Assembly: GCA_949825045.1 (NCBI GenBank)
Contig: OX463829.1
Coordinates: 6,386,001 to 6,450,000, forward strand
Source: Argyresthia goedartella
Taxonomy: Eukaryota > Arthropoda > Insecta > Lepidoptera > Argyresthiidae
DNA length: 64,000 bases
Direction of reading: 5' to 3'
Positions 1 through 64,000 of this stretch are shown here, in pieces. Both the position numbers and the translations under genes were made by a program. Within the stretch, counting starts at the first letter, position 1, and every line of letters begins with the position of its first letter. The notes below the pieces were generated by a model. It ran no database searches, was not told the DNA's origin, and saw only the letters and a list, made by a program, of their open reading frames with translations.

Positions 1-431
1 ACTGAAGGAGGCCGGACATCATTAATTAGTCACTTATTAATTAGTTTACATCTAAAAATTTACTCAAAAACAGAAATACGTAAGTGGCCCTTATTTTCTT
101 TTGAGTAGAAAACTAAACATTTCTCGATAGCTACAATGGCTTGTTTGGTATAGTTTTCGTATGAATTGAAGATGTAGAATTCATTTCTGGTATTTATTTT
201 AATCATTTTATAGATTTTTTTTTTTTAATAAATCCTAAAAAATTGAAAAGTTTGTTACGTTTTTTTTGCTTTGAGAGCTAATAATTTTTGAATAGCAAAA
301 AAAATTAACAACCAAAAAATACTCTAGTAAAGCGTATTTCATGCAGATTCCAACAATGTAATTTTCAAGAACCTTGTTATGCAAAAAAATAATAAAAAAT
401 TGTAACATGAAGTGGCGTATCTGCCTCTGCT

Positions 432-620
432 ATGGTATTTCGCCGGCTCGGCTTGGAATACGCGCGCGGCGCGCGATATTTACCTATAATCATGCCAAAA
501 AAAAAGAAAAACAAACACCAATTTTATCATTTACCAAAACGTCGACGAGCTTGGATTCATCCAGTGATTCGGATTGTTCGAAAGTTGAAATCAATGTTTG
601 TAAGTTTTGCGTTTTTCTTT
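432..620 (+). pseudogene. Possible PIF/Harbinger-like transposase N-terminal fragment
   Basis: A short open stretch contains a basic run followed by KRRRAWIHPVIR. This resembles the start of HARBI1-type transposases, which often have an Arg-rich run followed by W-x-H-P. A GTAAGT donor-like site follows the codon for the last basic segment, near base 600. No catalytic domain follows. The fragment is short and the match rests on one motif, so it may be chance. Confidence 0.22.
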
Positions 621-934
621 TATTTCGTAGGATACAATACTTACCTGATAGTAGTACTGTTAGGTTCTTTACAAACTAAATGCTTTGTTTTAGATCACTT
701 GGAGATGTAAGAACCTAGGCCGGAATATAGTAATCGCATCAATTTCTACTTGTGCGTTCTTTGCCAAGAAGAAAAGAAAGAAAAGTTATGGAATGCATGT
801 AATGCTGAGTGTGGCCTGTCTACTATCAAATAACATAGTAAAATTTAACAAGCTTTTTACTTTGGGTATAAAATTTCATGAGTCTCTTCTTTCACGATCT
901 AATAGAAAAGATCTAAAACACAAACTCGTATTCA

Positions 935-1660
935 AATAAATAATAGTTTAAAAAAACTAAAAAAACACGCTTTTATAGCTAACCGAACTAAAAATTAGAA
1001 AATAATTTTTAATTTCAGAGAGTTTATAATACAGTAGTAGAAGATCGAACAATCAATCAGAATTTATCACCTCAAAATAAAATTATAATAAAGTTTAAGT
1101 AATTATCAAAATAATTCAATTCAGAGTAAACAGCGTGGTTTTAGTTTTTTAAACTATTATTATTAGGTTATTCCGACCTTAAACAAGGGTCGGGGTTGGA
1201 ATAGCGGTACAAAGGACTGTTACGCCGAGGTTATGCTAGGTTTAAGTTATTCCTAGTTTATTAGTAAACATTTTGATTATTCCTAGGATAATCCTCGTCA
1301 TAACTTTTATTCCACGTTTATTAGTAGGGGTGTAAATTAACAAAAGAATTCAATTCAGAGTAAAAAGCGTGGGTTGCATTTTACTACTTTTCATAACTCT
1401 CCTCTCATAGATAGTTGCCAATAGAATGGTTGTTACATTTACTTTATCAAGCACCCCACGCTGTTTACTCTGAATTTAATTCTTTTGTTAATTACTTAAA
1501 CTTTATTATAATTTTATTTTGAGGTGATAAATTCTGATTGATTGTTCGATCTTCTACTACTATATTATAAACTCTCTGAAATTAAAAATTATTTTCTAAT
1601 TTTTAGTTCGGTTAGCTATAAAAGCGTGTTTTTTTAGTTTTTTTAAACTATTATTTATTT
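935..1660. repeat. Fold-back (MITE-like) repeat with ~205-bp arms
   Basis: Bases about 935-1142 and 1450-1660 are near-perfect reverse complements. They share ACCTCAAAATAAAATTATAA, the AGATCGAACAATCAATCAGA block and the GCGTG/CACGC-containing inner end. The spacer of about 300 bp holds shorter palindromic pieces rich in TATTCC and GGAATA. No reading frame is present. The structure abuts the 3' side of the helicase fragment at 1720. Confidence 0.75.
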
Positions 1661-1719
1661 TTCATTTTTTAGTTCGATTTATCAATTAGTTATTTGTTGA
1701 CATGTGGTATTGAAATTTC

Positions 1720-2755
1720 TCACAAATTATTTCGCAATCTCATCATTTCATTCAAAGCTTCACTGTTGCATGGGGTTTTTCGTGTTAACTTAGAACAATC
1801 GAGTTCTTCAATCCGAATACCCTCTAAAGATCTTACACGACTAAGTGCTACATAAGCTTGTCCAGCAGCAAACAGTCGCGAGCCTAGATAAATGACTGCA
1901 TGATCGACTGTACAACCTTGCATCTTGTGGACGGTCGAAGCCCAACTCAGGATTAATGGCAACATTCGTCTCTCAGCAGTTCCATAACTGTATTTCGCTG
2001 GGAACTGTATCGATATTGGTTTAATCATGTGCACACCATCTGATCCGAAATCGATACGGACTGACGGGATGTCTTCCGCGTATAGTTGGCCTCTGCGAAA
2101 ATTTGGCCAGATAATTTCTGTGATAAAACCTATATTGCCATTCACTAAACCTTTCGACACGTCAATGTTTGTCCTCAACATCACTTTAGCTCCTACGAAT
2201 ATTTTCAATACATTCGGAAGACCTCCGGTTTTATTAATATCGCTAGGTATCACAGAATCTAAGTCCTTGTTACCTAGATTTCGAGTAGCATCAATGAGTT
2301 GGTCTTGTGCTTTTATTGTATAACTAACTGTCACTTTATTCTTAAAACTCTGGAGAACTTTTTCGTTGTGTCTAGCAACCTGATCATTCGTTGGGTAAAT
2401 TCTTAATGCACTCTCGATTGAGAATTCATTAGTCGCATCTGTTGAAACTTTTTCAAGTAGAATTTCAAGATGCCTAGACGTCATTTCTCCAACTCTAAGG
2501 GCGTTAAGCACATCTATAAATGTCGTGTCTCCTTGTTGACGCATATTTTGTTTAAGTTCAATCAGACCGAACTGTCGCCACAAATGTGTAGCTGGCTTTA
2601 TGTGTTCTGGTTGTTGAAAAACTTGATGTCCTCGAACAGGTGGTAACTGCATTAGATCACCAAAGAGAATCACGTTTATGCCTCCAAAACAAGCGTCCGA
2701 GGTTTTCAGCTGTCGCAAACGAGTTAAATCAATATGTAAGGGGGCGTCGATACAA
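1720..2755 (-). pseudogene. Helitron-type PIF1 helicase, C-terminal fragment
   Basis: The open frame encodes about 340 residues resembling the C-terminal half of Helitron RepHel helicases. PIF1 helicases unwind DNA 5' to 3' using ATP; in Helitrons this drives rolling-circle transposition. Visible motifs are GDLMQLPPVRG near residues 20-30 (motif III), LKQNMRQQGD near 55-65, WASTVHKMQGCTVDHA in the last quarter and AYVALSRVRSLEGI (motif VI). The Walker A loop, motif II and the whole HUH Rep domain are missing, so this is truncated at its 5' end. The frame stops near 2755, where a dispersed repeat begins. It is surprisingly open for a dead fragment, which suggests a fairly recent insertion. A cellular PIF1 gene is unlikely given the context. 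Confidence 0.8.
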
Positions 2756-2872
2756 TAATTCTTTCAATACCACATACAAACTTATGAATGCACCTGGTTA
2801 CATACATGAAGTATGAAAGTAGTCGCACCAATAACTTTGTAAACAACATTTTGCTATGTATTAATCCTGGCC
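2756..2872. repeat. Dispersed repeat block (CTTATGAATGCACCTGGTTA type)
   Basis: This block, from about AATTCTTTCAATACCACATA to TTGTAAACAACATTTTGCTA, recurs near 11640, 28972, 29700 (reverse), 30040, 31485 and 42835. In longer copies it is the middle of the family B repeat, whose ends are GGGTTCCGTAC and CTTGGCCGG. Here only the middle remains. Confidence 0.7.
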
Positions 2873-3221
2873 GTCCTAATAAGGATAATGGGAAACTGTT
2901 ATCAAATTATTGCATTGTCATCGGTCCTTGATACGTATGCAAAGTTTCTAATTAATCAGACTTCTGGAAACTGGTGAAAATTAAGTTCAAAGATTCCGTT
3001 ACATTAATAGATACATACATACATACAACCCAAGCTAATAAAAGCGTGTTAAAAAGAAAGTATGGCACAAGACATGCTACCGCAAGTTTAGCAACTTTGT
3101 GCTAAAAAGAGCAAAATTACGAGCGCCAAATCTGAGGAACCAGGCCATTGCTATTTTACATGAGGTTCATCTGATAAATGTTTGTTTTGTGAAATTCATA
3201 TACAATATATAATAATGAATA

Positions 3222-4474
3222 ATGATACAATACATATTTGACTGCGCAAATAAATTTAATTATTTAAATATTTTACGTAAAGTATCTGAAACATTCGATT
3301 TAATAGATGCTACATATCATAACAGGTATTATACTACTCATAAGAATCGTGCGCACCAGCTTGAGAAAAAAGAAACTTCGGAATCTACAGTTCAAACTCA
3401 AGTTTATTCAATCGTTTTTGCACAGCTAGTATCACAAATTCATGAAAAAAGAAATATCAGCGAGGCGAGCCAGCGAGTTGTTTTCAGCGTTGCGGACCTT
3501 GCTAACAAGTTAGCTGAATCTACAAGGGAACTGGGCTTAAAAAAGAAGTGAACAGAAACAAAACTGCTAAGAGAATTGTTGGAAAAGTGTACAGAGCTAA
3601 CAAGTTCTAGAAAGCCCGGTTTGCCAACCCTCATCACATTTAAAGATACTTTAGATGCTTGAGTTAGATCCCTATCAAATCGGAATTTCTATAGTGAAGG
3701 TGTTGCTTTGTGTCAAGCGGCAGAAATCGTGTAATCAGACATAGGTAGTAGTGTCACAACCCTTCTTCATCGGCTCTTCTTCAGCGACAACGTCACCACA
3801 CTCTGATAACATTGCCAAAAATGCGACATGGTGTCTTCTTTCAACGCAAGAGGCAAAAAACCGCATTGGACGCCTGGAGCGCATATCCTGACGTAACTCA
3901 TGGATTTAAGGCATTGATTGGTGAGAAATTGGCACAAGCTGATAGTTACATACATACATTTATTATTCCAATGTACGACCGGTAAGTTAAATCTAATTAG
4001 ATACAAACTTGGATTTTGTATGTAGTAACAGCGACTTACATCTATTATGAAACGGCAGACGTGAGAATGACTCCAAGATTAAATTTTTCGGCTCAAGCCG
4101 TACTACTGTAAATTAATGTAGAAAATTTTTATTTACTAAGAGGGATAGAGAACTAGAAAACATTCCTCCAACGAAGGCCGGTCTTCACCAGCACACACTT
4201 CGCGCATTGTACCAAGGTGTCCATGCCTGAGGCCACGCCTTATTACCAACCTGAATCCTTCCAAGTCCTTCTTCTTGGGGTTGGAGCATGGAAGAAGGTA
4301 TCTGGACCCCATTGGTCAGACTTACTAGATGTCACAAGTGTGTGCCTGGAACTTACTCGGTGCAGGTGCAAGAGAGGATGCAAAAATCGTTGCAACTGCT
4401 TAAAAAGACAATTAAAATGCACAGAATTATATCTCTGTGCTGAAAACAGTGAATATTATTTAAAGTTTAATTAA
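3222..4474 (+). pseudogene. Decayed transposon-derived protein with Cys-rich (CRC-like) tail
   Basis: Several plus-strand fragments in different frames look like one broken coding region. The first piece (3222-3551) has a YHNRYYTTHKNRAHQLE segment and a helical stretch. The middle piece near 3860-3990 has TALDAWSAYPDVTHGFKAL and IIPMYDR. The next piece near 4165-4215 has IPPTKAGLHQHTLRALYQG. The last piece (about 4350-4440) has a dense Cys cluster, RCRCKRGCKNRCNC, followed by LKCTELYLC. I recall this order of segments from uncharacterised, repetitive invertebrate proteins of transposon origin, but I cannot name the family or its reaction. Stops and frameshifts separate the pieces, so it is a pseudogene. 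It lies between the long inverted repeats at 130-405 and 4795-5070 and may be their original cargo. Confidence 0.5.
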
Positions 4475-5107
4475 ATATAAACAATAATTAAATATAGGTG
4501 TTATTTTTTTTTCAAAAAAGTTTCCCGGTAAGGTCGACATACATACGACCATCATATAATACAATTCTATGTACACTGCTATCGTATTATAATAAGTATT
4601 ATTGTACTATCAGAAGCTCTGACTCGAGAGAGTGAGATCCGAGAATCACATAAGTGTCTTGGAAACCAGCCATTCACCTTACAGCCTAGTCACCGCTGGT
4701 TTTTTTATAAAGGAATTACTACTACTACTACCTAAAAATAATAATAATTGTGGATGCTGATAATACAGATCATTTTGTAAGACAGTTAGATCGCCCCCTA
4801 GCAATTTTTTTACCAACTTTTTGTTAAATAAGTTTCTTGAAATTTATATTGTTAGAATCTGCATAAAATACGCTTTACTATTTATTTTTGTTTGTTATTA
4901 TTTTATATTCAAAAGTTATTAGCTCTTCAAGCAAAAATAACATTGCAAGCTTTTCACTTTTTTACGATTTAGTCCAAAAAGTATCATGAAAATGATTAAA
5001 ATAAATACCAGAAATCAATTCTACATCTTCAATTTATACGAAAATGATGACTAACTTGCCGTAGTAGCCATCTGAAAACGTAGAAGTTGGGCGGACGGCT
5101 CCTTTGC

Positions 5108-5472
5108 ATTGCATTATGACCATAAATAATGTATCAATTTTCGACAAATTATGAATACATTATATACATTCAAATTTCGAACGCCGACGCCCACCTGCGT
5201 GCTGCCCCTAGTTTGCCTGTGAAGTTGGTACTATTGAACAAGCTAAACAAGTGCAAAGCTATTATCGATGCCACCATGCCGGTCGAACATGCGGTTCCTG
5301 AACATATTAAAGAGAGCTTATGATATGTTTGTAGATAAACTAGTATATGTTTATAATTGGGCATTAAAACTCTCGAGTGATATTATTATCAAACTCGCCT
5401 TCGGCTCGTTTCATGAACCCATTCTCGAGTTTTAATACCCTCCATTATGTATCTGTCACATAAACTTCTATT
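5108..5472 (+). repeat. MITE family A, copy 1 (truncated)
   Basis: This is the 3' part of a repeat found five times in the window. Hallmarks are the GCCGACGCCC segment, the palindrome around CTCGCCTTCGGCTCG, flanking CTCGAG-containing arms and the end CATAAACTxCTATT. The 5' terminal part is missing. Small frames inside it are repeat-encoded and not genes. Confidence 0.8.
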
Positions 5473-5564
5473 ATGTAAAATTCACTCTCATCTTTATATC
5501 ACTGTTGTGGTCAAATAGCTACTTTGAAAAGTTCCTGATGGTAATCCACAACAATCTTTTCCAG

Positions 5565-6397
5565 AGGAACCAGACACTTCTAAAGATCTACCTCTACTTC
5601 GGCCTCGCGTTCCAAGCGCTGACTCTCTTCATAGATCTGGTACTCTTCGAATACGGAGACCACCTCGAGAACATCGTCTACTCCCTATTCTTAGGTGAGA
5701 CTTATAATATTTAACAACACGTATCCAAGTACCCTGATAAAAGGCTTGTGTTTTTGACAATCTAAGTATGACCGAAAACACTGTGAAGAAACCTTCATAT
5801 CTCCAAACCTGCAGCAATGGGCTAGCCCCTTGTTACGCGAAATGGAGTAAATAAATAACTGGCTCAACGTGGCTATTTATTCCTATAAGGCCACATTCCT
5901 AAAAGGATAGACTCTTAGAGAGCAGATTCCTAAAAGAACGGACTCCTTACAGTAGTCTTCCACAAAAAAAACAAGTAATGCACTTGTTGCAGGTGATTAA
6001 TTGGATCACTTTACTTTTTTATGAAATAAATGATGCTCATAAATATCCCCACCGAGGTAAACAGGCCTTTGAGTAAGATTGAGCCCTACTCCACCACGCT
6101 GCCTTGGGTGATAGGTGCCTTCTTAATAAACAAAACAAAAGAACAAATCAACTCCTCGCATTTACTGTACTTCTGTCCTTATAGGAATCCCCTTTAAGGA
6201 ATCTGTCCTTTTAGGAATGTGGCCTTATAGGAATAAATCAATGTGGCTGCTCTGCCACTCCATACGTAAATAGGCGTGACGCATTTTTTTTTCCTCTTCC
6301 AGGTCTGAACCTGTACCTCCTGTACTTGGTGTACAGCACCATCCACTCGCTTCGAGAGAGATCCGAGGTTCAATACGTGGCTCATCAGGACCCATGA
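5565..6397 (+). CDS. Gene 1: last two coding exons of a four-transmembrane protein
   Basis: The exons are 5565-5694 (acceptor TTTTCCAG, donor GTGAGA) and 6303-6397 (acceptor TCTTCCAG, stop TGA at 6395). They join in phase to give a 74-residue C-terminal segment. The first exon encodes a hydrophobic helix (KIYLYFGLAFQALTLFIDLV) and a short loop. The second completes another helix (LNLYLLYLVYSTI) and a short polar tail. The first exon is 130 nt with the same phases as the penultimate exon of gene 2, and the proteins align (KIYLYF versus KVYLYF), so the two are paralogues. Upstream exons were not found before 5565 and probably lie outside the window. The family resembles insect four-helix membrane proteins of the LAPTM/DUF4728 type; this assignment is inferred, and no function can be read from the sequence. 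The intron holds a fold-back repeat. Confidence 0.75.
5866..6256. repeat. Fold-back repeat within the last intron of gene 1
   Basis: Bases about 5866-5945 and 6170-6256 are reverse complements around TTATTCCTATAAGGCCACAT and CCTAAAAGGA. The arms are roughly 50-80 bp and enclose about 225 bp without a gene. The right arm ends about 45 bp before the splice acceptor of the last exon. Confidence 0.7.
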
Positions 6398-6524
6398 GAC
6401 CAGAATAGGCATCGTCTCAAGTTATGTAAGTAAAGCGGAGATAAGTAGACGTTCCACAGGTGACGGTACGTTATAGTCGGTATGGAGTTATGCTTGCCCC
6501 GGTAATCTGGGCCTGACAGATAAG

Positions 6525-8693
6525 CAGAGGTCGGAATTAGGTAGAGTTATTTATGTACTAACGCTGATTTCATATAGCGAAAGAATAAAGTGGATATGCT
6601 TTAAATCCCGGGATTAATTTTAAAGAGGAGAAAAAACCTTTTTGATTAATTAAATAAAATTTAAACTTACATCAACGACGCGCGATATTTCCACGTTTGT
6701 AGTTCGCACAACATAGCACTTCCCGCTTAACAAAATGTACTAGATTTTGTCTCTTTCTACAGCATTCAAACTTTCTACTGGCAATAAATCGGTTTTCTAA
6801 GATTCACTATTTTTTGCCCCAGATTAATCCTTTGATTAAAAGTATTACCATGGCGCAGACTTCAATCAAAGAGGCCACCGTCAACAAGTAGATCATATAT
6901 AATCCGAAGCTTCTTTACGACCATGCAAGTGGATTAATTTACTGCTCTAAATGCAAAGCTCAATTGAGTGCAACTCGTCAGAGTAACGTCAAAAGACATG
7001 TAGAAGGAGCAGTACATAAAGGCACGAAGAAAGAACACCACACTCTTTTAGAATTTTACTTCGACTTAACCGAATTTATAATTCTTTGTAACATACCATG
7101 GTCCCAACTAGGCAACAAAGCATTTAAAAGATTTTTTCAAAAGTACATGTGTTGCAATTGCAAAAATATTATACTGCCTAGTGAATAATTATTGAGAAAA
7201 GATTACCTGGATCAGCTTTTTAAAATCAAGGTACAAGAGATGCAAAATAAGATTATAGATTTAAAAAAAACTATGTCTTTCAGTAGACTAAACTACGGAT
7301 TTCTTAGGAAGAGCTGTCGTACATTTGTTAGTGAGATCAAAAGAACCTAGTAGGTGCCATCAGCCTTACTTAGTAGTATGTAAAATGCTAAATACTGTAT
7401 TTACAGTATTTAGCATTTCCAGTTCCATTTGGAACAACTATATTAGAATTTATTCAAGATTCTTTAAAAGTTATGAGGGGAAGTTCATTTGAGAGCAAAG
7501 TAGATAATGTTAGAATGTTATGTACAGACAGTGTGGCATATAACTGCTGGTAGAATGTTAAAATCAACTTTTCCAAAATGTTGCATTTCACATGTTTAGC
7601 CCATGCTCTAAATCTTGTTGCGGGGCAGATTATAAAAGAGAACCCTAATTATGATAGTTTAATTTCAAATTTGAAAAAAGTATGTTTGAAGGCACCAAAA
7701 AGAATTAAAATCTTTAAAGAAATGTGTCCGGATTTACCTTTACCTCCTGCACCTGTAATTACTGGATGGGATACTTGGCTTGATGCAGCATTCTATTACG
7801 CTCTAAGCTTTTCAATGAAATTAAGTCTGTATTGTCTGCGTTGAATAGTCAAGAGGCAAAATCAAAAGAGAATGCTTTAAACTTTTTTAATAATAATGAC
7901 AACTTAGAGGATATTTTGTCACGTATTTACGAAAATTTCTCAATTATACCAACAGCTTTGACAGCACTTCAGAAACCCGATCTTTCTCTAATGGAATCAT
8001 TTGAAATATTTGATGCAGTGAGGTTAGCTTTGAGATGGGCAAATTGCAAGAGCATAGAAGATAAAATAGAAAAAGTCATGGTTAGAAATTCTGATTTGGA
8101 CGCTATTACAAATATAGCAGAAAACATTTCTTCCTGCATTAATGACGAGGAGGAGGAAGTGTGTAAATTTGCTAACCCACCTCAGTTGAGGTAGAGCGAT
8201 CTTTTTCAATGTACAAATGGATTTTAGCCGTTCGGAGAAATTCATTTTCAATTTCAAAAACGAATGGTCATATACTTCAATTATCATAAAGGTTATACAG
8301 TAATGTCGGAAGTGAACACTTCAAATCTTAGTGGTACTTTGAATGAATCGGACTAGGAAAATAATTCTGATGAGCCTATTGAATAAGCAAAAACTCACGA
8401 GTCTAGGCTAGAAGCAAAAGTATTTGCGCGTATTTATAAAAAAAGCAAAGTATGAGAATTTGCTTAGGAGTTAAGACTTAATAATTTGTATTGTGAATTA
8501 ATGTAAATACTAATATAAATTGAAAGTTAATTATCTCTTTTTATTCGTCTTACCTATCTCTGAGGTTTTTATTATCATTTATTTTTAATATTATTGGCCA
8601 CACGGGATTGTCCATTAAAAATCCCGGAAGTATCCATAAATATCATCATTTCGATGCAAGTACATAAATAACTCTACCTAATTCCGACCTCTG
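6525..8693 (+). mobile_element. hAT-superfamily DNA transposon with 35-bp TIRs and 8-bp TSD
   Basis: The termini 6525-6559 and 8659-8693 are identical 35-bp inverted repeats beginning CAGAGGTCGGAATTAGGTAG. The flanking 8-mers are CAGATAAG (6517-6524) and CTGATAAG (8694-8701), a target-site duplication with one mismatch. An 8-bp duplication and CAG-type ends are what hAT elements leave. The 2,169-bp element carries a decayed transposase of matching type on the plus strand. It lies just downstream of the last exon of gene 1. Confidence 0.9.
6850..8300 (+). pseudogene. hAT transposase pseudogene (CGGBP1-like subgroup)
   Basis: Near 6945-7030 a BED-type zinc finger is visible: C-x2-C, 14 residues, then H-x5-H (YCSKCKAQ and HVEGAVHK). 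Further on come LHFTCLAHALNLVA (7578 on), LKAPKRIKIFKEMCPDLPLP and a W-x-TWLDAAFYY segment, typical of the CGGBP1-related hAT transposases. After a frameshift near 7830, a helical stretch runs to 8190, and VERSFSMYKWIL-like residues near 8190-8235 mark the hAT C-terminal dimerisation region. An intact protein would cut and rejoin the element ends. Stops near 6890, 7188, 7350 and 7400 and at least two frameshifts make it inactive. The clean TIRs suggest that it was mobilised in trans or decayed after insertion. Confidence 0.8.
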
Positions 8694-8701
8694 CTGATAA
8701 G

Positions 8702-10128
8702 CTATCGATATCAAACGATAGTCCTCATTAGATGAGTAGTTGCGGAGATAAAATATTAAAAAAAAAAACTCCATTATGGTGATGATGATGTGGTCCGATT
8801 GATTAGACGACATCTGTAGACGTGGCTCGCATGATCATAAAAACATATAAAAGTATAAATTTTACAGTTTTACAGATTTAACGTATATTAAGCACAGGTC
8901 CCTAAATAATATCAATTTTGAAACTCACTGAAGATTTTAGGTGGCCTTATCTTCTCCTTGAGTGGCCCATTTATTACATTAACCTAATATCAGGATTTCA
9001 CTAAGCCTTTATTATAATCTAGCCACCTTATAGAACTAAAAATACATCATATCATGAATTTTTGTTTACGTTCCGACTGACAACTGAGTTGTTGACTTCA
9101 CGGGAAAACTATTGATATTTGTCAGTTTTACACGACAGCCAGCGGCGAAGGGAAATCTACACAAAGAATTTAGTTCATCTGAGGAGTTCTACAAAAATGA
9201 GCTGTAGAGGACAAATTAAGAACATTCTGTTTTTTAAAGATATTCCAATGATCCATTTATATTTTTAGATGGAAATAACTTACTTTGTCTAGCACACAAT
9301 TTTCTCGAAATGGTTTTCTCAGTTTAGTATCGTTGAAAATTCTTTACTTGGCTTATTTGTAGCCTCTTGTCACGCAAAAGAACTAAGTAGCATTTTACTT
9401 TACTAACTAGCTAAACGTGAAATAGACCTTTTTAAGAAACTAATTTAAATATTTTTCATTGCTTCTATTTAAAAAACTAACCTAAAATTTTACCCGCCAA
9501 AAGTAAACCTGAAGTCACCAAGAGACCTATTGGGATAACTTTATTTGCCTACCACAAAAAAAAGTGGCAGTCAAGTCAACCAAAGAGTGCCAAGTATATG
9601 AGTGAAGTCAACTGTCAAACAAACATCACGTCACACACTAAAAGTCCTAACCTGACTAAAATTTAATTATTGATTATTATTGTAAAAAATCTATTTGTTT
9701 TTCATAATGGGCAGCAAATAGTGTTTCGTCCCATCGTGTTCAAACAGCAGTGATAACCCGAATTTGTTATTCGAACCAATTCAAAAATATTAATTAACGA
9801 GTTATCTCGTGTCGTCGAATTGAAAAATATTAGTTAGCTGGTCCAAATATTTCTCTTTTTCTAATTTACCACGCGGCACCAAATATCTCGCACTATCAAA
9901 GTTGTCGCCAAAATGTTAACGACTCCATGAATTTTCGGTGCTCGGCGCGTCGAAAAATGTCGCCCGGGCCGGAATCGCTTGCTGACTGAAGGCCGCTGTA
10001 GCTTAGCAACTGTTTTTTCTTATCCACTTTTGTGGATTTCTCTTTTGAGAAAGAAATACTGTAAATTTTTCAAACAAATTTGAAACTTACACTGTAGTGT
10101 TAGGATAAAGAACTATGCGATCTTTCAT
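8702..10128. other. No gene recognised
   Basis: This AT-rich stretch has no convincing reading frame or splice structure. A short piece near 8785-8840 (GATGATGATGTGGTCCGATT followed by a GACGTGGCTCGCATG segment) has a diverged reverse copy near 30325-30405, so some of it is dispersed repeat. The rest is unassigned. Confidence 0.5.
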
Positions 10129-10556
10129 TTAAGGCGATACCTCGTTCATGCAAAGGTGCCCGTTACTTCATGCGGAAAGACCCACAGTGTGAGAGGGACG
10201 GAATCGGGAAAAAGTGTTATTACGTATCGCTAAACCACAGAAAAATTGTTTAAAAATAAACTACGCTATTTTGTGTAAAAAAAATATGGAGAGTTTACGA
10301 ATACATAATATCTACATTTTGAACGCAGTTCCACAATGAAATTAGTTCGGATTTCAGAATTACAGGAAAAAATAATTTAGAGGTATTTTCGTAATTAAAT
10401 TCTGTCGAGACAATTTCACCCAATCGCGTTTTCCTTTAGTGAGAATCTTAATCAATTAGTCGATAAACGTCCAACCCAAAAATCAAATATGTAGATCAGT
10501 TCATCGTGGAGTAAACGGATTCGAAAAAAATCCCATTTTTTTTCGTATCACCTTAA
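10129..10556. repeat. TTAA-flanked MITE, copy 1
   Basis: The ends read TTAAGGCGATAC and GTATCACCTTAA, that is, short inverted repeats bounded by TTAA, as expected for non-autonomous piggyBac-type elements. The body includes GTGAGAGGGACGGAATCGG and CAATCGCGTTTTCC, which recur in a diverged direct copy at about 11123-11552 and, reversed, near 40365-40480. No coding capacity is seen. Confidence 0.6.
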
Positions 10557-11122
10557 GGCCACTGAAAACGATTATTTGCCACGAGCTACCTTTTACTGCT
10601 TGCATGTTTATGCGATTACGACTCGTGTTCTGATTGGCCGATTTCCAATTTGATAGGTATTGCGGATTATATCAGAAATACATATAAGGCTACAGAACGC
10701 GGTTATTTCAGACGAATCATGAAAGCGATAGAGAGATGTCAAGAGAAACAAAATCCAGCTACTGGGTATGGTCCATGTATATTCTATCTTCTCCTTCAAC
10801 TTCACCTTTTTGTTACACGCTGTACTGCAGAGTATCATTGCATCATACTGTATTGAAGTCTCAGTCTACTTCATTACGACTAGGCTTGTGGGAGCTAGTT
10901 CCCACGACGATGTGTGCTGTCGTAGTTAATGTGTTCTACATAATCAACTTACTTTTAGCAACGAATCAGAATGACATAACGATAAAGTAAGGCATAGATT
11001 TATAGATTGTTTATAGGCTGTTGCCTAAACAACAGGAGAGCCAAGATTAGAGGCAGCATTTGACATATAAAAGCTATAGTGCGTTATTACGCAGTTATTA
11101 AGCTCAACTTTGAAGCTAAATA

Positions 11123-11552
11123 CATTGCCATTAACCTCTCCGTGCAAAGGGCCCCGTTACTCCAGGCGGAAACACCCGCAGTGTCAGAGGGATGGAATCG
11201 GAGAAAATGACAAAAAGTCGGTTTTAAATTAATACAAAATTAACTAAAATAGCTATGGAAATTTCCATAACAGGTGATTTTTTGATATTTTCAAAACCCA
11301 TTTAAAATAAAGATTTTTGAAGTCTGTGGGCTATTCCAATTTGTCAGAAAATTTAAAAAAGTTTAAATTTATACCTAATTTCAATCATTATTTCTAACGA
11401 GCGATATTCCTCCAATCGCGTTTCTGATGACACAAAATTTAGAAAAATGTCCCTTAATTGTTATACTAATTTATTTAACATGGGACTTTTCTTGAACAGC
11501 ACAGAAATAACTTTAAAAATGTGTCTATTTGGTCGACATATCACCTTAAAAA
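11123..11552. repeat. TTAA-flanked MITE, copy 2
   Basis: This is a diverged direct copy of the element at 10129-10556. It shares GTGTCAGAGGGATGGAATCGG near its left end, CCAATCGCGTTTCTGATG in the middle and TATCACCTTAA at its right end. The ~570 bp between the two copies (10557-11122) shows no recognisable gene. Confidence 0.55.
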
Positions 11553-11639
11553 TTCAGAACATAAAAATATAAGTTTTTCAAACGTCTTGTGTGGCATGTT
11601 TAGTTTTAGAAAAAAGGCACCCAGTTAAATATATACACT

Positions 11640-11821
11640 ATTTCTTTCAATGCCACATACACACTTGGTTATATCCATGGAGAATGAAAGTACCAATAAT
11701 TTTGTAAACAACATTTTGCTATCTAAACACACAGGAAAGATACCGAATCCCCATGCAACTTGTATACCATTGTGCGGTGCTACGGAACCCTTCATGCTCG
11801 AGCCAGACTCGCACTTGGCAT
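11640..11821 (+). repeat. Family B repeat, 3' half
   Basis: The block starts with TTTCTTTCAATGCCACATAC and ends with CTACGGAACCCTTC and GACTCGCACTTGGC, the order seen in full-length family B copies. The 5' half with the GTCC run is absent. Confidence 0.7.
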
Positions 11822-12790
11822 TTAATTATTATTATCTAAGTTTCTAGAAGTTGTATTGCGCTCACCAAGACGAGTATAATTTTTATTTTTAAGACGTTGA
11901 TGGTTTTTAAGAATATTAATGGAAATATGTTTTAATGCAGTTTTTAAGATAATTGAAAACTTTTTCTCTATCAGTAGAATTGCCAAGAAAATAAAACCGT
12001 AGCCTAGGGTAGAGTGCACATAGCCAAAAATAGCCGCCTCTGTGGACGCAATTTGTTTAAGTCTCATTAGTGGGCATACAAGGCTATTTATTTTACAAAA
12101 TAGTTTCTATATGCGAAGCTTCTATCCACAATTTTGGTCTAAGTGTAGGCCGAGGATATGTTTTACTATTTGTGAAAAAAATATCGTCGGACTACTTGGG
12201 GTATTTTTTTACATATACATAATAATATCCTCGGGGACTGGTTGGCTTGCTTGAGGCTGGTGCAATTGGTTGAAACTGCATGATTTTAGTCTTTTGTAGG
12301 TTATTCTTTTGTAGCTATTTTATTAGTGTGCTCAAAATTAGTATCTCTGTGAATTTTATGACAACCGAACAATCATCCGTAAACAATAACGTTGGATGTG
12401 GGACACTTTCTGGCATTTATAAAGGCCACAAATATTAGATGCCCCAAGGATACTACCCTGTGGTACTCCATACTTAACGTAGTGTAGGATGCGTAGCTTT
12501 GCTTTATTGCGGTTTGATCTATATTATTTTATTAATAATGCAAAATTGTTTTAAATTTTCCAGATATGAATTTAATATGTTCTTTGAGGGTCCTCTTATA
12601 CAAAAACTGTCGAGTATCATTAGTTGCCATTTATGATCTACGAAGTCAAAAGCCTTGGTCATGCCCCTGAAGATCACTGAGACATGTTCTCTATTGTTGA
12701 TGCTGTCATAAACATGTTTTAAGACGTCATGTATCGCTATTATTGTAGTTTTTTTTTCAAAAATTATTTTGTTGTATTTACAAAGATGTT
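11822..12790 (-). pseudogene. Decayed non-LTR retrotransposon reverse transcriptase
   Basis: Reading the minus strand in shifting frames gives reverse-transcriptase landmarks in order: an AFDFVDH motif near 12640, CIRGPSKN and a SYLxN-like segment near 12590, GVPQGSILG near 12460, an active-site-like LFTDDCSVVI near 12380, and a C-terminal YVHSTLGYGFIF stretch near 12000. This is the arrangement of jockey/CR1-type LINEs. Many stops and frameshifts show it is old. The enzyme would copy the element's RNA at a nicked target. The endonuclease part is not visible here. Confidence 0.65.
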
Positions 12791-13029
12791 ATTCATTTCT
12801 AGATAAGAATTTAGTCTATAATGTATAGCCTTTTTTTATATTATAGGAATTCGCGCTACTACTCCGTTAAGCCAAACCAAGAATATAAAAACATCGCCAT
12901 GTTGCAGAAAACCTATGAAACTATTTCAACTTGCAACACTTTCTTTTAAAAGTAATTAATGTCATCTGTCGATTGCTGTCAAAGTGGGGCGTCAATTGTG
13001 CATGGTATATTTCTTGTGGTTTGTGAGTG

Positions 13030-13596
13030 AAAATGCCGAAAACTATTAACAGAAAAGTTATTCACAATCTATCGTAATAATTGTCGGATAGAAAGCCTGA
13101 AGGATTGGACTCTGTTCCTCTAAATAACATCACTAGCCTTGTTGTCAACATGACTGTGCGTCATATAGTATGTACAATGTGAATTGGCTAATTTGTAACT
13201 ATTTATAAGTAAAATATTTTGTTATATTTTAGGCATATTCCGATCATCTGTAATGAAAATACAAAACGAAGGTGGGCTGAATTTTCTACTCCTAAGAAAA
13301 ATAAACCTAAAATAAAATCAATCTGAATATTTTTGATTTATGTGCAATTAAGCATAAAATACATGAATTTTATGCTATCCGAAAATAAGTACTTAATTTG
13401 AAACGGCTGCTTGCAGCTCTTAAAGAATCTATAAATTTTGTTGGTGGCAAAGAATCTCTTCGTTTACTCTTACACAATTTTTTTTTTTTTATGTGGAGAC
13501 TTCAATGTAAATTTATTAGAAACTTACTCCCTAGGAGATTTATTAAGCAAAAGATTCATGAAAATAAGTACAGAGAATATAAATAAGATATTCATT
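13030..13596 (+). pseudogene. IS630/Tc1-mariner-like transposase pseudogene, 5' part
   Basis: Near 13030 there is a start-like MPKTINRKV. At 13265-13470 the frame fragments read RWAEFSTPKKNKPKIK, CAIKHKIHEFYAIRK and LLAALKESINFVGGKESLRL, which I recall as the N-terminal half of a repetitive insect IS630-type transposase. The sequence runs into a LINE fragment at about 13597 and resumes after about 15274. Stops and frameshifts are present throughout. Confidence 0.65.
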
Positions 13597-15274
13597 CTAG
13601 TTCAAGACGTGTGGGACTGCCGCTCCATCCTCATATAGGCCTGTGCGATTCCACCTATGGCGGGTACCGCGGATGCACATGCTGCTAGCCCTGATGATGG
13701 CGGTTTGAATTCTTGCTCGTAGCCAGCCCATTATTGTGGCAGGGGTCCGGTTCCAGTGGTCCGCCAGCGTTTCGGCGAGGTGTTTAGTGAATGATATCAT
13801 TTGTGGAGCAAAAACTCCGTCGACAGAGGTTACTAAAGGGGTGAAGGTGGTGTGGCGCGTCTCGCATGGGTCGCAGTACTTCCTTTTCTTTTCTTCTTCA
13901 GCTGAACGAAGGACAGCCGCTACGGGGCGTGATGCGTGGGAGGGAGCGTCGGTGTCTATGACACGGATATCAAATAACGCCTCCCTCTGGGCAATCCATA
14001 CCCCCCGACAAGCCAAGTCTCCGCGCAGCCCAGTATCGCCTTCGGAGATGACTGGCTCTTTCGTGACGTTTCCCCAGGCTTGCTGGCACAGTTCACAGAA
14101 AATATCCCTTATTTCGTTATGTCTGCGTGTGATAAGGCCACCTGTTTTGCAGCACAAGGCGTGGTCCACGTTGAAGTTGTCATTGCCGCAGCCGTCGCAA
14201 GTCGCAGGCATGGAGATTGGTGTGCGGTGGTATCTTATGGCCAGGGCATCTCTAAATTCGTGGGGTGATAAGTCGAAGTTGTCTTTTCTTGTCGGTATTA
14301 CTGAAAGCCATGTTGATGTTTTTGTTTTCGTTTTTGTCGCTATTGATCTTTCTATTGCTCTTTTCTTTTTGGATGGTAATTTTGTTAGAATGCTTTCTAG
14401 AGTTTCGTTCTCGTATGTTTCTTTTTCCTTGTTTCCTTCCTTTCTTGCGTCACGCAAAGAATTGTAGTGTTCAGCAAGGTTTATGTCTTTTATCTCGGTT
14501 AGGGCTGTTGAAAGTATTGTAGATCCCTGTTTTGAGATTTGGTATGCACGGTTTGGTGTGTTGAAGGGGTCAGAAAGGGCAAGTCCGCCTTTGTGGACTG
14601 GGAGGGTAAATAGCTGGGTTTCAAGTTTTGTGATTTCGCCTCCGATTAGTGTTGGTATGAATTTGTCGTGTAATGTGTTAGTTAAGGGTTCAAAAAGTTC
14701 TTCTGAATTTTTTAAGACACGTAGTAGGAAGGACCATTTAAACTGAGCTGCTTTAGTTAGGGCAGTGTAAGCGGCTTGAGGTGAGTTTTTGCAGATTGTT
14801 GTGGGTTTCTCGATGATAGATATCCATTCGGTTACATTCTTTTTTACGAAGTCGTCCCCTCCTGTCCCTATGTAGCCTCCTAGGAAGCGGGAGCCGGTAA
14901 CTATGGAGACGTTGGTACCGGAGAACGTCTTTTCTGCGGTAGACTTGTCAGTTTCTGACACTATTAGAAATGATTTTTTACCTTGTGGTAAGTATCCGTA
15001 TGCTGGGCCTGTTTTGTTTAAGTTTTCCCACCATTGTCGTAGGCTTTGGAAAGTGCCTTGCGCGGAGGAGTCATCGGCGTACCAGCATTGTGTGAATGTG
15101 TTTTCGGTTTTAAGTTTGTTAATTATTGGTAGTGTTGCAAGCGCGTACAGTGGCATTGCGAGTGGGTCTCCTTGGGTTACGCCTTCTCTGCTATATAGTC
15201 TTGTATCAGAATCGCGAAATACCAATTCAGCGTGGCCATTGTAAGTATTATAAAGAAAGCGGGCTAAATGAAGT
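13597..15274 (-). pseudogene. 5'-truncated non-LTR retrotransposon with R2-type endonuclease domain
   Basis: The frame from about 15274 to the TAG at 13597 encodes over 540 residues. Numbering from an internal start at 15225, REGVTQGDPLAMPLYALA (13-30) and the active site YADD (49-52) mark the reverse transcriptase palm. A Cys/His cluster follows: CDGC at 343-346, then H355 and C358, with RHNE at 368-371. RGD (401-403) and FDIRV (418-422) fit the acidic positions of a restriction-like endonuclease fold, as in R2/R4-type LINEs. The element would nick its target and reverse transcribe in place. The upstream palm, fingers and N-terminal DNA-binding domain are absent, so it is a 5'-truncated copy. 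The open frame is otherwise intact, suggesting recent insertion. It interrupts the IS630-like pseudogene. No poly(A) or clear TSD was found. Confidence 0.75.
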
Positions 15275-16157
15275 CAAAGATGTAAGGAAGAGTGGTATGC
15301 CTGTTCTACACCTTGATGAAAGTTATATTCATACTTCGCTCAATCATGCAAAATGTTGGCAAAAAGAAAAAGAGCCCAGCGTATCTAAATCTGTAGGTAG
15401 AGGAAAAGATACATAACTGTTTATTGTGGTGGCAAGACTGGGTTTGTCCCGAATGCTTTGTTAATTTATAACGATATAGAAAAAAAGCTGATTTCCATTA
15501 CGCAGTGAATTAAGTTAATTAAAAAAAATGGGTATTCAATAAATTATTACCTAAATGAACCCACCTGTATAGTCATTGACAATTCTAGATATCATTCTAG
15601 CCAAATAAAGAAACCTCCAAGCTTGGTTAATAGAAAAAATTAAATCGCAGGATGGCTTAGATAAAATAATATTGCCTACGCTACCAAAGCCACCAAAAGT
15701 ATGTTGTTGTTTTTGGTAAAATAAAATTAACCTGACCCAGTATACGAGATTGGTAATTCAGTACAGGAGTATGGTCACAAAATACTACGACTGCCGCAAT
15801 AATATTGTGACCTAAATCCGATAGAAATGATATAGGGTATAGTAAAAGGAAAAGTTGCCACAAAGAATGTTGTGTGTTGTGTACAAAACTGTTTTGAGGA
15901 TATAACAGCTGATACACGGAATAATTGCTGTGAGCATACAAAAAAACTAGAAGAGGCATTAGATGCAGGAGGTTAGTAATTAATTGAGATATTGAACAAC
16001 TTTTTATAAATGTTGGCGGTAGTGATAGTGAAACATCCAGTCTTACAATTGACAATGACTGATATGTCCAGAATTGAACCAGGACAATCTGATCATGAAG
16101 ATCATGAAATGTCATATAAATCTGTTGAATATTTAGATTCTGAATTTTATGACTAAT
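15275..16157 (+). pseudogene. IS630/Tc1-mariner-like transposase pseudogene, 3' part
   Basis: The DDE catalytic region can be read across broken frames: MPVLHLDESYIHTS near 15300 (first Asp), TCIVIDNSRYHSSQ near 15565 (second Asp), then GHKILRLPQ and CDLNPIEMI near 15775-15820 (third acidic position), and a C-terminal KKLEEALDAG near 15945. Multiple in-frame stops separate the blocks. These segments continue the 13030-13596 fragment, so the intervening 1.7 kb LINE is a nested insertion. The family is recalled from motif order only. Confidence 0.7.
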
Positions 16158-16159
16158 GA

Positions 16160-17195
16160 AAAAAAAAACATAATCATACCGGTTTTATTTTCTATATTTT
16201 AACCTGGCTACAGGTTCTTTTTTTAGTGGAAGATTATTTCATAATAATAAAACATAATTGTAGTCAATGTGACTTCCATAATGAGAGACTTTAATATGAG
16301 TGTTTCATATTAACAACACACGAATATTTTATGCCTTATTATATACAGTTACATACACTGCTTTATTTCTACATATCATAACCTCTCTGTGATTGTTAAT
16401 TTATAGTTATATTTAAAATGTAATTAATAATAAGTTCGATTTTAAAATAAGTTCGGCAATTAGCGAAGCGGCCAATTTGCATGGGTATTGCTATATATAA
16501 AGTTATTTTGCGCCCTCAGACCAGGTATTTTATGTTCCTGGATGGGCTTCACTTATTAACCTCTTTTGAATCTCCATATTTATGAATACGTTTTGTGGCG
16601 GAAGTTTTAAGTTTATCCGGTTTTATGTTACCGCTAGAACCCGAAGTGCGGCTACAGCAACTTTTAGCCGCTTACAACTAGGTGTAGCCACTTACTCTTG
16701 GGTAAATCTATTATTAACCGATTGTTTTCGGGTAAAACTAGGTCAAAACAAACCCTAGTGGCTGATAGCTGGCTGGCTACATCTAGATCCAACCGGTCCC
16801 TTTTGGATAAAACTAGATGCAAACAAGTTCAAACGTGTAAGACCCTTACTCCCGCGTTCGTCCTTCGGTCCCCGCGCTTGAGATTTTATACGCATTGTGC
16901 GTTGTACAAAATTCTAATTCAAAATGGCTGTGAATTAAAACCTACAGACAATTTTTTTTTGGAACAATTGCAGTGTTTATTAACTACCAAGCATGGTGAT
17001 AATCAACTACTCATCCTATACCACAGGGTCCGCCCTTTATTAGGGAGTAGTGAACATCCCTTGTTCTTTGGATGATGGACTACTGTCCAATACTACCTGT
17101 GAAATACTTTTCAAGTTTATACAAGACGTTTACATGGATGGAAAATATCCACGAAGCGTTCTACGATACAATACTGCCGTTTGAAGTGCTTCGAT
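16160..17195. other. No gene recognised; degenerate short repeats
   Basis: Bases 16660-16830 contain loosely repeated AAAACTAG and TAAATCTA-like words, and open frames there have no recognisable content. A segment near 17090-17150 encodes IQDVYMDGKYPRSV but matches nothing I know. It may be the start of the integrase pseudogene that follows. Confidence 0.4.
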
Positions 17196-18448
17196 GTTTG
17201 TTGTATTGTCGATATCGAAAAGTTAATTTCTCCTGTCTCGAGTACCGAAAAAATCAAATATAACGTAAAGAATAAAGACTTGTTCGATGTTATTCAGGGC
17301 AGGGCGGAGGAAATTATTGTAGAAGCTAAAAAGAAGGAGGGGATTCTTTTGTATATTATTTTATGTAAGCCATGTCAAATGAAACAAAAATAGACCAAAA
17401 AAGCCCTTGTTTTAAAGCCTATTTTATCAACAGCCTTTGCCAAGTAGATTTAATAGATACGCAGACAAACCCAAACTCACGAAATTCGTACAATTTCATC
17501 CGTTACAAAGTAAGACAGCGGAAGAGATATCAAATAAACTACTTGATATATTTTGTATCTTTGTCCCTCAATTCTTCAATCGGACAATGGCAGGGAGTTC
17601 GCAAATCGAGTTGTGAAGATTGCATGGGAAACCATGACATAGGTAGTGTTGAACGTGCATCACGATATTGATAAATGCTTAAGACTTGGATGGCCGACGA
17701 GAACTGCGAAAAATGGTCTGAAGGTCTACGATTTGTTCAACTGATGGAAAATAGATCTTACCATCACGGAATTGAAAGATCGCCATAATAGGCAATTTTT
17801 GGTTCTGAGATCATCTGTTCTGCCACCCGAAGTCCTTGCAAATATAGAAACTGAGGACGATCTTGAGATGATTCTTAGAGAGTTAGTCGGTGATGAGAGT
17901 GACATAACTACTAAAGAGAATGAGCCATCAAAAGAAGAAAGTTACCAGGAGTCAATTAAAATTACATATTGCGGTTTCTGTGACCAGAATGAGAAGAAAA
18001 AATGTGAGCTGTGTGAAAATAAACTAAAAAATAAAACTAACAGGAAAGGCGCACAGGATGGTTTGGTAAAACAAGCTATAAAAAAAAAATAAGAGTAAAA
18101 TTCCTGACGTGGATAGAGGTAGAGGAGACTTTCCTAATGGGTAAATGGTTGTAGTTGAATATAACGACAACGGGTAATACAAATTGGAAACCAGTACAGC
18201 ACTATAACAGAACTATTTTCAAGGAATAAGTTCACGATGTGTAAGTCTACATTTTTGGATTTTGATGTTGTTTCAACCGAAAAGAAATCACAACGCCAAA
18301 TAGCCAATGCACACATCGACCTCTGGTGGGCAAGGCTTTAACAGATGCCACTGCAAAACCAAATGTGGCAATAAAAAGTGCCTCTGCAAAGCTGCATGTA
18401 TTTTGTGCAACTCAAAATGTCACTCAAGTTTAAATTGTTCTAATAAAT
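17196..18448 (+). pseudogene. KRBA2/SCAND3-like rve integrase pseudogene with Cys-rich tail
   Basis: Broken frames follow the order of KRBA2-like integrase proteins: a KIKYNVKNKDLFDVI segment near 17255, CKPCQMKQK near 17375 (end of an HHCC-type zinc region), CQVDLIDTQTNP near 17440 (first catalytic Asp of the integrase core), and SKTAEEISNKLLDIFCIF near 17510. After a frameshift come GSVERAS-like residues, then LPPEVLANIETEDDLEMIL at 17820 on. The C-terminal frame near 18315-18445 gives RCHCKTKCGNKKCLCK and CNSKCHSSLNC, a Cys cluster. Several frameshifts and stops make it non-functional. KRBA2 and SCAND3 carry retroelement-type integrase domains; whether this copy belongs to an LTR element or a cut-and-paste element is unclear. 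Confidence 0.65.
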
Positions 18449-18452
18449 AAAA

Positions 18453-18952
18453 TTTATACACACGTATCATAAACCCTCTTTACTGCGTACAAAAACCGCA
18501 CGTTACGATCAGCATAATGTTAAACTACTTGGTAAAAACTCATTTCTTATCTGAAAAATTACACATTAGGACCATAATGTGTAATTTTTCGACATATTAT
18601 GACATTCAAATTTCGAACGCCGACGCCCGCCTGCATGCCGCGCCCCTAGTTTGTCTGTGAAGTTGGTACTGACATTTAAATTTCGAACGCCGACGCCCGC
18701 CTGCATGAAGTTGGTACTACAGAACAAGCTAAACAACTGTAGAGCCACAATGCCGGTCAAACATACGGTTCCTGAACACATAAAAGAGAGCTTATGATAT
18801 GTTTGTAGATAAACTAGTGTATGTAACTGTACATAATTAGGCATTAAAACTCTCGAGTGATATTATTATGAAACTGGCCTTCGGCTCGTTTCATAAACCC
18901 GCTCTCGAGTTTTAATGCCCTCCATTATGTAGCAGTCACATAAACTACTATT
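18453..18952 (+). repeat. MITE family A, copy 2
   Basis: It starts TTTATACACACGTATCATAA and ends CATAAACTACTATT. It has the CTCGAG-bounded palindrome near 18855-18915. An internal ~60-bp duplication around TTTCGAACGCCGACGCCCGC is shared with copy 3, marking a subfamily. Confidence 0.85.
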
Positions 18953-19649
18953 CTATTTCGAGAGGCTCATTTATTACTTTTTTATTATGCTTATTTCATT
19001 TTATTTATAATCTTTTTGTTGTGAGTTTCTTTATTATTTTTTAAGTGGCTCTCGATTTGTTTTGAGTATGCTTTATGCTGTGTAAGTTTTGAGATTTTTG
19101 AGTTAAAGTAAGAATTTTCTAAATCGTCCCGCAAATATTTTGTATTCTTATTCATTTGTTTATGTTGGTGTTTTTCGGTAATTCCAAAGTAGGTGGTAGA
19201 TAGTAATTCGCGTTTTTTCCTTGAGCGAGATTCGATTCCTTTGAGAGCCTGGGTGGTTTGTATCTCGCTAACAGTCTAATTCTGCATCACGGGAAGCACG
19301 GTTTGAGAAATATTATTACCTGTTATTGCCAGTAGTTTATCGAAAGCATAATTTATCTTGGTGCATTCATAAACTTTACCAAACGACTAAATATCTAGAG
19401 CATTTATGAATTTAGATCTATTTTCCTTCTAGAAGTGTCTTGTTTTCGCGAATTTTAATTTTGGGGAACCTATTGATTATTCGCTTCTTGACTGGAATGT
19501 TTAAAATAGTAGAGCCTTATGACCCGAGAGTCCTAATTAAATTAAATTTGTTTCGACATTATCGAAATTTGTGACAAAAATGTCATATAATCTTACTGAA
19601 AAGTTATATGTAATGACAAGTAATTATTTGTGTTTGTGATAGGAAATCA
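18953..19649. other. No gene recognised
   Basis: AT-rich sequence between a MITE and the P-like element. I see no open frame of note, no repeat shared with the rest of the window and no splice structure. Confidence 0.5.
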
Positions 19650-19657
19650 GTCAAGAG
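19650..19657. repeat. Target-site duplication of the P-like element, left
   Basis: GTCAAGAG, repeated exactly at 24748-24755 on the other side of the element. Confidence 0.92.
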
Positions 19658-20209
19658 CACAGATATCGAGAGATAGGCCCTTGGCGCTAAGCTTGTATCG
19701 GAACCAGTGTCGCCGAAAACTAAGAACACGCATACATTTACACCACTCGTACATCAATCCCTCCGCTTTTATTGGTCAGTGCAATGTCATGCACCTATCG
19801 TCCGAACACACCCACACTACCGCAGGTATACTAGCTAGTCGAGCTAGTGTTGGGACAATGCAAGGACAGCGTGTATCATCGATCGATTATAATTTATAGA
19901 CACTGGTATAGACAGCCGTATACAATGCCGGGTTCTATAAATAAAATAGTAAATTGTTTGTAAATACGACATATTTATTTTACAAGAAATACCTATTACT
20001 GTGTATACAGGGTGTAACAGATGCGGGGTGACAAGCCGAAAAGAGTTGTTTGCGACATATTTTGAACGATTTTCTCTATGAATCTGATTTGATCAGAGCA
20101 ACTTTATTTTTTACTTCCCCATACAAATCATCTGACCTGCAGCTCGGCCCAAAATGTACTGAAAAGTGAAAAACAATGCTGATCAAATCAGTTTAATCAA
20201 GAAAGATGT

Positions 20210-23200
20210 TCAGAATGATGGCCTTAACAACCGTCTTTCGGCATATATACCCTTTCTGTAAAATCCTGTACAGTTAAATACTATATTAAATACTATATAT
20301 TGACCAGAAAAATGTAAATATTTATTAAGAACTTGCCGTTTTGACAATTGAGGCGTAGCGTTTTTTGCCAAGTAATGCAGTCTTATATTGGTATATCTTT
20401 CCATTACAGCTTTTATCAGTAATATTAGATGATTATCCATTGGGTTTTGTTCGAATTGGTGAAAATCTATTTCGTTGAACAGATTCATGCCAATGAATCG
20501 GGGTAGTGCTTTAGACATTAATGATTGTTTTAGATTTTTAACCCTAACCTTTATTTTGTCTTTGGTAAGCACAGTTGATTTTATGATCACTTCCATGTTT
20601 TTGCAAATTGTTATAACGTCATGGGAAGGATATATTAAGCCGCCTTTATCCTTGAGTTTTATAAACTTATGTGTATCGTCCGGGCCGCTTGACAGTAGCG
20701 CGCTTGTGCATACGTCGCATTTCACAGTTTTAATCAGAGCATGAACGACGAAGCCAGCTACGTAAGTTATGGTTTGTGAGCTGTATTGTGTTAGAACATC
20801 AACCATCATTTCTACTTCTTCGTCGAATACTGCCATTTCATGTAATATATTTATGACGTCACACTCTTCATCTCGTAATCGGGGATCGATAGTGTGGTTG
20901 ATGCGAACAGCCGATGAACATGTCAGAAGGGACATCTTTTCGAGTGCTCGGCAGTTCCCACTGTCCACGTCTCGGAGTTCTGACTTGACCATCAATTTTT
21001 TGTATATTGATTTGAATTGTCGTGCTGTTGGGTTTGTATTACAACCCCCGTCGCTTCGGATTTGGCCAAAAAGCAGCTCAAGATGGTCCTGACTAATCTT
21101 GTAAACAGGGAAGTAGCTTAGTTTTCGTTTTTTTTCAACTAGCCGAACATACAAATCTTTGAGGCTCTTTATACAGATCAAAAATCCCACAAAACCAGTT
21201 TTCCTTGATGAGTCAATTACTGCCGTACCATCCACAAGCTTCAATTTTTTCAGGTAATTTTCGGCTTTTTCCAGAAAATCAAAGATTTCAACCTTATTTT
21301 GTTCACAGATTGGCTTTTTGTAATGTAACTGGGCTACATGTCTGGAGTTCAATATATCAAATAGATTGTTGAGTATTTTCAGAAAGTTGACTGTGCCATC
21401 GACATTTTGAAAACCTGGTAAATTTAGTTCTGAGCAAAATGTTAATGCGACTGCCACACTGGTGCTGAACAATTGGGATGCCAATCTCACTTTCATTTTC
21501 TGGTTTTTAAAGAATATGTGGCCTCGACGCAATTTGTTAGCTAAGTGCATCTTTTCTTCTTCTTGGACATCGTTAAATTTTTTTAAATGTGCCCATTCCA
21601 CTTCTTTTTGGGTTTCATCAACAAAGCTTCCTTTGGCTTCAAAAGCATTCCTCAATAACTTCAACATATGACATGGATCGGGAAAGATGAAGATCGGTTT
21701 CTTTGTAACGGGATGTTCGAAATTTGTTTTTAAGTCTTCTATGTTCAGTGAGCACCCAAGTTCTTTAGTCATTGTCATATTTGCAGGGCAGCCGTCAAAA
21801 GTAAGTGATGTTATTTCGATTCCCGTTTCTTGTAACAGTTCAAGACATTGTGTAACTAGATTCGCTCGTTGTTCTCCAGTAACACCAGCGACTAGAAAAT
21901 ACCCGACAGATATCTTCCAAGGGGCATTAATTGCGGTTACTAGAAAAACTAGAGCTTCCTTTGCCTCGGGCAAAGAATCTGTATCGGCCATTTTTAAATT
22001 GCATATATCTACATATCCATGCATATACTCACCGTCCCACTCTACACGACGGCGAATGGCCATTTCATCGAGTACAACATTACACACCAGTGTATAATCA
22101 GTATTTTCAACTTTCAGCTTGATAGCTTCAAATGACCCCTTTGTAAACCCGGGGTCGGAGTCAATCGCCTCGTACCATTTCCTTATGGTGCGAACGTGGG
22201 GAAGGCAAGATTGAAACTTTTGCCGCACATATTCGTAGGCCTTAGGCGAATAAAAATGAAGTGTACAGGCAAAAGTTCTCAATTCTGCTGAGTATTTTTC
22301 AGTGGATTTTTTGTCGACAGATTGTTTTTTCTCACATCGTTCAATGAGATCAGCCACTCCTACACCTAAACCTTCTAATTGTGTGACTTGATCAGAATTA
22401 ACTAATTTTTGATCTTTAAGATCTCTCAGAACATCCTTCATGTTTAAAAATTTTTTGCGGTAGCGGCTGTTTTGTTTTTGAAGAGTTTTAATTTTCTTAT
22501 TTTTTTGCTCGAGTACGATTTCTAATTGGTCTATCCGATGGCGCAGCTTCCTCTTGCGTGGGGTCTCGAAAATGCTGTGATTTTCTTGGTCCTTGTCCTG
22601 TAATTTGTATGTTTAATTTAGTTGCTGTTAGTCTTCTTATCACAGGAATATGAATGGGCGATAGAAGTATGATAAAGAAAGAAAGGTACCTTTAAATTAA
22701 GATAAATTGGGATCAAATGTGCCTTTGCCACCCCGCATGGAAAAAGGCGTGACACTGTCTGTATGTTTACTTTTATAAAATTAAATAAAATTACAATTCA
22801 AATACATTTCTTACATTTTCATTACCTACTCTGTCCGTGGTCAGCAAAGACGGTTCTTCAGACTCAGCTTGTTTTGATGTCTAAAAATAAAGATGTAAAT
22901 AAGTAACCCGAAGATTTTTATAAATTGTTTTAATTTGACCCGATTTACATCATTGCCGTCATCTCCTTCAGACACGCATTCATTCAAATGTGTTTTCTCT
23001 GGTTTTATGGTATCCTGAGACAAAAAGGTGCAAGCAATCAGTATTCAAATACGTATCACGCAGTTTTTCATGTTAAAATTTCAAAAAAATACACCTGATC
23101 GCTGCTATCTCCTACAGAGACGCATTCATTGATATGGTTTTTCTCTGGATCTTTGGTACCCTAATAAAATAAGATGCATTACTTAAAGTTATATGTAGTT

Positions 23201-24614
23201 AGTAATGGAATTTATAATTTCAAGTAGATATTCAATTAATAATCTAGAAACAGTCTTTTTATAGTGGTATGGTGTAAGAAATATTTTAAACCTATCCATT
23301 GTATGAAATTAAATATAAATTACTAACATGAGACATCATAACTGGTATTTTCATCGTCGGCACTGCCCATGGCCACATTCGCCTGTATTTCTTTAATTTT
23401 TGAAAACATTTCTCCTCGAAATGAATTGAGCATATTTTACATTGTTTTTTTGAAAACCAGCGAGGCCCTCTCATTACCGCTTCGATCCATTTTTCTTTTA
23501 TTTTTGGTTCACTAGGAAAACTGAAACATTGATTAGCGTAATAAAATACATAACTTTATCATTGAAGCAAATCGGAACAGTAAATATAAAAATCAAAATG
23601 GCGTCCAATATTCAAAATCTAACATCTATATCATAATTGTATTCTAACCGGGTCCCCAGATATCGATTTTGAAGTAAATCGGACCAGTAACTACGAAGTT
23701 CGTAATGTCGGCAACTTTTTCAAAATATGACAGAATCATGATTGGACCTCAACCGGATCCCCAGATATAGATTTTGAGTCAAATCGGACTAATAACTATA
23801 CAACCCCCTTATCCCGACTTTTTTGCGTCGAAATTACCCGTGTATTCTCCGTTCACAGTTGTTCTGCCTCCAGAGACCCCTTTGCCTCTCTTCTTTTTTT
23901 CAACAGAATCCTTACAGCTAGAAAGAGAGGCAAAGAGGTTTATGAAGGTAGAATAACTGTGAACGGAGTTCATTCTGATTCGGACTTAGCCGAGAAATTC
24001 TCTTCGGACCTGACTGAAAGCATCGGAATTTCCGATCAATACTTATAACACCCCATTATCCTTCGTCGGGCGAGGTTTTAAACAAACTTAAAATCTAAAC
24101 TGCCTGTTTGGCAATCATTGGAATAACTAACAATAAACTTACGTATTATGAGTAATAAAATAACTATATTATTACATTAACAATATTAGTAATTGCGGAA
24201 TGATAAAATCTATCGATTCAAAAACATAATTCTCCTATCAGTATCCCCATCACTATATGTCGTCTCTGTTTGCGTGTGACAGTTCGCCTCCGTATCACGA
24301 TGCATCTTTGCTTTCGTACTTAGATAAGTGTGAAATATTCATTGCGTGTTAGCTTGGCAATACGAAGTGAAATTAAGATACAAAACAAGCAATGTAGCAA
24401 CAAACTTAGCTAGAACAACATGACATTGTCACTTTAATGTCAATTCGTGACGAATTTTCCGCGAATGATTTATTTTCGTAATAATGTTTATTTCTTGTGT
24501 TTTAAGAAGAAATAATAGTTAGAATGAGACTTACAAGTGATATGTGACACCGGCGTTCTTGGAGTTCACAATCTCGCTTCTATTTTTGCACGTGAGTATT
24601 GCACAGGTCGGCAT
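20210..24614 (-). CDS. P-element transposase (THAP9-like), six exons
   Basis: Predicted exons in transcript order: 24614-24535, 23520-23328, 23160-23095, 23014-22949, 22880-22830 and 22597-20210. All junctions have GT and AG, all phases agree, and the sum is 2,844 nt (947 residues). Exons 1-2 encode a complete THAP zinc finger that binds the element ends: C4, C9, C57, H60, plus P29, W38 and AVPTM at 79-83. Exons 3 and 4 are 66 nt each and encode similar 22-residue linkers. Exon 6 opens with a basic Leu-rich coiled coil for dimerisation. The catalytic core follows, with likely acidic residues D329 (VLDEMAIRRR), D420 (TFDGCPAN) and E659 (QDHLELLFGQ), and DPCHMLKLLRN near 459. The GTP-binding insertion expected in P transposases lies between D420 and E659. 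Length is close to the family's (P transposase about 750, THAP9 about 900). No internal stop or frameshift is seen, so it may be active. Confidence 0.88.
23560..23810. repeat. ~100-bp imperfect tandem repeats in intron 1 of the P-like transposase gene
   Basis: Units share AAATCGGACCAGTAACTA and CCCCAGATATCGATTTTGA with small differences. About two and a half copies are present. No coding content. Confidence 0.6.
23847..23968. repeat. Imperfect inverted repeat in intron 1 of the P-like transposase gene
   Basis: The arm 23847-23892 (CTCCGTTCACAGTTGTTCTG onward) is an imperfect reverse complement of 23922-23968 (ending ATAACTGTGAACGGAG). Loop about 29 nt. It may be an internal structure of the element or a small nested insertion. 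Confidence 0.65.
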
Positions 24615-24747
24615 TTTAGAAAAACAACGGAGATGAATTCATCACTGCGGTCGCCCGGTGACTACCGAGAATTTTTAATATCGAACCTGTCGGAGCTACA
24701 TTTGTTCGCACATGCCACGCCCCTCAACCTATCTCTCGATATCTGTG

Positions 24748-24755
24748 GTCAAGAG
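24748..24755. repeat. Target-site duplication of the P-like element, right
   Basis: GTCAAGAG, identical to 19650-19657. The eight-base length fits P-superfamily integration. Confidence 0.92.
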
Positions 24756-24901
24756 ATATATATTGTATGACCCCGTCAGAGCCAATGACGCAGACAGACT
24801 TAGGGCTCATTTACACGGGATCATTGTCATTCATTAACAATACGTCTCGTTAGGGATGGACTTTGACATTGCATAAGGATTCTTGTTTTTCATGATTCGA
24901 C

Positions 24902-25401
24902 AATAGTAGTTTATGTGACTGCTGCATAATGGAGGGCATTAAAATTCGAGAGTGGGTTTATGAAACTCGCCTTCGGCTCGTTTCATAATAGTATCACTCG
25001 AGAGTTTTAATGCCTAATTATGTACAGTTACATACACTAGTTTATCTACATACATATCATAAGCTCTCTTTGATGTGTTCAGCAACCGCATGTTTGACCG
25101 GCATTGTGGCTCTGCAATTGTTTAGCTTGTTCTTTAGTACCAACTTCACGCAGACGGGCGTCGGCGTTCGAAATTTGAATGTCAGTACCAATTTCACAGA
25201 CAAACTATGGACGGCACGCGGGTGGGCATCGGCGTTCGAAATTTGAATGTCATTATATGTAGAAAAACTACATATAATGACCATAATGTGTAGTTTTCCA
25301 GATACGAAACGAGTTTTTACCAAGTAGTTTAACATAATGCTGATCGTAACGTGCGGTTTTTGAACGCAGTAAAGAGGGTTTATGATACGTGTGTAGATAA
25401 A
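24902..25401 (-). repeat. MITE family A, copy 3
   Basis: Reverse orientation, from AATAGTAGTTTATGTGACTG to ACGTGTGTAGATAAAAT. It carries the same internal duplication as copy 2. It lies about 150 bp from the right end of the P-like element. Confidence 0.85.
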
Positions 25402-25955
25402 ATATCTTAATACATACTACGTATATTTGGTTTGATGAACGTGATTTTATTCGTAATTTAAGACGTCTCCGTCATTTTCCACGATTGTGATTCGTGCTAA
25501 TGGGCATACAAGACCATTACCACTGTAAAAAAAAACCTGAATCGTGGAAAAAAAAGTATTCTTCAAAAAATCGAATCGTTATCGTATGAAAGAGTTATTA
25601 TAGATATTATATAGAGATTATGTCAGGTTGTTTCTGATATTCAGATTTCCTCATTTTCCTCCCAATGTTTTCCTTCACAGTTCGCGTCATACTTTATAAG
25701 TTGTATGATGATATATAATTGAACGATAACGCACACTAAGCAACATGTTTTGCAAATAATGTCGTGCCTACCGATACCGGCTGCATCTAACCTATACAAT
25801 ACAGCTTGGTGCAATCGGCGCGCCAGTGTTGCCAACGTTGCCAGCAACACTTTTGGCGCTACATTTGACATTGTTCTGTTCTATTCGGGATGTTGTAGAG
25901 CAGGTGATAAAGTAAAGTTTATAAAAAATATATCGTCCCATTTAACTTTGGTTTT
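25402..25955. other. No gene recognised; lepidopteran repeat traces
   Basis: A short inverted repeat around TTTTCCACGATT (25478) and AATCGTGGAAAA (25540) is present. The stretch 25640-25870 resembles degraded dispersed repeats (TTTTCCTCCCAATGTTTTCC). No gene is visible. Confidence 0.4.
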
Positions 25956-25959
25956 ATTC

Positions 25960-26360
25960 GTTATAGAGTTTCGTCTACAGCGCCAAGTAAGAAAGTAAAG
26001 GAACCCGTAGAATCATTTAATTGTCCGTCTGTCTGTCTGTCTGTCTGGCTGTCAAGACCCCTTTTCTCGGGAATGAGTTCTGTTGAACTTTATATTCATC
26101 AATTACTGTCAGGTCTGTGGTTCCTTGGAGCTGTGAAAAAATGAAACTCCTATGTCAACGTAATAAAAAAATATGTTTATGGCGCGAAATTACTGAATTT
26201 GCTTAATTCATACTTGCAAGGGAATCAAAACCTTGAAACAAGGTCTTGTAGCACAAATAAAGAAAAGTATCCGAAAACAGTAAAGTTGTAGTTACTTCAC
26301 AAAATAAATATGTGAACCCTCGGTGCATGAGTCTGACTCGCACTTGGCTGGTTCAAAAAA
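25960..26360 (+). repeat. Dispersed repeat with GTCT run (variant of family B)
   Basis: It contains AAAGGAACCCGTAGAATCAT, then a GTCTGTCTGTCTGTCT run, then GTGAACCCTCGGTGCATGAG and GACTCGCACTTGGCTGG. The overall order resembles family B but the middle differs. Confidence 0.6.
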
Positions 26361-26397
26361 GAGAAAACTGATTTTTTAAATAGGAGTAACCAATATA

Positions 26398-26635
26398 TAA
26401 GGTGACATTTGATTAGATGACCATATTTATGATAGTACCCATCATTATCACCATTTTTCTCAAAGAAACATGGTTGCAAATGGAAAAAAAATATTTAATA
26501 TCAGCTGACTACAAGTTACTATAGGGGACCAAATTTTTTTTTCGCTTGCGACCATATGTGTCTTGGGAAAAATTGTTCATAATGATAGGTACTATCATTC
26601 CCTAAAATATGTTCGGCTAATTAAGTGTCACCTTG
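26398..26635. repeat. Palindromic MITE (GGTGACATTTGATTAG type)
   Basis: Left arm 26399-26480 and right arm 26540-26633 are imperfect reverse complements (AAGGTGACATTTGATTAGAT versus CTAATTAAGTGTCACCTT; GATAGTACCCATCATTAT versus ATAATGATAGGTACTATC). A single-arm relative lies at about 39180-39295. Confidence 0.75.
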
Positions 26636-27119
26636 TATACATCATTGAAAACAAGGACCGTAATGATTGATTAAATTAAGTTGATTTCGAATGAAAGTGT
26701 CATTCAGTCACGTTCTTATAATAACTCAATTTACGAATTCCAGAATATTTTTTGTGCCCCTCAATGGGATATTAGTCGGATATTTATTATTGTACTAACT
26801 GTCCGTGGCACAGCTTCGTATATGCGATTAAAAGGAACGGGCCGTTTAAATTTTAGAGGTAAAAACCAAAATTCGAATTAGATCTGCTACTGTCTTGAGC
26901 TCCCATAGAAAATCCTCATACTAAATGATTTTAGGCTTTTTAGGTTACCCTGTCCATTTTCAAAATTTTCTGGCCGCAAGAGCCTTCCCAAGACTTCAAC
27001 GAATGGTTTAAAAACAGTTGATCCAAATCGTTCCAGCCATTTGCGAGATTTGCGCTTACCAACAAATTTTGGGATTCATTTTTATTTATTTATAAATTTA
27101 GTTCCAAGATAACGTGTCG

Positions 27120-27252
27120 GTAACTAACCAAACATACGGCATTCACCGTCAACAACCTGGCAACACACAACAAGTTATTCAGCTTATTCCGCCACCGCCA
27201 GTGCTAGCAAGGCCTCCTGCACCGCTGGCAGCGCTGTTAATCCCCGAGCAAC
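27120..27252 (+). promoter_or_regulatory. Probable 5' untranslated leader/core promoter area of gene 2
   Basis: The segment before the candidate ATG is more GC-rich than its surroundings (for example GCCACCGCCAGTGCTAGC). No TATA box at a fixed distance or clear initiator can be assigned. Confidence 0.3.
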
Positions 27253-27281
27253 ATGTCGGCCACAGTCGAAAGTAGTTGGAA
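27253..27281 (+). CDS. Gene 2: candidate first coding exon
   Basis: An ATG at 27253 opens nine codons plus two bases (MSATVESSW) and ends at a strong donor, GTAAGT, at 27282. The two leftover bases (AA) plus the first base of the exon at 56036 (G) form a Lys codon, so the reading frame passes cleanly into the next exon. The ATG context CAACATGTC is reasonable, and a GC-richer, CCN-rich leader lies just upstream. A short cytosolic N-terminus is what a four-helix protein of this kind needs. The exon is short and lies 28.7 kb from the next, so a chance match is possible; RNA evidence would decide. Confidence 0.55.
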
Positions 27282-28555
27282 GTAAGTGTTGTGTTGTGAA
27301 AGTTTTGTCTGTTTATTTATATCTCAGTGTTTTTCTTGCGCTTGATGCGCGTTTCGGATAAGTTTCTACTTGAGTTCGGTTTGTAAATGATGAGGTATTT
27401 TGGTGCTAATGATGTAAGATAGAGATGTGTAATTTGCAAAATAGTTATTCCGCAGAAAAACGTGTAAGATCATATGAAAATATATAAGGTATGTGAAGTC
27501 AATTTCGGGTCGCGTTACCTCTGGTACGTAGGTACTCAGAATCATCAAATTACCTATATTCGTTAAGCCCATGGAGCCCAAAAGGTACTTAGTTCAGAAG
27601 GGGGAACTTATCTCTTAATAAGGCTTATCCCTTACAAAATATCTCTAACAATGAAAAGTCGATGGATGATTATTATAAGTTCTTGGCGCTAAACTTTATG
27701 ACGACGTTTTGTGCGAAATTACTTTTATCTATACAATTTTACAGTGAATATCCACAATGTATGACCGAATGCACATACTACCGCTCAGATAAAGATTCGC
27801 TTAAGTGTCATACTGCTGCTGCTGTCAATTCCCGAGAGAGGAACTGACAGTATTCGTGTTCTGAAAGAGATGATTGAGCACGCTTCAAAACAAAAGACAG
27901 TATTTTTAGTAACACGTCTGATAACAAGAGATAAGTATACGGTTGCACATGTATACAGGCTGACACAGAAAGTAGTCCTTAACTAGATGTTTTTAAATTG
28001 TGTTTAGTTTTTCGTCTGTTTATGTGATTTTCCTCAAGTGTCTGTTTACTATGGGTGACAGTCTAGTACTGAATGTTGAATTTCCTATTTTACGTATATT
28101 AAGTGATTGTCATCTGTTTGTTGTGTTGTCAAACAACTAATTAAATAAATAAGTCCTAATCTTGATGGGATTCAATACGGCCTGTGATACTTATAAGACA
28201 TTGCTACACGCCTTTGTTGCAATACAACTCATTTAATTAAACTCTATGCAATGAAACAAAATAAACTACCACAAAACAGTTTGAGACGAGTCGATTACCA
28301 AAACAAATCAACTAACTTCAGTTGTTTTCGCTAGAATAATAAATTAGCATGGTCAATTAAACAACGTGATTGACCTCTAGCCCTGGAGAGTAGTCAGTGT
28401 GACGAATATTCTTTTTTTAACTTGACGACGACTTTTATAGATGCCTATAATACCTACGTATAGCAAACGTATTTTACTCACAATAACTATACCATATCAT
28501 ATAGACATATTAATGAAACCTTACGGCTGAAATTTGGTTCACTTGTTTACTATTA
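27282..28555. other. Start of intron 1 of gene 2; no other gene recognised
   Basis: No coding or repeat structure that I can name. The open frames here are short and without features. Confidence 0.45.
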
Positions 28556-28558
28556 AGG

Positions 28559-28760
28559 CAGAACAGAAGGCAGAGAACCTTTGAACCGCTGAACCGATTT
28601 TAATAAAATATACCTAAGAACCATCGCAGAGAAATCTATTACCAATGAAACAAAACACATTAAAATCCGTCCACCCATTTGAGTGCTAGAGTGCCACAGA
28701 CAGACCCAGACAACGCTTCTTATAACACTCTCTTTTTCGTGGGGGTTCAAAAATAACTTT
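28559..28760 (+). repeat. Dispersed lepidopteran repeat (AACCGATTTTAATAAAATAT type)
   Basis: The words AACCGATTTTAATAAAATAT and AAGAACCATCGCAGA recur near 45760-45810 and 45895-45940. A relative with the same word order lies at 30965-31100. The family is non-coding. Confidence 0.6.
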
Positions 28761-28971
28761 GTCTCGCCTTCCTATGGTGGTGGCAAAGGCACTGCTGGGG
28801 CCACATTTGGCGTCATATTCATTAGTTAGTCCATTATGTGTGACAAGGGGATAACCTATCGCCGCAGACATAGACATAAGGAGTTTTCCTCACGATGTTT
28901 TCCATCACCATTAGATCCTTCATTTAATTTATCTAATTACTTTTAATGAGACCTCGCGAGTGATACATTCC

Positions 28972-29062
28972 TTTAATAACACATACAAACTTATGAATGC
29001 ACCTGGTTACGAACATGGAGTATGAAAGTAGCCGCACTACTAACTACATTTTGTGGTCTTAA
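28972..29062 (+). repeat. Family B middle block, partial
   Basis: TTATGAATGCACCTGGTTAC followed by GGAGTATGAAAGTAGCCGCA, as in the block at 2756-2872. Confidence 0.65.
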
Positions 29063-29427
29063 CCCCAACCTATTGATTTTTCATTCATTTGTTAAAATCC
29101 GTCAAGCTGTCTGGTCTGCAGCGGTTATTTGAAATCTAAAAACATTTTGAAAAATTCCAAAAAATGGACAAATAATATCTATTTAATTATCGAACCCGCT
29201 CACAAATATTCACGAGAATCAGTTGAGAAATATGCGGCCTGTAGAGGATAGCATCCGAACATAAAAAAGCATTTTGCCCAATTCTGAAACGGAGACGGTT
29301 CGTCGCTCGGTCAATAAATTACTAACGTCTAATTATTGTACCTATGTCATTCAAAAGGGGTCTGAACATTTCTTATGGAAGATGGCATTATTCCCCCTCC
29401 AACTTGAATTTAAACGATCATAAATAG

Positions 29428-30225
29428 GGTTTCGTACCCGAAGGGTGCCAAACGGGACCCTATTACTAAGCCTGTGCTATCCGTCCGCCCGTCCGTCCGT
29501 CTGTCACCAGGCTGTATCTCATGAACCGTGATAGTTAGACAAATGCTATTTTCACAGATAAGGTATTTCTGCTGCCGCTATAACAACAAATACTAAAAAC
29601 CGGTCAAGTGCGAGTCTAAATCGCGCACGAAGGGTTCCGTACCACCGTTCAATGGAAGATATGGTGTGGAGTGAATAGTTTGGATTTTACACAGCAAAAT
29701 ATTGTTTACAAAGTTATTGGTGCGGTTACCTTCACACTCCATGTACGTAACCAGGTGAATCCATAAGTTTGTATGTGGTATTGTTGTATGGGAGCCCCCT
29801 TAAATATTTATTTTATCCTGTTTTTTAGTATTTGTTGTTATAGCGGCAACAGAAATACATAATCTGTGAAAATTTCAACTCTCTAGCTAGCTAGGTTCTT
29901 GAGATGCAGCCTGGTGACAGACGGATGGACGGACGGACGGACGGACAGCGAAGTCTTAGTAATAGGGTTCCGTTCTTACCCGTTGGGTACGGAACCCTAA
30001 AAACAGTACATGTTAAAGGCGGCTCCCATACAACAATTCTTTCAATGCCACATACAAATTTATGAATTTTAAGTTACGTGCATGTAGTGTGAAAGTAGCA
30101 CCAACAACTTTGTAAGCAACATTTTGCTATGTATCCAAACTATTCTCTCCACACCATCCCTACCATTGTACGGTGGTACGTAACCCTTCGTGCGCGAGTT
30201 AGACTCGCTCTTAACCGTTTTTTTT
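29428..30225 (+). repeat. Family B repeat interrupted by a reverse family B copy
   Basis: The plus-strand copy runs 29428-29599 (GGGTTTCGTACCCGAAGGG to AACAACAAATACTAAAAA). It resumes after about 30003 (GGCTCCCATACAACAATTC to GACTCGCTCTTAACCG). Between them, about 29600-30000, lies a full copy in the opposite orientation, ending GGAACCCT. The word CTAAAAA flanks the inner copy on both sides (29593-29599 and 29997-30003). Confidence 0.8.
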
Positions 30226-31479
30226 TTAGACATTTGATAGCATTGCACAAATAAGCGAGCTAATAATGAGGTCCTCAGATGCCCTCAGTGTGCGAGGACC
30301 TTCACAAGGAAGCTACATAAGCCATACACGAGCCCATGAGATACGTCTACAGACGGCAACTTTATTGCGTGACCGAAATCAGTCGAACCACATCCTCATC
30401 ATCATCACAAATGAGCGTCACATATTGCTATTCTTTGTTACAAAATATCGTCTATCTCAGGAAATGCCCGGCTAATGACGCATGTATTTTTTTATGCGCC
30501 TATCTTCCTTACAATAGTCATTTAAATAACATTACCACAATACTATTACACCAGTTTGCTGTAATGTAAGTCATCTTTTCCTGTTTTCATTGACGTTTAC
30601 GACAGATGTTGTTAAGTTCGGCTTAAGTTTTGAAACTGCAAATAAAATGTGAATTTAGATCATTCTGTATTTGTAGAGTGTGAAGGTACAAGTTTTTGTA
30701 GGAGAGTTTAGCTTTGCTATCGTTGCGTCGTATAAAACCTCATCCATAACATCCATCATCAACTGATGATGATAGCACCTTTTCATCAGTCTTCACCTAT
30801 CACTTTCGTATTGTTTTGTTATCATTGGTTACTTGACAAGGGCTGTCAACATAGACACTTTTCATGAACTGTCAAAACGTTTTTAACCCCCGATGAAAAA
30901 GGTGATCATAAGTTCGGAACGTCTGTCTGTAGGTATGTCTGTGTAATTGTCTGTCGCATTCTAGCGCTGAAACGGGTGGACGGATTTTAATGCGGTTTTC
31001 TGTAAATGGTAGTAACTTCTCTGCAATGATTATAGGCTATGTTTTATTAAACTCGGATGTGTTGTTCGAAAGTTATCAGCTTAACAAGGAAACAAGTCAG
31101 CCACATTTTAGACTTGACATTTCATTTATTGTTTGTGTTTTTCATGTTTTAGATGTTTTATTTATAGTTATTCTACGTCAGTTGTATAATGGAATCATGG
31201 GGTTGTTAGTTGTGACGTCACGACACATTGTTGTCTAATGGTGGTATTTTTTACAGAATATGATGTTTAACAAATGTAAGTGCTGCATTGATTACTTGAA
31301 TATTTACAATTTAGATATCGACGAACTCTTTTGTTTATAAGGCTTCAATGTCTGACATCATTTTTATGTGTCTACATAGTCTATTAGCTAATTTTCGAAT
31401 ATAAAAATCATGTGCCCTAATTAGAAGTAAGTGTATACTACTGATAACAAGAAGATATTAAAAGTAACCCGACCGCATT

Positions 31480-31585
31480 TTCTTTTAATATCACGTACAG
31501 ACTTATGAATGCACCTAATTAATTACCTAAATGAACTATAAAAGTAGCCGCACTACTAAGTATATTTTCCGTCTTATATCCAACC
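31480..31585 (+). repeat. Family B middle block, diverged
   Basis: Contains ACTTATGAATGCACCTAATT and TAAAAGTAGCCGCACTACTAA, a diverged version of the block at 28972. Confidence 0.5.
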
Positions 31586-32089
31586 TATTCAATTTTCGCT
31601 TACATTTTATAGCCTATGTCACTCCCACAATTGAGACATATCCAACAACAAAATCCGTCAAGTCGTTTGGGCTGGCGCATGCTAACAACGGTCTTATATA
31701 TACAATCATTCTTACATGAATACGCTCGAAAAACATTAACCTCCTTCCTAAACATTAACAGCGTCACGCCTTTTCCCATACGGGGTGGCAGAGGCACAGT
31801 TGTGCCCTCTATTAACCAAGTTTGTCAACAATTTTGGTATTTGTTGTAATGGATCGTGTTTATTTTGTTATGTGATTTTGCACCGATGCTGAAGAATGGT
31901 GGTGTACTACGCATTGTTCTTCTTACTAGATAAACATTGATTGTACTGGAAAAAGAATTTAGAATCGTTAGATTAGATCATCATTTGCTCAGAGGGTACA
32001 TTATGTAGTGAGACAACAATTAGGTATTAGACTTCACACTATTTTCTTTTATGTAGCCTTGGTAGCCTATCCTACTTCTATCTCAGACC

Positions 32090-33350
32090 ACTCTTCCCCT
32101 TATGTCCTGTGCCGCCTGTGCCCAGTCCGGCAAAAACCGGTTCAGGTCGTCCGGCCATCGCCGTCTCGGCCTGCTTCTACGCCGGAGTCCGCAAGTGACT
32201 CCTAGGAGTATTCTCCTGTCGGTGGCAAGTCCGGCCCATTGTGGGGGTGCATGCGAGAGCGTGGTCTGCGGAGTGTGTTCTCGCGCGGAGCGCGGGAACC
32301 ACTTTGGTTGCGGGGTCGAGGACTTATGGTTGCCTCATGCCCGCGGCGTCAACTCGGGGGGTAACGTCCCCCCCGTACTTGGGTGGCCCATACTTGTCAG
32401 GGGCCTCGTGTGGCCTTCGTTGTGCTGTGCTTTCGCCGTCTATTGGCATACACTGGCGACAACGGTGCGGGAGCTTCTTCTTCTTCACTGTGCCGTGCTT
32501 TCGCCCTCTTCTGCGGGCTTACATTGGCGACAGTGGGATGAGCAGCAACTCTCTTGGGAGTGGTCTGCCTTCAGGCGGACGTGCGTGATGCGGAGCAATG
32601 TCGTGGAGATGTGCGTGGCGGCTGTTGTCGGCGCAATCGTACATGCGCCGTGCTAGCCGCGCGACGAATTTCTCCACGGTGGGCATCCGGGTATCCCTCA
32701 TGATGGTGGTGTTGCGCACGTACCGCCCGGCTCCCGTGATCACCCGCAGGGAGATGTTCTGGAACCGCTGCAGCCGTGCCTTCTGGGTCTTCGACAGCAG
32801 GGCGTACCATGCTGGAGCCGCGGCGGTGAGCCGCGAGCGCACATAGACCTTGTACACCCGCAGCTTGGCTCTCAGAGGCAGGCTGGACGACAGGTCAGGC
32901 CGGAGCATTGCCCGTGCGGCTTTGGCCCGGTTGATGCAGTGTTGCACCATTGGGACTATGCGCAGCGAGCAGTCGATGTTGCAACCGAGGTATTTCACCG
33001 TCGATTGCCACTCGATGTCCCGGCCCCTCAACTGTAGCGGGGTCGGACGGCGGGAGCGGGTAGTCAACAGGGCTGTTGTCTTCCCGACGTTCACCGCGGT
33101 CCGCCACTTGTCCAGCCAGGGCGGCAGCAGGTCCAGGAGTCGCTGCATCTTCCTGCAGGCGAGCTCAATTTTGCGCGACGACGCGAAGTAGGCGCTGTCG
33201 TCCGCGTAGAGGGCGAGCACAACGTCTTCCACCCCCTCCTCGAGATGGCCCTCGAGTGTGGGGATGTCGTTGGTGTAGAGCGCGTAGAGCACCGGCGAAA
33301 GGCAGCTGCCTTGCGGGACTCCTGCGCTGATGGCCTTCGTCTGGGAGTGT
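32090..33350 (-). mobile_element. 5'-truncated jockey-type LINE
   Basis: This GC-rich island stands out from its AT-rich surroundings. The minus strand carries the C-terminal reverse transcriptase frame (stop at 32519), followed by about 430 bp of GC-rich 3' sequence toward 32090. The homologous coding stops near 33350; sequence from 33350 to about 33620 is open but not recognisable as reverse transcriptase. No poly(A) tail or TSD was identified. Confidence 0.65.
32519..33350 (-). pseudogene. Jockey-clade reverse transcriptase, C-terminal part
   Basis: The frame stays open upstream to 33640 (373 codons). Residues from about 100 on are typical of jockey-clade LINEs: ISAGVPQGSCLSPVLYALYT (104-123), the active site LYADDSA (144-150), a thumb region with VKYLG, and a C-terminal stretch with LRVYKVYVRSRLTAAAPAW and FQNISLRVITGAGRYVRN. 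The fingers domain and the apurinic-type endonuclease are absent. The first 95 residues of the open frame look unrelated and Pro/Arg-rich, so the true junction lies near 33350. The enzyme would reverse transcribe LINE RNA at a nicked target. No stop interrupts the conserved part, so the copy is fairly young. Confidence 0.75.
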
Positions 33351-33737
33351 GCATTCTCGGGGGTGCATGCAGCACACGTGTCCAGTCCAGCCCAGCCCCC
33401 GTAGTACGTTGATCGCGGGGGGTGTCGCGATGCGGGAAAGTGAGGGACGGAGCTATTTCGAGCGTATAGCTGTCTCTTTCTTTCCCTCGTCGCTGCACCC
33501 CGCGGGGGTCCTGGGGGGTGATTCTCGCGACATCGACACCATATATGGAGTGGTTTTGTATGCGATATTGTGCGAGATAAGGCCTCCTTCAGCCTAGCGG
33601 GGTTTGCGCCAACGACGTCAGCAATAGTGAAATACAACAATCGATAGGGAATACTTTGAACTATTCATAAGACGACTGTTTTATATTCAAGTTGCAGTAA
33701 TATTAAACACAGACTGAAAACCTTGACTTGTGTTTTT

Positions 33738-33990
33738 TAGGGTTCCGTAGAGAAACAAGGAACCCTTATAGTTTCGTCAAGTCTGTCTGTCCGTCCGTCC
33801 GCATGTCACAGCAACTTTATGCAGAAACTATTAGGACTACACAGTTGAAACTTGGTATGTAGATGTATGCTGTAAACCGCTTTACGATTTTTATACAAAA
33901 TATCAAAAATTTAAACAATTTTCCCCATACATGGAACTGAAAGCAAAAAATATTTTTTTCATCAAACCTATACCTTTAAAAATGACGTTA
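33738..33990 (+). repeat. Dispersed repeat with TAGGGTTCCGTAG start (family C)
   Basis: Begins TAGGGTTCCGTAGAGAAACA, then GGAACCCTTATAGTTTCG, a short GTCC run and CAGTTGAAACTTGGTATG. Its start resembles family B but the body differs. Further right (34000-34085) are short palindromes around CTTTAACGATTTAC. Confidence 0.6.
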
Positions 33991-34224
33991 AGGTTATTAA
34001 AGCCATTTTTCCTTTAACGATTTACCAAAGTAAATTGTTAAAGAGAGAGAGACCCTTTAACGATTTACTTTGGTAAATCTCTCTTTACCCTTCCAAAATG
34101 AAAAAATGTGTGGAAAAAACCGAGCGAAAGTGGCAAATAAAAAACATACATAACAAAACTATTTTTTACTGAGGTATTTTTATTTATTTAGAGAGGTCAT
34201 AATGTGTCATATAAATAGTTCCGG

Positions 34225-34430
34225 GGCTATCCATTGTATTGAGACAACCTGGATCAGAAGTCCAAATTCAAGGTTTGCCGGTGGAGCGAAGTATTCAGTG
34301 GCCAAGTTTGTACACCGTGTTAGGATAGGCAGGACACATGTTGAGGAGTTTGCGCTTCAGTGACAATGGAAGGTCGCTCTTTATCAGCTCTTCGCAGACA
34401 AGGTAGCTCTTCCAGGCCTTCGATATTCGT
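34225..34430 (-). pseudogene. RTE-like LINE reverse transcriptase fragment
   Basis: The minus strand encodes AWKSYLVCEELIKSDLPLS followed by LKRKLLNMCPAYPNTVYKL, similar to the region after the palm in RTE-type LINEs (AWK..., LPLxLKRKLxxxC). A second, shorter piece of the same region lies at about 41490-41570. Confidence 0.5.
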
Positions 34431-34455
34431 CTATCGATTTCCTTATCCTGCCTTT

Positions 34456-35043
34456 TCAGGGTTCCGTACCCAAAGGGAAAAACGGGACCCTATTACTAAG
34501 ACTTCGCTGTCCGTCCGTCTGTCTGTCACCAGGCTGAATCTCATGAACCGTGATAGTTAGACAGTTGAAATTTTCACAGATGATGTATTTCTGTTGCCGC
34601 TGTAATAACAAATAAACAACAGAATTAAATAAACATTTAAGGGGCTCCCATACAATAAACGTGTTTTTTTTGCTCGTTTTTTCTCGATATTGATAACGGC
34701 AACAGGTAGACGCTTGAAATATTCACAGAATATTTGGTTATATATTCACTTTAAAATTAATTCATTAAATTAAACTAAAATCAATAATTTAAGGGGTGCT
34801 CCCATACAATAAACGTGTTTTGTTTTCTCGTTTTTGCTCGATATTGATAACGGCAATCGGGAGACGCTTGAAATATTCACAGAATATTGAGAAATTATTC
34901 ACTTTAAAAATAAATAATTAAATTACAATAAAATTAACATTCAACGGGGGCTCCCATGCAACAACCGTGTTTTTTTGCCGTTTTTATAGATAATAGTACG
35001 GAACCCTTCGTGCACGAGTCAGACTCGCACTTGGCCGGTTTTT
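34456..35043 (+). repeat. Family B repeat, full length, with internal tandem duplication
   Basis: Starts AGGGTTCCGTACCCAAAGGG and ends GACTCGCACTTGGCCGG. The segment GGCTCCCATACAATAAACGT through ATATTCACAGAATATT occurs twice in tandem (about 34640-34740 and 34800-34890). A third partial unit follows. Confidence 0.8.
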
Positions 35044-37435
35044 TTAGAAGGATACTATCTAGCCCAAGTAGATGCGTTCATTGACATAGTGTATTTCCTG
35101 CCCATCGACCTCGACCTTACGTTTCATGCTATCAAATTTATAATTATATTAGTTCAATACTAAGGTTAGCAACGAGGTTATTGATCTCATATCATTGAAA
35201 ATTTTAACCTATGTGTGGCAAATATTCATTTTTACTTTCAGTTTTATTTAAGAAAATAAATACTTATTTAGCGTAGGTACTTATTTTACCACCTGCATTC
35301 CTATAAAGGCATAGACTAATTTTGTTTGATCAGTTGTATAGGTAAAATTAAGGATAATATTGAAACGGGCTGCATTTTTATGGAAATTAATTATTGTGTA
35401 AGCCTTGATGTCAATGTCAGTGTTGAATTAAATAATATTTGCGATGTGTCATTGCTGACTATGAGTTGCATTACGTTATTCTAATTGCTTACTAATATAA
35501 CCTTACATGTAAATTTACTTCAAATTGGGCAATTTTGTGAGAATTATACATACATGCGGTTTGCGTCGGACGAGCGACAATAAAAAAAACATTTAAAAGT
35601 GGAATGATCCATTTTAAAGTAAACATTTACTATTCTATTAAACCCAGTAAAACAAATATCTCCTATGGAGACCCACTGCTGAAATGCGTATATATTTGCA
35701 TGATTTAAGTTTACTTTCAAAATACATCCTTACAATCAACTAATATTTACAACCATTATATCAAATTAACATTTACGGCCTCACACACCTTATTAAATAA
35801 GTTTATATTGTATATGTATAAACAACCACCAACAAAGTATGCACCACGGAAATCTCTTGTTACAACTATAACATTTTGTTACCTGGCGCGGTAATAACTA
35901 ATTTACACAATGTCAAATAAATCGTTGCAAGTTTTACAAGCAAAATCAATAATACTGATTATTTGATACTTATTTTAAGTTTCCAAGGGCTAGCCCATCG
36001 CCGCAGCTATGGTGAAATGTTATTACAATAATTATTATTTTCACTAGTTTTGTAAAAACTAGGATAACATTCCACGATTTAATATACCGGTTTGCGTTCA
36101 GTGTTCGTTCATTCTACATTTTCTAGAGAAACCTTATCGAATTATTAGCCGATGTTTGTGTTATTATTTCACTGTGAAAACCTTACAATGGCAAGATATA
36201 CTTACTAAGACAAAAAGAAGAAACCTAACTGCAAAACTGATAAAACGAATAATACAGAAAAAGTTATATCGGAGTTTTTCTTAGGCCTGACAGGTGAAAC
36301 GCGTTTTAGCACTGCGGTCTAGGATCAACTTTGATATCTCGTTTACTCGAGTTTAGTGTGAACTGGCGTTCCATCTTTCGGGCCTTAAAATGTCGCAATC
36401 AGGTGAAATGAGCTCAAAGAGAGAAAATTATTCCAAGGACGTTCCCTCAATTAGGGTTAATTATCCTATCTAGCATTACAAAATTCTTTATTTTCTGTAA
36501 ATATTATAACTAAAATAGACGACGTTAAATAGACAAAGACGATAACATAGGAATAGAGATGTTTGGTTTGTTGTTCCTAACAGCGTAACCCGCTGTTAAG
36601 AACAACAAATTAATCTTAACCTTAATCTACCAGCTAATTTATCTATGCGGGGTCCCCACTGCAATTGGCTATCAATGGTTATACGTATTTTACTTTACTT
36701 TAAGTATCTACCTACCTAGATACATACATATCTTGCTATTTCATTCACAAGCTAGCGATACCAGAGTAATTTTCTGTCAGGGAACAGGGATTATTCTTAA
36801 AAACGTTTATAAAGTCTACTTTTAAGGCGCTTGTATTGGTAAAATTGGTAGCTCGATTCGTGGTAGCAGAAATTTTCAGACACAATCACACAGCCATACA
36901 ATAAAGTTCATAACAGCTCACACTGATACGTCAGTCGCTGTGGCTGATCAGTGCGAAAATGGTGTGTTTTCTGTTTTTTTTTTTTTAAATAGTTTTTTTG
37001 TTTTCTAGTAGTTTCCATTGGATCTTAATGACATATATTTTTTCAGGATTTCGGAAGAGCACTTCAAAGATGGGCATTCGACATTGCCCTGCGTAACTCT
37101 TGAGGCCATAAAGTGTTTCCTCCGATTTTGAACCGCATTGCTTGGTAATAAAGATCAAAACTTATGAAAAGAAAAGACCGGCTCCCGGCCGCTGGCAATG
37201 CGGAGGGGGAGGTCTTAAATCGATCTCGGATTGTTGCATTACATGCAGCAGCAGTATGGGCAGATGACGTCATCGTCAGATGGTTAGCCTTGATACCCAG
37301 AACGGGCTCATCTCGACTCAAATTCCAAGCGACTCAAATGCAACAAAAAAGCCTGTTTTCGACCACAACTTCTCCACAAGCATAGCCCGTGCGTCGTTTA
37401 GAATGTAGTATACCTCAGTGGAAGTCTCACTTGAA
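35044..37435. other. Intronic stretch without recognised gene
   Basis: Mostly AT-rich unique-looking sequence. A traceable repeat scrap lies near 35985 (GGGCTAGCCCATCGCCGCAG), and a small hairpin is at 36567-36609. The minus-strand frame at 37064-37321 has no recognisable features. Confidence 0.45.
36567..36609. repeat. Short hairpin, 19-bp stem and 5-nt loop
   Basis: TTTGTTGTTCCTAACAGCG and CGCTGTTAAGAACAACAAA pair with one mismatch, which would be a G-U or C-A pair depending on the strand transcribed. Confidence 0.6.
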
Positions 37436-37439
37436 CAGA

Positions 37440-37990
37440 ACTGAACCACAGACAGGCTGAGGCTTAAAAAACATGAAATCCTTGCCTTACCATGTACTTA
37501 TATACTCGAAAATGTAAATTTATTCGAAAATGCCCTGAATTCAACACCAGACGCGACAATATAACAACGCGCGATCGCCAAGACCTACACGAAGCAACAA
37601 GTTAATATTACCCATTTCCAACTTAAACTATATTCATTAGGACCTTTAGTAATGTCAATAAAAATATATAATAATCTGCCAGAAACTCTATTAAATGAAC
37701 CAAAAGATAATATATTTAAACATAAATTAAAACAAATTACACAATAAATGCTATTATACAGTTAATGAGTACTTAAATGGAAAATTTAAATAGACAATAA
37801 ATTAATTTCTAGGATCATTTTTCATGACCGATATTAACTTTCCACTGACTTAGTAAATATTATACTAAATTATAAATTAACAAAATTTGTTTCCCTCTCT
37901 TCTATTGCAATGCCTTTTTTACAAGGTCCATAAATAACACATGTATTCTTATATAATAACATCCTATGCAACATCAATTTTATGGAATGC
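37440..37990 (+). pseudogene. LINE reverse transcriptase C-terminal remnant and 3' end
   Basis: Broken frames read KSLPYHVLIYSKM near 37475, then an Arg-rich NTRRDN-like piece near 37540, then GPLVMSIKIYNNLPETLLNE and FKHKLKQITQ ending at a TAA near 37747. This is the usual end of CR1/jockey-type LINE proteins. AT-rich 3' sequence follows, ending near ATGCAATAAATATATTGAG at about 38010. Confidence 0.55.
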
Positions 37991-38482
37991 AATAAATATA
38001 TTGAGTATTGAGATTTAATGACATGACTTCATGGGGTTAATCTAACTCAAAACAAACTCGCTGTTAATAATTGTGTAATTATTTATTCCTGCATATTATT
38101 AAAAGATTATTAAAGTTAAAAACAACCAATTTTTGAAAGAGATCTAAAAATCAACCTGTGGGAGTTTCTGCGTTCTCTTTCTCGCACAGTCCAATGTAGA
38201 GAAGAGGCAAAGCATTACATTAACTAAGTACATGTAAATATCTACGGAAATTTTGATTTGATTCGTTGATTAAGGGCCTGTTTAATTATGCTGGGATAAA
38301 AAAATAAAAAAAACATATTGAAACAGGCAAGATATTATAAATCAATAAAAGCAACTTCAACATCCTTATCGCAACCGGTAAGGGGAAATCCCATAGACGA
38401 TAACCTATGACACCCAACCGTACAAAAGGTAGTGCGTAATCAGTTACGCATCGCGCAGTCAATATTCAGATAAGAAATGAGT

Positions 38483-39026
38483 TTATCTACACACGTATCA
38501 TAAACCCTCCTTACTGCATCTAAAAACCGCACGTTAAGTCCAGCATAATGTAAAACTATCTGGCAAAAACTCATTTCTTAACTGAAAATTTGTACATTAT
38601 GACCATAATGTGTAAATTTTCTACATATTATGACATTAAAATTTCATACGCCGACGCCCGCCTGCGTGCCGCCCCTAGTTTGTCTGTGAAGTTGGTACTA
38701 CAGAACAAGCTAAACAACTGCAGAGATAAGATCAATGCCACAATGCCGGTCAAACATTCGGTTCCTGAACACATCAAAGATAGCTTATGATATGTGTGTA
38801 GATAAACTAGTGCATGTGACTTTCCTAATTAGGCATTAAAACTCTCGATTGATATTATTATGAAACTCGCCTTCGGCTCGTTTCATAAACCCACTCTCGA
38901 GTTTTAATGCCCTCCATTATGTAGCAGTCACATACACTACTATTTTACCAAGTAGTATAGTATTATGTTGGTCGTAACGTGCGGTTTTTGGGCGCAGTAA
39001 CGAGGGTTTATGATACGTATGTAGAT
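38483..39026 (+). repeat. MITE family A, copy 4 (longest, with both terminal inverted repeats)
   Basis: The left end, ATCTACACACGTATCATAAA, pairs with the right end, TTTATGATACGTATGTAGAT. The inverted repeat extends about 85 bp inward on both sides (AAAAACCGCACGTTA versus TAACGTGCGGTTTTT). The other four copies lack the right-hand repeat and stop at ACTACTATT or its equivalent. Confidence 0.85.
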
Positions 39027-39179
39027 CAACATAATTATACAATGTTGTAGTGAATGAAAACGTGACATCGAGTCTACAACGCAATGTGACTTTGTTAAAC
39101 GTTGCATGTCCCTTTTGATAGAGCTGTCTCATTATATGTACTCGTATTTATACAGTGTGTAATGGAAAATAACCTTTAT

Positions 39180-39295
39180 ACAGGTGACATTTAATTAACA
39201 GACTATATTTTGGGGAATGATAGTACCCATCATTTTAAATAACTTTCCCCAAGAAACATATGGTCGCAAACGAAAAAAAAAAATGGGTCTCTCAT
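39180..39295 (+). repeat. Half of the GGTGACATTT palindromic MITE
   Basis: GGTGACATTTAATTAACAGA, GATAGTACCCATCATTTT and AAGAAACATATGGTCGCAAA correspond to one arm of the element at 26398-26635. Confidence 0.6.
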
Positions 39296-39343
39296 AGAAC
39301 TTGCTATCAGCTGATCGGGTCAATGTACTGGGGGCCGAAAATT

Positions 39344-39535
39344 GACATCACTGTGGCGCAGCGGTTGTGGCTCTGCCTACCATGCGAGAGGTCCCGGGTT
39401 CGATCCCCGGCTGGGGGTGAAGAAAAAAAAAACAGGTCTTGGATGTTTATAGGTGTGTGACGTCGCTGTTTCGGGTTCCCACGACACAGGGTATACTAGT
39501 GCGTATATGTAAATGTTTATGTTTATGTCTGCCTG
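39344..39535 (+). repeat. tRNA-derived SINE (SINE-1)
   Basis: A tRNA-like head has an A-box-like GTGGCGCAGCGGT and a B box GGTTCGATCCCCGG, followed by a body with GTCTTGGATGTTTATAGGTG, TGTGACGTCGCTGTTTCG and GGTTCCCACGACACAGGGTA. Further copies are at about 44680, 45008 and (reverse) 45276, 42411 and 57049. Confidence 0.85.
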
Positions 39536-40054
39536 CCCCTCAACTCGCTAAAACTCCAATCCACGACTCATTGGACCTATTCTATGACAAATTGGCATTT
39601 AGAGTATGGACAAATTGACACATTTGCATGGTTCATCATCATCATTATTCAATACGGTTTCTTGGAAAAGTTCTTCAGAATCATCTTTTCGACCCATAAG
39701 GGAAAAATATGTATTTACGACGCCGCAGAAGGCGAAAATAGATTTTTGTAAATCCCAAATTACGCAAAATGGGAGTATTAAAGCAATTGTGCATTTATAT
39801 TTACTTGTAGATCATGTGAAGATTCATGAGCTTAAAACGTGATTTGATTATTTTTCCTCGATAGATAAGTCTCCCAAAGTTATCACAAAAGCGGTGTTTC
39901 ACAATTTTTTTCCAATTTCGCACCGGATTTGAATTTTTAATCGTTATAAAAAATACTAAGTTACGTTGCTCGGTTAGTCCTCTATAGATCGATGAAGAGA
40001 TTTTAAGACGATACAAAAAAAATGGGGTTTTTTTTCGACTCCATTTCCACTAAA

Positions 40055-40300
40055 CGACCGTTTTAGCATAGCGGGTAGTGACCCTGCCTACGAAGCTGAC
40101 GGTTCTGGGTTCGAATACCGGTAAAGGCAAATATTTGTGTGACGAGCATGATTATTAGTTTCTTAGTCTTGGATGTTTCCATAAATCTGGAAACTTGGAT
40201 GGTTCCTATTAAGTATTTACATAAGTAGTTATCATCATACAAGCCTTATTGAGCTTACTGTCGGCCTACTTCGATTTATAAGATTGTCTTCTAATATTTT
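40055..40300 (+). repeat. tRNA-derived SINE (SINE-2)
   Basis: Head CGACCGTTTTAGCATAGCGG, then GTAGTGACCCTGCCTACGAAG and a B-box-like GGGTTCGAATACC. The body has TTTGTGTGACGAGCATGATT and GTCTTGGATGTTTCC. A reverse copy lies at 57842-57946. Confidence 0.8.
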
Positions 40301-40364
40301 TTTATTTATTTATTTATAAAGACATCTAGGGTTTTTTTTATTAAATGTTTATGGAGTATTTTAT

Positions 40365-40480
40365 TCAGATTCTCACTAAAGGAAAACGGGATTGGATGAA
40401 AGTTTTTAGGTAGAATTTAATCACGAAAATACCTCTAAAATGTTAATGTTTTCATGTAATTCTGAAACCCAAACTAATTT
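40365..40480 (-). repeat. Fragment of the TTAA-flanked MITE
   Basis: GATTCTCACTAAAGGAAAAC and CACGAAAATACCTCTAAAAT are the reverse complement of words in the element at 10129-10556. Confidence 0.55.
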
Positions 40481-41330
40481 AGCTGCGGATTTGCATTCAA
40501 AATGTGGTAGTTGTGCATTCGTAAACTCTCCTTGAAAATATTTTTGACGAAATAGCATAGTTTATTTTTAAACTATTTTTATGTGGTTGTGGTAGAGTGG
40601 TGTGGTTTGAGTCGAGGGCATTGTTTGCGCGCTCATTTTTTCTTATGTGGTAGCACTGGTAGTAATTAACGCTGTCACTTTCGTTCCACTTCGTATTCAC
40701 GCTTTAAAATATCACCTAAACATTTGAATTTACTTGCCACTGAGCTATAAGAAGTAAGCTAAGGGTAAATTTCTAATTTCCGCTGGGGTGGCTATTATAC
40801 CAGCATCAAGGTCCATGTAATCCTGAATACTCCCGCAGCAAGTAGTTACTACTCTTACAGAGTAGTATTCAATAATTTGCTGTCACATCCTTTATAAGTA
40901 GTCATTCATTTCATTTCTCATTTGAATACAGGCTGACCTTGGTTCTGCGTGGTTTGCCATCATTAGAATAGAACCGATGTTGGAATATCACAAGTGACAA
41001 TGCATGATTTTAAAATTGCATAACTTGGAACCATACGTTCCCCGAGCTCCATGAGCCTATAGTTTTCAGTTTCATGGCTCCACGAATAGATTAAAATAAA
41101 TATATAAATGTCCATAAATGAATTCCCATCGGCCCCAAGACATTACTCAAAGTACGGCCGTTAAGAGTATGGCCTTGTATCGTGTAAGCGACATCAGGTT
41201 GATCTTGAACTGAATGTGTGTCCCGCTTAGGAGCCGGCTACTATTTCTACTCGGAGCAGGTAGTTGTCGTAATGCTGTGTCAAAGGATTGTATTAGGGCA
41301 GCTCAGAAAACTTCTGACAGTTAGGTGGGG
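40481..41330. other. No gene recognised
   Basis: No coding structure, SINE or shared repeat that I can identify. Confidence 0.4.
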
Positions 41331-41333
41331 ACA

Positions 41334-41401
41334 AGTGCACAGAGTATCATTAATCTAAGGGCAAGTGACTATGCCCTTAGATTAATGATACTCTGTGCAC
41401 T
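41334..41401. repeat. Perfect 30-bp hairpin with 8-nt loop
   Basis: 41334-41363 and 41372-41401 are exact reverse complements (core GTGCACAGAGTATCATTAAT), separated by AGTGACTA. The perfect pairing indicates recent origin or conservation. It could be a tiny fold-back insertion or a small-RNA precursor; the sequence does not decide. Confidence 0.85.
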
Positions 41402-41489
41402 AGACCAACACTCCTTCAGAAAGAGAACAAGGTAGCTACTTTTAAACGAAACAGCCAATCACACGCAATTAAGATGTGCCATCTTCGGC

Positions 41490-41570
41490 GTTGATTGGCA
41501 GAAATTTAATAGATTATTTGACAAGTTTGCGCTTGAGGGTCAGCGGAAGGCTTAGTTCCTTCATGGATCA
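41490..41570 (-). pseudogene. RTE-like LINE scrap
   Basis: The minus strand gives SMKELSLPLTLKRKL, matching the region seen at 34225-34430. Confidence 0.35.
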
Positions 41571-41689
41571 GAAGCTCAAAAATACATTATATAGATTGAA
41601 TAAAATTATAAATGATTGTTGTACCCACAAATTCTACATTAATCGCCACAAATTATTATAATTTTTCTGTTATAAAATAGATTAGTGAG

Positions 41690-42040
41690 ATGAGCACTTC
41701 CTCCATAATTTTCTTAAATTTTTCGTTATTTCCATAGTCTTTTTCATCCCTAGGAGGTCTGTAGACACAACCAATAATATGCCTTTCTAACTCAACACAG
41801 GATAGCTCTACTCTTATTTCTACAGTAAGTGCAAGAATATCCTTCCGTTGTTTTTACCTTATTATAGTTATCTACAAAGATTCAAGAACCACCCTTTTCT
41901 ATTCTGTCTATTAGAACAACTGACAATTTTAATTATAATTATTAAAAAATATCATATTTTTCTTTAACCAGTGTTTCGAAATAGTAATAACATCGGTGTC
42001 AGAATGATTAAGAGATAATTCTAAAACAAGTTCTTCTTTC
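41690..42040 (-). pseudogene. LINE apurinic-type endonuclease remnant
   Basis: The minus strand encodes LNHSDTDVITISKHWL near 42000 and, lower down, VERHIIGCVYRPPRDE near 41760. These are the positions of the DVI-x-I-x-E-x-WL and YRPP motifs in LINE endonucleases. The expected Glu is replaced by Lys, and stops interrupt the frame. Confidence 0.5.
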
Positions 42041-42410
42041 CTTGTTTTTTTGCCCTTAAAGTAGTGCCCTTTGTTGGAATTGGCAAAATTTTATAATCCA
42101 GTATCATTTGATCATTGTTTTTCCACGTCAATATTAATGTAAGTACAACTAATAAATGCTACGTTATGAACCTACGTTATACATTAAATACACATAGAAA
42201 GTTGCCTTTAATAGTAATAAGCAAGATAAAGACAATATTTTTGTTATCTTCTCAGTTATCTTAAACGAGTACTTATTTAGGAACTGACGGTATCTCGAAG
42301 CAATTTTGACTTACGTCATGTTGACTTAGTCTTGAAGTATCATTCTTGGGGTCTGTTTTCATAAATCTCCATTGAACAGATAAATAATATTTTTTGTGTG
42401 TCAAATGACA

Positions 42411-43105
42411 GATTAATAAACATAAACATGTACATGCAGGCATATTCATTGCTTTTGGCCCCACCCCACACTAGGATACCCTTTGTCGTGAGAACCAGAA
42501 ACAGCGACGTCGCATACATTAAACATCCAAGACCTGGGCTTTTCTTAGGGTTCCGTACCCGAAGGGTGCCAAACGGGACCCTATGACTAACCCTCCGCTG
42601 TCCGTCCATCCGTCCATCCGTCCGTCCGTCCGTCGGTCCGTCTGTCCGTCCGTCCGTCCGTCCGTCCGTCTGTCCGTCCGTCCGTCCGTCCATCCGTCTG
42701 TCACCAGGCTATATCTCATGCACCGTCATAGTTCGACAGTTCAAATTTTCAAAGATTATGTATTTCTGTTGCCGCTATAACAAAAAATACTAAAAACCAG
42801 AATATAATAAATATTTAAGAGGTCTTCCATACAACTATTCTTTCAATACCACATACAAACTTATGAATGCACCTGGTAACGTCATGTAATTTACCAGGTG
42901 AGCGTGAAAGTAGCCGCACCATTAACTTTGTAAACCACATTTTGCTATTTCAAATCCAAACTATTCACTCCACACCATCCCAACACTGACCGGTGGTACA
43001 GGACCCTTCGTGCCCGAGTGAGACTGGCACTTGACCGGTGTTTATCTTTATCCCCAGCCGGGGCACTGACCCGGGACTTCTCCACAGCCACAACCACAGC
43101 GTCTG
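42411..43105 (-). repeat. SINE-1 copy (reverse) split by a family B insertion
   Basis: The tail half of SINE-1 is at 42411-42545 (CACTAGGATACCCTTTGTCG, AACATCCAAGACCTGGGC) and the tRNA-like head at about 43043-43105 (TTATCCCCAGCCGGGGCA). A complete family B repeat lies between them. Confidence 0.75.
42547..43042 (+). repeat. Family B repeat, full length, with long GTCC array
   Basis: Starts AGGGTTCCGTACCCGAAGGG and ends with CACTTGACCGG. Bases 42599-42702 are about 25 units of GTCC with a few variants. The apparent reading frames over the array are artefacts of the 4-base repeat. Confidence 0.85.
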
Positions 43106-43109
43106 TCAC

Positions 43110-44465
43110 ATAGAGCTTCATTGATTAGAAATTTTATGGAAAAAGGCCATAATGCCATTTATGGGACACCCAATTGCGTGTTTGCCAATTCTTTTCCCAC
43201 CGATCCAGTTTGTTACACCTGTATGACTGCAATTATCGTAGAAAGAGAAAGGCAGATTTGTCTGTCTAGAATTCTACATCAAGTCACCCTTAAAGGATGT
43301 TTCACCACTTACTAATCAACTGTGTGGAGTATAAAATAAGGAACACTCGACTAATTAGGTGTCCTATTAGCATACATGTTAATTTCTTATTTCATTTCTC
43401 GTAGTCGTAAAAGACTCGCAAGTAGAAGTAATAATGTAAAAATTAAGAGATCTTATTATCATATTCGCATTAAAAAAGTCAAGACTTTCTCCACATATCA
43501 TAAGGACTTATATAAAATTAATTTCTAATCGTAATATATCCATCATCTGTTGCTCACTCGCGCGCATATAGGGCGCACAATGATCTTTCCACGCAGTGTT
43601 GCTAGCTCAGCCCTCTCCTCATTGTGTTTATACTTTTTTATTTTTGTGTTTTTTTCTTAAATCTTTTTTTTATTTAAAAAAAGTATTTGAAATTCTCACA
43701 ACAAGCTTTTCATTTGACACGTCTGTCACACGAGACAGTTTGAAAAAAGTTTGTTTTAAATTTACTGCTTTCCCCCCCAAATATTACTTTCACACACCTA
43801 GGACAGACACACGAGTGATCCTATAATGTTTCCTTTTTCCTTTTTAAGGTACGGGACCCTAAAAACGTTGGTGATGAAAAAGTATATCGTGTAAAATCTC
43901 AGTTGAAACGAACACTTACGCTTTTCTGTGCGCACTTACCCTACAGTGACTCAAATTTCACCCACGAATAAATTACTTAAGCCAAAATCGAATACTTCTA
44001 ACTTAACTTATAAGTAAATGTTTTAAGAAATGTACGACATACTTATATTCATAGAATAACATATTCGTAAAAAAATGCACAAAAAAATATCTACCACAAA
44101 AATATTAAACAGCGTTTAACCTCAAAACAAACAAGTGTTGAACAGTAGTTTATTTTGTTGTGGTAAGGCCCCTAGTCTCTCAAACAGCGGTATAGTCTAT
44201 ACATATCTTAAAATCAAGACTTTGCGCTTGCGCAACAGACCGAGAAGCCGGCGAGAATTATGAGCTAAATTATGTGCTTAAATTACAAGTAGTTTGAGGT
44301 ACTATGCCGTGGGATAAGCTATTTGCGGTAATTGTACTGGATGCAACACAATGATGCAATACATTTTAGTTTTATAGGATGGGCCTTTTGAAACGGGCAA
44401 TAGGGCGAAATTGGAAACTATATGAGATTTAATTGTGTTGTTAGGAACACTGCTTCATTATCTTA
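43110..44465. other. No gene recognised
   Basis: AT-rich sequence. A family B scrap (AGGTACGGGACCCTAAAAAC) lies near 43847. Nothing else was identified. Confidence 0.4.
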
Positions 44466-44469
44466 AAAA

Positions 44470-44642
44470 ATCGGTTTGCCTAGTTTAGTTGCGGTAACAG
44501 AAATGCACATTCTGTGAAAATTTCAGCTCTCTACCTATTTCGGTTGATCCGATAGGGCCCGACGGACGGACGGACAGACAGACAGACAGCGGAGGCTTAG
44601 TAATAGGGTCCCGTTTGGCTCCCTTCGGGTACGGAACCTTAA
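44470..44642 (-). repeat. Family B repeat, 5' half, reverse orientation
   Basis: Runs from GTTGCGGTAACAGAAATGC through a GACG array to GGGTACGGAACCTTAAAA. Confidence 0.75.
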
Positions 44643-44679
44643 AATTAACACTTACCACATTTTGCCATATGGCTTATTC

Positions 44680-44865
44680 GACGACCTCTGTGGTGTTGAG
44701 GTCGAGGCTGTGCTTCTCTTGCGAGGGGTCCGCGGTTCGAATCCCGGCTAGTTAAAAAAACTGTCTTGGGTGTTTACATGTTTGTGACGTCTTTGTTTCT
44801 GGTTCCCACGATATAAGGTATCCTAGTGTGGGGCCAGAAGCAAGGTATGTGCCTGCATGTAAAAA
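44680..44865 (+). repeat. SINE-1 copy
   Basis: Diverged head with B box GGTTCGAATCCCGG; body GTCTTGGGTGTTTACATG and GATATAAGGTATCCTAGTGT. Confidence 0.75.
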
Positions 44866-45007
44866 AAAAGTTTAATTGATATTGCTTACCAGAAATTATC
44901 TTTATCAGCATCACTATCGAATGATGAATAATACAGGCTGATATTATATTTCAAAATCTGCGGGTTCGATGACCCTTGCAAATGGCACACCATGTATATT
45001 ATTGTTT

Positions 45008-45142
45008 GACGATCTCTGTGGCGCAGCGTTTGTGGCTCTGCCTACCATGCGAGAGGTCCCGCGTTCGATCCCCGGCCGGGGATAAAGCTAAAAAATAACC
45101 CCCTGGTCTTGGATATTCATATGTGTGTGACGTCGCTGTTTC
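45008..45142 (+). repeat. SINE-1 copy, 3'-truncated
   Basis: Head GACGATCTCTGTGGCGCAGC with B box GTTCGATCCCCGGCC; stops after TGTGACGTCGCTGTTTCC. Confidence 0.8.
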
Positions 45143-45275
45143 CAATCAGTTCGATGATCGGACTTCTGTTATTTTATTATAGTATTAAATAAAGGTTATT
45201 AAGTTGTATCCATCGATAATAGTTGCAATAAAAAGTTAACACTTTACAGTAAAACTTGTTCAGATTAGAATAATG

Positions 45276-45506
45276 TCCCGTAAAACAAACACAAACATAA
45301 ACATTTACATACAGGCACTTACATTGATTGCTTCTGTCCCCACACTAGGATACCCTGTGTCGTGGGAACCAGAAACAGCGACATCACACACATATAAACA
45401 TCCAAGGCCTGGGGGTTTTTATTTCTTTATCCCCATGCGGGGATCGAACCCGGGACGTCTCGCATGGTAGGCAGAACCACGATCGCAAATCCACAGAGGT
45501 CGTCGA
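45276..45506 (-). repeat. SINE-1 copy, reverse, near full length
   Basis: B box complement GGGGATCGAACCCGGGAC near 45435. The head ends GCAAATCCACAGAGGTCGTC; the tail carries CACACTAGGATACCCTGTGT. Confidence 0.85.
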
Positions 45507-45729
45507 CTTATATGTTAATATATCTTGACTCGTTTATGATGTGAGCAGAGGGCAGCAAATGTCCGCGTGATATTCTAACAAACGGATGCGTTGCTTTGGC
45601 TTCCTCACTGATAGTGATATCAGTTCCCTTGCATTGCTTGTTTGTTTGTTCGAACAAAGGCGTATCATATTAACTTTGGGTGTTCGGCTGGGTTGCTGCA
45701 TTCAATGCCAATGAATATAAATTTTGGAA

Positions 45730-46020
45730 AACCTCCGACACATATCTTTGAACTAATGAACCGATTTTTACTAAATATATCTAAGAACCATCGCAGAAAA
45801 GTCTAATAACAACTCCAAAAAAATACGTATTAAAACCCGGGTTATAGAGGTCAAACGTGTGGCTTCCTTGTTAAGCTGATAACTTTCAAACTACTGAACC
45901 GATTTTAATAAAATATATTCTAGAACCATTGTAGCAAAGTCTACCAACTACTATCAACTACAAAAATCCGCATTCAAATCCGTCAACCTTTCAGTATCAC
46001 AGGTTATCTATTTGGTCCTA
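45730..46020 (+). repeat. Dispersed repeat (AACCGATTTTTACTAAATAT type)
   Basis: Two imperfect tandem units around GAACCGATTTT and AAGAACCATCGCAGAAAAG / CTAGAACCATTGTAGCAAAG, related to 28559-28760. Confidence 0.55.
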
Positions 46021-46179
46021 TTTTGGGCCATCTTTTGTTGCTCCGCCCACTCACAGTCAAGTAATACTAGGATTGAATGAAAAAAATGTTTTTACGAAAC
46101 GCGTACTTATTTTTGGTATATGTCTTGTTTTTGTTTATTTTATATTATTTAATAACTATTTTATCTTAAGGACATTATA

Positions 46180-46360
46180 CGGACACTCTAACGGTGATGG
46201 AAAACATTGTGAGAAAACCCTCAATCTCCATAGTTACGGCGATGGGCTAGCCTCCTGCCACGCAAAATGGAGTATTGAATAACTGTTAAAAATTAGTCAC
46301 AACGGTGCCTCTGCCACCGCGCAAGGGAAAAGCCGTGACGCTCATGTTTTTGTTGATATG
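46180..46360 (+). repeat. Dispersed repeat (GGTGATGGAAAACATTGTGA type)
   Basis: Words GCGATGGGCTAGCCTCCTGC and GCAAAATGGAGTATTGAATA match a copy near 5768-5870 (CAATGGGCTAGCCCCTTGTT, GCGAAATGGAGTAAATAAAT). Confidence 0.6.
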
Positions 46361-46559
46361 TTATGTTATCTATTCTAGGAGTTAAGTTTATTTATTACGT
46401 TTATTTATCGAAGGAGGTCGTTGGTAGAACTATCAACTTGAAAGGTCAGTGATTAATTACGGTGAAATCACAAAAATAAATAAACAATTGAGATAATGCA
46501 AACCTACTTAAATTACAATCTTCACGCATTTCTCCTAGCAGGGGTCGGCGGAAGAGACT

Positions 46560-47110
46560 CTTTATACTTTATTGCACAAAAACAGAAGATACAGATACAA
46601 CAAAATGGAAACTAGGTGTACAAAGGCGAGCTTATCTCTAAAAAGAGATTTCTTCCAGCAAACCTAATATGGACAGAATACATGAAATAACAGGTAGACC
46701 TATGTGCACAACGTTAAAAATATTAAAATAATAAACTAATTACTAATATGTACATAAATACATAATATCAATACAAATAGACAAAATTATACTGCATATA
46801 TATCAAAGCAATATACCTACATAAATCTAGTATGGAAGAGAAAGATAGTGTTCTTTTAAGCGAGTTTTAAAAATAGAAAGTGACGGGCTGTCTCTGAGAG
46901 TGATGACGCTAGGAAGTTTGTTCCAGAGCCTGATAGCTCGTAGTCTAAACCCATGTTCATATGCGGCTGTATTTTGTTGCGGAGTTATAAGCAGTGATCG
47001 AGCGTGAGATCTCCGAGGCCTATCCGAGGACAAAAATTCAAAACGATCTCGTAAGAAGACAGGATAGCGAGGATTAAATAAGATGTTATAGAGGCGGATG
47101 AGGACTATCC
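46560..47110 (-). pseudogene. LINE 3' end: last ~95 codons and 3' untranslated region
   Basis: The minus strand, from about 47110 to the stop at 46827, encodes LYNILFNPRYPVFLRDRFEF, then RSHARSLLITPQQNTAAYEH, then RLWNKLPSVITLRDS and FKTRLKEHYLSL. This is the standard C-terminal tail of several jockey/CR1-type LINE proteins. The 3' sequence continues to about 46560 and ends with TTTTTGTGCAATAAAGTATA in the sense direction. Only the 3' end is present, as in most 5'-truncated LINE copies. Confidence 0.65.
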
Positions 47111-47212
47111 CTAGTCTCTTCCACTTGCTAGGTACTCTTGACTTGCCTAGGTAAATCAGCTGTACCTAGATAAATCATCATCTTCTTGCTGGGTATATAT
47201 GTGGCAGGCAAA

Positions 47213-47476
47213 TTGTATGATTCCGCCGTTTACATACGGCGTCGCCAGTTTATAAACGCTCGCTGTTATGTAATATGCCGAAGGCAAATTGACAAATTGA
47301 AATTAAAATAGCAAATTATCAGGGCAAAACACTGCGGTAGCTTAGTTAGGTTGAACATGTAAGAACAACAAAACGTACTAAAAACATAAAGGAGTGTCAA
47401 TTTGCCTTCGGCATATTACATAACAGCGAGCGTTTATAAACTGGCGACGCCGTATGTAAACGGCGGAATCATACAA
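47213..47476. repeat. Perfect 80-bp inverted repeat with 104-bp spacer
   Basis: 47213-47292 and 47397-47476 are exact reverse complements by eye. The outer end is TTGTATGATTCCGCCGTTTA and the inner end includes GCCGAAGGCAAATTGA. The spacer contains TTAGGTTGAACATGTAAGAA. No gene is present. Confidence 0.88.
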
Positions 47477-47494
47477 AATGCCTGCGACTAGATT

Positions 47495-47750
47495 GTCAAA
47501 ACTGTTAGTTTATAATCAAACTTTTTTTTCTCTCGTCAGTTTACAAACTATCGATAAATTGTAAACTGTACGTATTGCTTACGATATGACGCGTTAGTTT
47601 ATGTGCACGCCCCCTATAGTCTTCGTGTTAGGTTGACATGTAAGAACAAAAGAAACATAAATTCTAAGCCCTGTTGGTCTGATTTACAATTTGTCGATAG
47701 TTTACAAACTAACGCGTTAGTTTATAAACTAACAATCTAACGGTGACATA
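47495..47750. repeat. Second, less perfect fold-back next to the first
   Basis: CAGTTTACAAACTATCGATA (47538 on) pairs imperfectly with GTCGATAGTTTACAAACTAA (47693 on). Its spacer has TTAGGTTGACATGTAAGAAC, nearly the same words as the spacer of the 47213-47476 hairpin, so the two are related modules. Confidence 0.6.
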
Positions 47751-47937
47751 TACACTGAGATGTCATTATTAATGTTGTATGATTTTCTTTGTAACGTTGG
47801 TATTAGGCTGATTGAATAAAGAACAGAATACCCTGCCATTGGAAGGAAATGCTTCAGTTTTGAATAGTTTTGACGTCCGCTCATAGAATTAATGAGCGTT
47901 TGCCTTCAAATATTACAAGTAAAAAGTTATAATTTTC

Positions 47938-48400
47938 TTTATCTACACACGTATCATGAACCCTCTTTACTGCGATCAAAAACCGCAAGTTACGATCAGC
48001 ATAATGTTAAACTACTTTGTGAAAACTCATTTCTTATCATATTGAACATTATGACCATAATGTGTAAATTTTCTACAAATTATGACATTCAAATCTCAAA
48101 CGCCGACGCCCGCCTGCGTGCCGCCCCTACTTTTTCTGTGAAGTTGGTACTACAGAACAAGTTAAACAATTGCAGAGCAATTATCAATGACACAATGCCG
48201 GTTAAACATGCGGTTCCTGAACACATCAAAGAGAGCTTATTATATGTGTGTAGATGAACTAGTGTATGTAACTGTAGATAATTAGGCATTAAAACTCTCG
48301 AGTGATGATATTATTATGAAATTCGCCTTCGGCTCGTTTCATAAGCCGACTCTCGAGTGTTAATGCCCTCCATTATGTGGCAGTCACATAAACTACTATT
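47938..48400 (+). repeat. MITE family A, copy 5
   Basis: Starts TTTATCTACACACGTATCAT and ends ATAAACTACTATT, seven bases before the BEL/Pao 5' LTR. Confidence 0.85.
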
Positions 48401-48407
48401 AGGTGGC

Positions 48408-48993
48408 TGTTTAATATTTATGCGTCGGAAACGCACCGGTTTTTTGTTGCGCGAATCGATCGCGAGTAATCGAGACATCACTAGCGAAAACGGACTAGCA
48501 GCTGTCACTCGTACCGGAACGAGATGTAAAAATTGGAGGTTATCTTTCTCTTGGTCTTGTCTCATCGGGAGAATAACATGGCGGCTCGGGCCCCGTGGCA
48601 TTGATGGTATTTCGGTGTACCAATTATCATACAGGCATCGGGCCTGGTCGGAGTGTAAATCTACCTCATAGCGTCGGGCTATTGATCGTAATTAGATTCG
48701 CGTCAGCGGTCAAGTGATTTGTGTTGTGAAGCACATAGTCGTATCGGCGGCGACTCCACGTGCCGCCAGCACCGCGCCGGCGACGGAGTCGGACAGCGAC
48801 GGCAAGGGTTCGATCCCATCCCCCATTCCAAAATGTCTCCTCTCCCGAATTCCTGTCTAGAATCGAGCCTTCAATCTATCCTGTCTGCGGTGACAAGGTA
48901 ATAAAAATTCATCAATTCTTTTCTCTCACGTGCGGCCAAAGGCACATCCCCCTCAGGATTCCACGCCGTTCGGTAGGCGTGGGAAATTAAACA
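48408..48993 (+). repeat. BEL/Pao 5' LTR
   Basis: Starts TGTTTAATATTTATGCGTCG and ends GTGGGAAATTAAACA. A polyadenylation-like AATAAA lies near 48900. The LTR would provide promoter and RNA-end signals. Confidence 0.92.
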
Positions 48994-49679
48994 TTTTGGT
49001 AGCAGGAGCGCGGTTTCCTAGTGGGAAATCATCGATTCACGGTAGGGTTGCCTTTGTCACATTGTAGTTGGGAGAAAAGAATATCCCAGATTGGCTCAAG
49101 TCGGCAATGAGTCTGTGGTCGGTATACCACGATTAAAGTTCATTTTCGGTAAGTGAAAGTATAAGTGCCAATTTAGTTAACAGGTGTTATAAATTTGTAG
49201 TCGGAAACTACTGTTTGTGCGCATAAAGGATTGAACAGTCATTCTGCGAAGCCTAGATTGTATTACTTGCGATAGAACGTCGGGTTCTATAGTCCTACAG
49301 TGTTATTTCGGTTTACACAGCGGGGTCGGGCTATTTAAGGGGTATTAAGCTGATTTTGCTGACCTCAAAGGAAGTGTGGTTCCTATCGGAGGGGCCACTG
49401 CTAGAAAAATCGTTTTTTTTTTATAATAACCTTTTGTGTGTTATTTGTATTGTACCACATGGTGGCATTCTCTAATTGATTTAGAGTGTATATTATAAGG
49501 TGTATGTCCACAGGGCGACCATATTAAATATTGTTTATGATTTAATTGTGTAGTGGTTGCCTTGGGTTTTACAACTTAGTTTTAATTTCTGTGCCCAGCG
49601 CTGACGGGAAAGTGCTGGTATCTGGCTGTGCTTAGTTCGGCAGTGAAGCATAGGACCAGGAACAATTAAATCGGTAACC
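48994..49679 (+). other. BEL/Pao leader with primer binding site
   Basis: TGGTAGCAGGAGCG at 48997 lies three bases after the LTR and looks like a tRNA primer binding site (TGG complementary to a tRNA CCA end). The rest, to the gag start at 49680, is untranslated leader. Confidence 0.65.
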
Positions 49680-51493
49680 ATGGCACCTTCGCCCTTGACG
49701 GTACTGCGATATGGTGTCCGTGAGGAGAGATGGCTCGCCCATACTCACAAGTATGTGGAGCGACCCGACATGGACGATGTCCTGCTCAAGCGTGTGGAGG
49801 ACGCAATGACACGCGTCGGGAAGGAGTGTCGGCTGGCTGCCGAGGCTGAAGCCCTCGGGCTTACGGATGAGGCCTCGGTGGCTGCAGTGAGGCAGCTCTG
49901 CGCGGATGCTGACCAAGCGATGGAGTGCTTGGGCGACATCGAGCGTCGCGCCGAAAAAATTAAGCGGTCGCGTCGGGATGACCGCGGGGAGGGTAGCGGA
50001 GACCCCCCCCCCCCAAGGGTGTGGTTGGACGGCTTCCACACCTGGAGATTCCGGCCTTCGGTGGGGCAATTGATGAGTGGCCGGCATTCATCAATTTGTT
50101 CGATAGCCTGGTCCACGGTCGGGACGACCTGGACAGCGCCTACAAGTTGGCCCAGCTATTGATGGCACTGCGGGGTGAACCGAAGGAGTTGGTCGGTCAC
50201 CTAACGGTTACGGCGGGCAATTATGAGATTGCCCGGGTCATATTGTTTGACCGCTACCAACAAAAAAGGCGGTTGGTTGATGCGCAGCTGGGGAAGCTGT
50301 TCAGCATCCCAAGAGTAACCCGGGATGTTGACATCCGGGTACAGGTGCTCAACCCTGTGCTGGTGGCCACTAAGGCCCTTCAGAACCTTGGTCTGCCGGT
50401 AGACCAATGGTCATATATTGTGTTATATATGGTTTTGTCACGGTTGCCTGCAGCTGTTCAAAGTCGGTTTGAACAGCTGCATGGGGGCAGTAGCTCGGAA
50501 CTGCCCACGCTCGTCCAATTAACGGAGTTTTTGGAGGGTGAATGCAGGCGATGCGACACCATGGATTCGGAGGCCAGTGTGCAGCGCCAACCCGCGCGGA
50601 TGCGGGAGGGGCCGCGCACCCCACCCCCACGGGGGGGTGGTCGGTCAAAACAATTTGGCGTTTTGAGTGCCGCGCCGTCGGGTGACGGCTGTGTGCACTG
50701 CGACAGTGCCGGTCATGAGGTGACCAGTTGCGCCAACTTTAAGGCGCTCGGTGTGGCTGCCCGCAGGAAGGTGGTCTTCCGCCACCGATTGTGTTTCGGT
50801 TGTTTGGGGCCGCACCCGCTGAGCGAGTGCTCACGGGCGTCCCCCTGTGAGGGCTGCGGTGGCAGGCACCACGTCGTGTTGTGCCTGAACCGGTCAGGCC
50901 CATCGGACGGTCAACAGGGCCGGACTCAGGTTGGTCGGTCACAGGGCCCAACCAGGGCCGGACCCAGTCCCCCTCCGGGCAACGGGAGTCACCAACGGGG
51001 TGACTGGGGTACCCGCGGACGGGACCCCCCCCGAGGGGAAGGGGGCAGCGCGGGGGGTAACAGGCGGGTCAGCCGGGGTTCGGTTGCCGCTGTCCAGGGT
51101 CAGCGAGGACTTCGGGCCGCTGGCTCACTGCGTGTTACGGGCGGGTGTCAGATGGCACCTATGAGTGGCGCGAAGGCTGGGAGCCCACCACCTTCTGCAC
51201 CACCCTGCCCGTCGCTCTGGGAGGCGAACAGGGAGGCGAACAGTCGGATGTCGCCCCCATTCCTAGAGCGCCCCAGGTTGGATCCGCTCTCCCCCCTCCA
51301 TCCACGGTGGCCACCGGGCACACCGTTCACAGTCCGGTATGGTCGGGTACCGGGACAGCGAGGGGCCTATTATGCGGGTTGGGACCCCCTGATGTACATA
51401 CAGTCTGATATGCCACCGGTGGCATATCAGCAGCCGAGTTACCAGGCCGACGGGGGTCCCAGCGGGTTCGGATCCCGCGGAGGTTCCCGCTAG
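49680..51493 (+). CDS. BEL/Pao gag (frame broken at a C tract)
   Basis: The ATG at 49680 (context ACCATGG) opens a helical N-terminal segment of about 112 residues. It reaches a run of 12 C at 50003-50014. The rest of gag, including the segment IPAFGGAIDEWPAFINLFDS, continues in the -1 frame to a TAG at 51491. Gag is the structural protein that packages the element's RNA. Three zinc knuckles lie near its C-terminus: C-x2-C-x4-H-x4-C at about 50690, C-x2-C-x3-H-x4-C near 50795 and C-x2-C-x4-H-x4-C near 50850. Between knuckles and stop the sequence is Gly/Pro-rich. The C-run could be a replication error, an assembly error, or a slippage site; these cannot be told apart here. Confidence 0.8.
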
Positions 51494-54400
51494 GGACACG
51501 CCGCCCACTTACAGGGTGCCGCCACTCCACAGACGGTCATGCTCCCCACCGCCTCTGTGATAGCGTGGAGTTCGGACGGCAAATCTTGTGTAGCACGAGC
51601 ACTATTGGACTCGGGGGCCCAGGGGTGCTTAGTCTCGTGCAACCTTGTAAGACGGTTGGGCATTTCGGTAAGGGAGTACCCACATTCCATTCGGGGAATT
51701 GGGAACACGGAAGTCGGTTCCGTTAAGGGAGTATGTCGGATTACTCTCTCGTCACGGGTGGATTCATCGGTGAATCTGACGGTCACGGCATTAGTCATGC
51801 CTAATGTGATGGGCTCACACCCTCACGTACGGTTGTCGCCCTCGGTGCGACAGTTGGTCGCTGGGTTGTCACTGGCTGCGGGCCCAGTAGACATTTTATT
51901 GGGTGTCGATGCCTTAGGATACCTGTTTGTGCCAGGTGTCCACGTGTTGCAGGCGACTGGTCTGGTTTCGGTCAACACCAGACTGGGCCATGCGGTAATG
52001 GGTCCGGTCATGCCGGCTGCCCCACGCCTAGCGACTCGTAGTCCCTTATTCGGTTCTGTACTCTCGGAGGTGATACAGAAGTTTTGGGAGGTGGAGGAAC
52101 CACCTACGGTACGCCGGTTGGACCCGGTTGAAGAAGAGTGTGAACAGTTTTATCGGAACAATACTGGTCGCCTTCGGTCAGGTCGATTTCTCACACGTCT
52201 TCCATTTCGGAGTGATCGCCCACCGCTGGGCGGTTCACACCATGCAGCCGAGACGCGGCTTCTGTCGATGGAACGACGCATAAAGCGTGACGGGATTTTC
52301 CGGCAGAAGTACGTCGACTTCATGCGGGAATACGAGTCGCTCGGCCACATGTCGGTTTCGGGTATCGACTGGAAGCGTGAAGACCACTGCTTCCTGCCTC
52401 ATCACGCGGTCTTGAGGACCCCGGAGGGCAAAATACGGGTAGTGTTCGATGGATCGGCATCAACATCTAACGGCATGAACCTGAACCAGTGTTTGCATTC
52501 AGGGTCGAAGTTGAATCATGACATCGCGGATGTTATCACACGGTTCCGTCGACACAATGTTGTGTTTGTAGCTGACATCCGGATGATGTTTAGACAGACG
52601 GTCATTCACCCTGACGATAGACGGTATCAGCTGATACTGTGGCGAGAGAGCCCAGATCAGCCCATCAGGGTGTACGAGTTGAACACCAACACGTACGGGC
52701 TACGGTCTAGTCCTTATTTGGCGATTTGCACTCTTCGGGAGTTAGCGGATCGAGAACGGTTAAATTTCCCTAGAGGAGCAGCGATCCTGGAGCAGGACCT
52801 CTACGTGGACGATATCTGTACCGGTGCAGATTCCGTGGAGGAGGCGCTCGCTCGACGGGACGAGCTAGTTGAGCTCTTACGGGGTGGAGGTTACGAGCTC
52901 CGGAAATGGATGTCGAACTCTCCAGAGTTACTGACTGGTCTTCCGGATGACTACCAGCAGGATCCCCACATTTTTGAAAATTTGGAAAATCCAAATATGT
53001 TGTCGGTATTAGGCGTCCAGTACCAGCCGGTGTCAGACATGTTCTCGTATCGGGTCGAGTTGGACTCCCCGAAGGTCTGGACGAAACGGAACGTCCTTTC
53101 AACGGTGGCTAGGACATTTGATCCAAACGGGTGGATCACCCCGGTAACATTTCAGCTCAAGTGTTTTATGCAGCAATTGTGGTCTGCTGAGCTGAAATGG
53201 GACGACCCGATCGGCGGGTCATTGAGCTCAGAGTGGGAATCGTTCTTTTCGACCCTCCCTGGCATCCATCGGATTTCACTGCCACGGAGGTTGGTCCCCA
53301 CCAAACGATACACCGCCACCCTGCATGGGTTTTGCGATGCCTCGGAGAAGGGCTACGGAGCTGCGGTGTATCTGCGTACGGTCGACTCCTCGGGGGAGGT
53401 TGATGTGCGGTTGGTCATGGCCAAGAGCAAAGTTGCGCCGTTGCGCACTCGCCCGACCATTCCCGAGCTTTCGGGAGCGGCTCTCCTGACTCGTCTGCTC
53501 AACCACACGATGACGGTTCTTCGTGGGTCAATAGCGTTGGAAGATACGGTCTACGCTTGGACGGACAGCCAGATCGTGTTATGCTGGCTGAAGGCTTCAG
53601 TTCACAAGCTGGAGATTTTTGTGGCGAATCGGGTTTCGCAGATTTTGACTTCGGAGGTTCCCTTAATCTGGAGACATGTTCCAGGGGAAATGAACCCAGC
53701 AGACTGTGCGTCTCGTGGGTGTCATGCTCCGGAGTTGGTTGGACATCCCTTGTGGTGGGGTCCAAAATGGTTGACTCAAGCCGAATCGGATTGGCCAATG
53801 AGTCCACGCGTTACCACGGCGAACGGCGCCTTGACAGTCGGTGTCTGTACGACGCAGCCAGAGCCGGAAGAGGAGTTCAGCCTGCTGGAACGGTACAGCT
53901 CGCTCGACAAGCTGGTCAATGTGACCGCCTGGATCTGCCGATTTGCGCGGAATTGTCGGAATTCTGAGGCGCAACGAGTGCGGACACCGGTCCTGACACC
54001 ACGGGAACGGAACCATGCGTTGTTCGCATTGGTACGGAACGTGCAGACGGTGCACTTTAAGTCCGAATTGGACATTCTGAGACGCGGACGCGTCCAACTG
54101 AAGGGAGCTGTGGCTCGGCTCAACCCGTTTATTGACCCTCAAGGATTGCTGAGGGTAGGAGGTCGGCTGCGGAATGCCAACCTGCCTTATGCGGCTCGCC
54201 ACCCGTTGTTACTCCCTCGGAAAGGGAGGTTGGTCGAACTGTTGATACAGGATCGACACATTCGGAATGGGCATGTCGGATGCCACGTCTTGATGGCGTT
54301 TCTCCAGCGCGAGTTCTGGATTCTATCGGGAAGACGCTTAGTGCGTAGCGTCGTATTTCGGTGCCTGCCTTGTTATCGGGCCAAGGCGGCTACGATGCAG

Positions 54401-55357
54401 CCCCAGATGGGCGATTTGCCCTCGGATAGGGTTAACGAAATCCGGTCCTTTGCGGGTGTCGGAACGGATTTCGCGGGACCATTCATGGTCAAGTCTTCAC
54501 AGCTACGGAACGCCAGATTAGTAAAGGCATACCTGTGCGTCTTCGTGTGCTTGGCCACGAAGGCAGTCCACTTGGAGGTGGTCAGTGACCTCACTACAGA
54601 GGCATTTATCGCATGTCTAGATCGGTTCGTCTCACGAAGGGGCCTCCCGACATTAATCCGTTCGGACAACGGCACAAATTTTGTCGGAGCCAGGCGATAT
54701 CTGCAGGAGGTCACTCAATTCCTGAACGGTAACCAGGACGCCATCGGTACGGCTTGCTCCCGACGAGGGATTGAATGGGTTTTCAGTCCGCCGGGATGTC
54801 CTCATTGGGGAGGAATTTTTGAGGCTGCGGTTAAATCGGCTAAGTCACACCTGACGAGGATCATCGGTGAGACCTCTCTACGCTTTGAAGAGCTTGCGAC
54901 GCTGTTCTGTAAAATTGAAATGACACTGAACTCGCGTCCGTTGTGCCCGCTCAGTTCGGATCCAAATGATTTGGAAGCGTTGACGCCGGGTCACTTCCTG
55001 ATAGGTCAGCCCCTTAACGCCCTGCCAGAATACCCATTCGGTGATGTTAAGTTAAGTCGGTTAACTAGGTGGCAGATGTTGCAGCAGATGGCTCAAGATT
55101 TTTGGAAACGGTGGTCCCTTGAGTACTTGCACATCTTGCAGCAGCGCCTTAAGTGGAATGACCGGACGAGCCCCCCTCAAGTCGGTGATTTGGTGCTGAT
55201 TAAGGATGCGAACCTGCCATCATTGAGATGGAGACGAGGACGGATCGTCAATTTGTACACGGGTCGGGATGGCACGCCTCGATCAGCAGAAGTCAGGGTG
55301 GGGGACTCGGTCCTCAAGAGAGCGGTCGCAACACTTTCTCGCCTTCCTATTGATTAG
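51494..55357 (+). CDS. BEL/Pao pol polyprotein
   Basis: This frame directly follows the gag TAG in phase, and the first internal ATG is at 51539. Numbering from there (1,272 residues), the aspartic protease has LLDSGAQGC (DSG at 24-26). The reverse transcriptase has VVFVADIRMMF (D346) and the active site LYVDDICTG (YVDD 422-425). RNase H has D600, E643, D676 and D722. The integrase zinc finger is H907, H912, C942, C945, and the core has D977, D1043 and E1095 (TDFAGP, RSDNGTNF, GGIFEAA). A BEL-type C-terminal domain ends at SRLPID. No stop interrupts it. The protein would mature the capsid, copy RNA to DNA and insert the DNA. Expression probably depends on gag translation passing the single TAG, or on separate initiation. 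Confidence 0.92.
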   Translation, partial: GHAAHLQGAATPQTVMLPTASVIAWSSDGKSCVARALLDSGAQGCLVSCNLVRRLGISVREYPHSIRGIGNTEVGSVKGVCRITLSSRVDSSVNLTVTALVMPNVMGSHPHVRLSPSVRQLVAGLSLAAGPVDILLGVDALGYLFVPGVHVLQATGLVSVNTRLGHAVMGPVMPAAPRLATRSPLFGSVLSEVIQKFWEVEEPPTVRRLDPVEEECEQFYRNNTGRLRSGRFLTRLPFRSDRPPLGGSHHAAETRLLSMERRIKRDGIFRQKYVDFMREYESLGHMSVSGIDWKREDHCFLPHHAVLRTPEGKIRVVFDGSASTSNGMNLNQCLHSGSKLNHDIADVITRFRRHNVVFVADIRMMFRQTVIHPDDRRYQLILWRESPDQPIRVYELNTNTYGLRSSPYLAICTLRELADRERLNFPRGAAILEQDLYVDDICTGADSVEEALARRDELVELLRGGGYELRKWMSNSPELLTGLPDDYQQDPHIFENLENPNMLSVLGVQYQPVSDMFSYRVELDSPKVWTKRNVLSTVARTFDPNGWITPVTFQLKCFMQQLWSAELKWDDPIGGSLSSEWESFFSTLPGIHRISLPRRLVPTKRYTATLHGFCDASEKGYGAAVYLRTVDSSGEVDVRLVMAKSKVAPLRTRPTIPELSGAALLTRLLNHTMTVLRGSIALEDTVYAWTDSQIVLCWLKASVHKLEIFVANRVSQILTSEVPLIWRHVPGEMNPADCASRGCHAPELVGHPLWWGPKWLTQAESDWPMSPRVTTANGALTVGVCTTQPEPEEEFSLLERYSSLDKLVNVTAWICRFARNCRNSEAQRVRTPVLTPRERNHALFALVRNVQTVHFKSELDILRRGRVQLKGAVARLNPFIDPQGLLRVGGRLRNANLPYAARHPLLLPRKGRLVELLIQDRHIRNGHVGCHVLMAFLQREFWILSGRRLVRSVVFRCLPCYRAKAATMQPQMGDLPSDRVNEIRSFAGVGTDFAGPFMVKSSQLRNARLVKAYLCVFVCLATKAVHLEVVSDLTTEAFIACLDRFVSRRGLPTLIRSDNGTNFVGARRYLQEVTQFLNGNQDAIGTACSRRGIEWVFSPPGCPHWGGIFEAAVKSAKSHLTRIIGETSLRFEELATLFCKIEMTLNSRPLCPLSSDPNDLEALTPGHFLIGQPLNALPEYPFGDVKLSRLTRWQMLQQMAQDFWKRWSLEYLHILQQRLKWNDRTSPPQVGDLVLIKDANLPSLRWRRGRIVNLYTGRDGTPRSAEVRVGDSVLKRAVATLSRLPID

Positions 55358-55388
55358 GGACAGGTTCGGGCCTGTCCGGGCGGGTGAC

Positions 55389-55975
55389 TGTTTAATATTT
55401 ATGCGTCGGAAACGCACCGGTTTTTTGTTGCGCGAATCGATCGCGAGTAATCGAGACATCACTAGCGAAAACGGACTAGCAGCTGTCACTCGTACCGGAA
55501 CGAGATGTAAAAATTGGAGGTTATCTTTCTCTTGGTCTTGTCTCATCGGGAGAATAACATGGCGGCTCGGGCCCCGTGGCATTGATGGTATTTCGGTGTA
55601 CCAATTATCATACAGGCATCGGGCCTGGTCGGAGTATAAATCTACCTCATAGCGTCGGGCTATTGATCGTAATTAGATTCGCGTCAGCGGTCAAGTGATT
55701 TGTGTTGTGAAGCACATAGTCGTATCGGCGGCGACTCCACGTGCCGCCAGCAGCGCGCCGGCGACGGCGTCGGACAGCGACGGCAAGGGTTCGATCCCAT
55801 CCCCCATTCCAAAACTGTCTCCTCTCCCGAATTCCTGTCTAGAATCGAGCCTTCAATCTATCCTGTCTGCGGTGACAAGGTAATAAAAATTCATCAATTC
55901 TTTTCTCTCACGTGCGGCCAAAGGCACATCCCCCTCAGGATTCCACGCCGTTCGGTAGGCGTGGGAAATTAAACA
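55389..55975 (+). repeat. BEL/Pao 3' LTR
   Basis: Same ends as the 5' LTR. Differences seen are G/A in GAGTRTAAAT, C/G and A/C in the GCC-rich segment near 55750-55770, and one extra C near 55815. It ends 60 bp before the exon-2 acceptor AG of gene 2. Confidence 0.92.
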
Positions 55976-56035
55976 GGCATTCGGCGCATTGTTTAATTTA
56001 TAAATGATTCAAAAACGTTTTTCTCCACTTTTCAG

Positions 56036-59000
56036 GACTAAAATAGCTGAAAAAGTGGAAATCCCTGTCCTCACGAGATGTTGCCTCTGCGTGCCTCTAA
56101 GAATAGGTTTAGTAGCTTACGCGTATATCAATCTGGTAAGTTCATTGATATTATTTTTACAAACATTAACATACAGACATACATTTTTTCTTGTGTCAGT
56201 TATGTGCATTGAAGAAATGATGAAAAATAAGAGAAATACAATTCACAAATACTTTTGTCTGGCCGCAAGATTAAGAGCGAAATCTACAGAAATCTAACGC
56301 ATCCTTACATCAATTTTGTTTATGTAGATGTTTGGAAGCCTATATGTTAATTATCACAATATGAAAATGCTCGTATTTTTATGCATAGGTACAAACGATA
56401 TCGCATAAAATTTATTATCTCGGGTCCGTGCGGTCCGATAGAAAAGTTCGACATGTCGAATCTTGTATTCTTCTGAAGCTTTACAAATTTTATGTTGAGA
56501 ATTTTTAAATCTTACTTTAGGTTGTTAAGTCTAAAATGATCGCTCATTCATTCAAATCGCATAAGAAATTACAATTCTAGGTTTAACCTTAAAACTACAT
56601 ACCTACAGTGCCTACTTTAATAGCTAATCAAACTTTTGAGTCTTTTTGCCAAAACGACCTAAAGAAAATAAATTAATTTTTTTTATTATTAATTATGAAT
56701 GTGGCTTTAAACCTTATCGAATTGTAGAGCCAGTTACTCTCTCTACTACTAACTCGTTTCGGCAAATAGACTATAAAGGAGAACACATCTTTATATATAG
56801 CTAAACTACGCCTCATATTAATACACACCCTCTCTCATTTCAGCTGCTTACCCTAGTCGTGACCGGCCTCCTGTCCTACTACATATCGTACCTCCGGCAC
56901 ATACACTCACAGACCTCAGAGTCGGACTCATTGGACAACTCGGACGTCTCGGAGTACCCGCGGCTGGTCGCTGACGTCGGTGCGCTGGTGTTAGAGACTG
57001 TTATGACGTTAGTCTTCATATATGCTCTACATAAGGTAAATAGTCATAATCATGGTTGTAGAAACTCTTGTATTATCTGTGGCCCCACACTAGGATACCC
57101 TGTGCTGTGTACCAGAAAGAGATCCATCTAAAAAGCGAGCCCAAGTGCCAAGACCTAAATAAAATAAATAAATATATATAAATATTAGAGAACAATCTTA
57201 CACAAATCGAACTATACCCTTATTCACATAACAACGAAGTGAAATGACATGCAGTTTCAGTGTTACCGCTTTTTGGTAGAAAAAAAATTGTGATGGGGTT
57301 AAGAATGATTTAGTTCATTCTATTGTCTCAATTATATCTTATTGACTGCATTAAACAAGCTATACTATGAATAAAATTAAAAGCAACATGTTTTCATACC
57401 ATTGCGGTTAACGAGAGGGAGAATAGCGTTAATCAGTCAGCATTAGGCATAACTTTTCTTACTCATTATTACTATTACTCACAAAAAGTGGAAACAGTTT
57501 GCTTCTGCTACCTCAAATGGAAATAAAGCGTTATGCAATCTAATGTCACAGTAAATTGTGACAAACATTCATTACAAGTTCTGATTGTAAAGAATCACTC
57601 TATTCAAAATATACAGCTTTTCATTCCATTTAGAATGAATGAGAACATCATTACCAAACTGTACATGGCAACATTATTTCAAGAATTGACATTTGATGTT
57701 GTCAGTTTACTTAGTTTTTATGTGAATAAGGGTATAGAGGGCCATAGTAAGCTCAATAAGGCTTGTGCAATGGGTACTAGACGACGATATATTTCATAGA
57801 GATAAATACTTTTGTAAATGCATAGAAAACATAATAAACAAATATTCATGCTCATCACACAAATATAAGCCCCTACCGGGTTTCGCACCCTGGACGATCA
57901 GCTTCGTAGGCAGCGTCACTACCCACTAGGCTAAACCGGTCGTCCTAAAGCTTATCTTGAGTATTCCAACCCGGGATCGCTAACTTGGAGGCAGAGCCGT
58001 ACACTCACCGGCTACCATATTTACCACTACTACTGAGCCTATTTACGTAGGTACCTATATTGCATGCAAAGCTGTCTTTCATCGGCAGTTTTCATTGTTT
58101 ACGGTAACTGTAGGTTACAAGTATGTTGCAACAATACCTTAGAATACGCGGACATGCCATAAAACCCAGCAAATTACACAGACGAAGCTACAAAATCTGG
58201 TTTACAAACGGCGTGTCACTTACTTGCCACACATAATTCTCGTGATTTATTCGCCATTTTCGGTGTTTATAGAAGACAGTGAATATGAGAGGCAGGAGCC
58301 TGTCCCAATCTTTATATCAGGCTATTCTTTCTACGTTTATCTATCGGTTTTAGAAAATAATTGCCATAATTTATTATTCGTCCTATCTAGTATATTGTAT
58401 ACAGATCGTATCATATTGATCATTTCATAACTAATATTACAAAATCTCACTGTCAGTCACCACATCGTTTGATAAACACAAGCACCTCAACTTGACACTC
58501 GGTCTACAGTACAATTAATTGCGGAAACAGTTGGTGCAATCTCGTCTTGCAATCAAGTTGATTCCTCTGTCTTGCAGTATCATGTTAGCATGAACACGTG
58601 TACAAGTTACGTAACGTGACCGGTAATGACTGCATTTAGTATAACCCGCTATGATCTTTAATAAGGCACGGTTGGAATGACAGCTCGGGTTTCCCTTTCG
58701 CAACACAATACTTGTTTTTCCACGTACTCATATAGGTACTTGAAAAAACTAAACTATATAGGGTTTAGGTAACAGAAAATCAAGAAAATGACATGGCCAT
58801 TTGGATCATGCTATTTCGCATGCTTTCAGGCGTAACTGGGTCCCGGCAAGTCCCGGCAAGTCGGAAATCCAGGGGTAAAGATATAATTTTGTGTGTAGCA
58901 GATACCCTTACGTTGCATTTTACTTGAGCACTAGTTTGTCAGAATTCTGCCATTATACATACACATAACTATATATGTTTTCACACGAATTGTTGAGTTC

Positions 59001-61129
59001 AGGCGCGAACTTAACAAATCAAACGACGACGGAACCAATTGAACACCGAAGAGCTATCATATTTCAAGCTGTGTTGGATGAGTTCGTTACTTAGTATTGA
59101 CAATTTGAGAATCACACCGATTGTCTGTGACCTCACACATGGATCTAAAATTGCTCACGTCCGTGGGAAACACTTGGATCCCATCACCCTACACCTTCTC
59201 CTGGGTAGTGCAGGTTCGCAAGAGAACCTGACCAAATTGTGATCTTTAAAATTCACTTGATACTGGCTGAATTAACCTCAAAAGAGGTTTAGCACGCCAT
59301 TTATGAAATAAAAACAAGAAAATCAAGAAAAAATATACCTATCCATTGTCTTACTATCCATCACGTCTCCGTATTTCAGAAACACGTGTTCCTGATGAAG
59401 GTGTACCTCTATTTCGAGATCATATTCTCGATCCTGGGCTTCGTGTACAGTCTCGCCTTCCTGACCAGGGAGACGGCCAGCGAGCTGTTCCTCATACTGT
59501 TCCAAATGAGTAAGTTATAACCCGCCAAAGTAAACTTGCCATCCGCGATGAACGCGATTTGCCCTTCCTTCCTCTCTCGCTCGACCACGGCGTAGAAAAC
59601 CATCTGTTTCTTCTGTTCTGTGAGTAGGGCAGCGAAGGACGCTATGACGTCTTCAGAGTGAGGTGCCAAGTTTACTTCGGCTGGTAGTATAAAGATACCT
59701 TATGGTATTGGGGTATATCTTTCGGTCTTAGATGCACATATCTATACTCGCATTACTAATCTATAAATATAAAATCGAAAAGATTACAAATGCGAGTTTA
59801 CATACATAATAAATGCCATTGCCAACATCATTACTTTGTTTACATAAAATCGACAACATTACTAATGCGAGTTTACATACATAATTTTCCTAACGTCATT
59901 TCCCCAGAAGTTGAAAATACAGCCCCATTTCGTCTCACGGTTCGATGATAAAGTCGAATTTCAAAAAGTTTTGTTGGACCACCCAACATCCCATCTGCAG
60001 GTGAAAAAAAAAATATCCTGCCGTACACAGGATAGAAGGTTATTAGAGGATCCACTTATAAACCGAAGAAATAAATAAATAAGATTTATAAATTTCACCA
60101 AGGATGTACCTATGTTTGAAGTATGTTTTTTTACCCGAAGGGATCCAAACGGGACCCTAAAGGCTCTACCGGATCAACCCAATTAGGTAGAGAGCTGAAA
60201 TTTTCACAGCGGGTGTATTTCTATTGCCGCTATAACAACAAATAATGAAACATACCGGTTTACCCTTACAAGAAATTATTGGTATGGTCATTTTCTTAGC
60301 CATTTTGTTTTATTTGTTTATCGGTGAACTGAACTGGACTCTCCCGATTTTCACGGAAAAGATCTTTAATTGCGGGTATTGAGTTTTGTTCTTAGTTATT
60401 AGATAAGATTAATAATTGCTCATTCGAATTATAACAAACAATATTTAGTTTTTTATCATATTTGATTTTATTTCTGTCAATGATTCAATGAGTAAAGAGT
60501 TTCGTTAACCTGAGTACACAGCCTTGAATGTAGTCCTACCTAGTATTTAATATTTTATTATTAAAAATTAAAAAGGTATGTATACTCGTACAAAAGATTG
60601 TTGTTTTAGGTTTTCCGTGTGCATGGAATGAACCCTTCGTGTGCCCGACGACGTCCTACTCGCACTTGACCAGTTTTATTTAAAATATAATGTACCCTGT
60701 TATAAAGCGTTTTAAAATCAATGCAATTTTTAAAAGCCTTCAACTGTTCGTCGCAGTGATTTAGGATATTGCTTATGCGTGGCTTGAAGCACGGAGCTCT
60801 TTCAGCTTAAACCAAAATCTTTACATACATTTTAACCCATCACAAGTAAAAACTCAACGTCATTAGTGAAGTAATAACTTCAAAATTATACTTTTTCCCA
60901 TATGAGGTCGCAGCAGAGTAACTACGTCTAGCAAGTAATTCAATGCTCGAATTTACATGACAAGCGGCAGGCCATCATTAGCGATATTTCACTCTTCTTA
61001 TCAACATTTTGTTTCCCTTTTATTCCAGCTCTGCAAATTTATCTGGCGATTCTGATCAGGAGCTCAATTATCAAGATGGAGAGGGATGGATCTGTAAAGT
61101 ACACCAGAGAAAATGATGCGACAGTGTAG
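56036..61129 (+). CDS. Gene 2: exons 2-5 of a four-transmembrane protein (LAPTM/DUF4728-like)
   Basis: Exons are 56036-56135, 56844-57035, 59380-59509 and 61029-61129 (stop TAG at 61127). Every junction has a good acceptor (TTTTCAG, ATTTCAG, ATTTCAG, ATTCCAG) and donor (GTAAGT, GTAAAT, GTAAGT), and all phases match. With the candidate first exon at 27253 the protein has 183 residues. Four hydrophobic helices are visible: after the Cys-rich RCCLCVPLRIGLVAYAYINL, around VADVGALVLETVMTLVFIYA, around KVYLYFEIIFSILGFVYSLA, and around ELFLILFQMTLQIYLAILI. A polar loop rich in Ser and Asp follows helix 1. The Cys-pair-plus-RxG start resembles insect LAPTM/DUF4728-like membrane proteins; this is inferred from recall, and no enzymatic residues are seen. 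The last two exons align with gene 1. A MITE sits 21 bp after the stop. Confidence 0.85.
57049..57165 (-). repeat. SINE-1 fragment in intron 3 of gene 2
   Basis: CCCCACACTAGGATACCCTG and GTGCCAAGACC match the tail of SINE-1 in reverse. Confidence 0.6.
57166..57840. other. Intron 3 of gene 2, no further features
   Basis: The 88-codon frame at 57533-57799 shows no motif and no codon pattern that sets it apart from intron sequence. Confidence 0.4.
57842..57946 (-). repeat. SINE-2 copy, reverse
   Basis: GGGTTTCGCACCCTGGACG, CTTCGTAGGCAGCGTCACTA and CTAGGCTAAACCGGTCG correspond to the head of the copy at 40055. Confidence 0.75.
57947..59379. other. Remainder of intron 3 of gene 2
   Basis: Unique-looking AT-rich sequence with no coding structure. 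A short direct repeat GTCCCGGCAA occurs twice at 58841-58861. Confidence 0.4.
59517..59690. repeat. Small fold-back repeat in intron 4 of gene 2
   Basis: CCGCCAAAGTAAACTTGCC near 59522 pairs with GGTGCCAAGTTTACTTCGGC near 59662. It begins about 10 bp after the exon-4 donor. Confidence 0.5.
60125..60262 (+). repeat. Family B repeat, 5' fragment
   Basis: ACCCGAAGGGATCCAAACGGGA and TTTCTATTGCCGCTATAACA. A matching 3' fragment (ATGAACCCTTCGTGTGCCCG, CACTTGACCAG) lies at 60625-60676, so one copy may have been split by about 360 bp. Confidence 0.6.
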
Positions 61130-61142
61130 CCTAAACACTAAA

Positions 61143-61914
61143 CCTACAAGGGTAGCGACGACTTTTGTCAAATACTATTTTCGTCAAACGCTTCTTCGGT
61201 TAAGTACTTTAATAGTCAAGCCCTTTTTTGACAAAAGCAGCGTTCAAAGAAAGATGGCATTGCAAATTGACAACAAGTTGATTGATAATAATTTATTTAT
61301 GTTTTTGATGTTTTTAAAAAGGAAAAAGAAAGGTTACTTTTATAAAAATAAAATTTGAAAACAACTGTTGGAACCTCAATAAGGACAGAAATCGAAAGAA
61401 GTTATAAAAGATGCAAAAATTGAGAAATATATTGAAAATTTGATCAGAAGAACCATAAACGTTCAAAAATGTCTAACGCGGCTAGGCTAGGCGCCATATT
61501 TTACAGGCTGTAAAGTATGGCGTTATATAATATCCGCTCTATAATAAAATGTACAAAATCAGATTGGAAGTTATCCGCCGTGATGGCTTTGGCGACCATC
61601 ACAAAACAGAGGATTCATGTCAATTGTAACTTTTTTCATCAATATTAGTGTTATTTTTACTTAGTCTGTGACTGTTGTGTACCCACGTGGTGGATAAAAA
61701 ACATAATATCTACACATTTTACTATTACAAGCTGGGCTAGTAAATTGTAGTACCAAAGTTAGGTTACCATCATCTAGAATTGAAGGTAACTATACAAAAG
61801 CGCCCTAGACGATTACTGTTTTTGACGAAAAAAGGGCTTGACGATTATAGTACTTGACCAAAGAAGCGTTTAAATAAAACAGTATTCGGCGAAAGTCGTC
61901 GCTGCGCCTACAAG
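61143..61914. mobile_element. MITE with 8-bp TSD in the 3' UTR of gene 2
   Basis: CCTACAAG occurs at 61143-61150 and 61907-61914. The element between (61151-61906, 756 bp) has long imperfect inverted ends: GGTAGCGACGACTTTTGTCA at the left pairs with GGCGAAAGTCGTCGCTGCG at the right, and inward TTAATAGTCAAGCCC pairs with GGGCTTGACGATTATAG. An 8-bp duplication fits hAT- or P-type mobilisation. No coding capacity. Confidence 0.85.
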
Positions 61915-63183
61915 ACCTGTTTTAGAAATGCAGGTCTACAATTGTGGATAAATTACTCAACGTCCATCTTAAATCAGCAATGAAAACTGATACGTGATTT
62001 GGTGCCTTATTCAAGATCTATACTAAATTAACTATTTTATGTTACAATGTTAGTTGTGTTACAGTTATTTACAACAGCTATTTACGTAAAGTAAACATTT
62101 CGGGACCCCGAATACCGCGTAGTCTAATTTATAAGCCTTTTTAAGAATTTGTATGAAAACACTGTGACATTATGTATGCAGAATTGTTTCAAAATGTATA
62201 GAATTATGTTTTTAGACAGATTTTCTTAAGATGAGGAAGTTGTAGTAATATTTTAAGAATGGTTACCAATAGATTTTTGAATATATTTTTAAAGGAATTC
62301 AAATAACATCAAGGAATAATTGAGATAAAATTATACTACGCCGATTTCATGTACTTCTGAGACAACTCTTCTAAAGCTAACTTTCCACTTTTATATTGTA
62401 AATTGTAATGATTTTATTCGGTATTAATTTTATAAAGTCAGTGGATCTTTTCAAATTAAACTTAGATCTTAATCACTTCTAAAGAACATTTTCGATTTAA
62501 TGAAAATTACCACATTTGTATTTCAATTCTCATCAACATATCAAGTAGTGGAAATCAGTTTTGTGGCCAGTTACCGACTGCTGTTAACAAATTAGGACAT
62601 GTAAATATAGCAAGTAGGAGGTAGATTTATTTTATATAATTACATTAGCATTTATGCCAAATATATTAATTTTACCTAATGTCGCTGTATTATTCCCGGT
62701 TTCATTTTATAAACATTCAAAGAAAGGCTATTTTGTTGCAATATAAAAACGGTTTTATTTAGAGACTCGTTTAAAAGACACAATTCATAAATAGCTAGTA
62801 CACTATAAACTATTACTATAATACAATAGCACCTATAGGCTTTTCGGGTAAGCGTTGCAATAGCGGTCAACGACTCCTATCTACCACTGTACGCTCATGA
62901 TTGGGTTAGCGATACTTACTGACAGCATTCGAAATTACTGCATGTTTACCGACCGTTACCATGATTACCATGTATGATTCGGTTTGCAGTAGCAGTCGTG
63001 TCAATGACCGCTATAGCAACACCCCGCATAGACTATGTATTATTACGTTACTACACGCCTAAGTTAACCAGGCAACTCGCTCTGATGACTTCATAATGTG
63101 CTTCATAACTTCCGTCACTGTCCTACTGACGCGTCGTGGGCGAGAGATACCGCGGGAAACGCATTCCTCGCGGCATTAACTTA
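61915..63183. other. Sequence downstream of gene 2; probable 3' UTR then intergenic
   Basis: It continues the transcript side of gene 2 after the MITE. I cannot place the polyadenylation site. No other gene is visible. Confidence 0.4.
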
Positions 63184-63450
63184 GGGCTAGTATTTAATCG
63201 CACATCGAAAATACTGATTTGCACAGCAAAAAAGGATCAGCAAAAACACTTTTTATGTTTTAAATATTTTATGTGTACTCAAGTATATCTTTTAAGTATT
63301 TTTTGTTGTTCTTGAATGTTCAAACTAACACGAAGATTAAAGGGGGCTTCGCTTCGCTCACCCCCTTTACCCATCACCTAAGCAGCAGCATTTTGCCCTG
63401 ATATTTGCCGTGCAAATCAGTATTTTTGATGTGCAGTTTAATATTTCCCC
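63184..63450. repeat. Fold-back repeat with ~43-bp arms
   Basis: TATTTAATCGCACATCGAAA with AATACTGATTTGCACAGC on the left pairs with GCCGTGCAAATCAGTATTTT with TGATGTGCAGTTTAATATTT on the right. Confidence 0.7.
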
Positions 63451-64000
63451 TTAGTAAGTATGTTATGTTTAGTGCAAATGTCATTCATCAAAATATAACT
63501 ATAGTACATTGTTGTAGAGGTTAGAAAGAGAGCTATAGATGGACTTGTGAGTTTGAGGGCCGATCTGTCGTAGGTTAGGCCCTCGAAGGGACGAGTCCAT
63601 CTGTAGAATTTTTGCCGAGACATTACATTACATTACATATAACTTTCGCGACTACTGCGAGGAAATTAAAATCAAATAAAATCATCGCCTTTAATTATTA
63701 AGAACCTTATATTTAATTAAAATGAATATGCGGTTCCAATAATTCAACAAGTTAAAAAAATGACTTCAAGTTCAAACCCCATTTCCCTTCCTTCTGGTCG
63801 GGTTGCGATTGTAGTATCATGAAAGTCCTCATCAAAACAAGAGAGCAAGAGCTGCACGGAACCACAAACCAAAAATGTCATCTGTATACATATATATTTT
63901 GTATTTTTGTTGTTTTTTTTTAAAAGCTGAATCAATTTTGCTGAAATTTATAAGGGACCTCTAAAGTATGATCCACCAATTAAAACAAGAATCATCAAAA
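63451..64000. other. Window end, no gene recognised
   Basis: AT-rich sequence. A local inverted pair, TAGATGGACTTGTGAGTTTGAGG at 63535 on and CCTCGAAGGGACGAGTCCATCTG at 63581 on, is visible. Nothing else was identified. Confidence 0.4.

Follow-up and report, generated by a model that had tools for sequence, protein, structure and literature searches.

A predicted full-length P-superfamily transposon with a THAP-type transposase gene in a lepidopteran chromosome

Limits of the element and gene model

The stretch of DNA analyzed here (the window, 64 kb) contains a P transposon that occupies positions 19658–24747 (5,090 bp). Its two terminal inverted repeats (TIRs) have the sequence CACAGATATCGAGAGATAGG and are located on the plus strand at the left (19658–19677) and on the minus strand at the right (24728–24747), which are the 3′ and 5′ ends, respectively, with respect to the transposase gene. 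The pair is identical at 20 of 20 positions, and the match ends after base 20. An exact 8-bp target-site duplication (TSD), GTCAAGAG, to which no strand is assigned, adjoins the left TIR at 19650–19657 and the right TIR at 24748–24755. Identical 20-bp inverted ends and identical flanking octamers had been claimed in a prior sequence-only reading of this DNA, and both are borne out.

A search of the 64 kb for CACAGATATCGAGAGATAGG with up to three mismatches returned two matches, both of them the TIRs, and none in 100 shuffles; the rest of the window holds no further copies with these TIRs, and blastn of the element against it gave a single 56-bp match, from intron 5. The octamer GTCAAGAG occurs five times in the window (shuffles averaged 1.24, and five was reached in 1 of 100), so its occurrence alone carries little weight. 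The weight of the TSD therefore comes from its abutment to both TIRs, for which we estimate a chance of ∼1 in 65,000 (4^-8). The longest subterminal repeat common to both ends (positions 21–420 of each) is 10 bp, a length equaled or exceeded in 135 of 1000 mononucleotide shuffles, a rough control that preserves base content and not dinucleotide content. Palindromes of 10–12 bp were noted within single element ends (positions 21–420 from the ends). A larger composite element, bounded by flanking inverted repeats of ∼496 bp (18457–18952 and 24902–25395; 91% identical), was considered and set aside because the window has three further occurrences of the flanking repeat, and one copy has inverted ends of its own.

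The transposase gene lies on the minus strand. Six GT...AG exons with consistent phases yield 947 codons and a stop, uninterrupted, and thus rebuild the model proposed from sequence inspection, with alternatives at two donors and three exons that relatives fill poorly. Exon 1 (24535–24614) contains the start codon and the first part of the THAP domain, including C4 and C9, and exon 2 (23328–23520) contains the remainder, including C57, H60, and AVPT at position 79. Counting an exon as filled when a relative occupies >70% of its columns, exon 1 is filled by 5 and exon 2 by 25 of the 120 listed relatives. The two exons are jointly backed by the alignment of residues 4–83 to the solved THAP domains 2d8r and 2jtg, and exon 2 also by Pfam (PF05485, E 4.9e-11 in the exon 2 frame). 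All four of C4, C9, C57, and H60 are present; we take these to be the C2CH zinc ligands of the THAP domain.

Three short exons encode a predicted linker: exon 3 (23095–23160; 22 codons), exon 4 (22949–23014; 22 codons), and exon 5 (22830–22880; 17 codons), filled by 0, 11, and 14 of the 120 relatives, respectively. Exon 4 repeats exon 3 (50 of 66 bases identical), which points to a duplicated linker exon. Because few or no relatives fill them, exons 3–5 rest on splice signals and frame. The donor of exon 2 is ambiguous, as ending the exon at 23343, on a GT located 15 bases earlier, likewise preserves the frame; a neighboring GT four bases beyond the donor of exon 5 (exon end 22826) closes the frame after 186 or 181 codons, and the exon 5 donor used here was chosen for an open frame and for agreement with the earlier count of 947 codons. 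The linker exons and the donors of exons 2 and 5 are thus uncertain predictions. Exon 6 (20210–22597; 795 codons and a stop) encodes a long N-terminal helix, a helix-turn-helix (HTH), an RNase H domain with a GTP-binding insertion, and a C-terminal domain. The catalytic core is contained wholly in exon 6, and the five predicted introns all precede it.

Domains, fold, and relatives of the transposase

Six Pfam families match the protein, each above its curated cut-off, and five of them fall in exon 6. In spliced numbering, and all on the minus strand, these five are the Tnp_P_element HTH (PF12017; residues 212–293; 22175–22420), the N-terminal part of RNase H (PF21787; residues 300–433; 21755–22156), the GTP-binding insertion domain (PF21788; residues 461–581; 21311–21673), the C-terminal part of RNase H (PF21789; residues 651–685; 20999–21103), and THAP9_C (PF22824; residues 755–906; 20336–20791). 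Using the list of catalytic and GTP-contact residues of Drosophila P transposase (the part of PMC7776569 available to us), we find that all three catalytic residues are kept, namely Asp329 (22067–22069), Asp420 (21794–21796), and Glu659 (21077–21079), as are all eight GTP-contact residues. A sequence search of the PDB matched residues 255–689 to P transposase (E 9.6e-26). An AlphaFold2 model of exon 6 (pLDDT 81.1, pTM 0.78) is mostly of high confidence in the core, and a Foldseek search with it placed 6p5a and 6pe2 first and second (E 2.0e-21 and 2.1e-21; target TM 0.74 and 0.72), the aligned fold sharing 21–22% identity with these P transposase structures. The proposed P-superfamily identity is thus upheld by TIRs, TSD, Pfam domains, PDB match, catalytic and GTP-contact residues, and predicted fold.

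The closest organism-named relatives of the transposase come from moths, Chilo suppressalis (P0002) and Spodoptera exigua (P0008). In the tree, the protein pairs with P0001 and belongs to a nine-row clade that also holds the two moth proteins; each grouping has an SH-aLRT of 99. The window also contains a fragment of a Jockey-like LINE with 70 relatives, of which 47 are organism-named; 43 of these 47 are from Lepidoptera, with insect orders that we assigned from general knowledge. Both results indirectly favor the lepidopteran-looking host that the sequence had suggested. Among IMG/VR viral contigs, 11 stretches fit the peptide patterns, none proved a relative by tblastn, and the exact TIR was absent.

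Of the 14 open frames of at least 150 codons in the window, seven were run through Pfam; host genes may be present elsewhere. Pfam scans with stops read as X gave no domain in any of the six frames of 34001–49002, and a scan of two of the six frames of 16001–31000 gave the P element only; weak domains may escape such a scan, since PF22824 was missed there though exon 6 alone gives it. Rfam returned no match at gathering score, and ARAGORN no tRNA.

State of preservation and alternative readings

Taken together, the ends and the predicted protein make it very likely that the locus is a full-length, autonomous-type P-superfamily DNA transposon in a lepidopteran chromosome, a statement about identity and way of working, with present activity considered apart. 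The closest alternative, which we rate slightly short of an even chance, is that this P element is a recently inactivated copy, with TIRs that could be mobilized in trans but a transposase of its own impaired by its tail, by splicing, or by amino acid changes. Its probability overlaps with that of the preferred reading because the working state alone is in dispute, and not the identity.

Three features speak for such impairment. First, 111 of 120 listed relatives stop at the position of residue 918, whereas the present copy runs to 947, so the usual family stop codon has probably been lost and the copy is near-intact rather than pristine. The resulting 29-residue extension (20213–20299, minus strand) lies beyond the usual family end and is of low confidence in the model, which suggests that it is probably unstructured; because the core is mostly of high confidence and the tail is modeled as disordered, the extension need not upset the fold. 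Second, 82 alignment columns are conserved in ≥95% of relatives, and the window protein differs at two of them (positions 382 and 493); the median relative differs at one, and 27.5% of the 120 relatives deviate as much or more, which argues against reading these changes as damage. Third, the donors of exons 2 and 5 are uncertain. Against a dead copy stands the retention of every active-site and GTP-contact residue. The description of the transposase as intact and complete therefore holds for its domains and its catalytic and GTP-contact residues, but not for the missing family stop and the unproven linker exons.

The open frame can be set against simulated decay of a 2,757-bp frame. At substitution levels of 0.25%, 1%, and 2% per site, the share of runs in which the frame stayed open was 47%, 4%, and 0.3% with 0.1 indels per substitution and 77%, 35%, and 14% without indels. 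The rates are assumed (transitions at twice transversions, 75% of indels frame-breaking) and the figures rough. The identity of the 20-bp TIRs and the 8-bp TSD is a loose bound on age, as 30% of TIR pairs would still be identical at 3% divergence per copy. On a neutral-decay scale the insertion is probably recent, and the element is probably a young member of a known transposon group.

The open frame and the single copy in the window would also fit a domesticated THAP9-like host gene that happens to sit between inverted repeats, a reading that we consider highly improbable given TIRs identical at 20 of 20 positions and an abutting 8-bp TSD at both ends, features that human THAP9 lacks according to the accessible part of the source. 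Least credible of all, at a vanishing probability, is a hAT or Kolobok element: hAT elements likewise make 8-bp duplications and Kolobok elements likewise encode THAP domains, but exon 6 carries five P/THAP9 Pfam families, the best matches among solved structures, in sequence as well as in fold, are to P transposase, the hAT transposase Hermes comes no higher than rank 9 (and again at 11 and 12), each time with E > 1e-3, and the TTAA duplication made by Kolobok is absent here.

Proposed working and comparison with known systems

P-superfamily elements are excised in a GTP-dependent reaction with a 17-nt staggered cut, and typically carry subterminal repeats inside the TIRs and 10-bp sites for the transposase. 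By analogy with Drosophila P, the THAP domain would locate sites near the element ends, and the transposase, with GTP as its cofactor, would pair the two ends. Its RNase H domain (Asp329, Asp420, and Glu659) would then excise the element and join it to target DNA at positions staggered by 8 bp, leaving repair to produce the TSD. With its five predicted introns all ahead of the catalytic core, the gene model has no counterpart of the Drosophila-type switch by retention of the third intron; a transcript that kept any of them would be predicted to encode short fragments containing the THAP domain. It is possible, if rather unlikely, that the lepidopteran element still moves today and, its catalytic core being in a single exon, has no use of a third-intron switch, so that its germline control would have to act through the THAP and linker introns (the duplicated linker exon included) or solely through piRNAs.

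P elements occurred in all arthropods surveyed (PMC6327564), and baculovirus genomes contain P sequences from the moth Trichoplusia ni (PMC4735498), as stated in the accessible parts of these papers; together with PMC7764229, likewise available in part, they give no support to the rarity outside Diptera that the sequence-only reading had implied. Since P elements are already known from moths and butterflies, the present copy is a good specimen and not a surprise. What it adds is a well-bounded P copy with a gene model and an intron-free catalytic core, the general point being known already. A near-intact non-dipteran P element could serve as a test bed for the generality of GTP-dependent transposition and of hybrid-dysgenesis-like control in insects, and is a transposon candidate that brings its own ends.

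The element shares with Drosophila melanogaster P an 8-bp TSD, the succession of THAP, HTH, and RNase H with a GTP-binding insertion, and every one of the 11 residues listed for catalysis or GTP contact. Its TIRs begin with CA, as we take Drosophila P ends to do, and differ from those in sequence. The Drosophila TIR is given as 31 bp in the source text available, compared with 20 bp here, and the moth element (5,090 bp) has six predicted exons and a one-exon core, whereas Drosophila P has a regulated third intron. The zebrafish Pdre2/THAP9 transposon is alike in its P-like transposase, TIRs, and 8-bp TSD (PMC10983969, in the part available), and the present protein has a THAP9-type C-terminal Pfam domain; the same portion of that paper gives Pdre2 13-bp TIRs and 12-bp subterminal repeats, in contrast to the 20-bp TIRs here and no common subterminal repeats above chance. 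P elements of Anopheles gambiae likewise have TIRs and an 8-bp TSD, with reference proteins of 876–895 amino acids and three putative exons (four in AgaP3), as against six predicted here (PMC1562414, accessible in part). Closest are the two moth proteins of the same nine-row clade, Chilo suppressalis P0002 with 54% identity over 97% of the window protein and Spodoptera exigua P0008 with 67% identity over 61%; both stop at the equivalent of residue 918 and, judged by eye, have a linker unlike that of the window protein.

Element borders and gene model

The element occupies window positions 19658-24747, with its gene on the minus strand, and is bounded by 20-bp terminal inverted repeats (TIRs) that, as the sequence-only reading had stated, are identical to each other; the identity stops beyond base 20. 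The 8-bp target-site duplication (TSD) described in that reading is likewise present, with GTCAAGAG adjoining each of the two TIRs. With up to 3 mismatches allowed, the TIR matches just its two ends in the 64 kb window. Beyond the TSDs lie two copies of a ~500-bp repeat (18457-18952 and 24902-25395) that are in opposite orientation and 91% identical. This repeat occurs at five sites, including 5123-5475, 38482-39030 and 47914-48403, and one copy has inverted ends (38481-38568 and 38943-39030, 82%).

The predicted gene of six exons with GT-AG borders, giving 947 codons on the minus strand, could be reproduced. A protein search with the transposase returned 312 matches, 120 of them listed, and relatives covering exons 1, 2, 3, 4 and 5 number 5, 25, 0, 11 and 14 of these 120, respectively, where a relative is counted if >70% of the exon's alignment columns are filled. 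The low coverage of exons 1 and 2 arises partly because the THAP region is absent from many of the relatives listed. At the THAP ligand column C57, 28 of the 120 have a cysteine and 76 a gap, and the ligand columns are gap-free in 32 of 120 at best, a figure that would overstate the presence of THAP among the listed relatives. The exon 5 donor was selected for keeping frame; use of the neighbouring GT, 4 bases downstream, ends the frame early. The exon 2 donor is ambiguous, as a GT 15 bases upstream is likewise in frame. Given these uncertain donors and the few relatives filling exons 3-5, the predicted linker joins are plausible but unproven. Exons 3 and 4 are mutual 66-bp repeats (50/66 identical; 86 bp and 76% with flanks).

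The introns also contain repeats. In intron 1 (23562-23968) a motif of 30 bp recurs as three diverged copies spaced 105-107 bp apart, and the same stretch has an inverted repeat of 46 bp (87%); this may be a nested insertion. A 56-bp segment of intron 5 (22714-22769), 86% identical to the opposite strand at 31749-31802, is a small dispersed repeat within the element.

Transposase domains and C-terminal extension

The exon 6 frame matches five P/THAP9 families in Pfam (PF21787, 3.7e-44; PF21788, 1.7e-43; PF12017, 7.9e-24; PF21789, 2.9e-18; PF22824, 7.9e-07). The THAP family is matched by the exon 2 frame (4.9e-11). Drosophila P transposase is the best solved-structure match (E 9.6e-26); it heads four sequence matches, followed by THAP-domain proteins 2 and 1 at the N-terminus. 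When residues given in PMC7776569 are mapped by alignment, D329, D420 and E659 are equivalent to catalytic D230, D303 and E531 of the Drosophila enzyme, and 8/8 GTP-contact residues are identical. All 120 of the relatives listed share D420 and E659, and 118 share D329, the other two having a gap and an E at that position. The conserved residues and the 8-bp TSD suggest that the element would transpose by cut-and-paste, as Drosophila P does.

An AlphaFold2 model of exon 6 alone, built from an alignment of 49 of the 120 listed relatives, has a mean pLDDT of 81.1. Its top predicted fold matches are the solved P transposase structures 6p5a and 6pe2 (E 2.0e-21 and 2.1e-21; target TM 0.74 and 0.72), followed by RAG1 and Hermes with far weaker scores. 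The rmsd values (16.8 and 21.7, respectively) are such that the exon 6 domains are not superposable as a single rigid body.

The transposase had been called complete, which holds for the P/THAP9 domains and catalytic residues but not for the family stop after residue 918. Of the 120 listed relatives, 111 finish at this position, often in ...GQ; the exceptions are two database proteins with their own tails (P0010 and P0104) and seven shorter ones. In the window the following codon is TAT (20299-20297), and the frame continues for 29 codons, which contain a 12-bp tandem repeat (20274-20298) and are modeled with confidence <50. Comparison with relatives thus suggests that the family stop codon has probably been lost in this copy. 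Apart from the missing stop, the predicted protein shows little decay, differing at 2/82 strongly conserved columns, inside the range of the 120 listed relatives. In a simulation with 0.1 indels per substitution, a frame of such length is unlikely to be open past ~1% divergence, and without indels 4% of frames remain open at 3% divergence; these figures derive from assumed neutral rates rather than from observed copies, and the age bound is soft.

Other repeats in the window

A BEL/Pao LTR retrotransposon at 48402-55975 looks recently inserted, with 593-bp LTRs that are 99.2% identical (4 mismatches, 1 gap) and frames for DUF1759 (49997-51493) and for Peptidase_A17, integrase and DUF5641 (51494-55357). 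For a Jockey-like LINE fragment (32522-33664), 47 of the 70 matches listed are organism-named; by our own assignment of orders, 43/47 are Lepidoptera, and the rest are beetle, salamander and two bacterial records. It is on these matches that the assignment of the host to Lepidoptera is based. The bacterial records (P0163, Acinetobacter baumannii; P0168, Pseudomonas aeruginosa) are reverse transcriptases 60% identical to ~1/3 of the fragment and most likely reflect contamination of the bacterial records. A 558-codon frame at 13597-15273 (minus strand) has no Pfam match at E 0.001; by eye, its motifs resemble those of the C-terminal part of a reverse transcriptase with a zinc-knuckle/endonuclease-like region. 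A PIF1-like helicase fragment at 1720-2763 (minus strand) probably derives from a Helitron, and a 205-bp inverted repeat (934-1138 and 1456-1660; 98% complementary, 317 bp between arms) could be a fold-back or MITE-like element of recent origin. Short repeats at 39347-39430, 44684-44767 and 45012-45095, 2/3 of which contain a tRNA-like box (GGTTCGATCC or GTTCGATCC), are perhaps a tRNA-derived SINE; ARAGORN called no tRNA in them.

Relatives and comparison with known P elements

Thirteen of the 120 matches listed are organism-named: seven from Chilo (2), Euphydryas (2), Spodoptera, Parnassius and Mythimna, all Lepidoptera, four from Uroleucon (2) and Diaphorina (2), both Hemiptera, and one each from Callosobruchus and Acanthoscelides, both Coleoptera. 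A quick tree was built from 51 rows: the window protein, the Drosophila P core, the top 40 relatives and 9 more that are organism-named, with 71/120 omitted. It pairs the window protein with the database protein P0001 (69% over 733 columns), within a nine-row clade that includes Chilo and Spodoptera proteins (SH-aLRT 99). The P proteins of Euphydryas, Parnassius, Mythimna and a second one from Chilo fall outside this clade, and there are therefore several P lineages in Lepidoptera. The Drosophila P core has a very long branch, making its placement meaningless.

Moth P elements were already known. The P superfamily is listed as present in every species investigated, four lepidopterans among them (PMC6327564), and P elements are reported in Helicoverpa armigera (PMC7764229). 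P is also among the moth sequences integrated into AcMNPV (PMC4735498, with 66 and 23 in the T. ni columns and 0 for S. exigua; also tabulated in PMC5704228); PMC4735498 describes integration of moth sequences both by transposition and by recombination. In a literature search whose coverage excludes most subscription journals, none of the titles listed was about a lepidopteran P element. Because P has been reported in Lepidoptera (PMC6327564, PMC4735498, PMC7764229), the window element is a fresh example rather than a new class, adding one apparently intact copy. Outside insects, Pdre2 is excised by zebrafish THAP9, according to PMC10983969. Drosophila P is controlled by third-intron retention, which yields a shorter 66-kDa repressor (PMC7776569). 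In contrast, the predicted window transposase has HTH through stop in one 795-codon exon, so that the third-intron switch would have no counterpart in the predicted gene, and splicing control, if any, would have to work on the THAP and linker introns.
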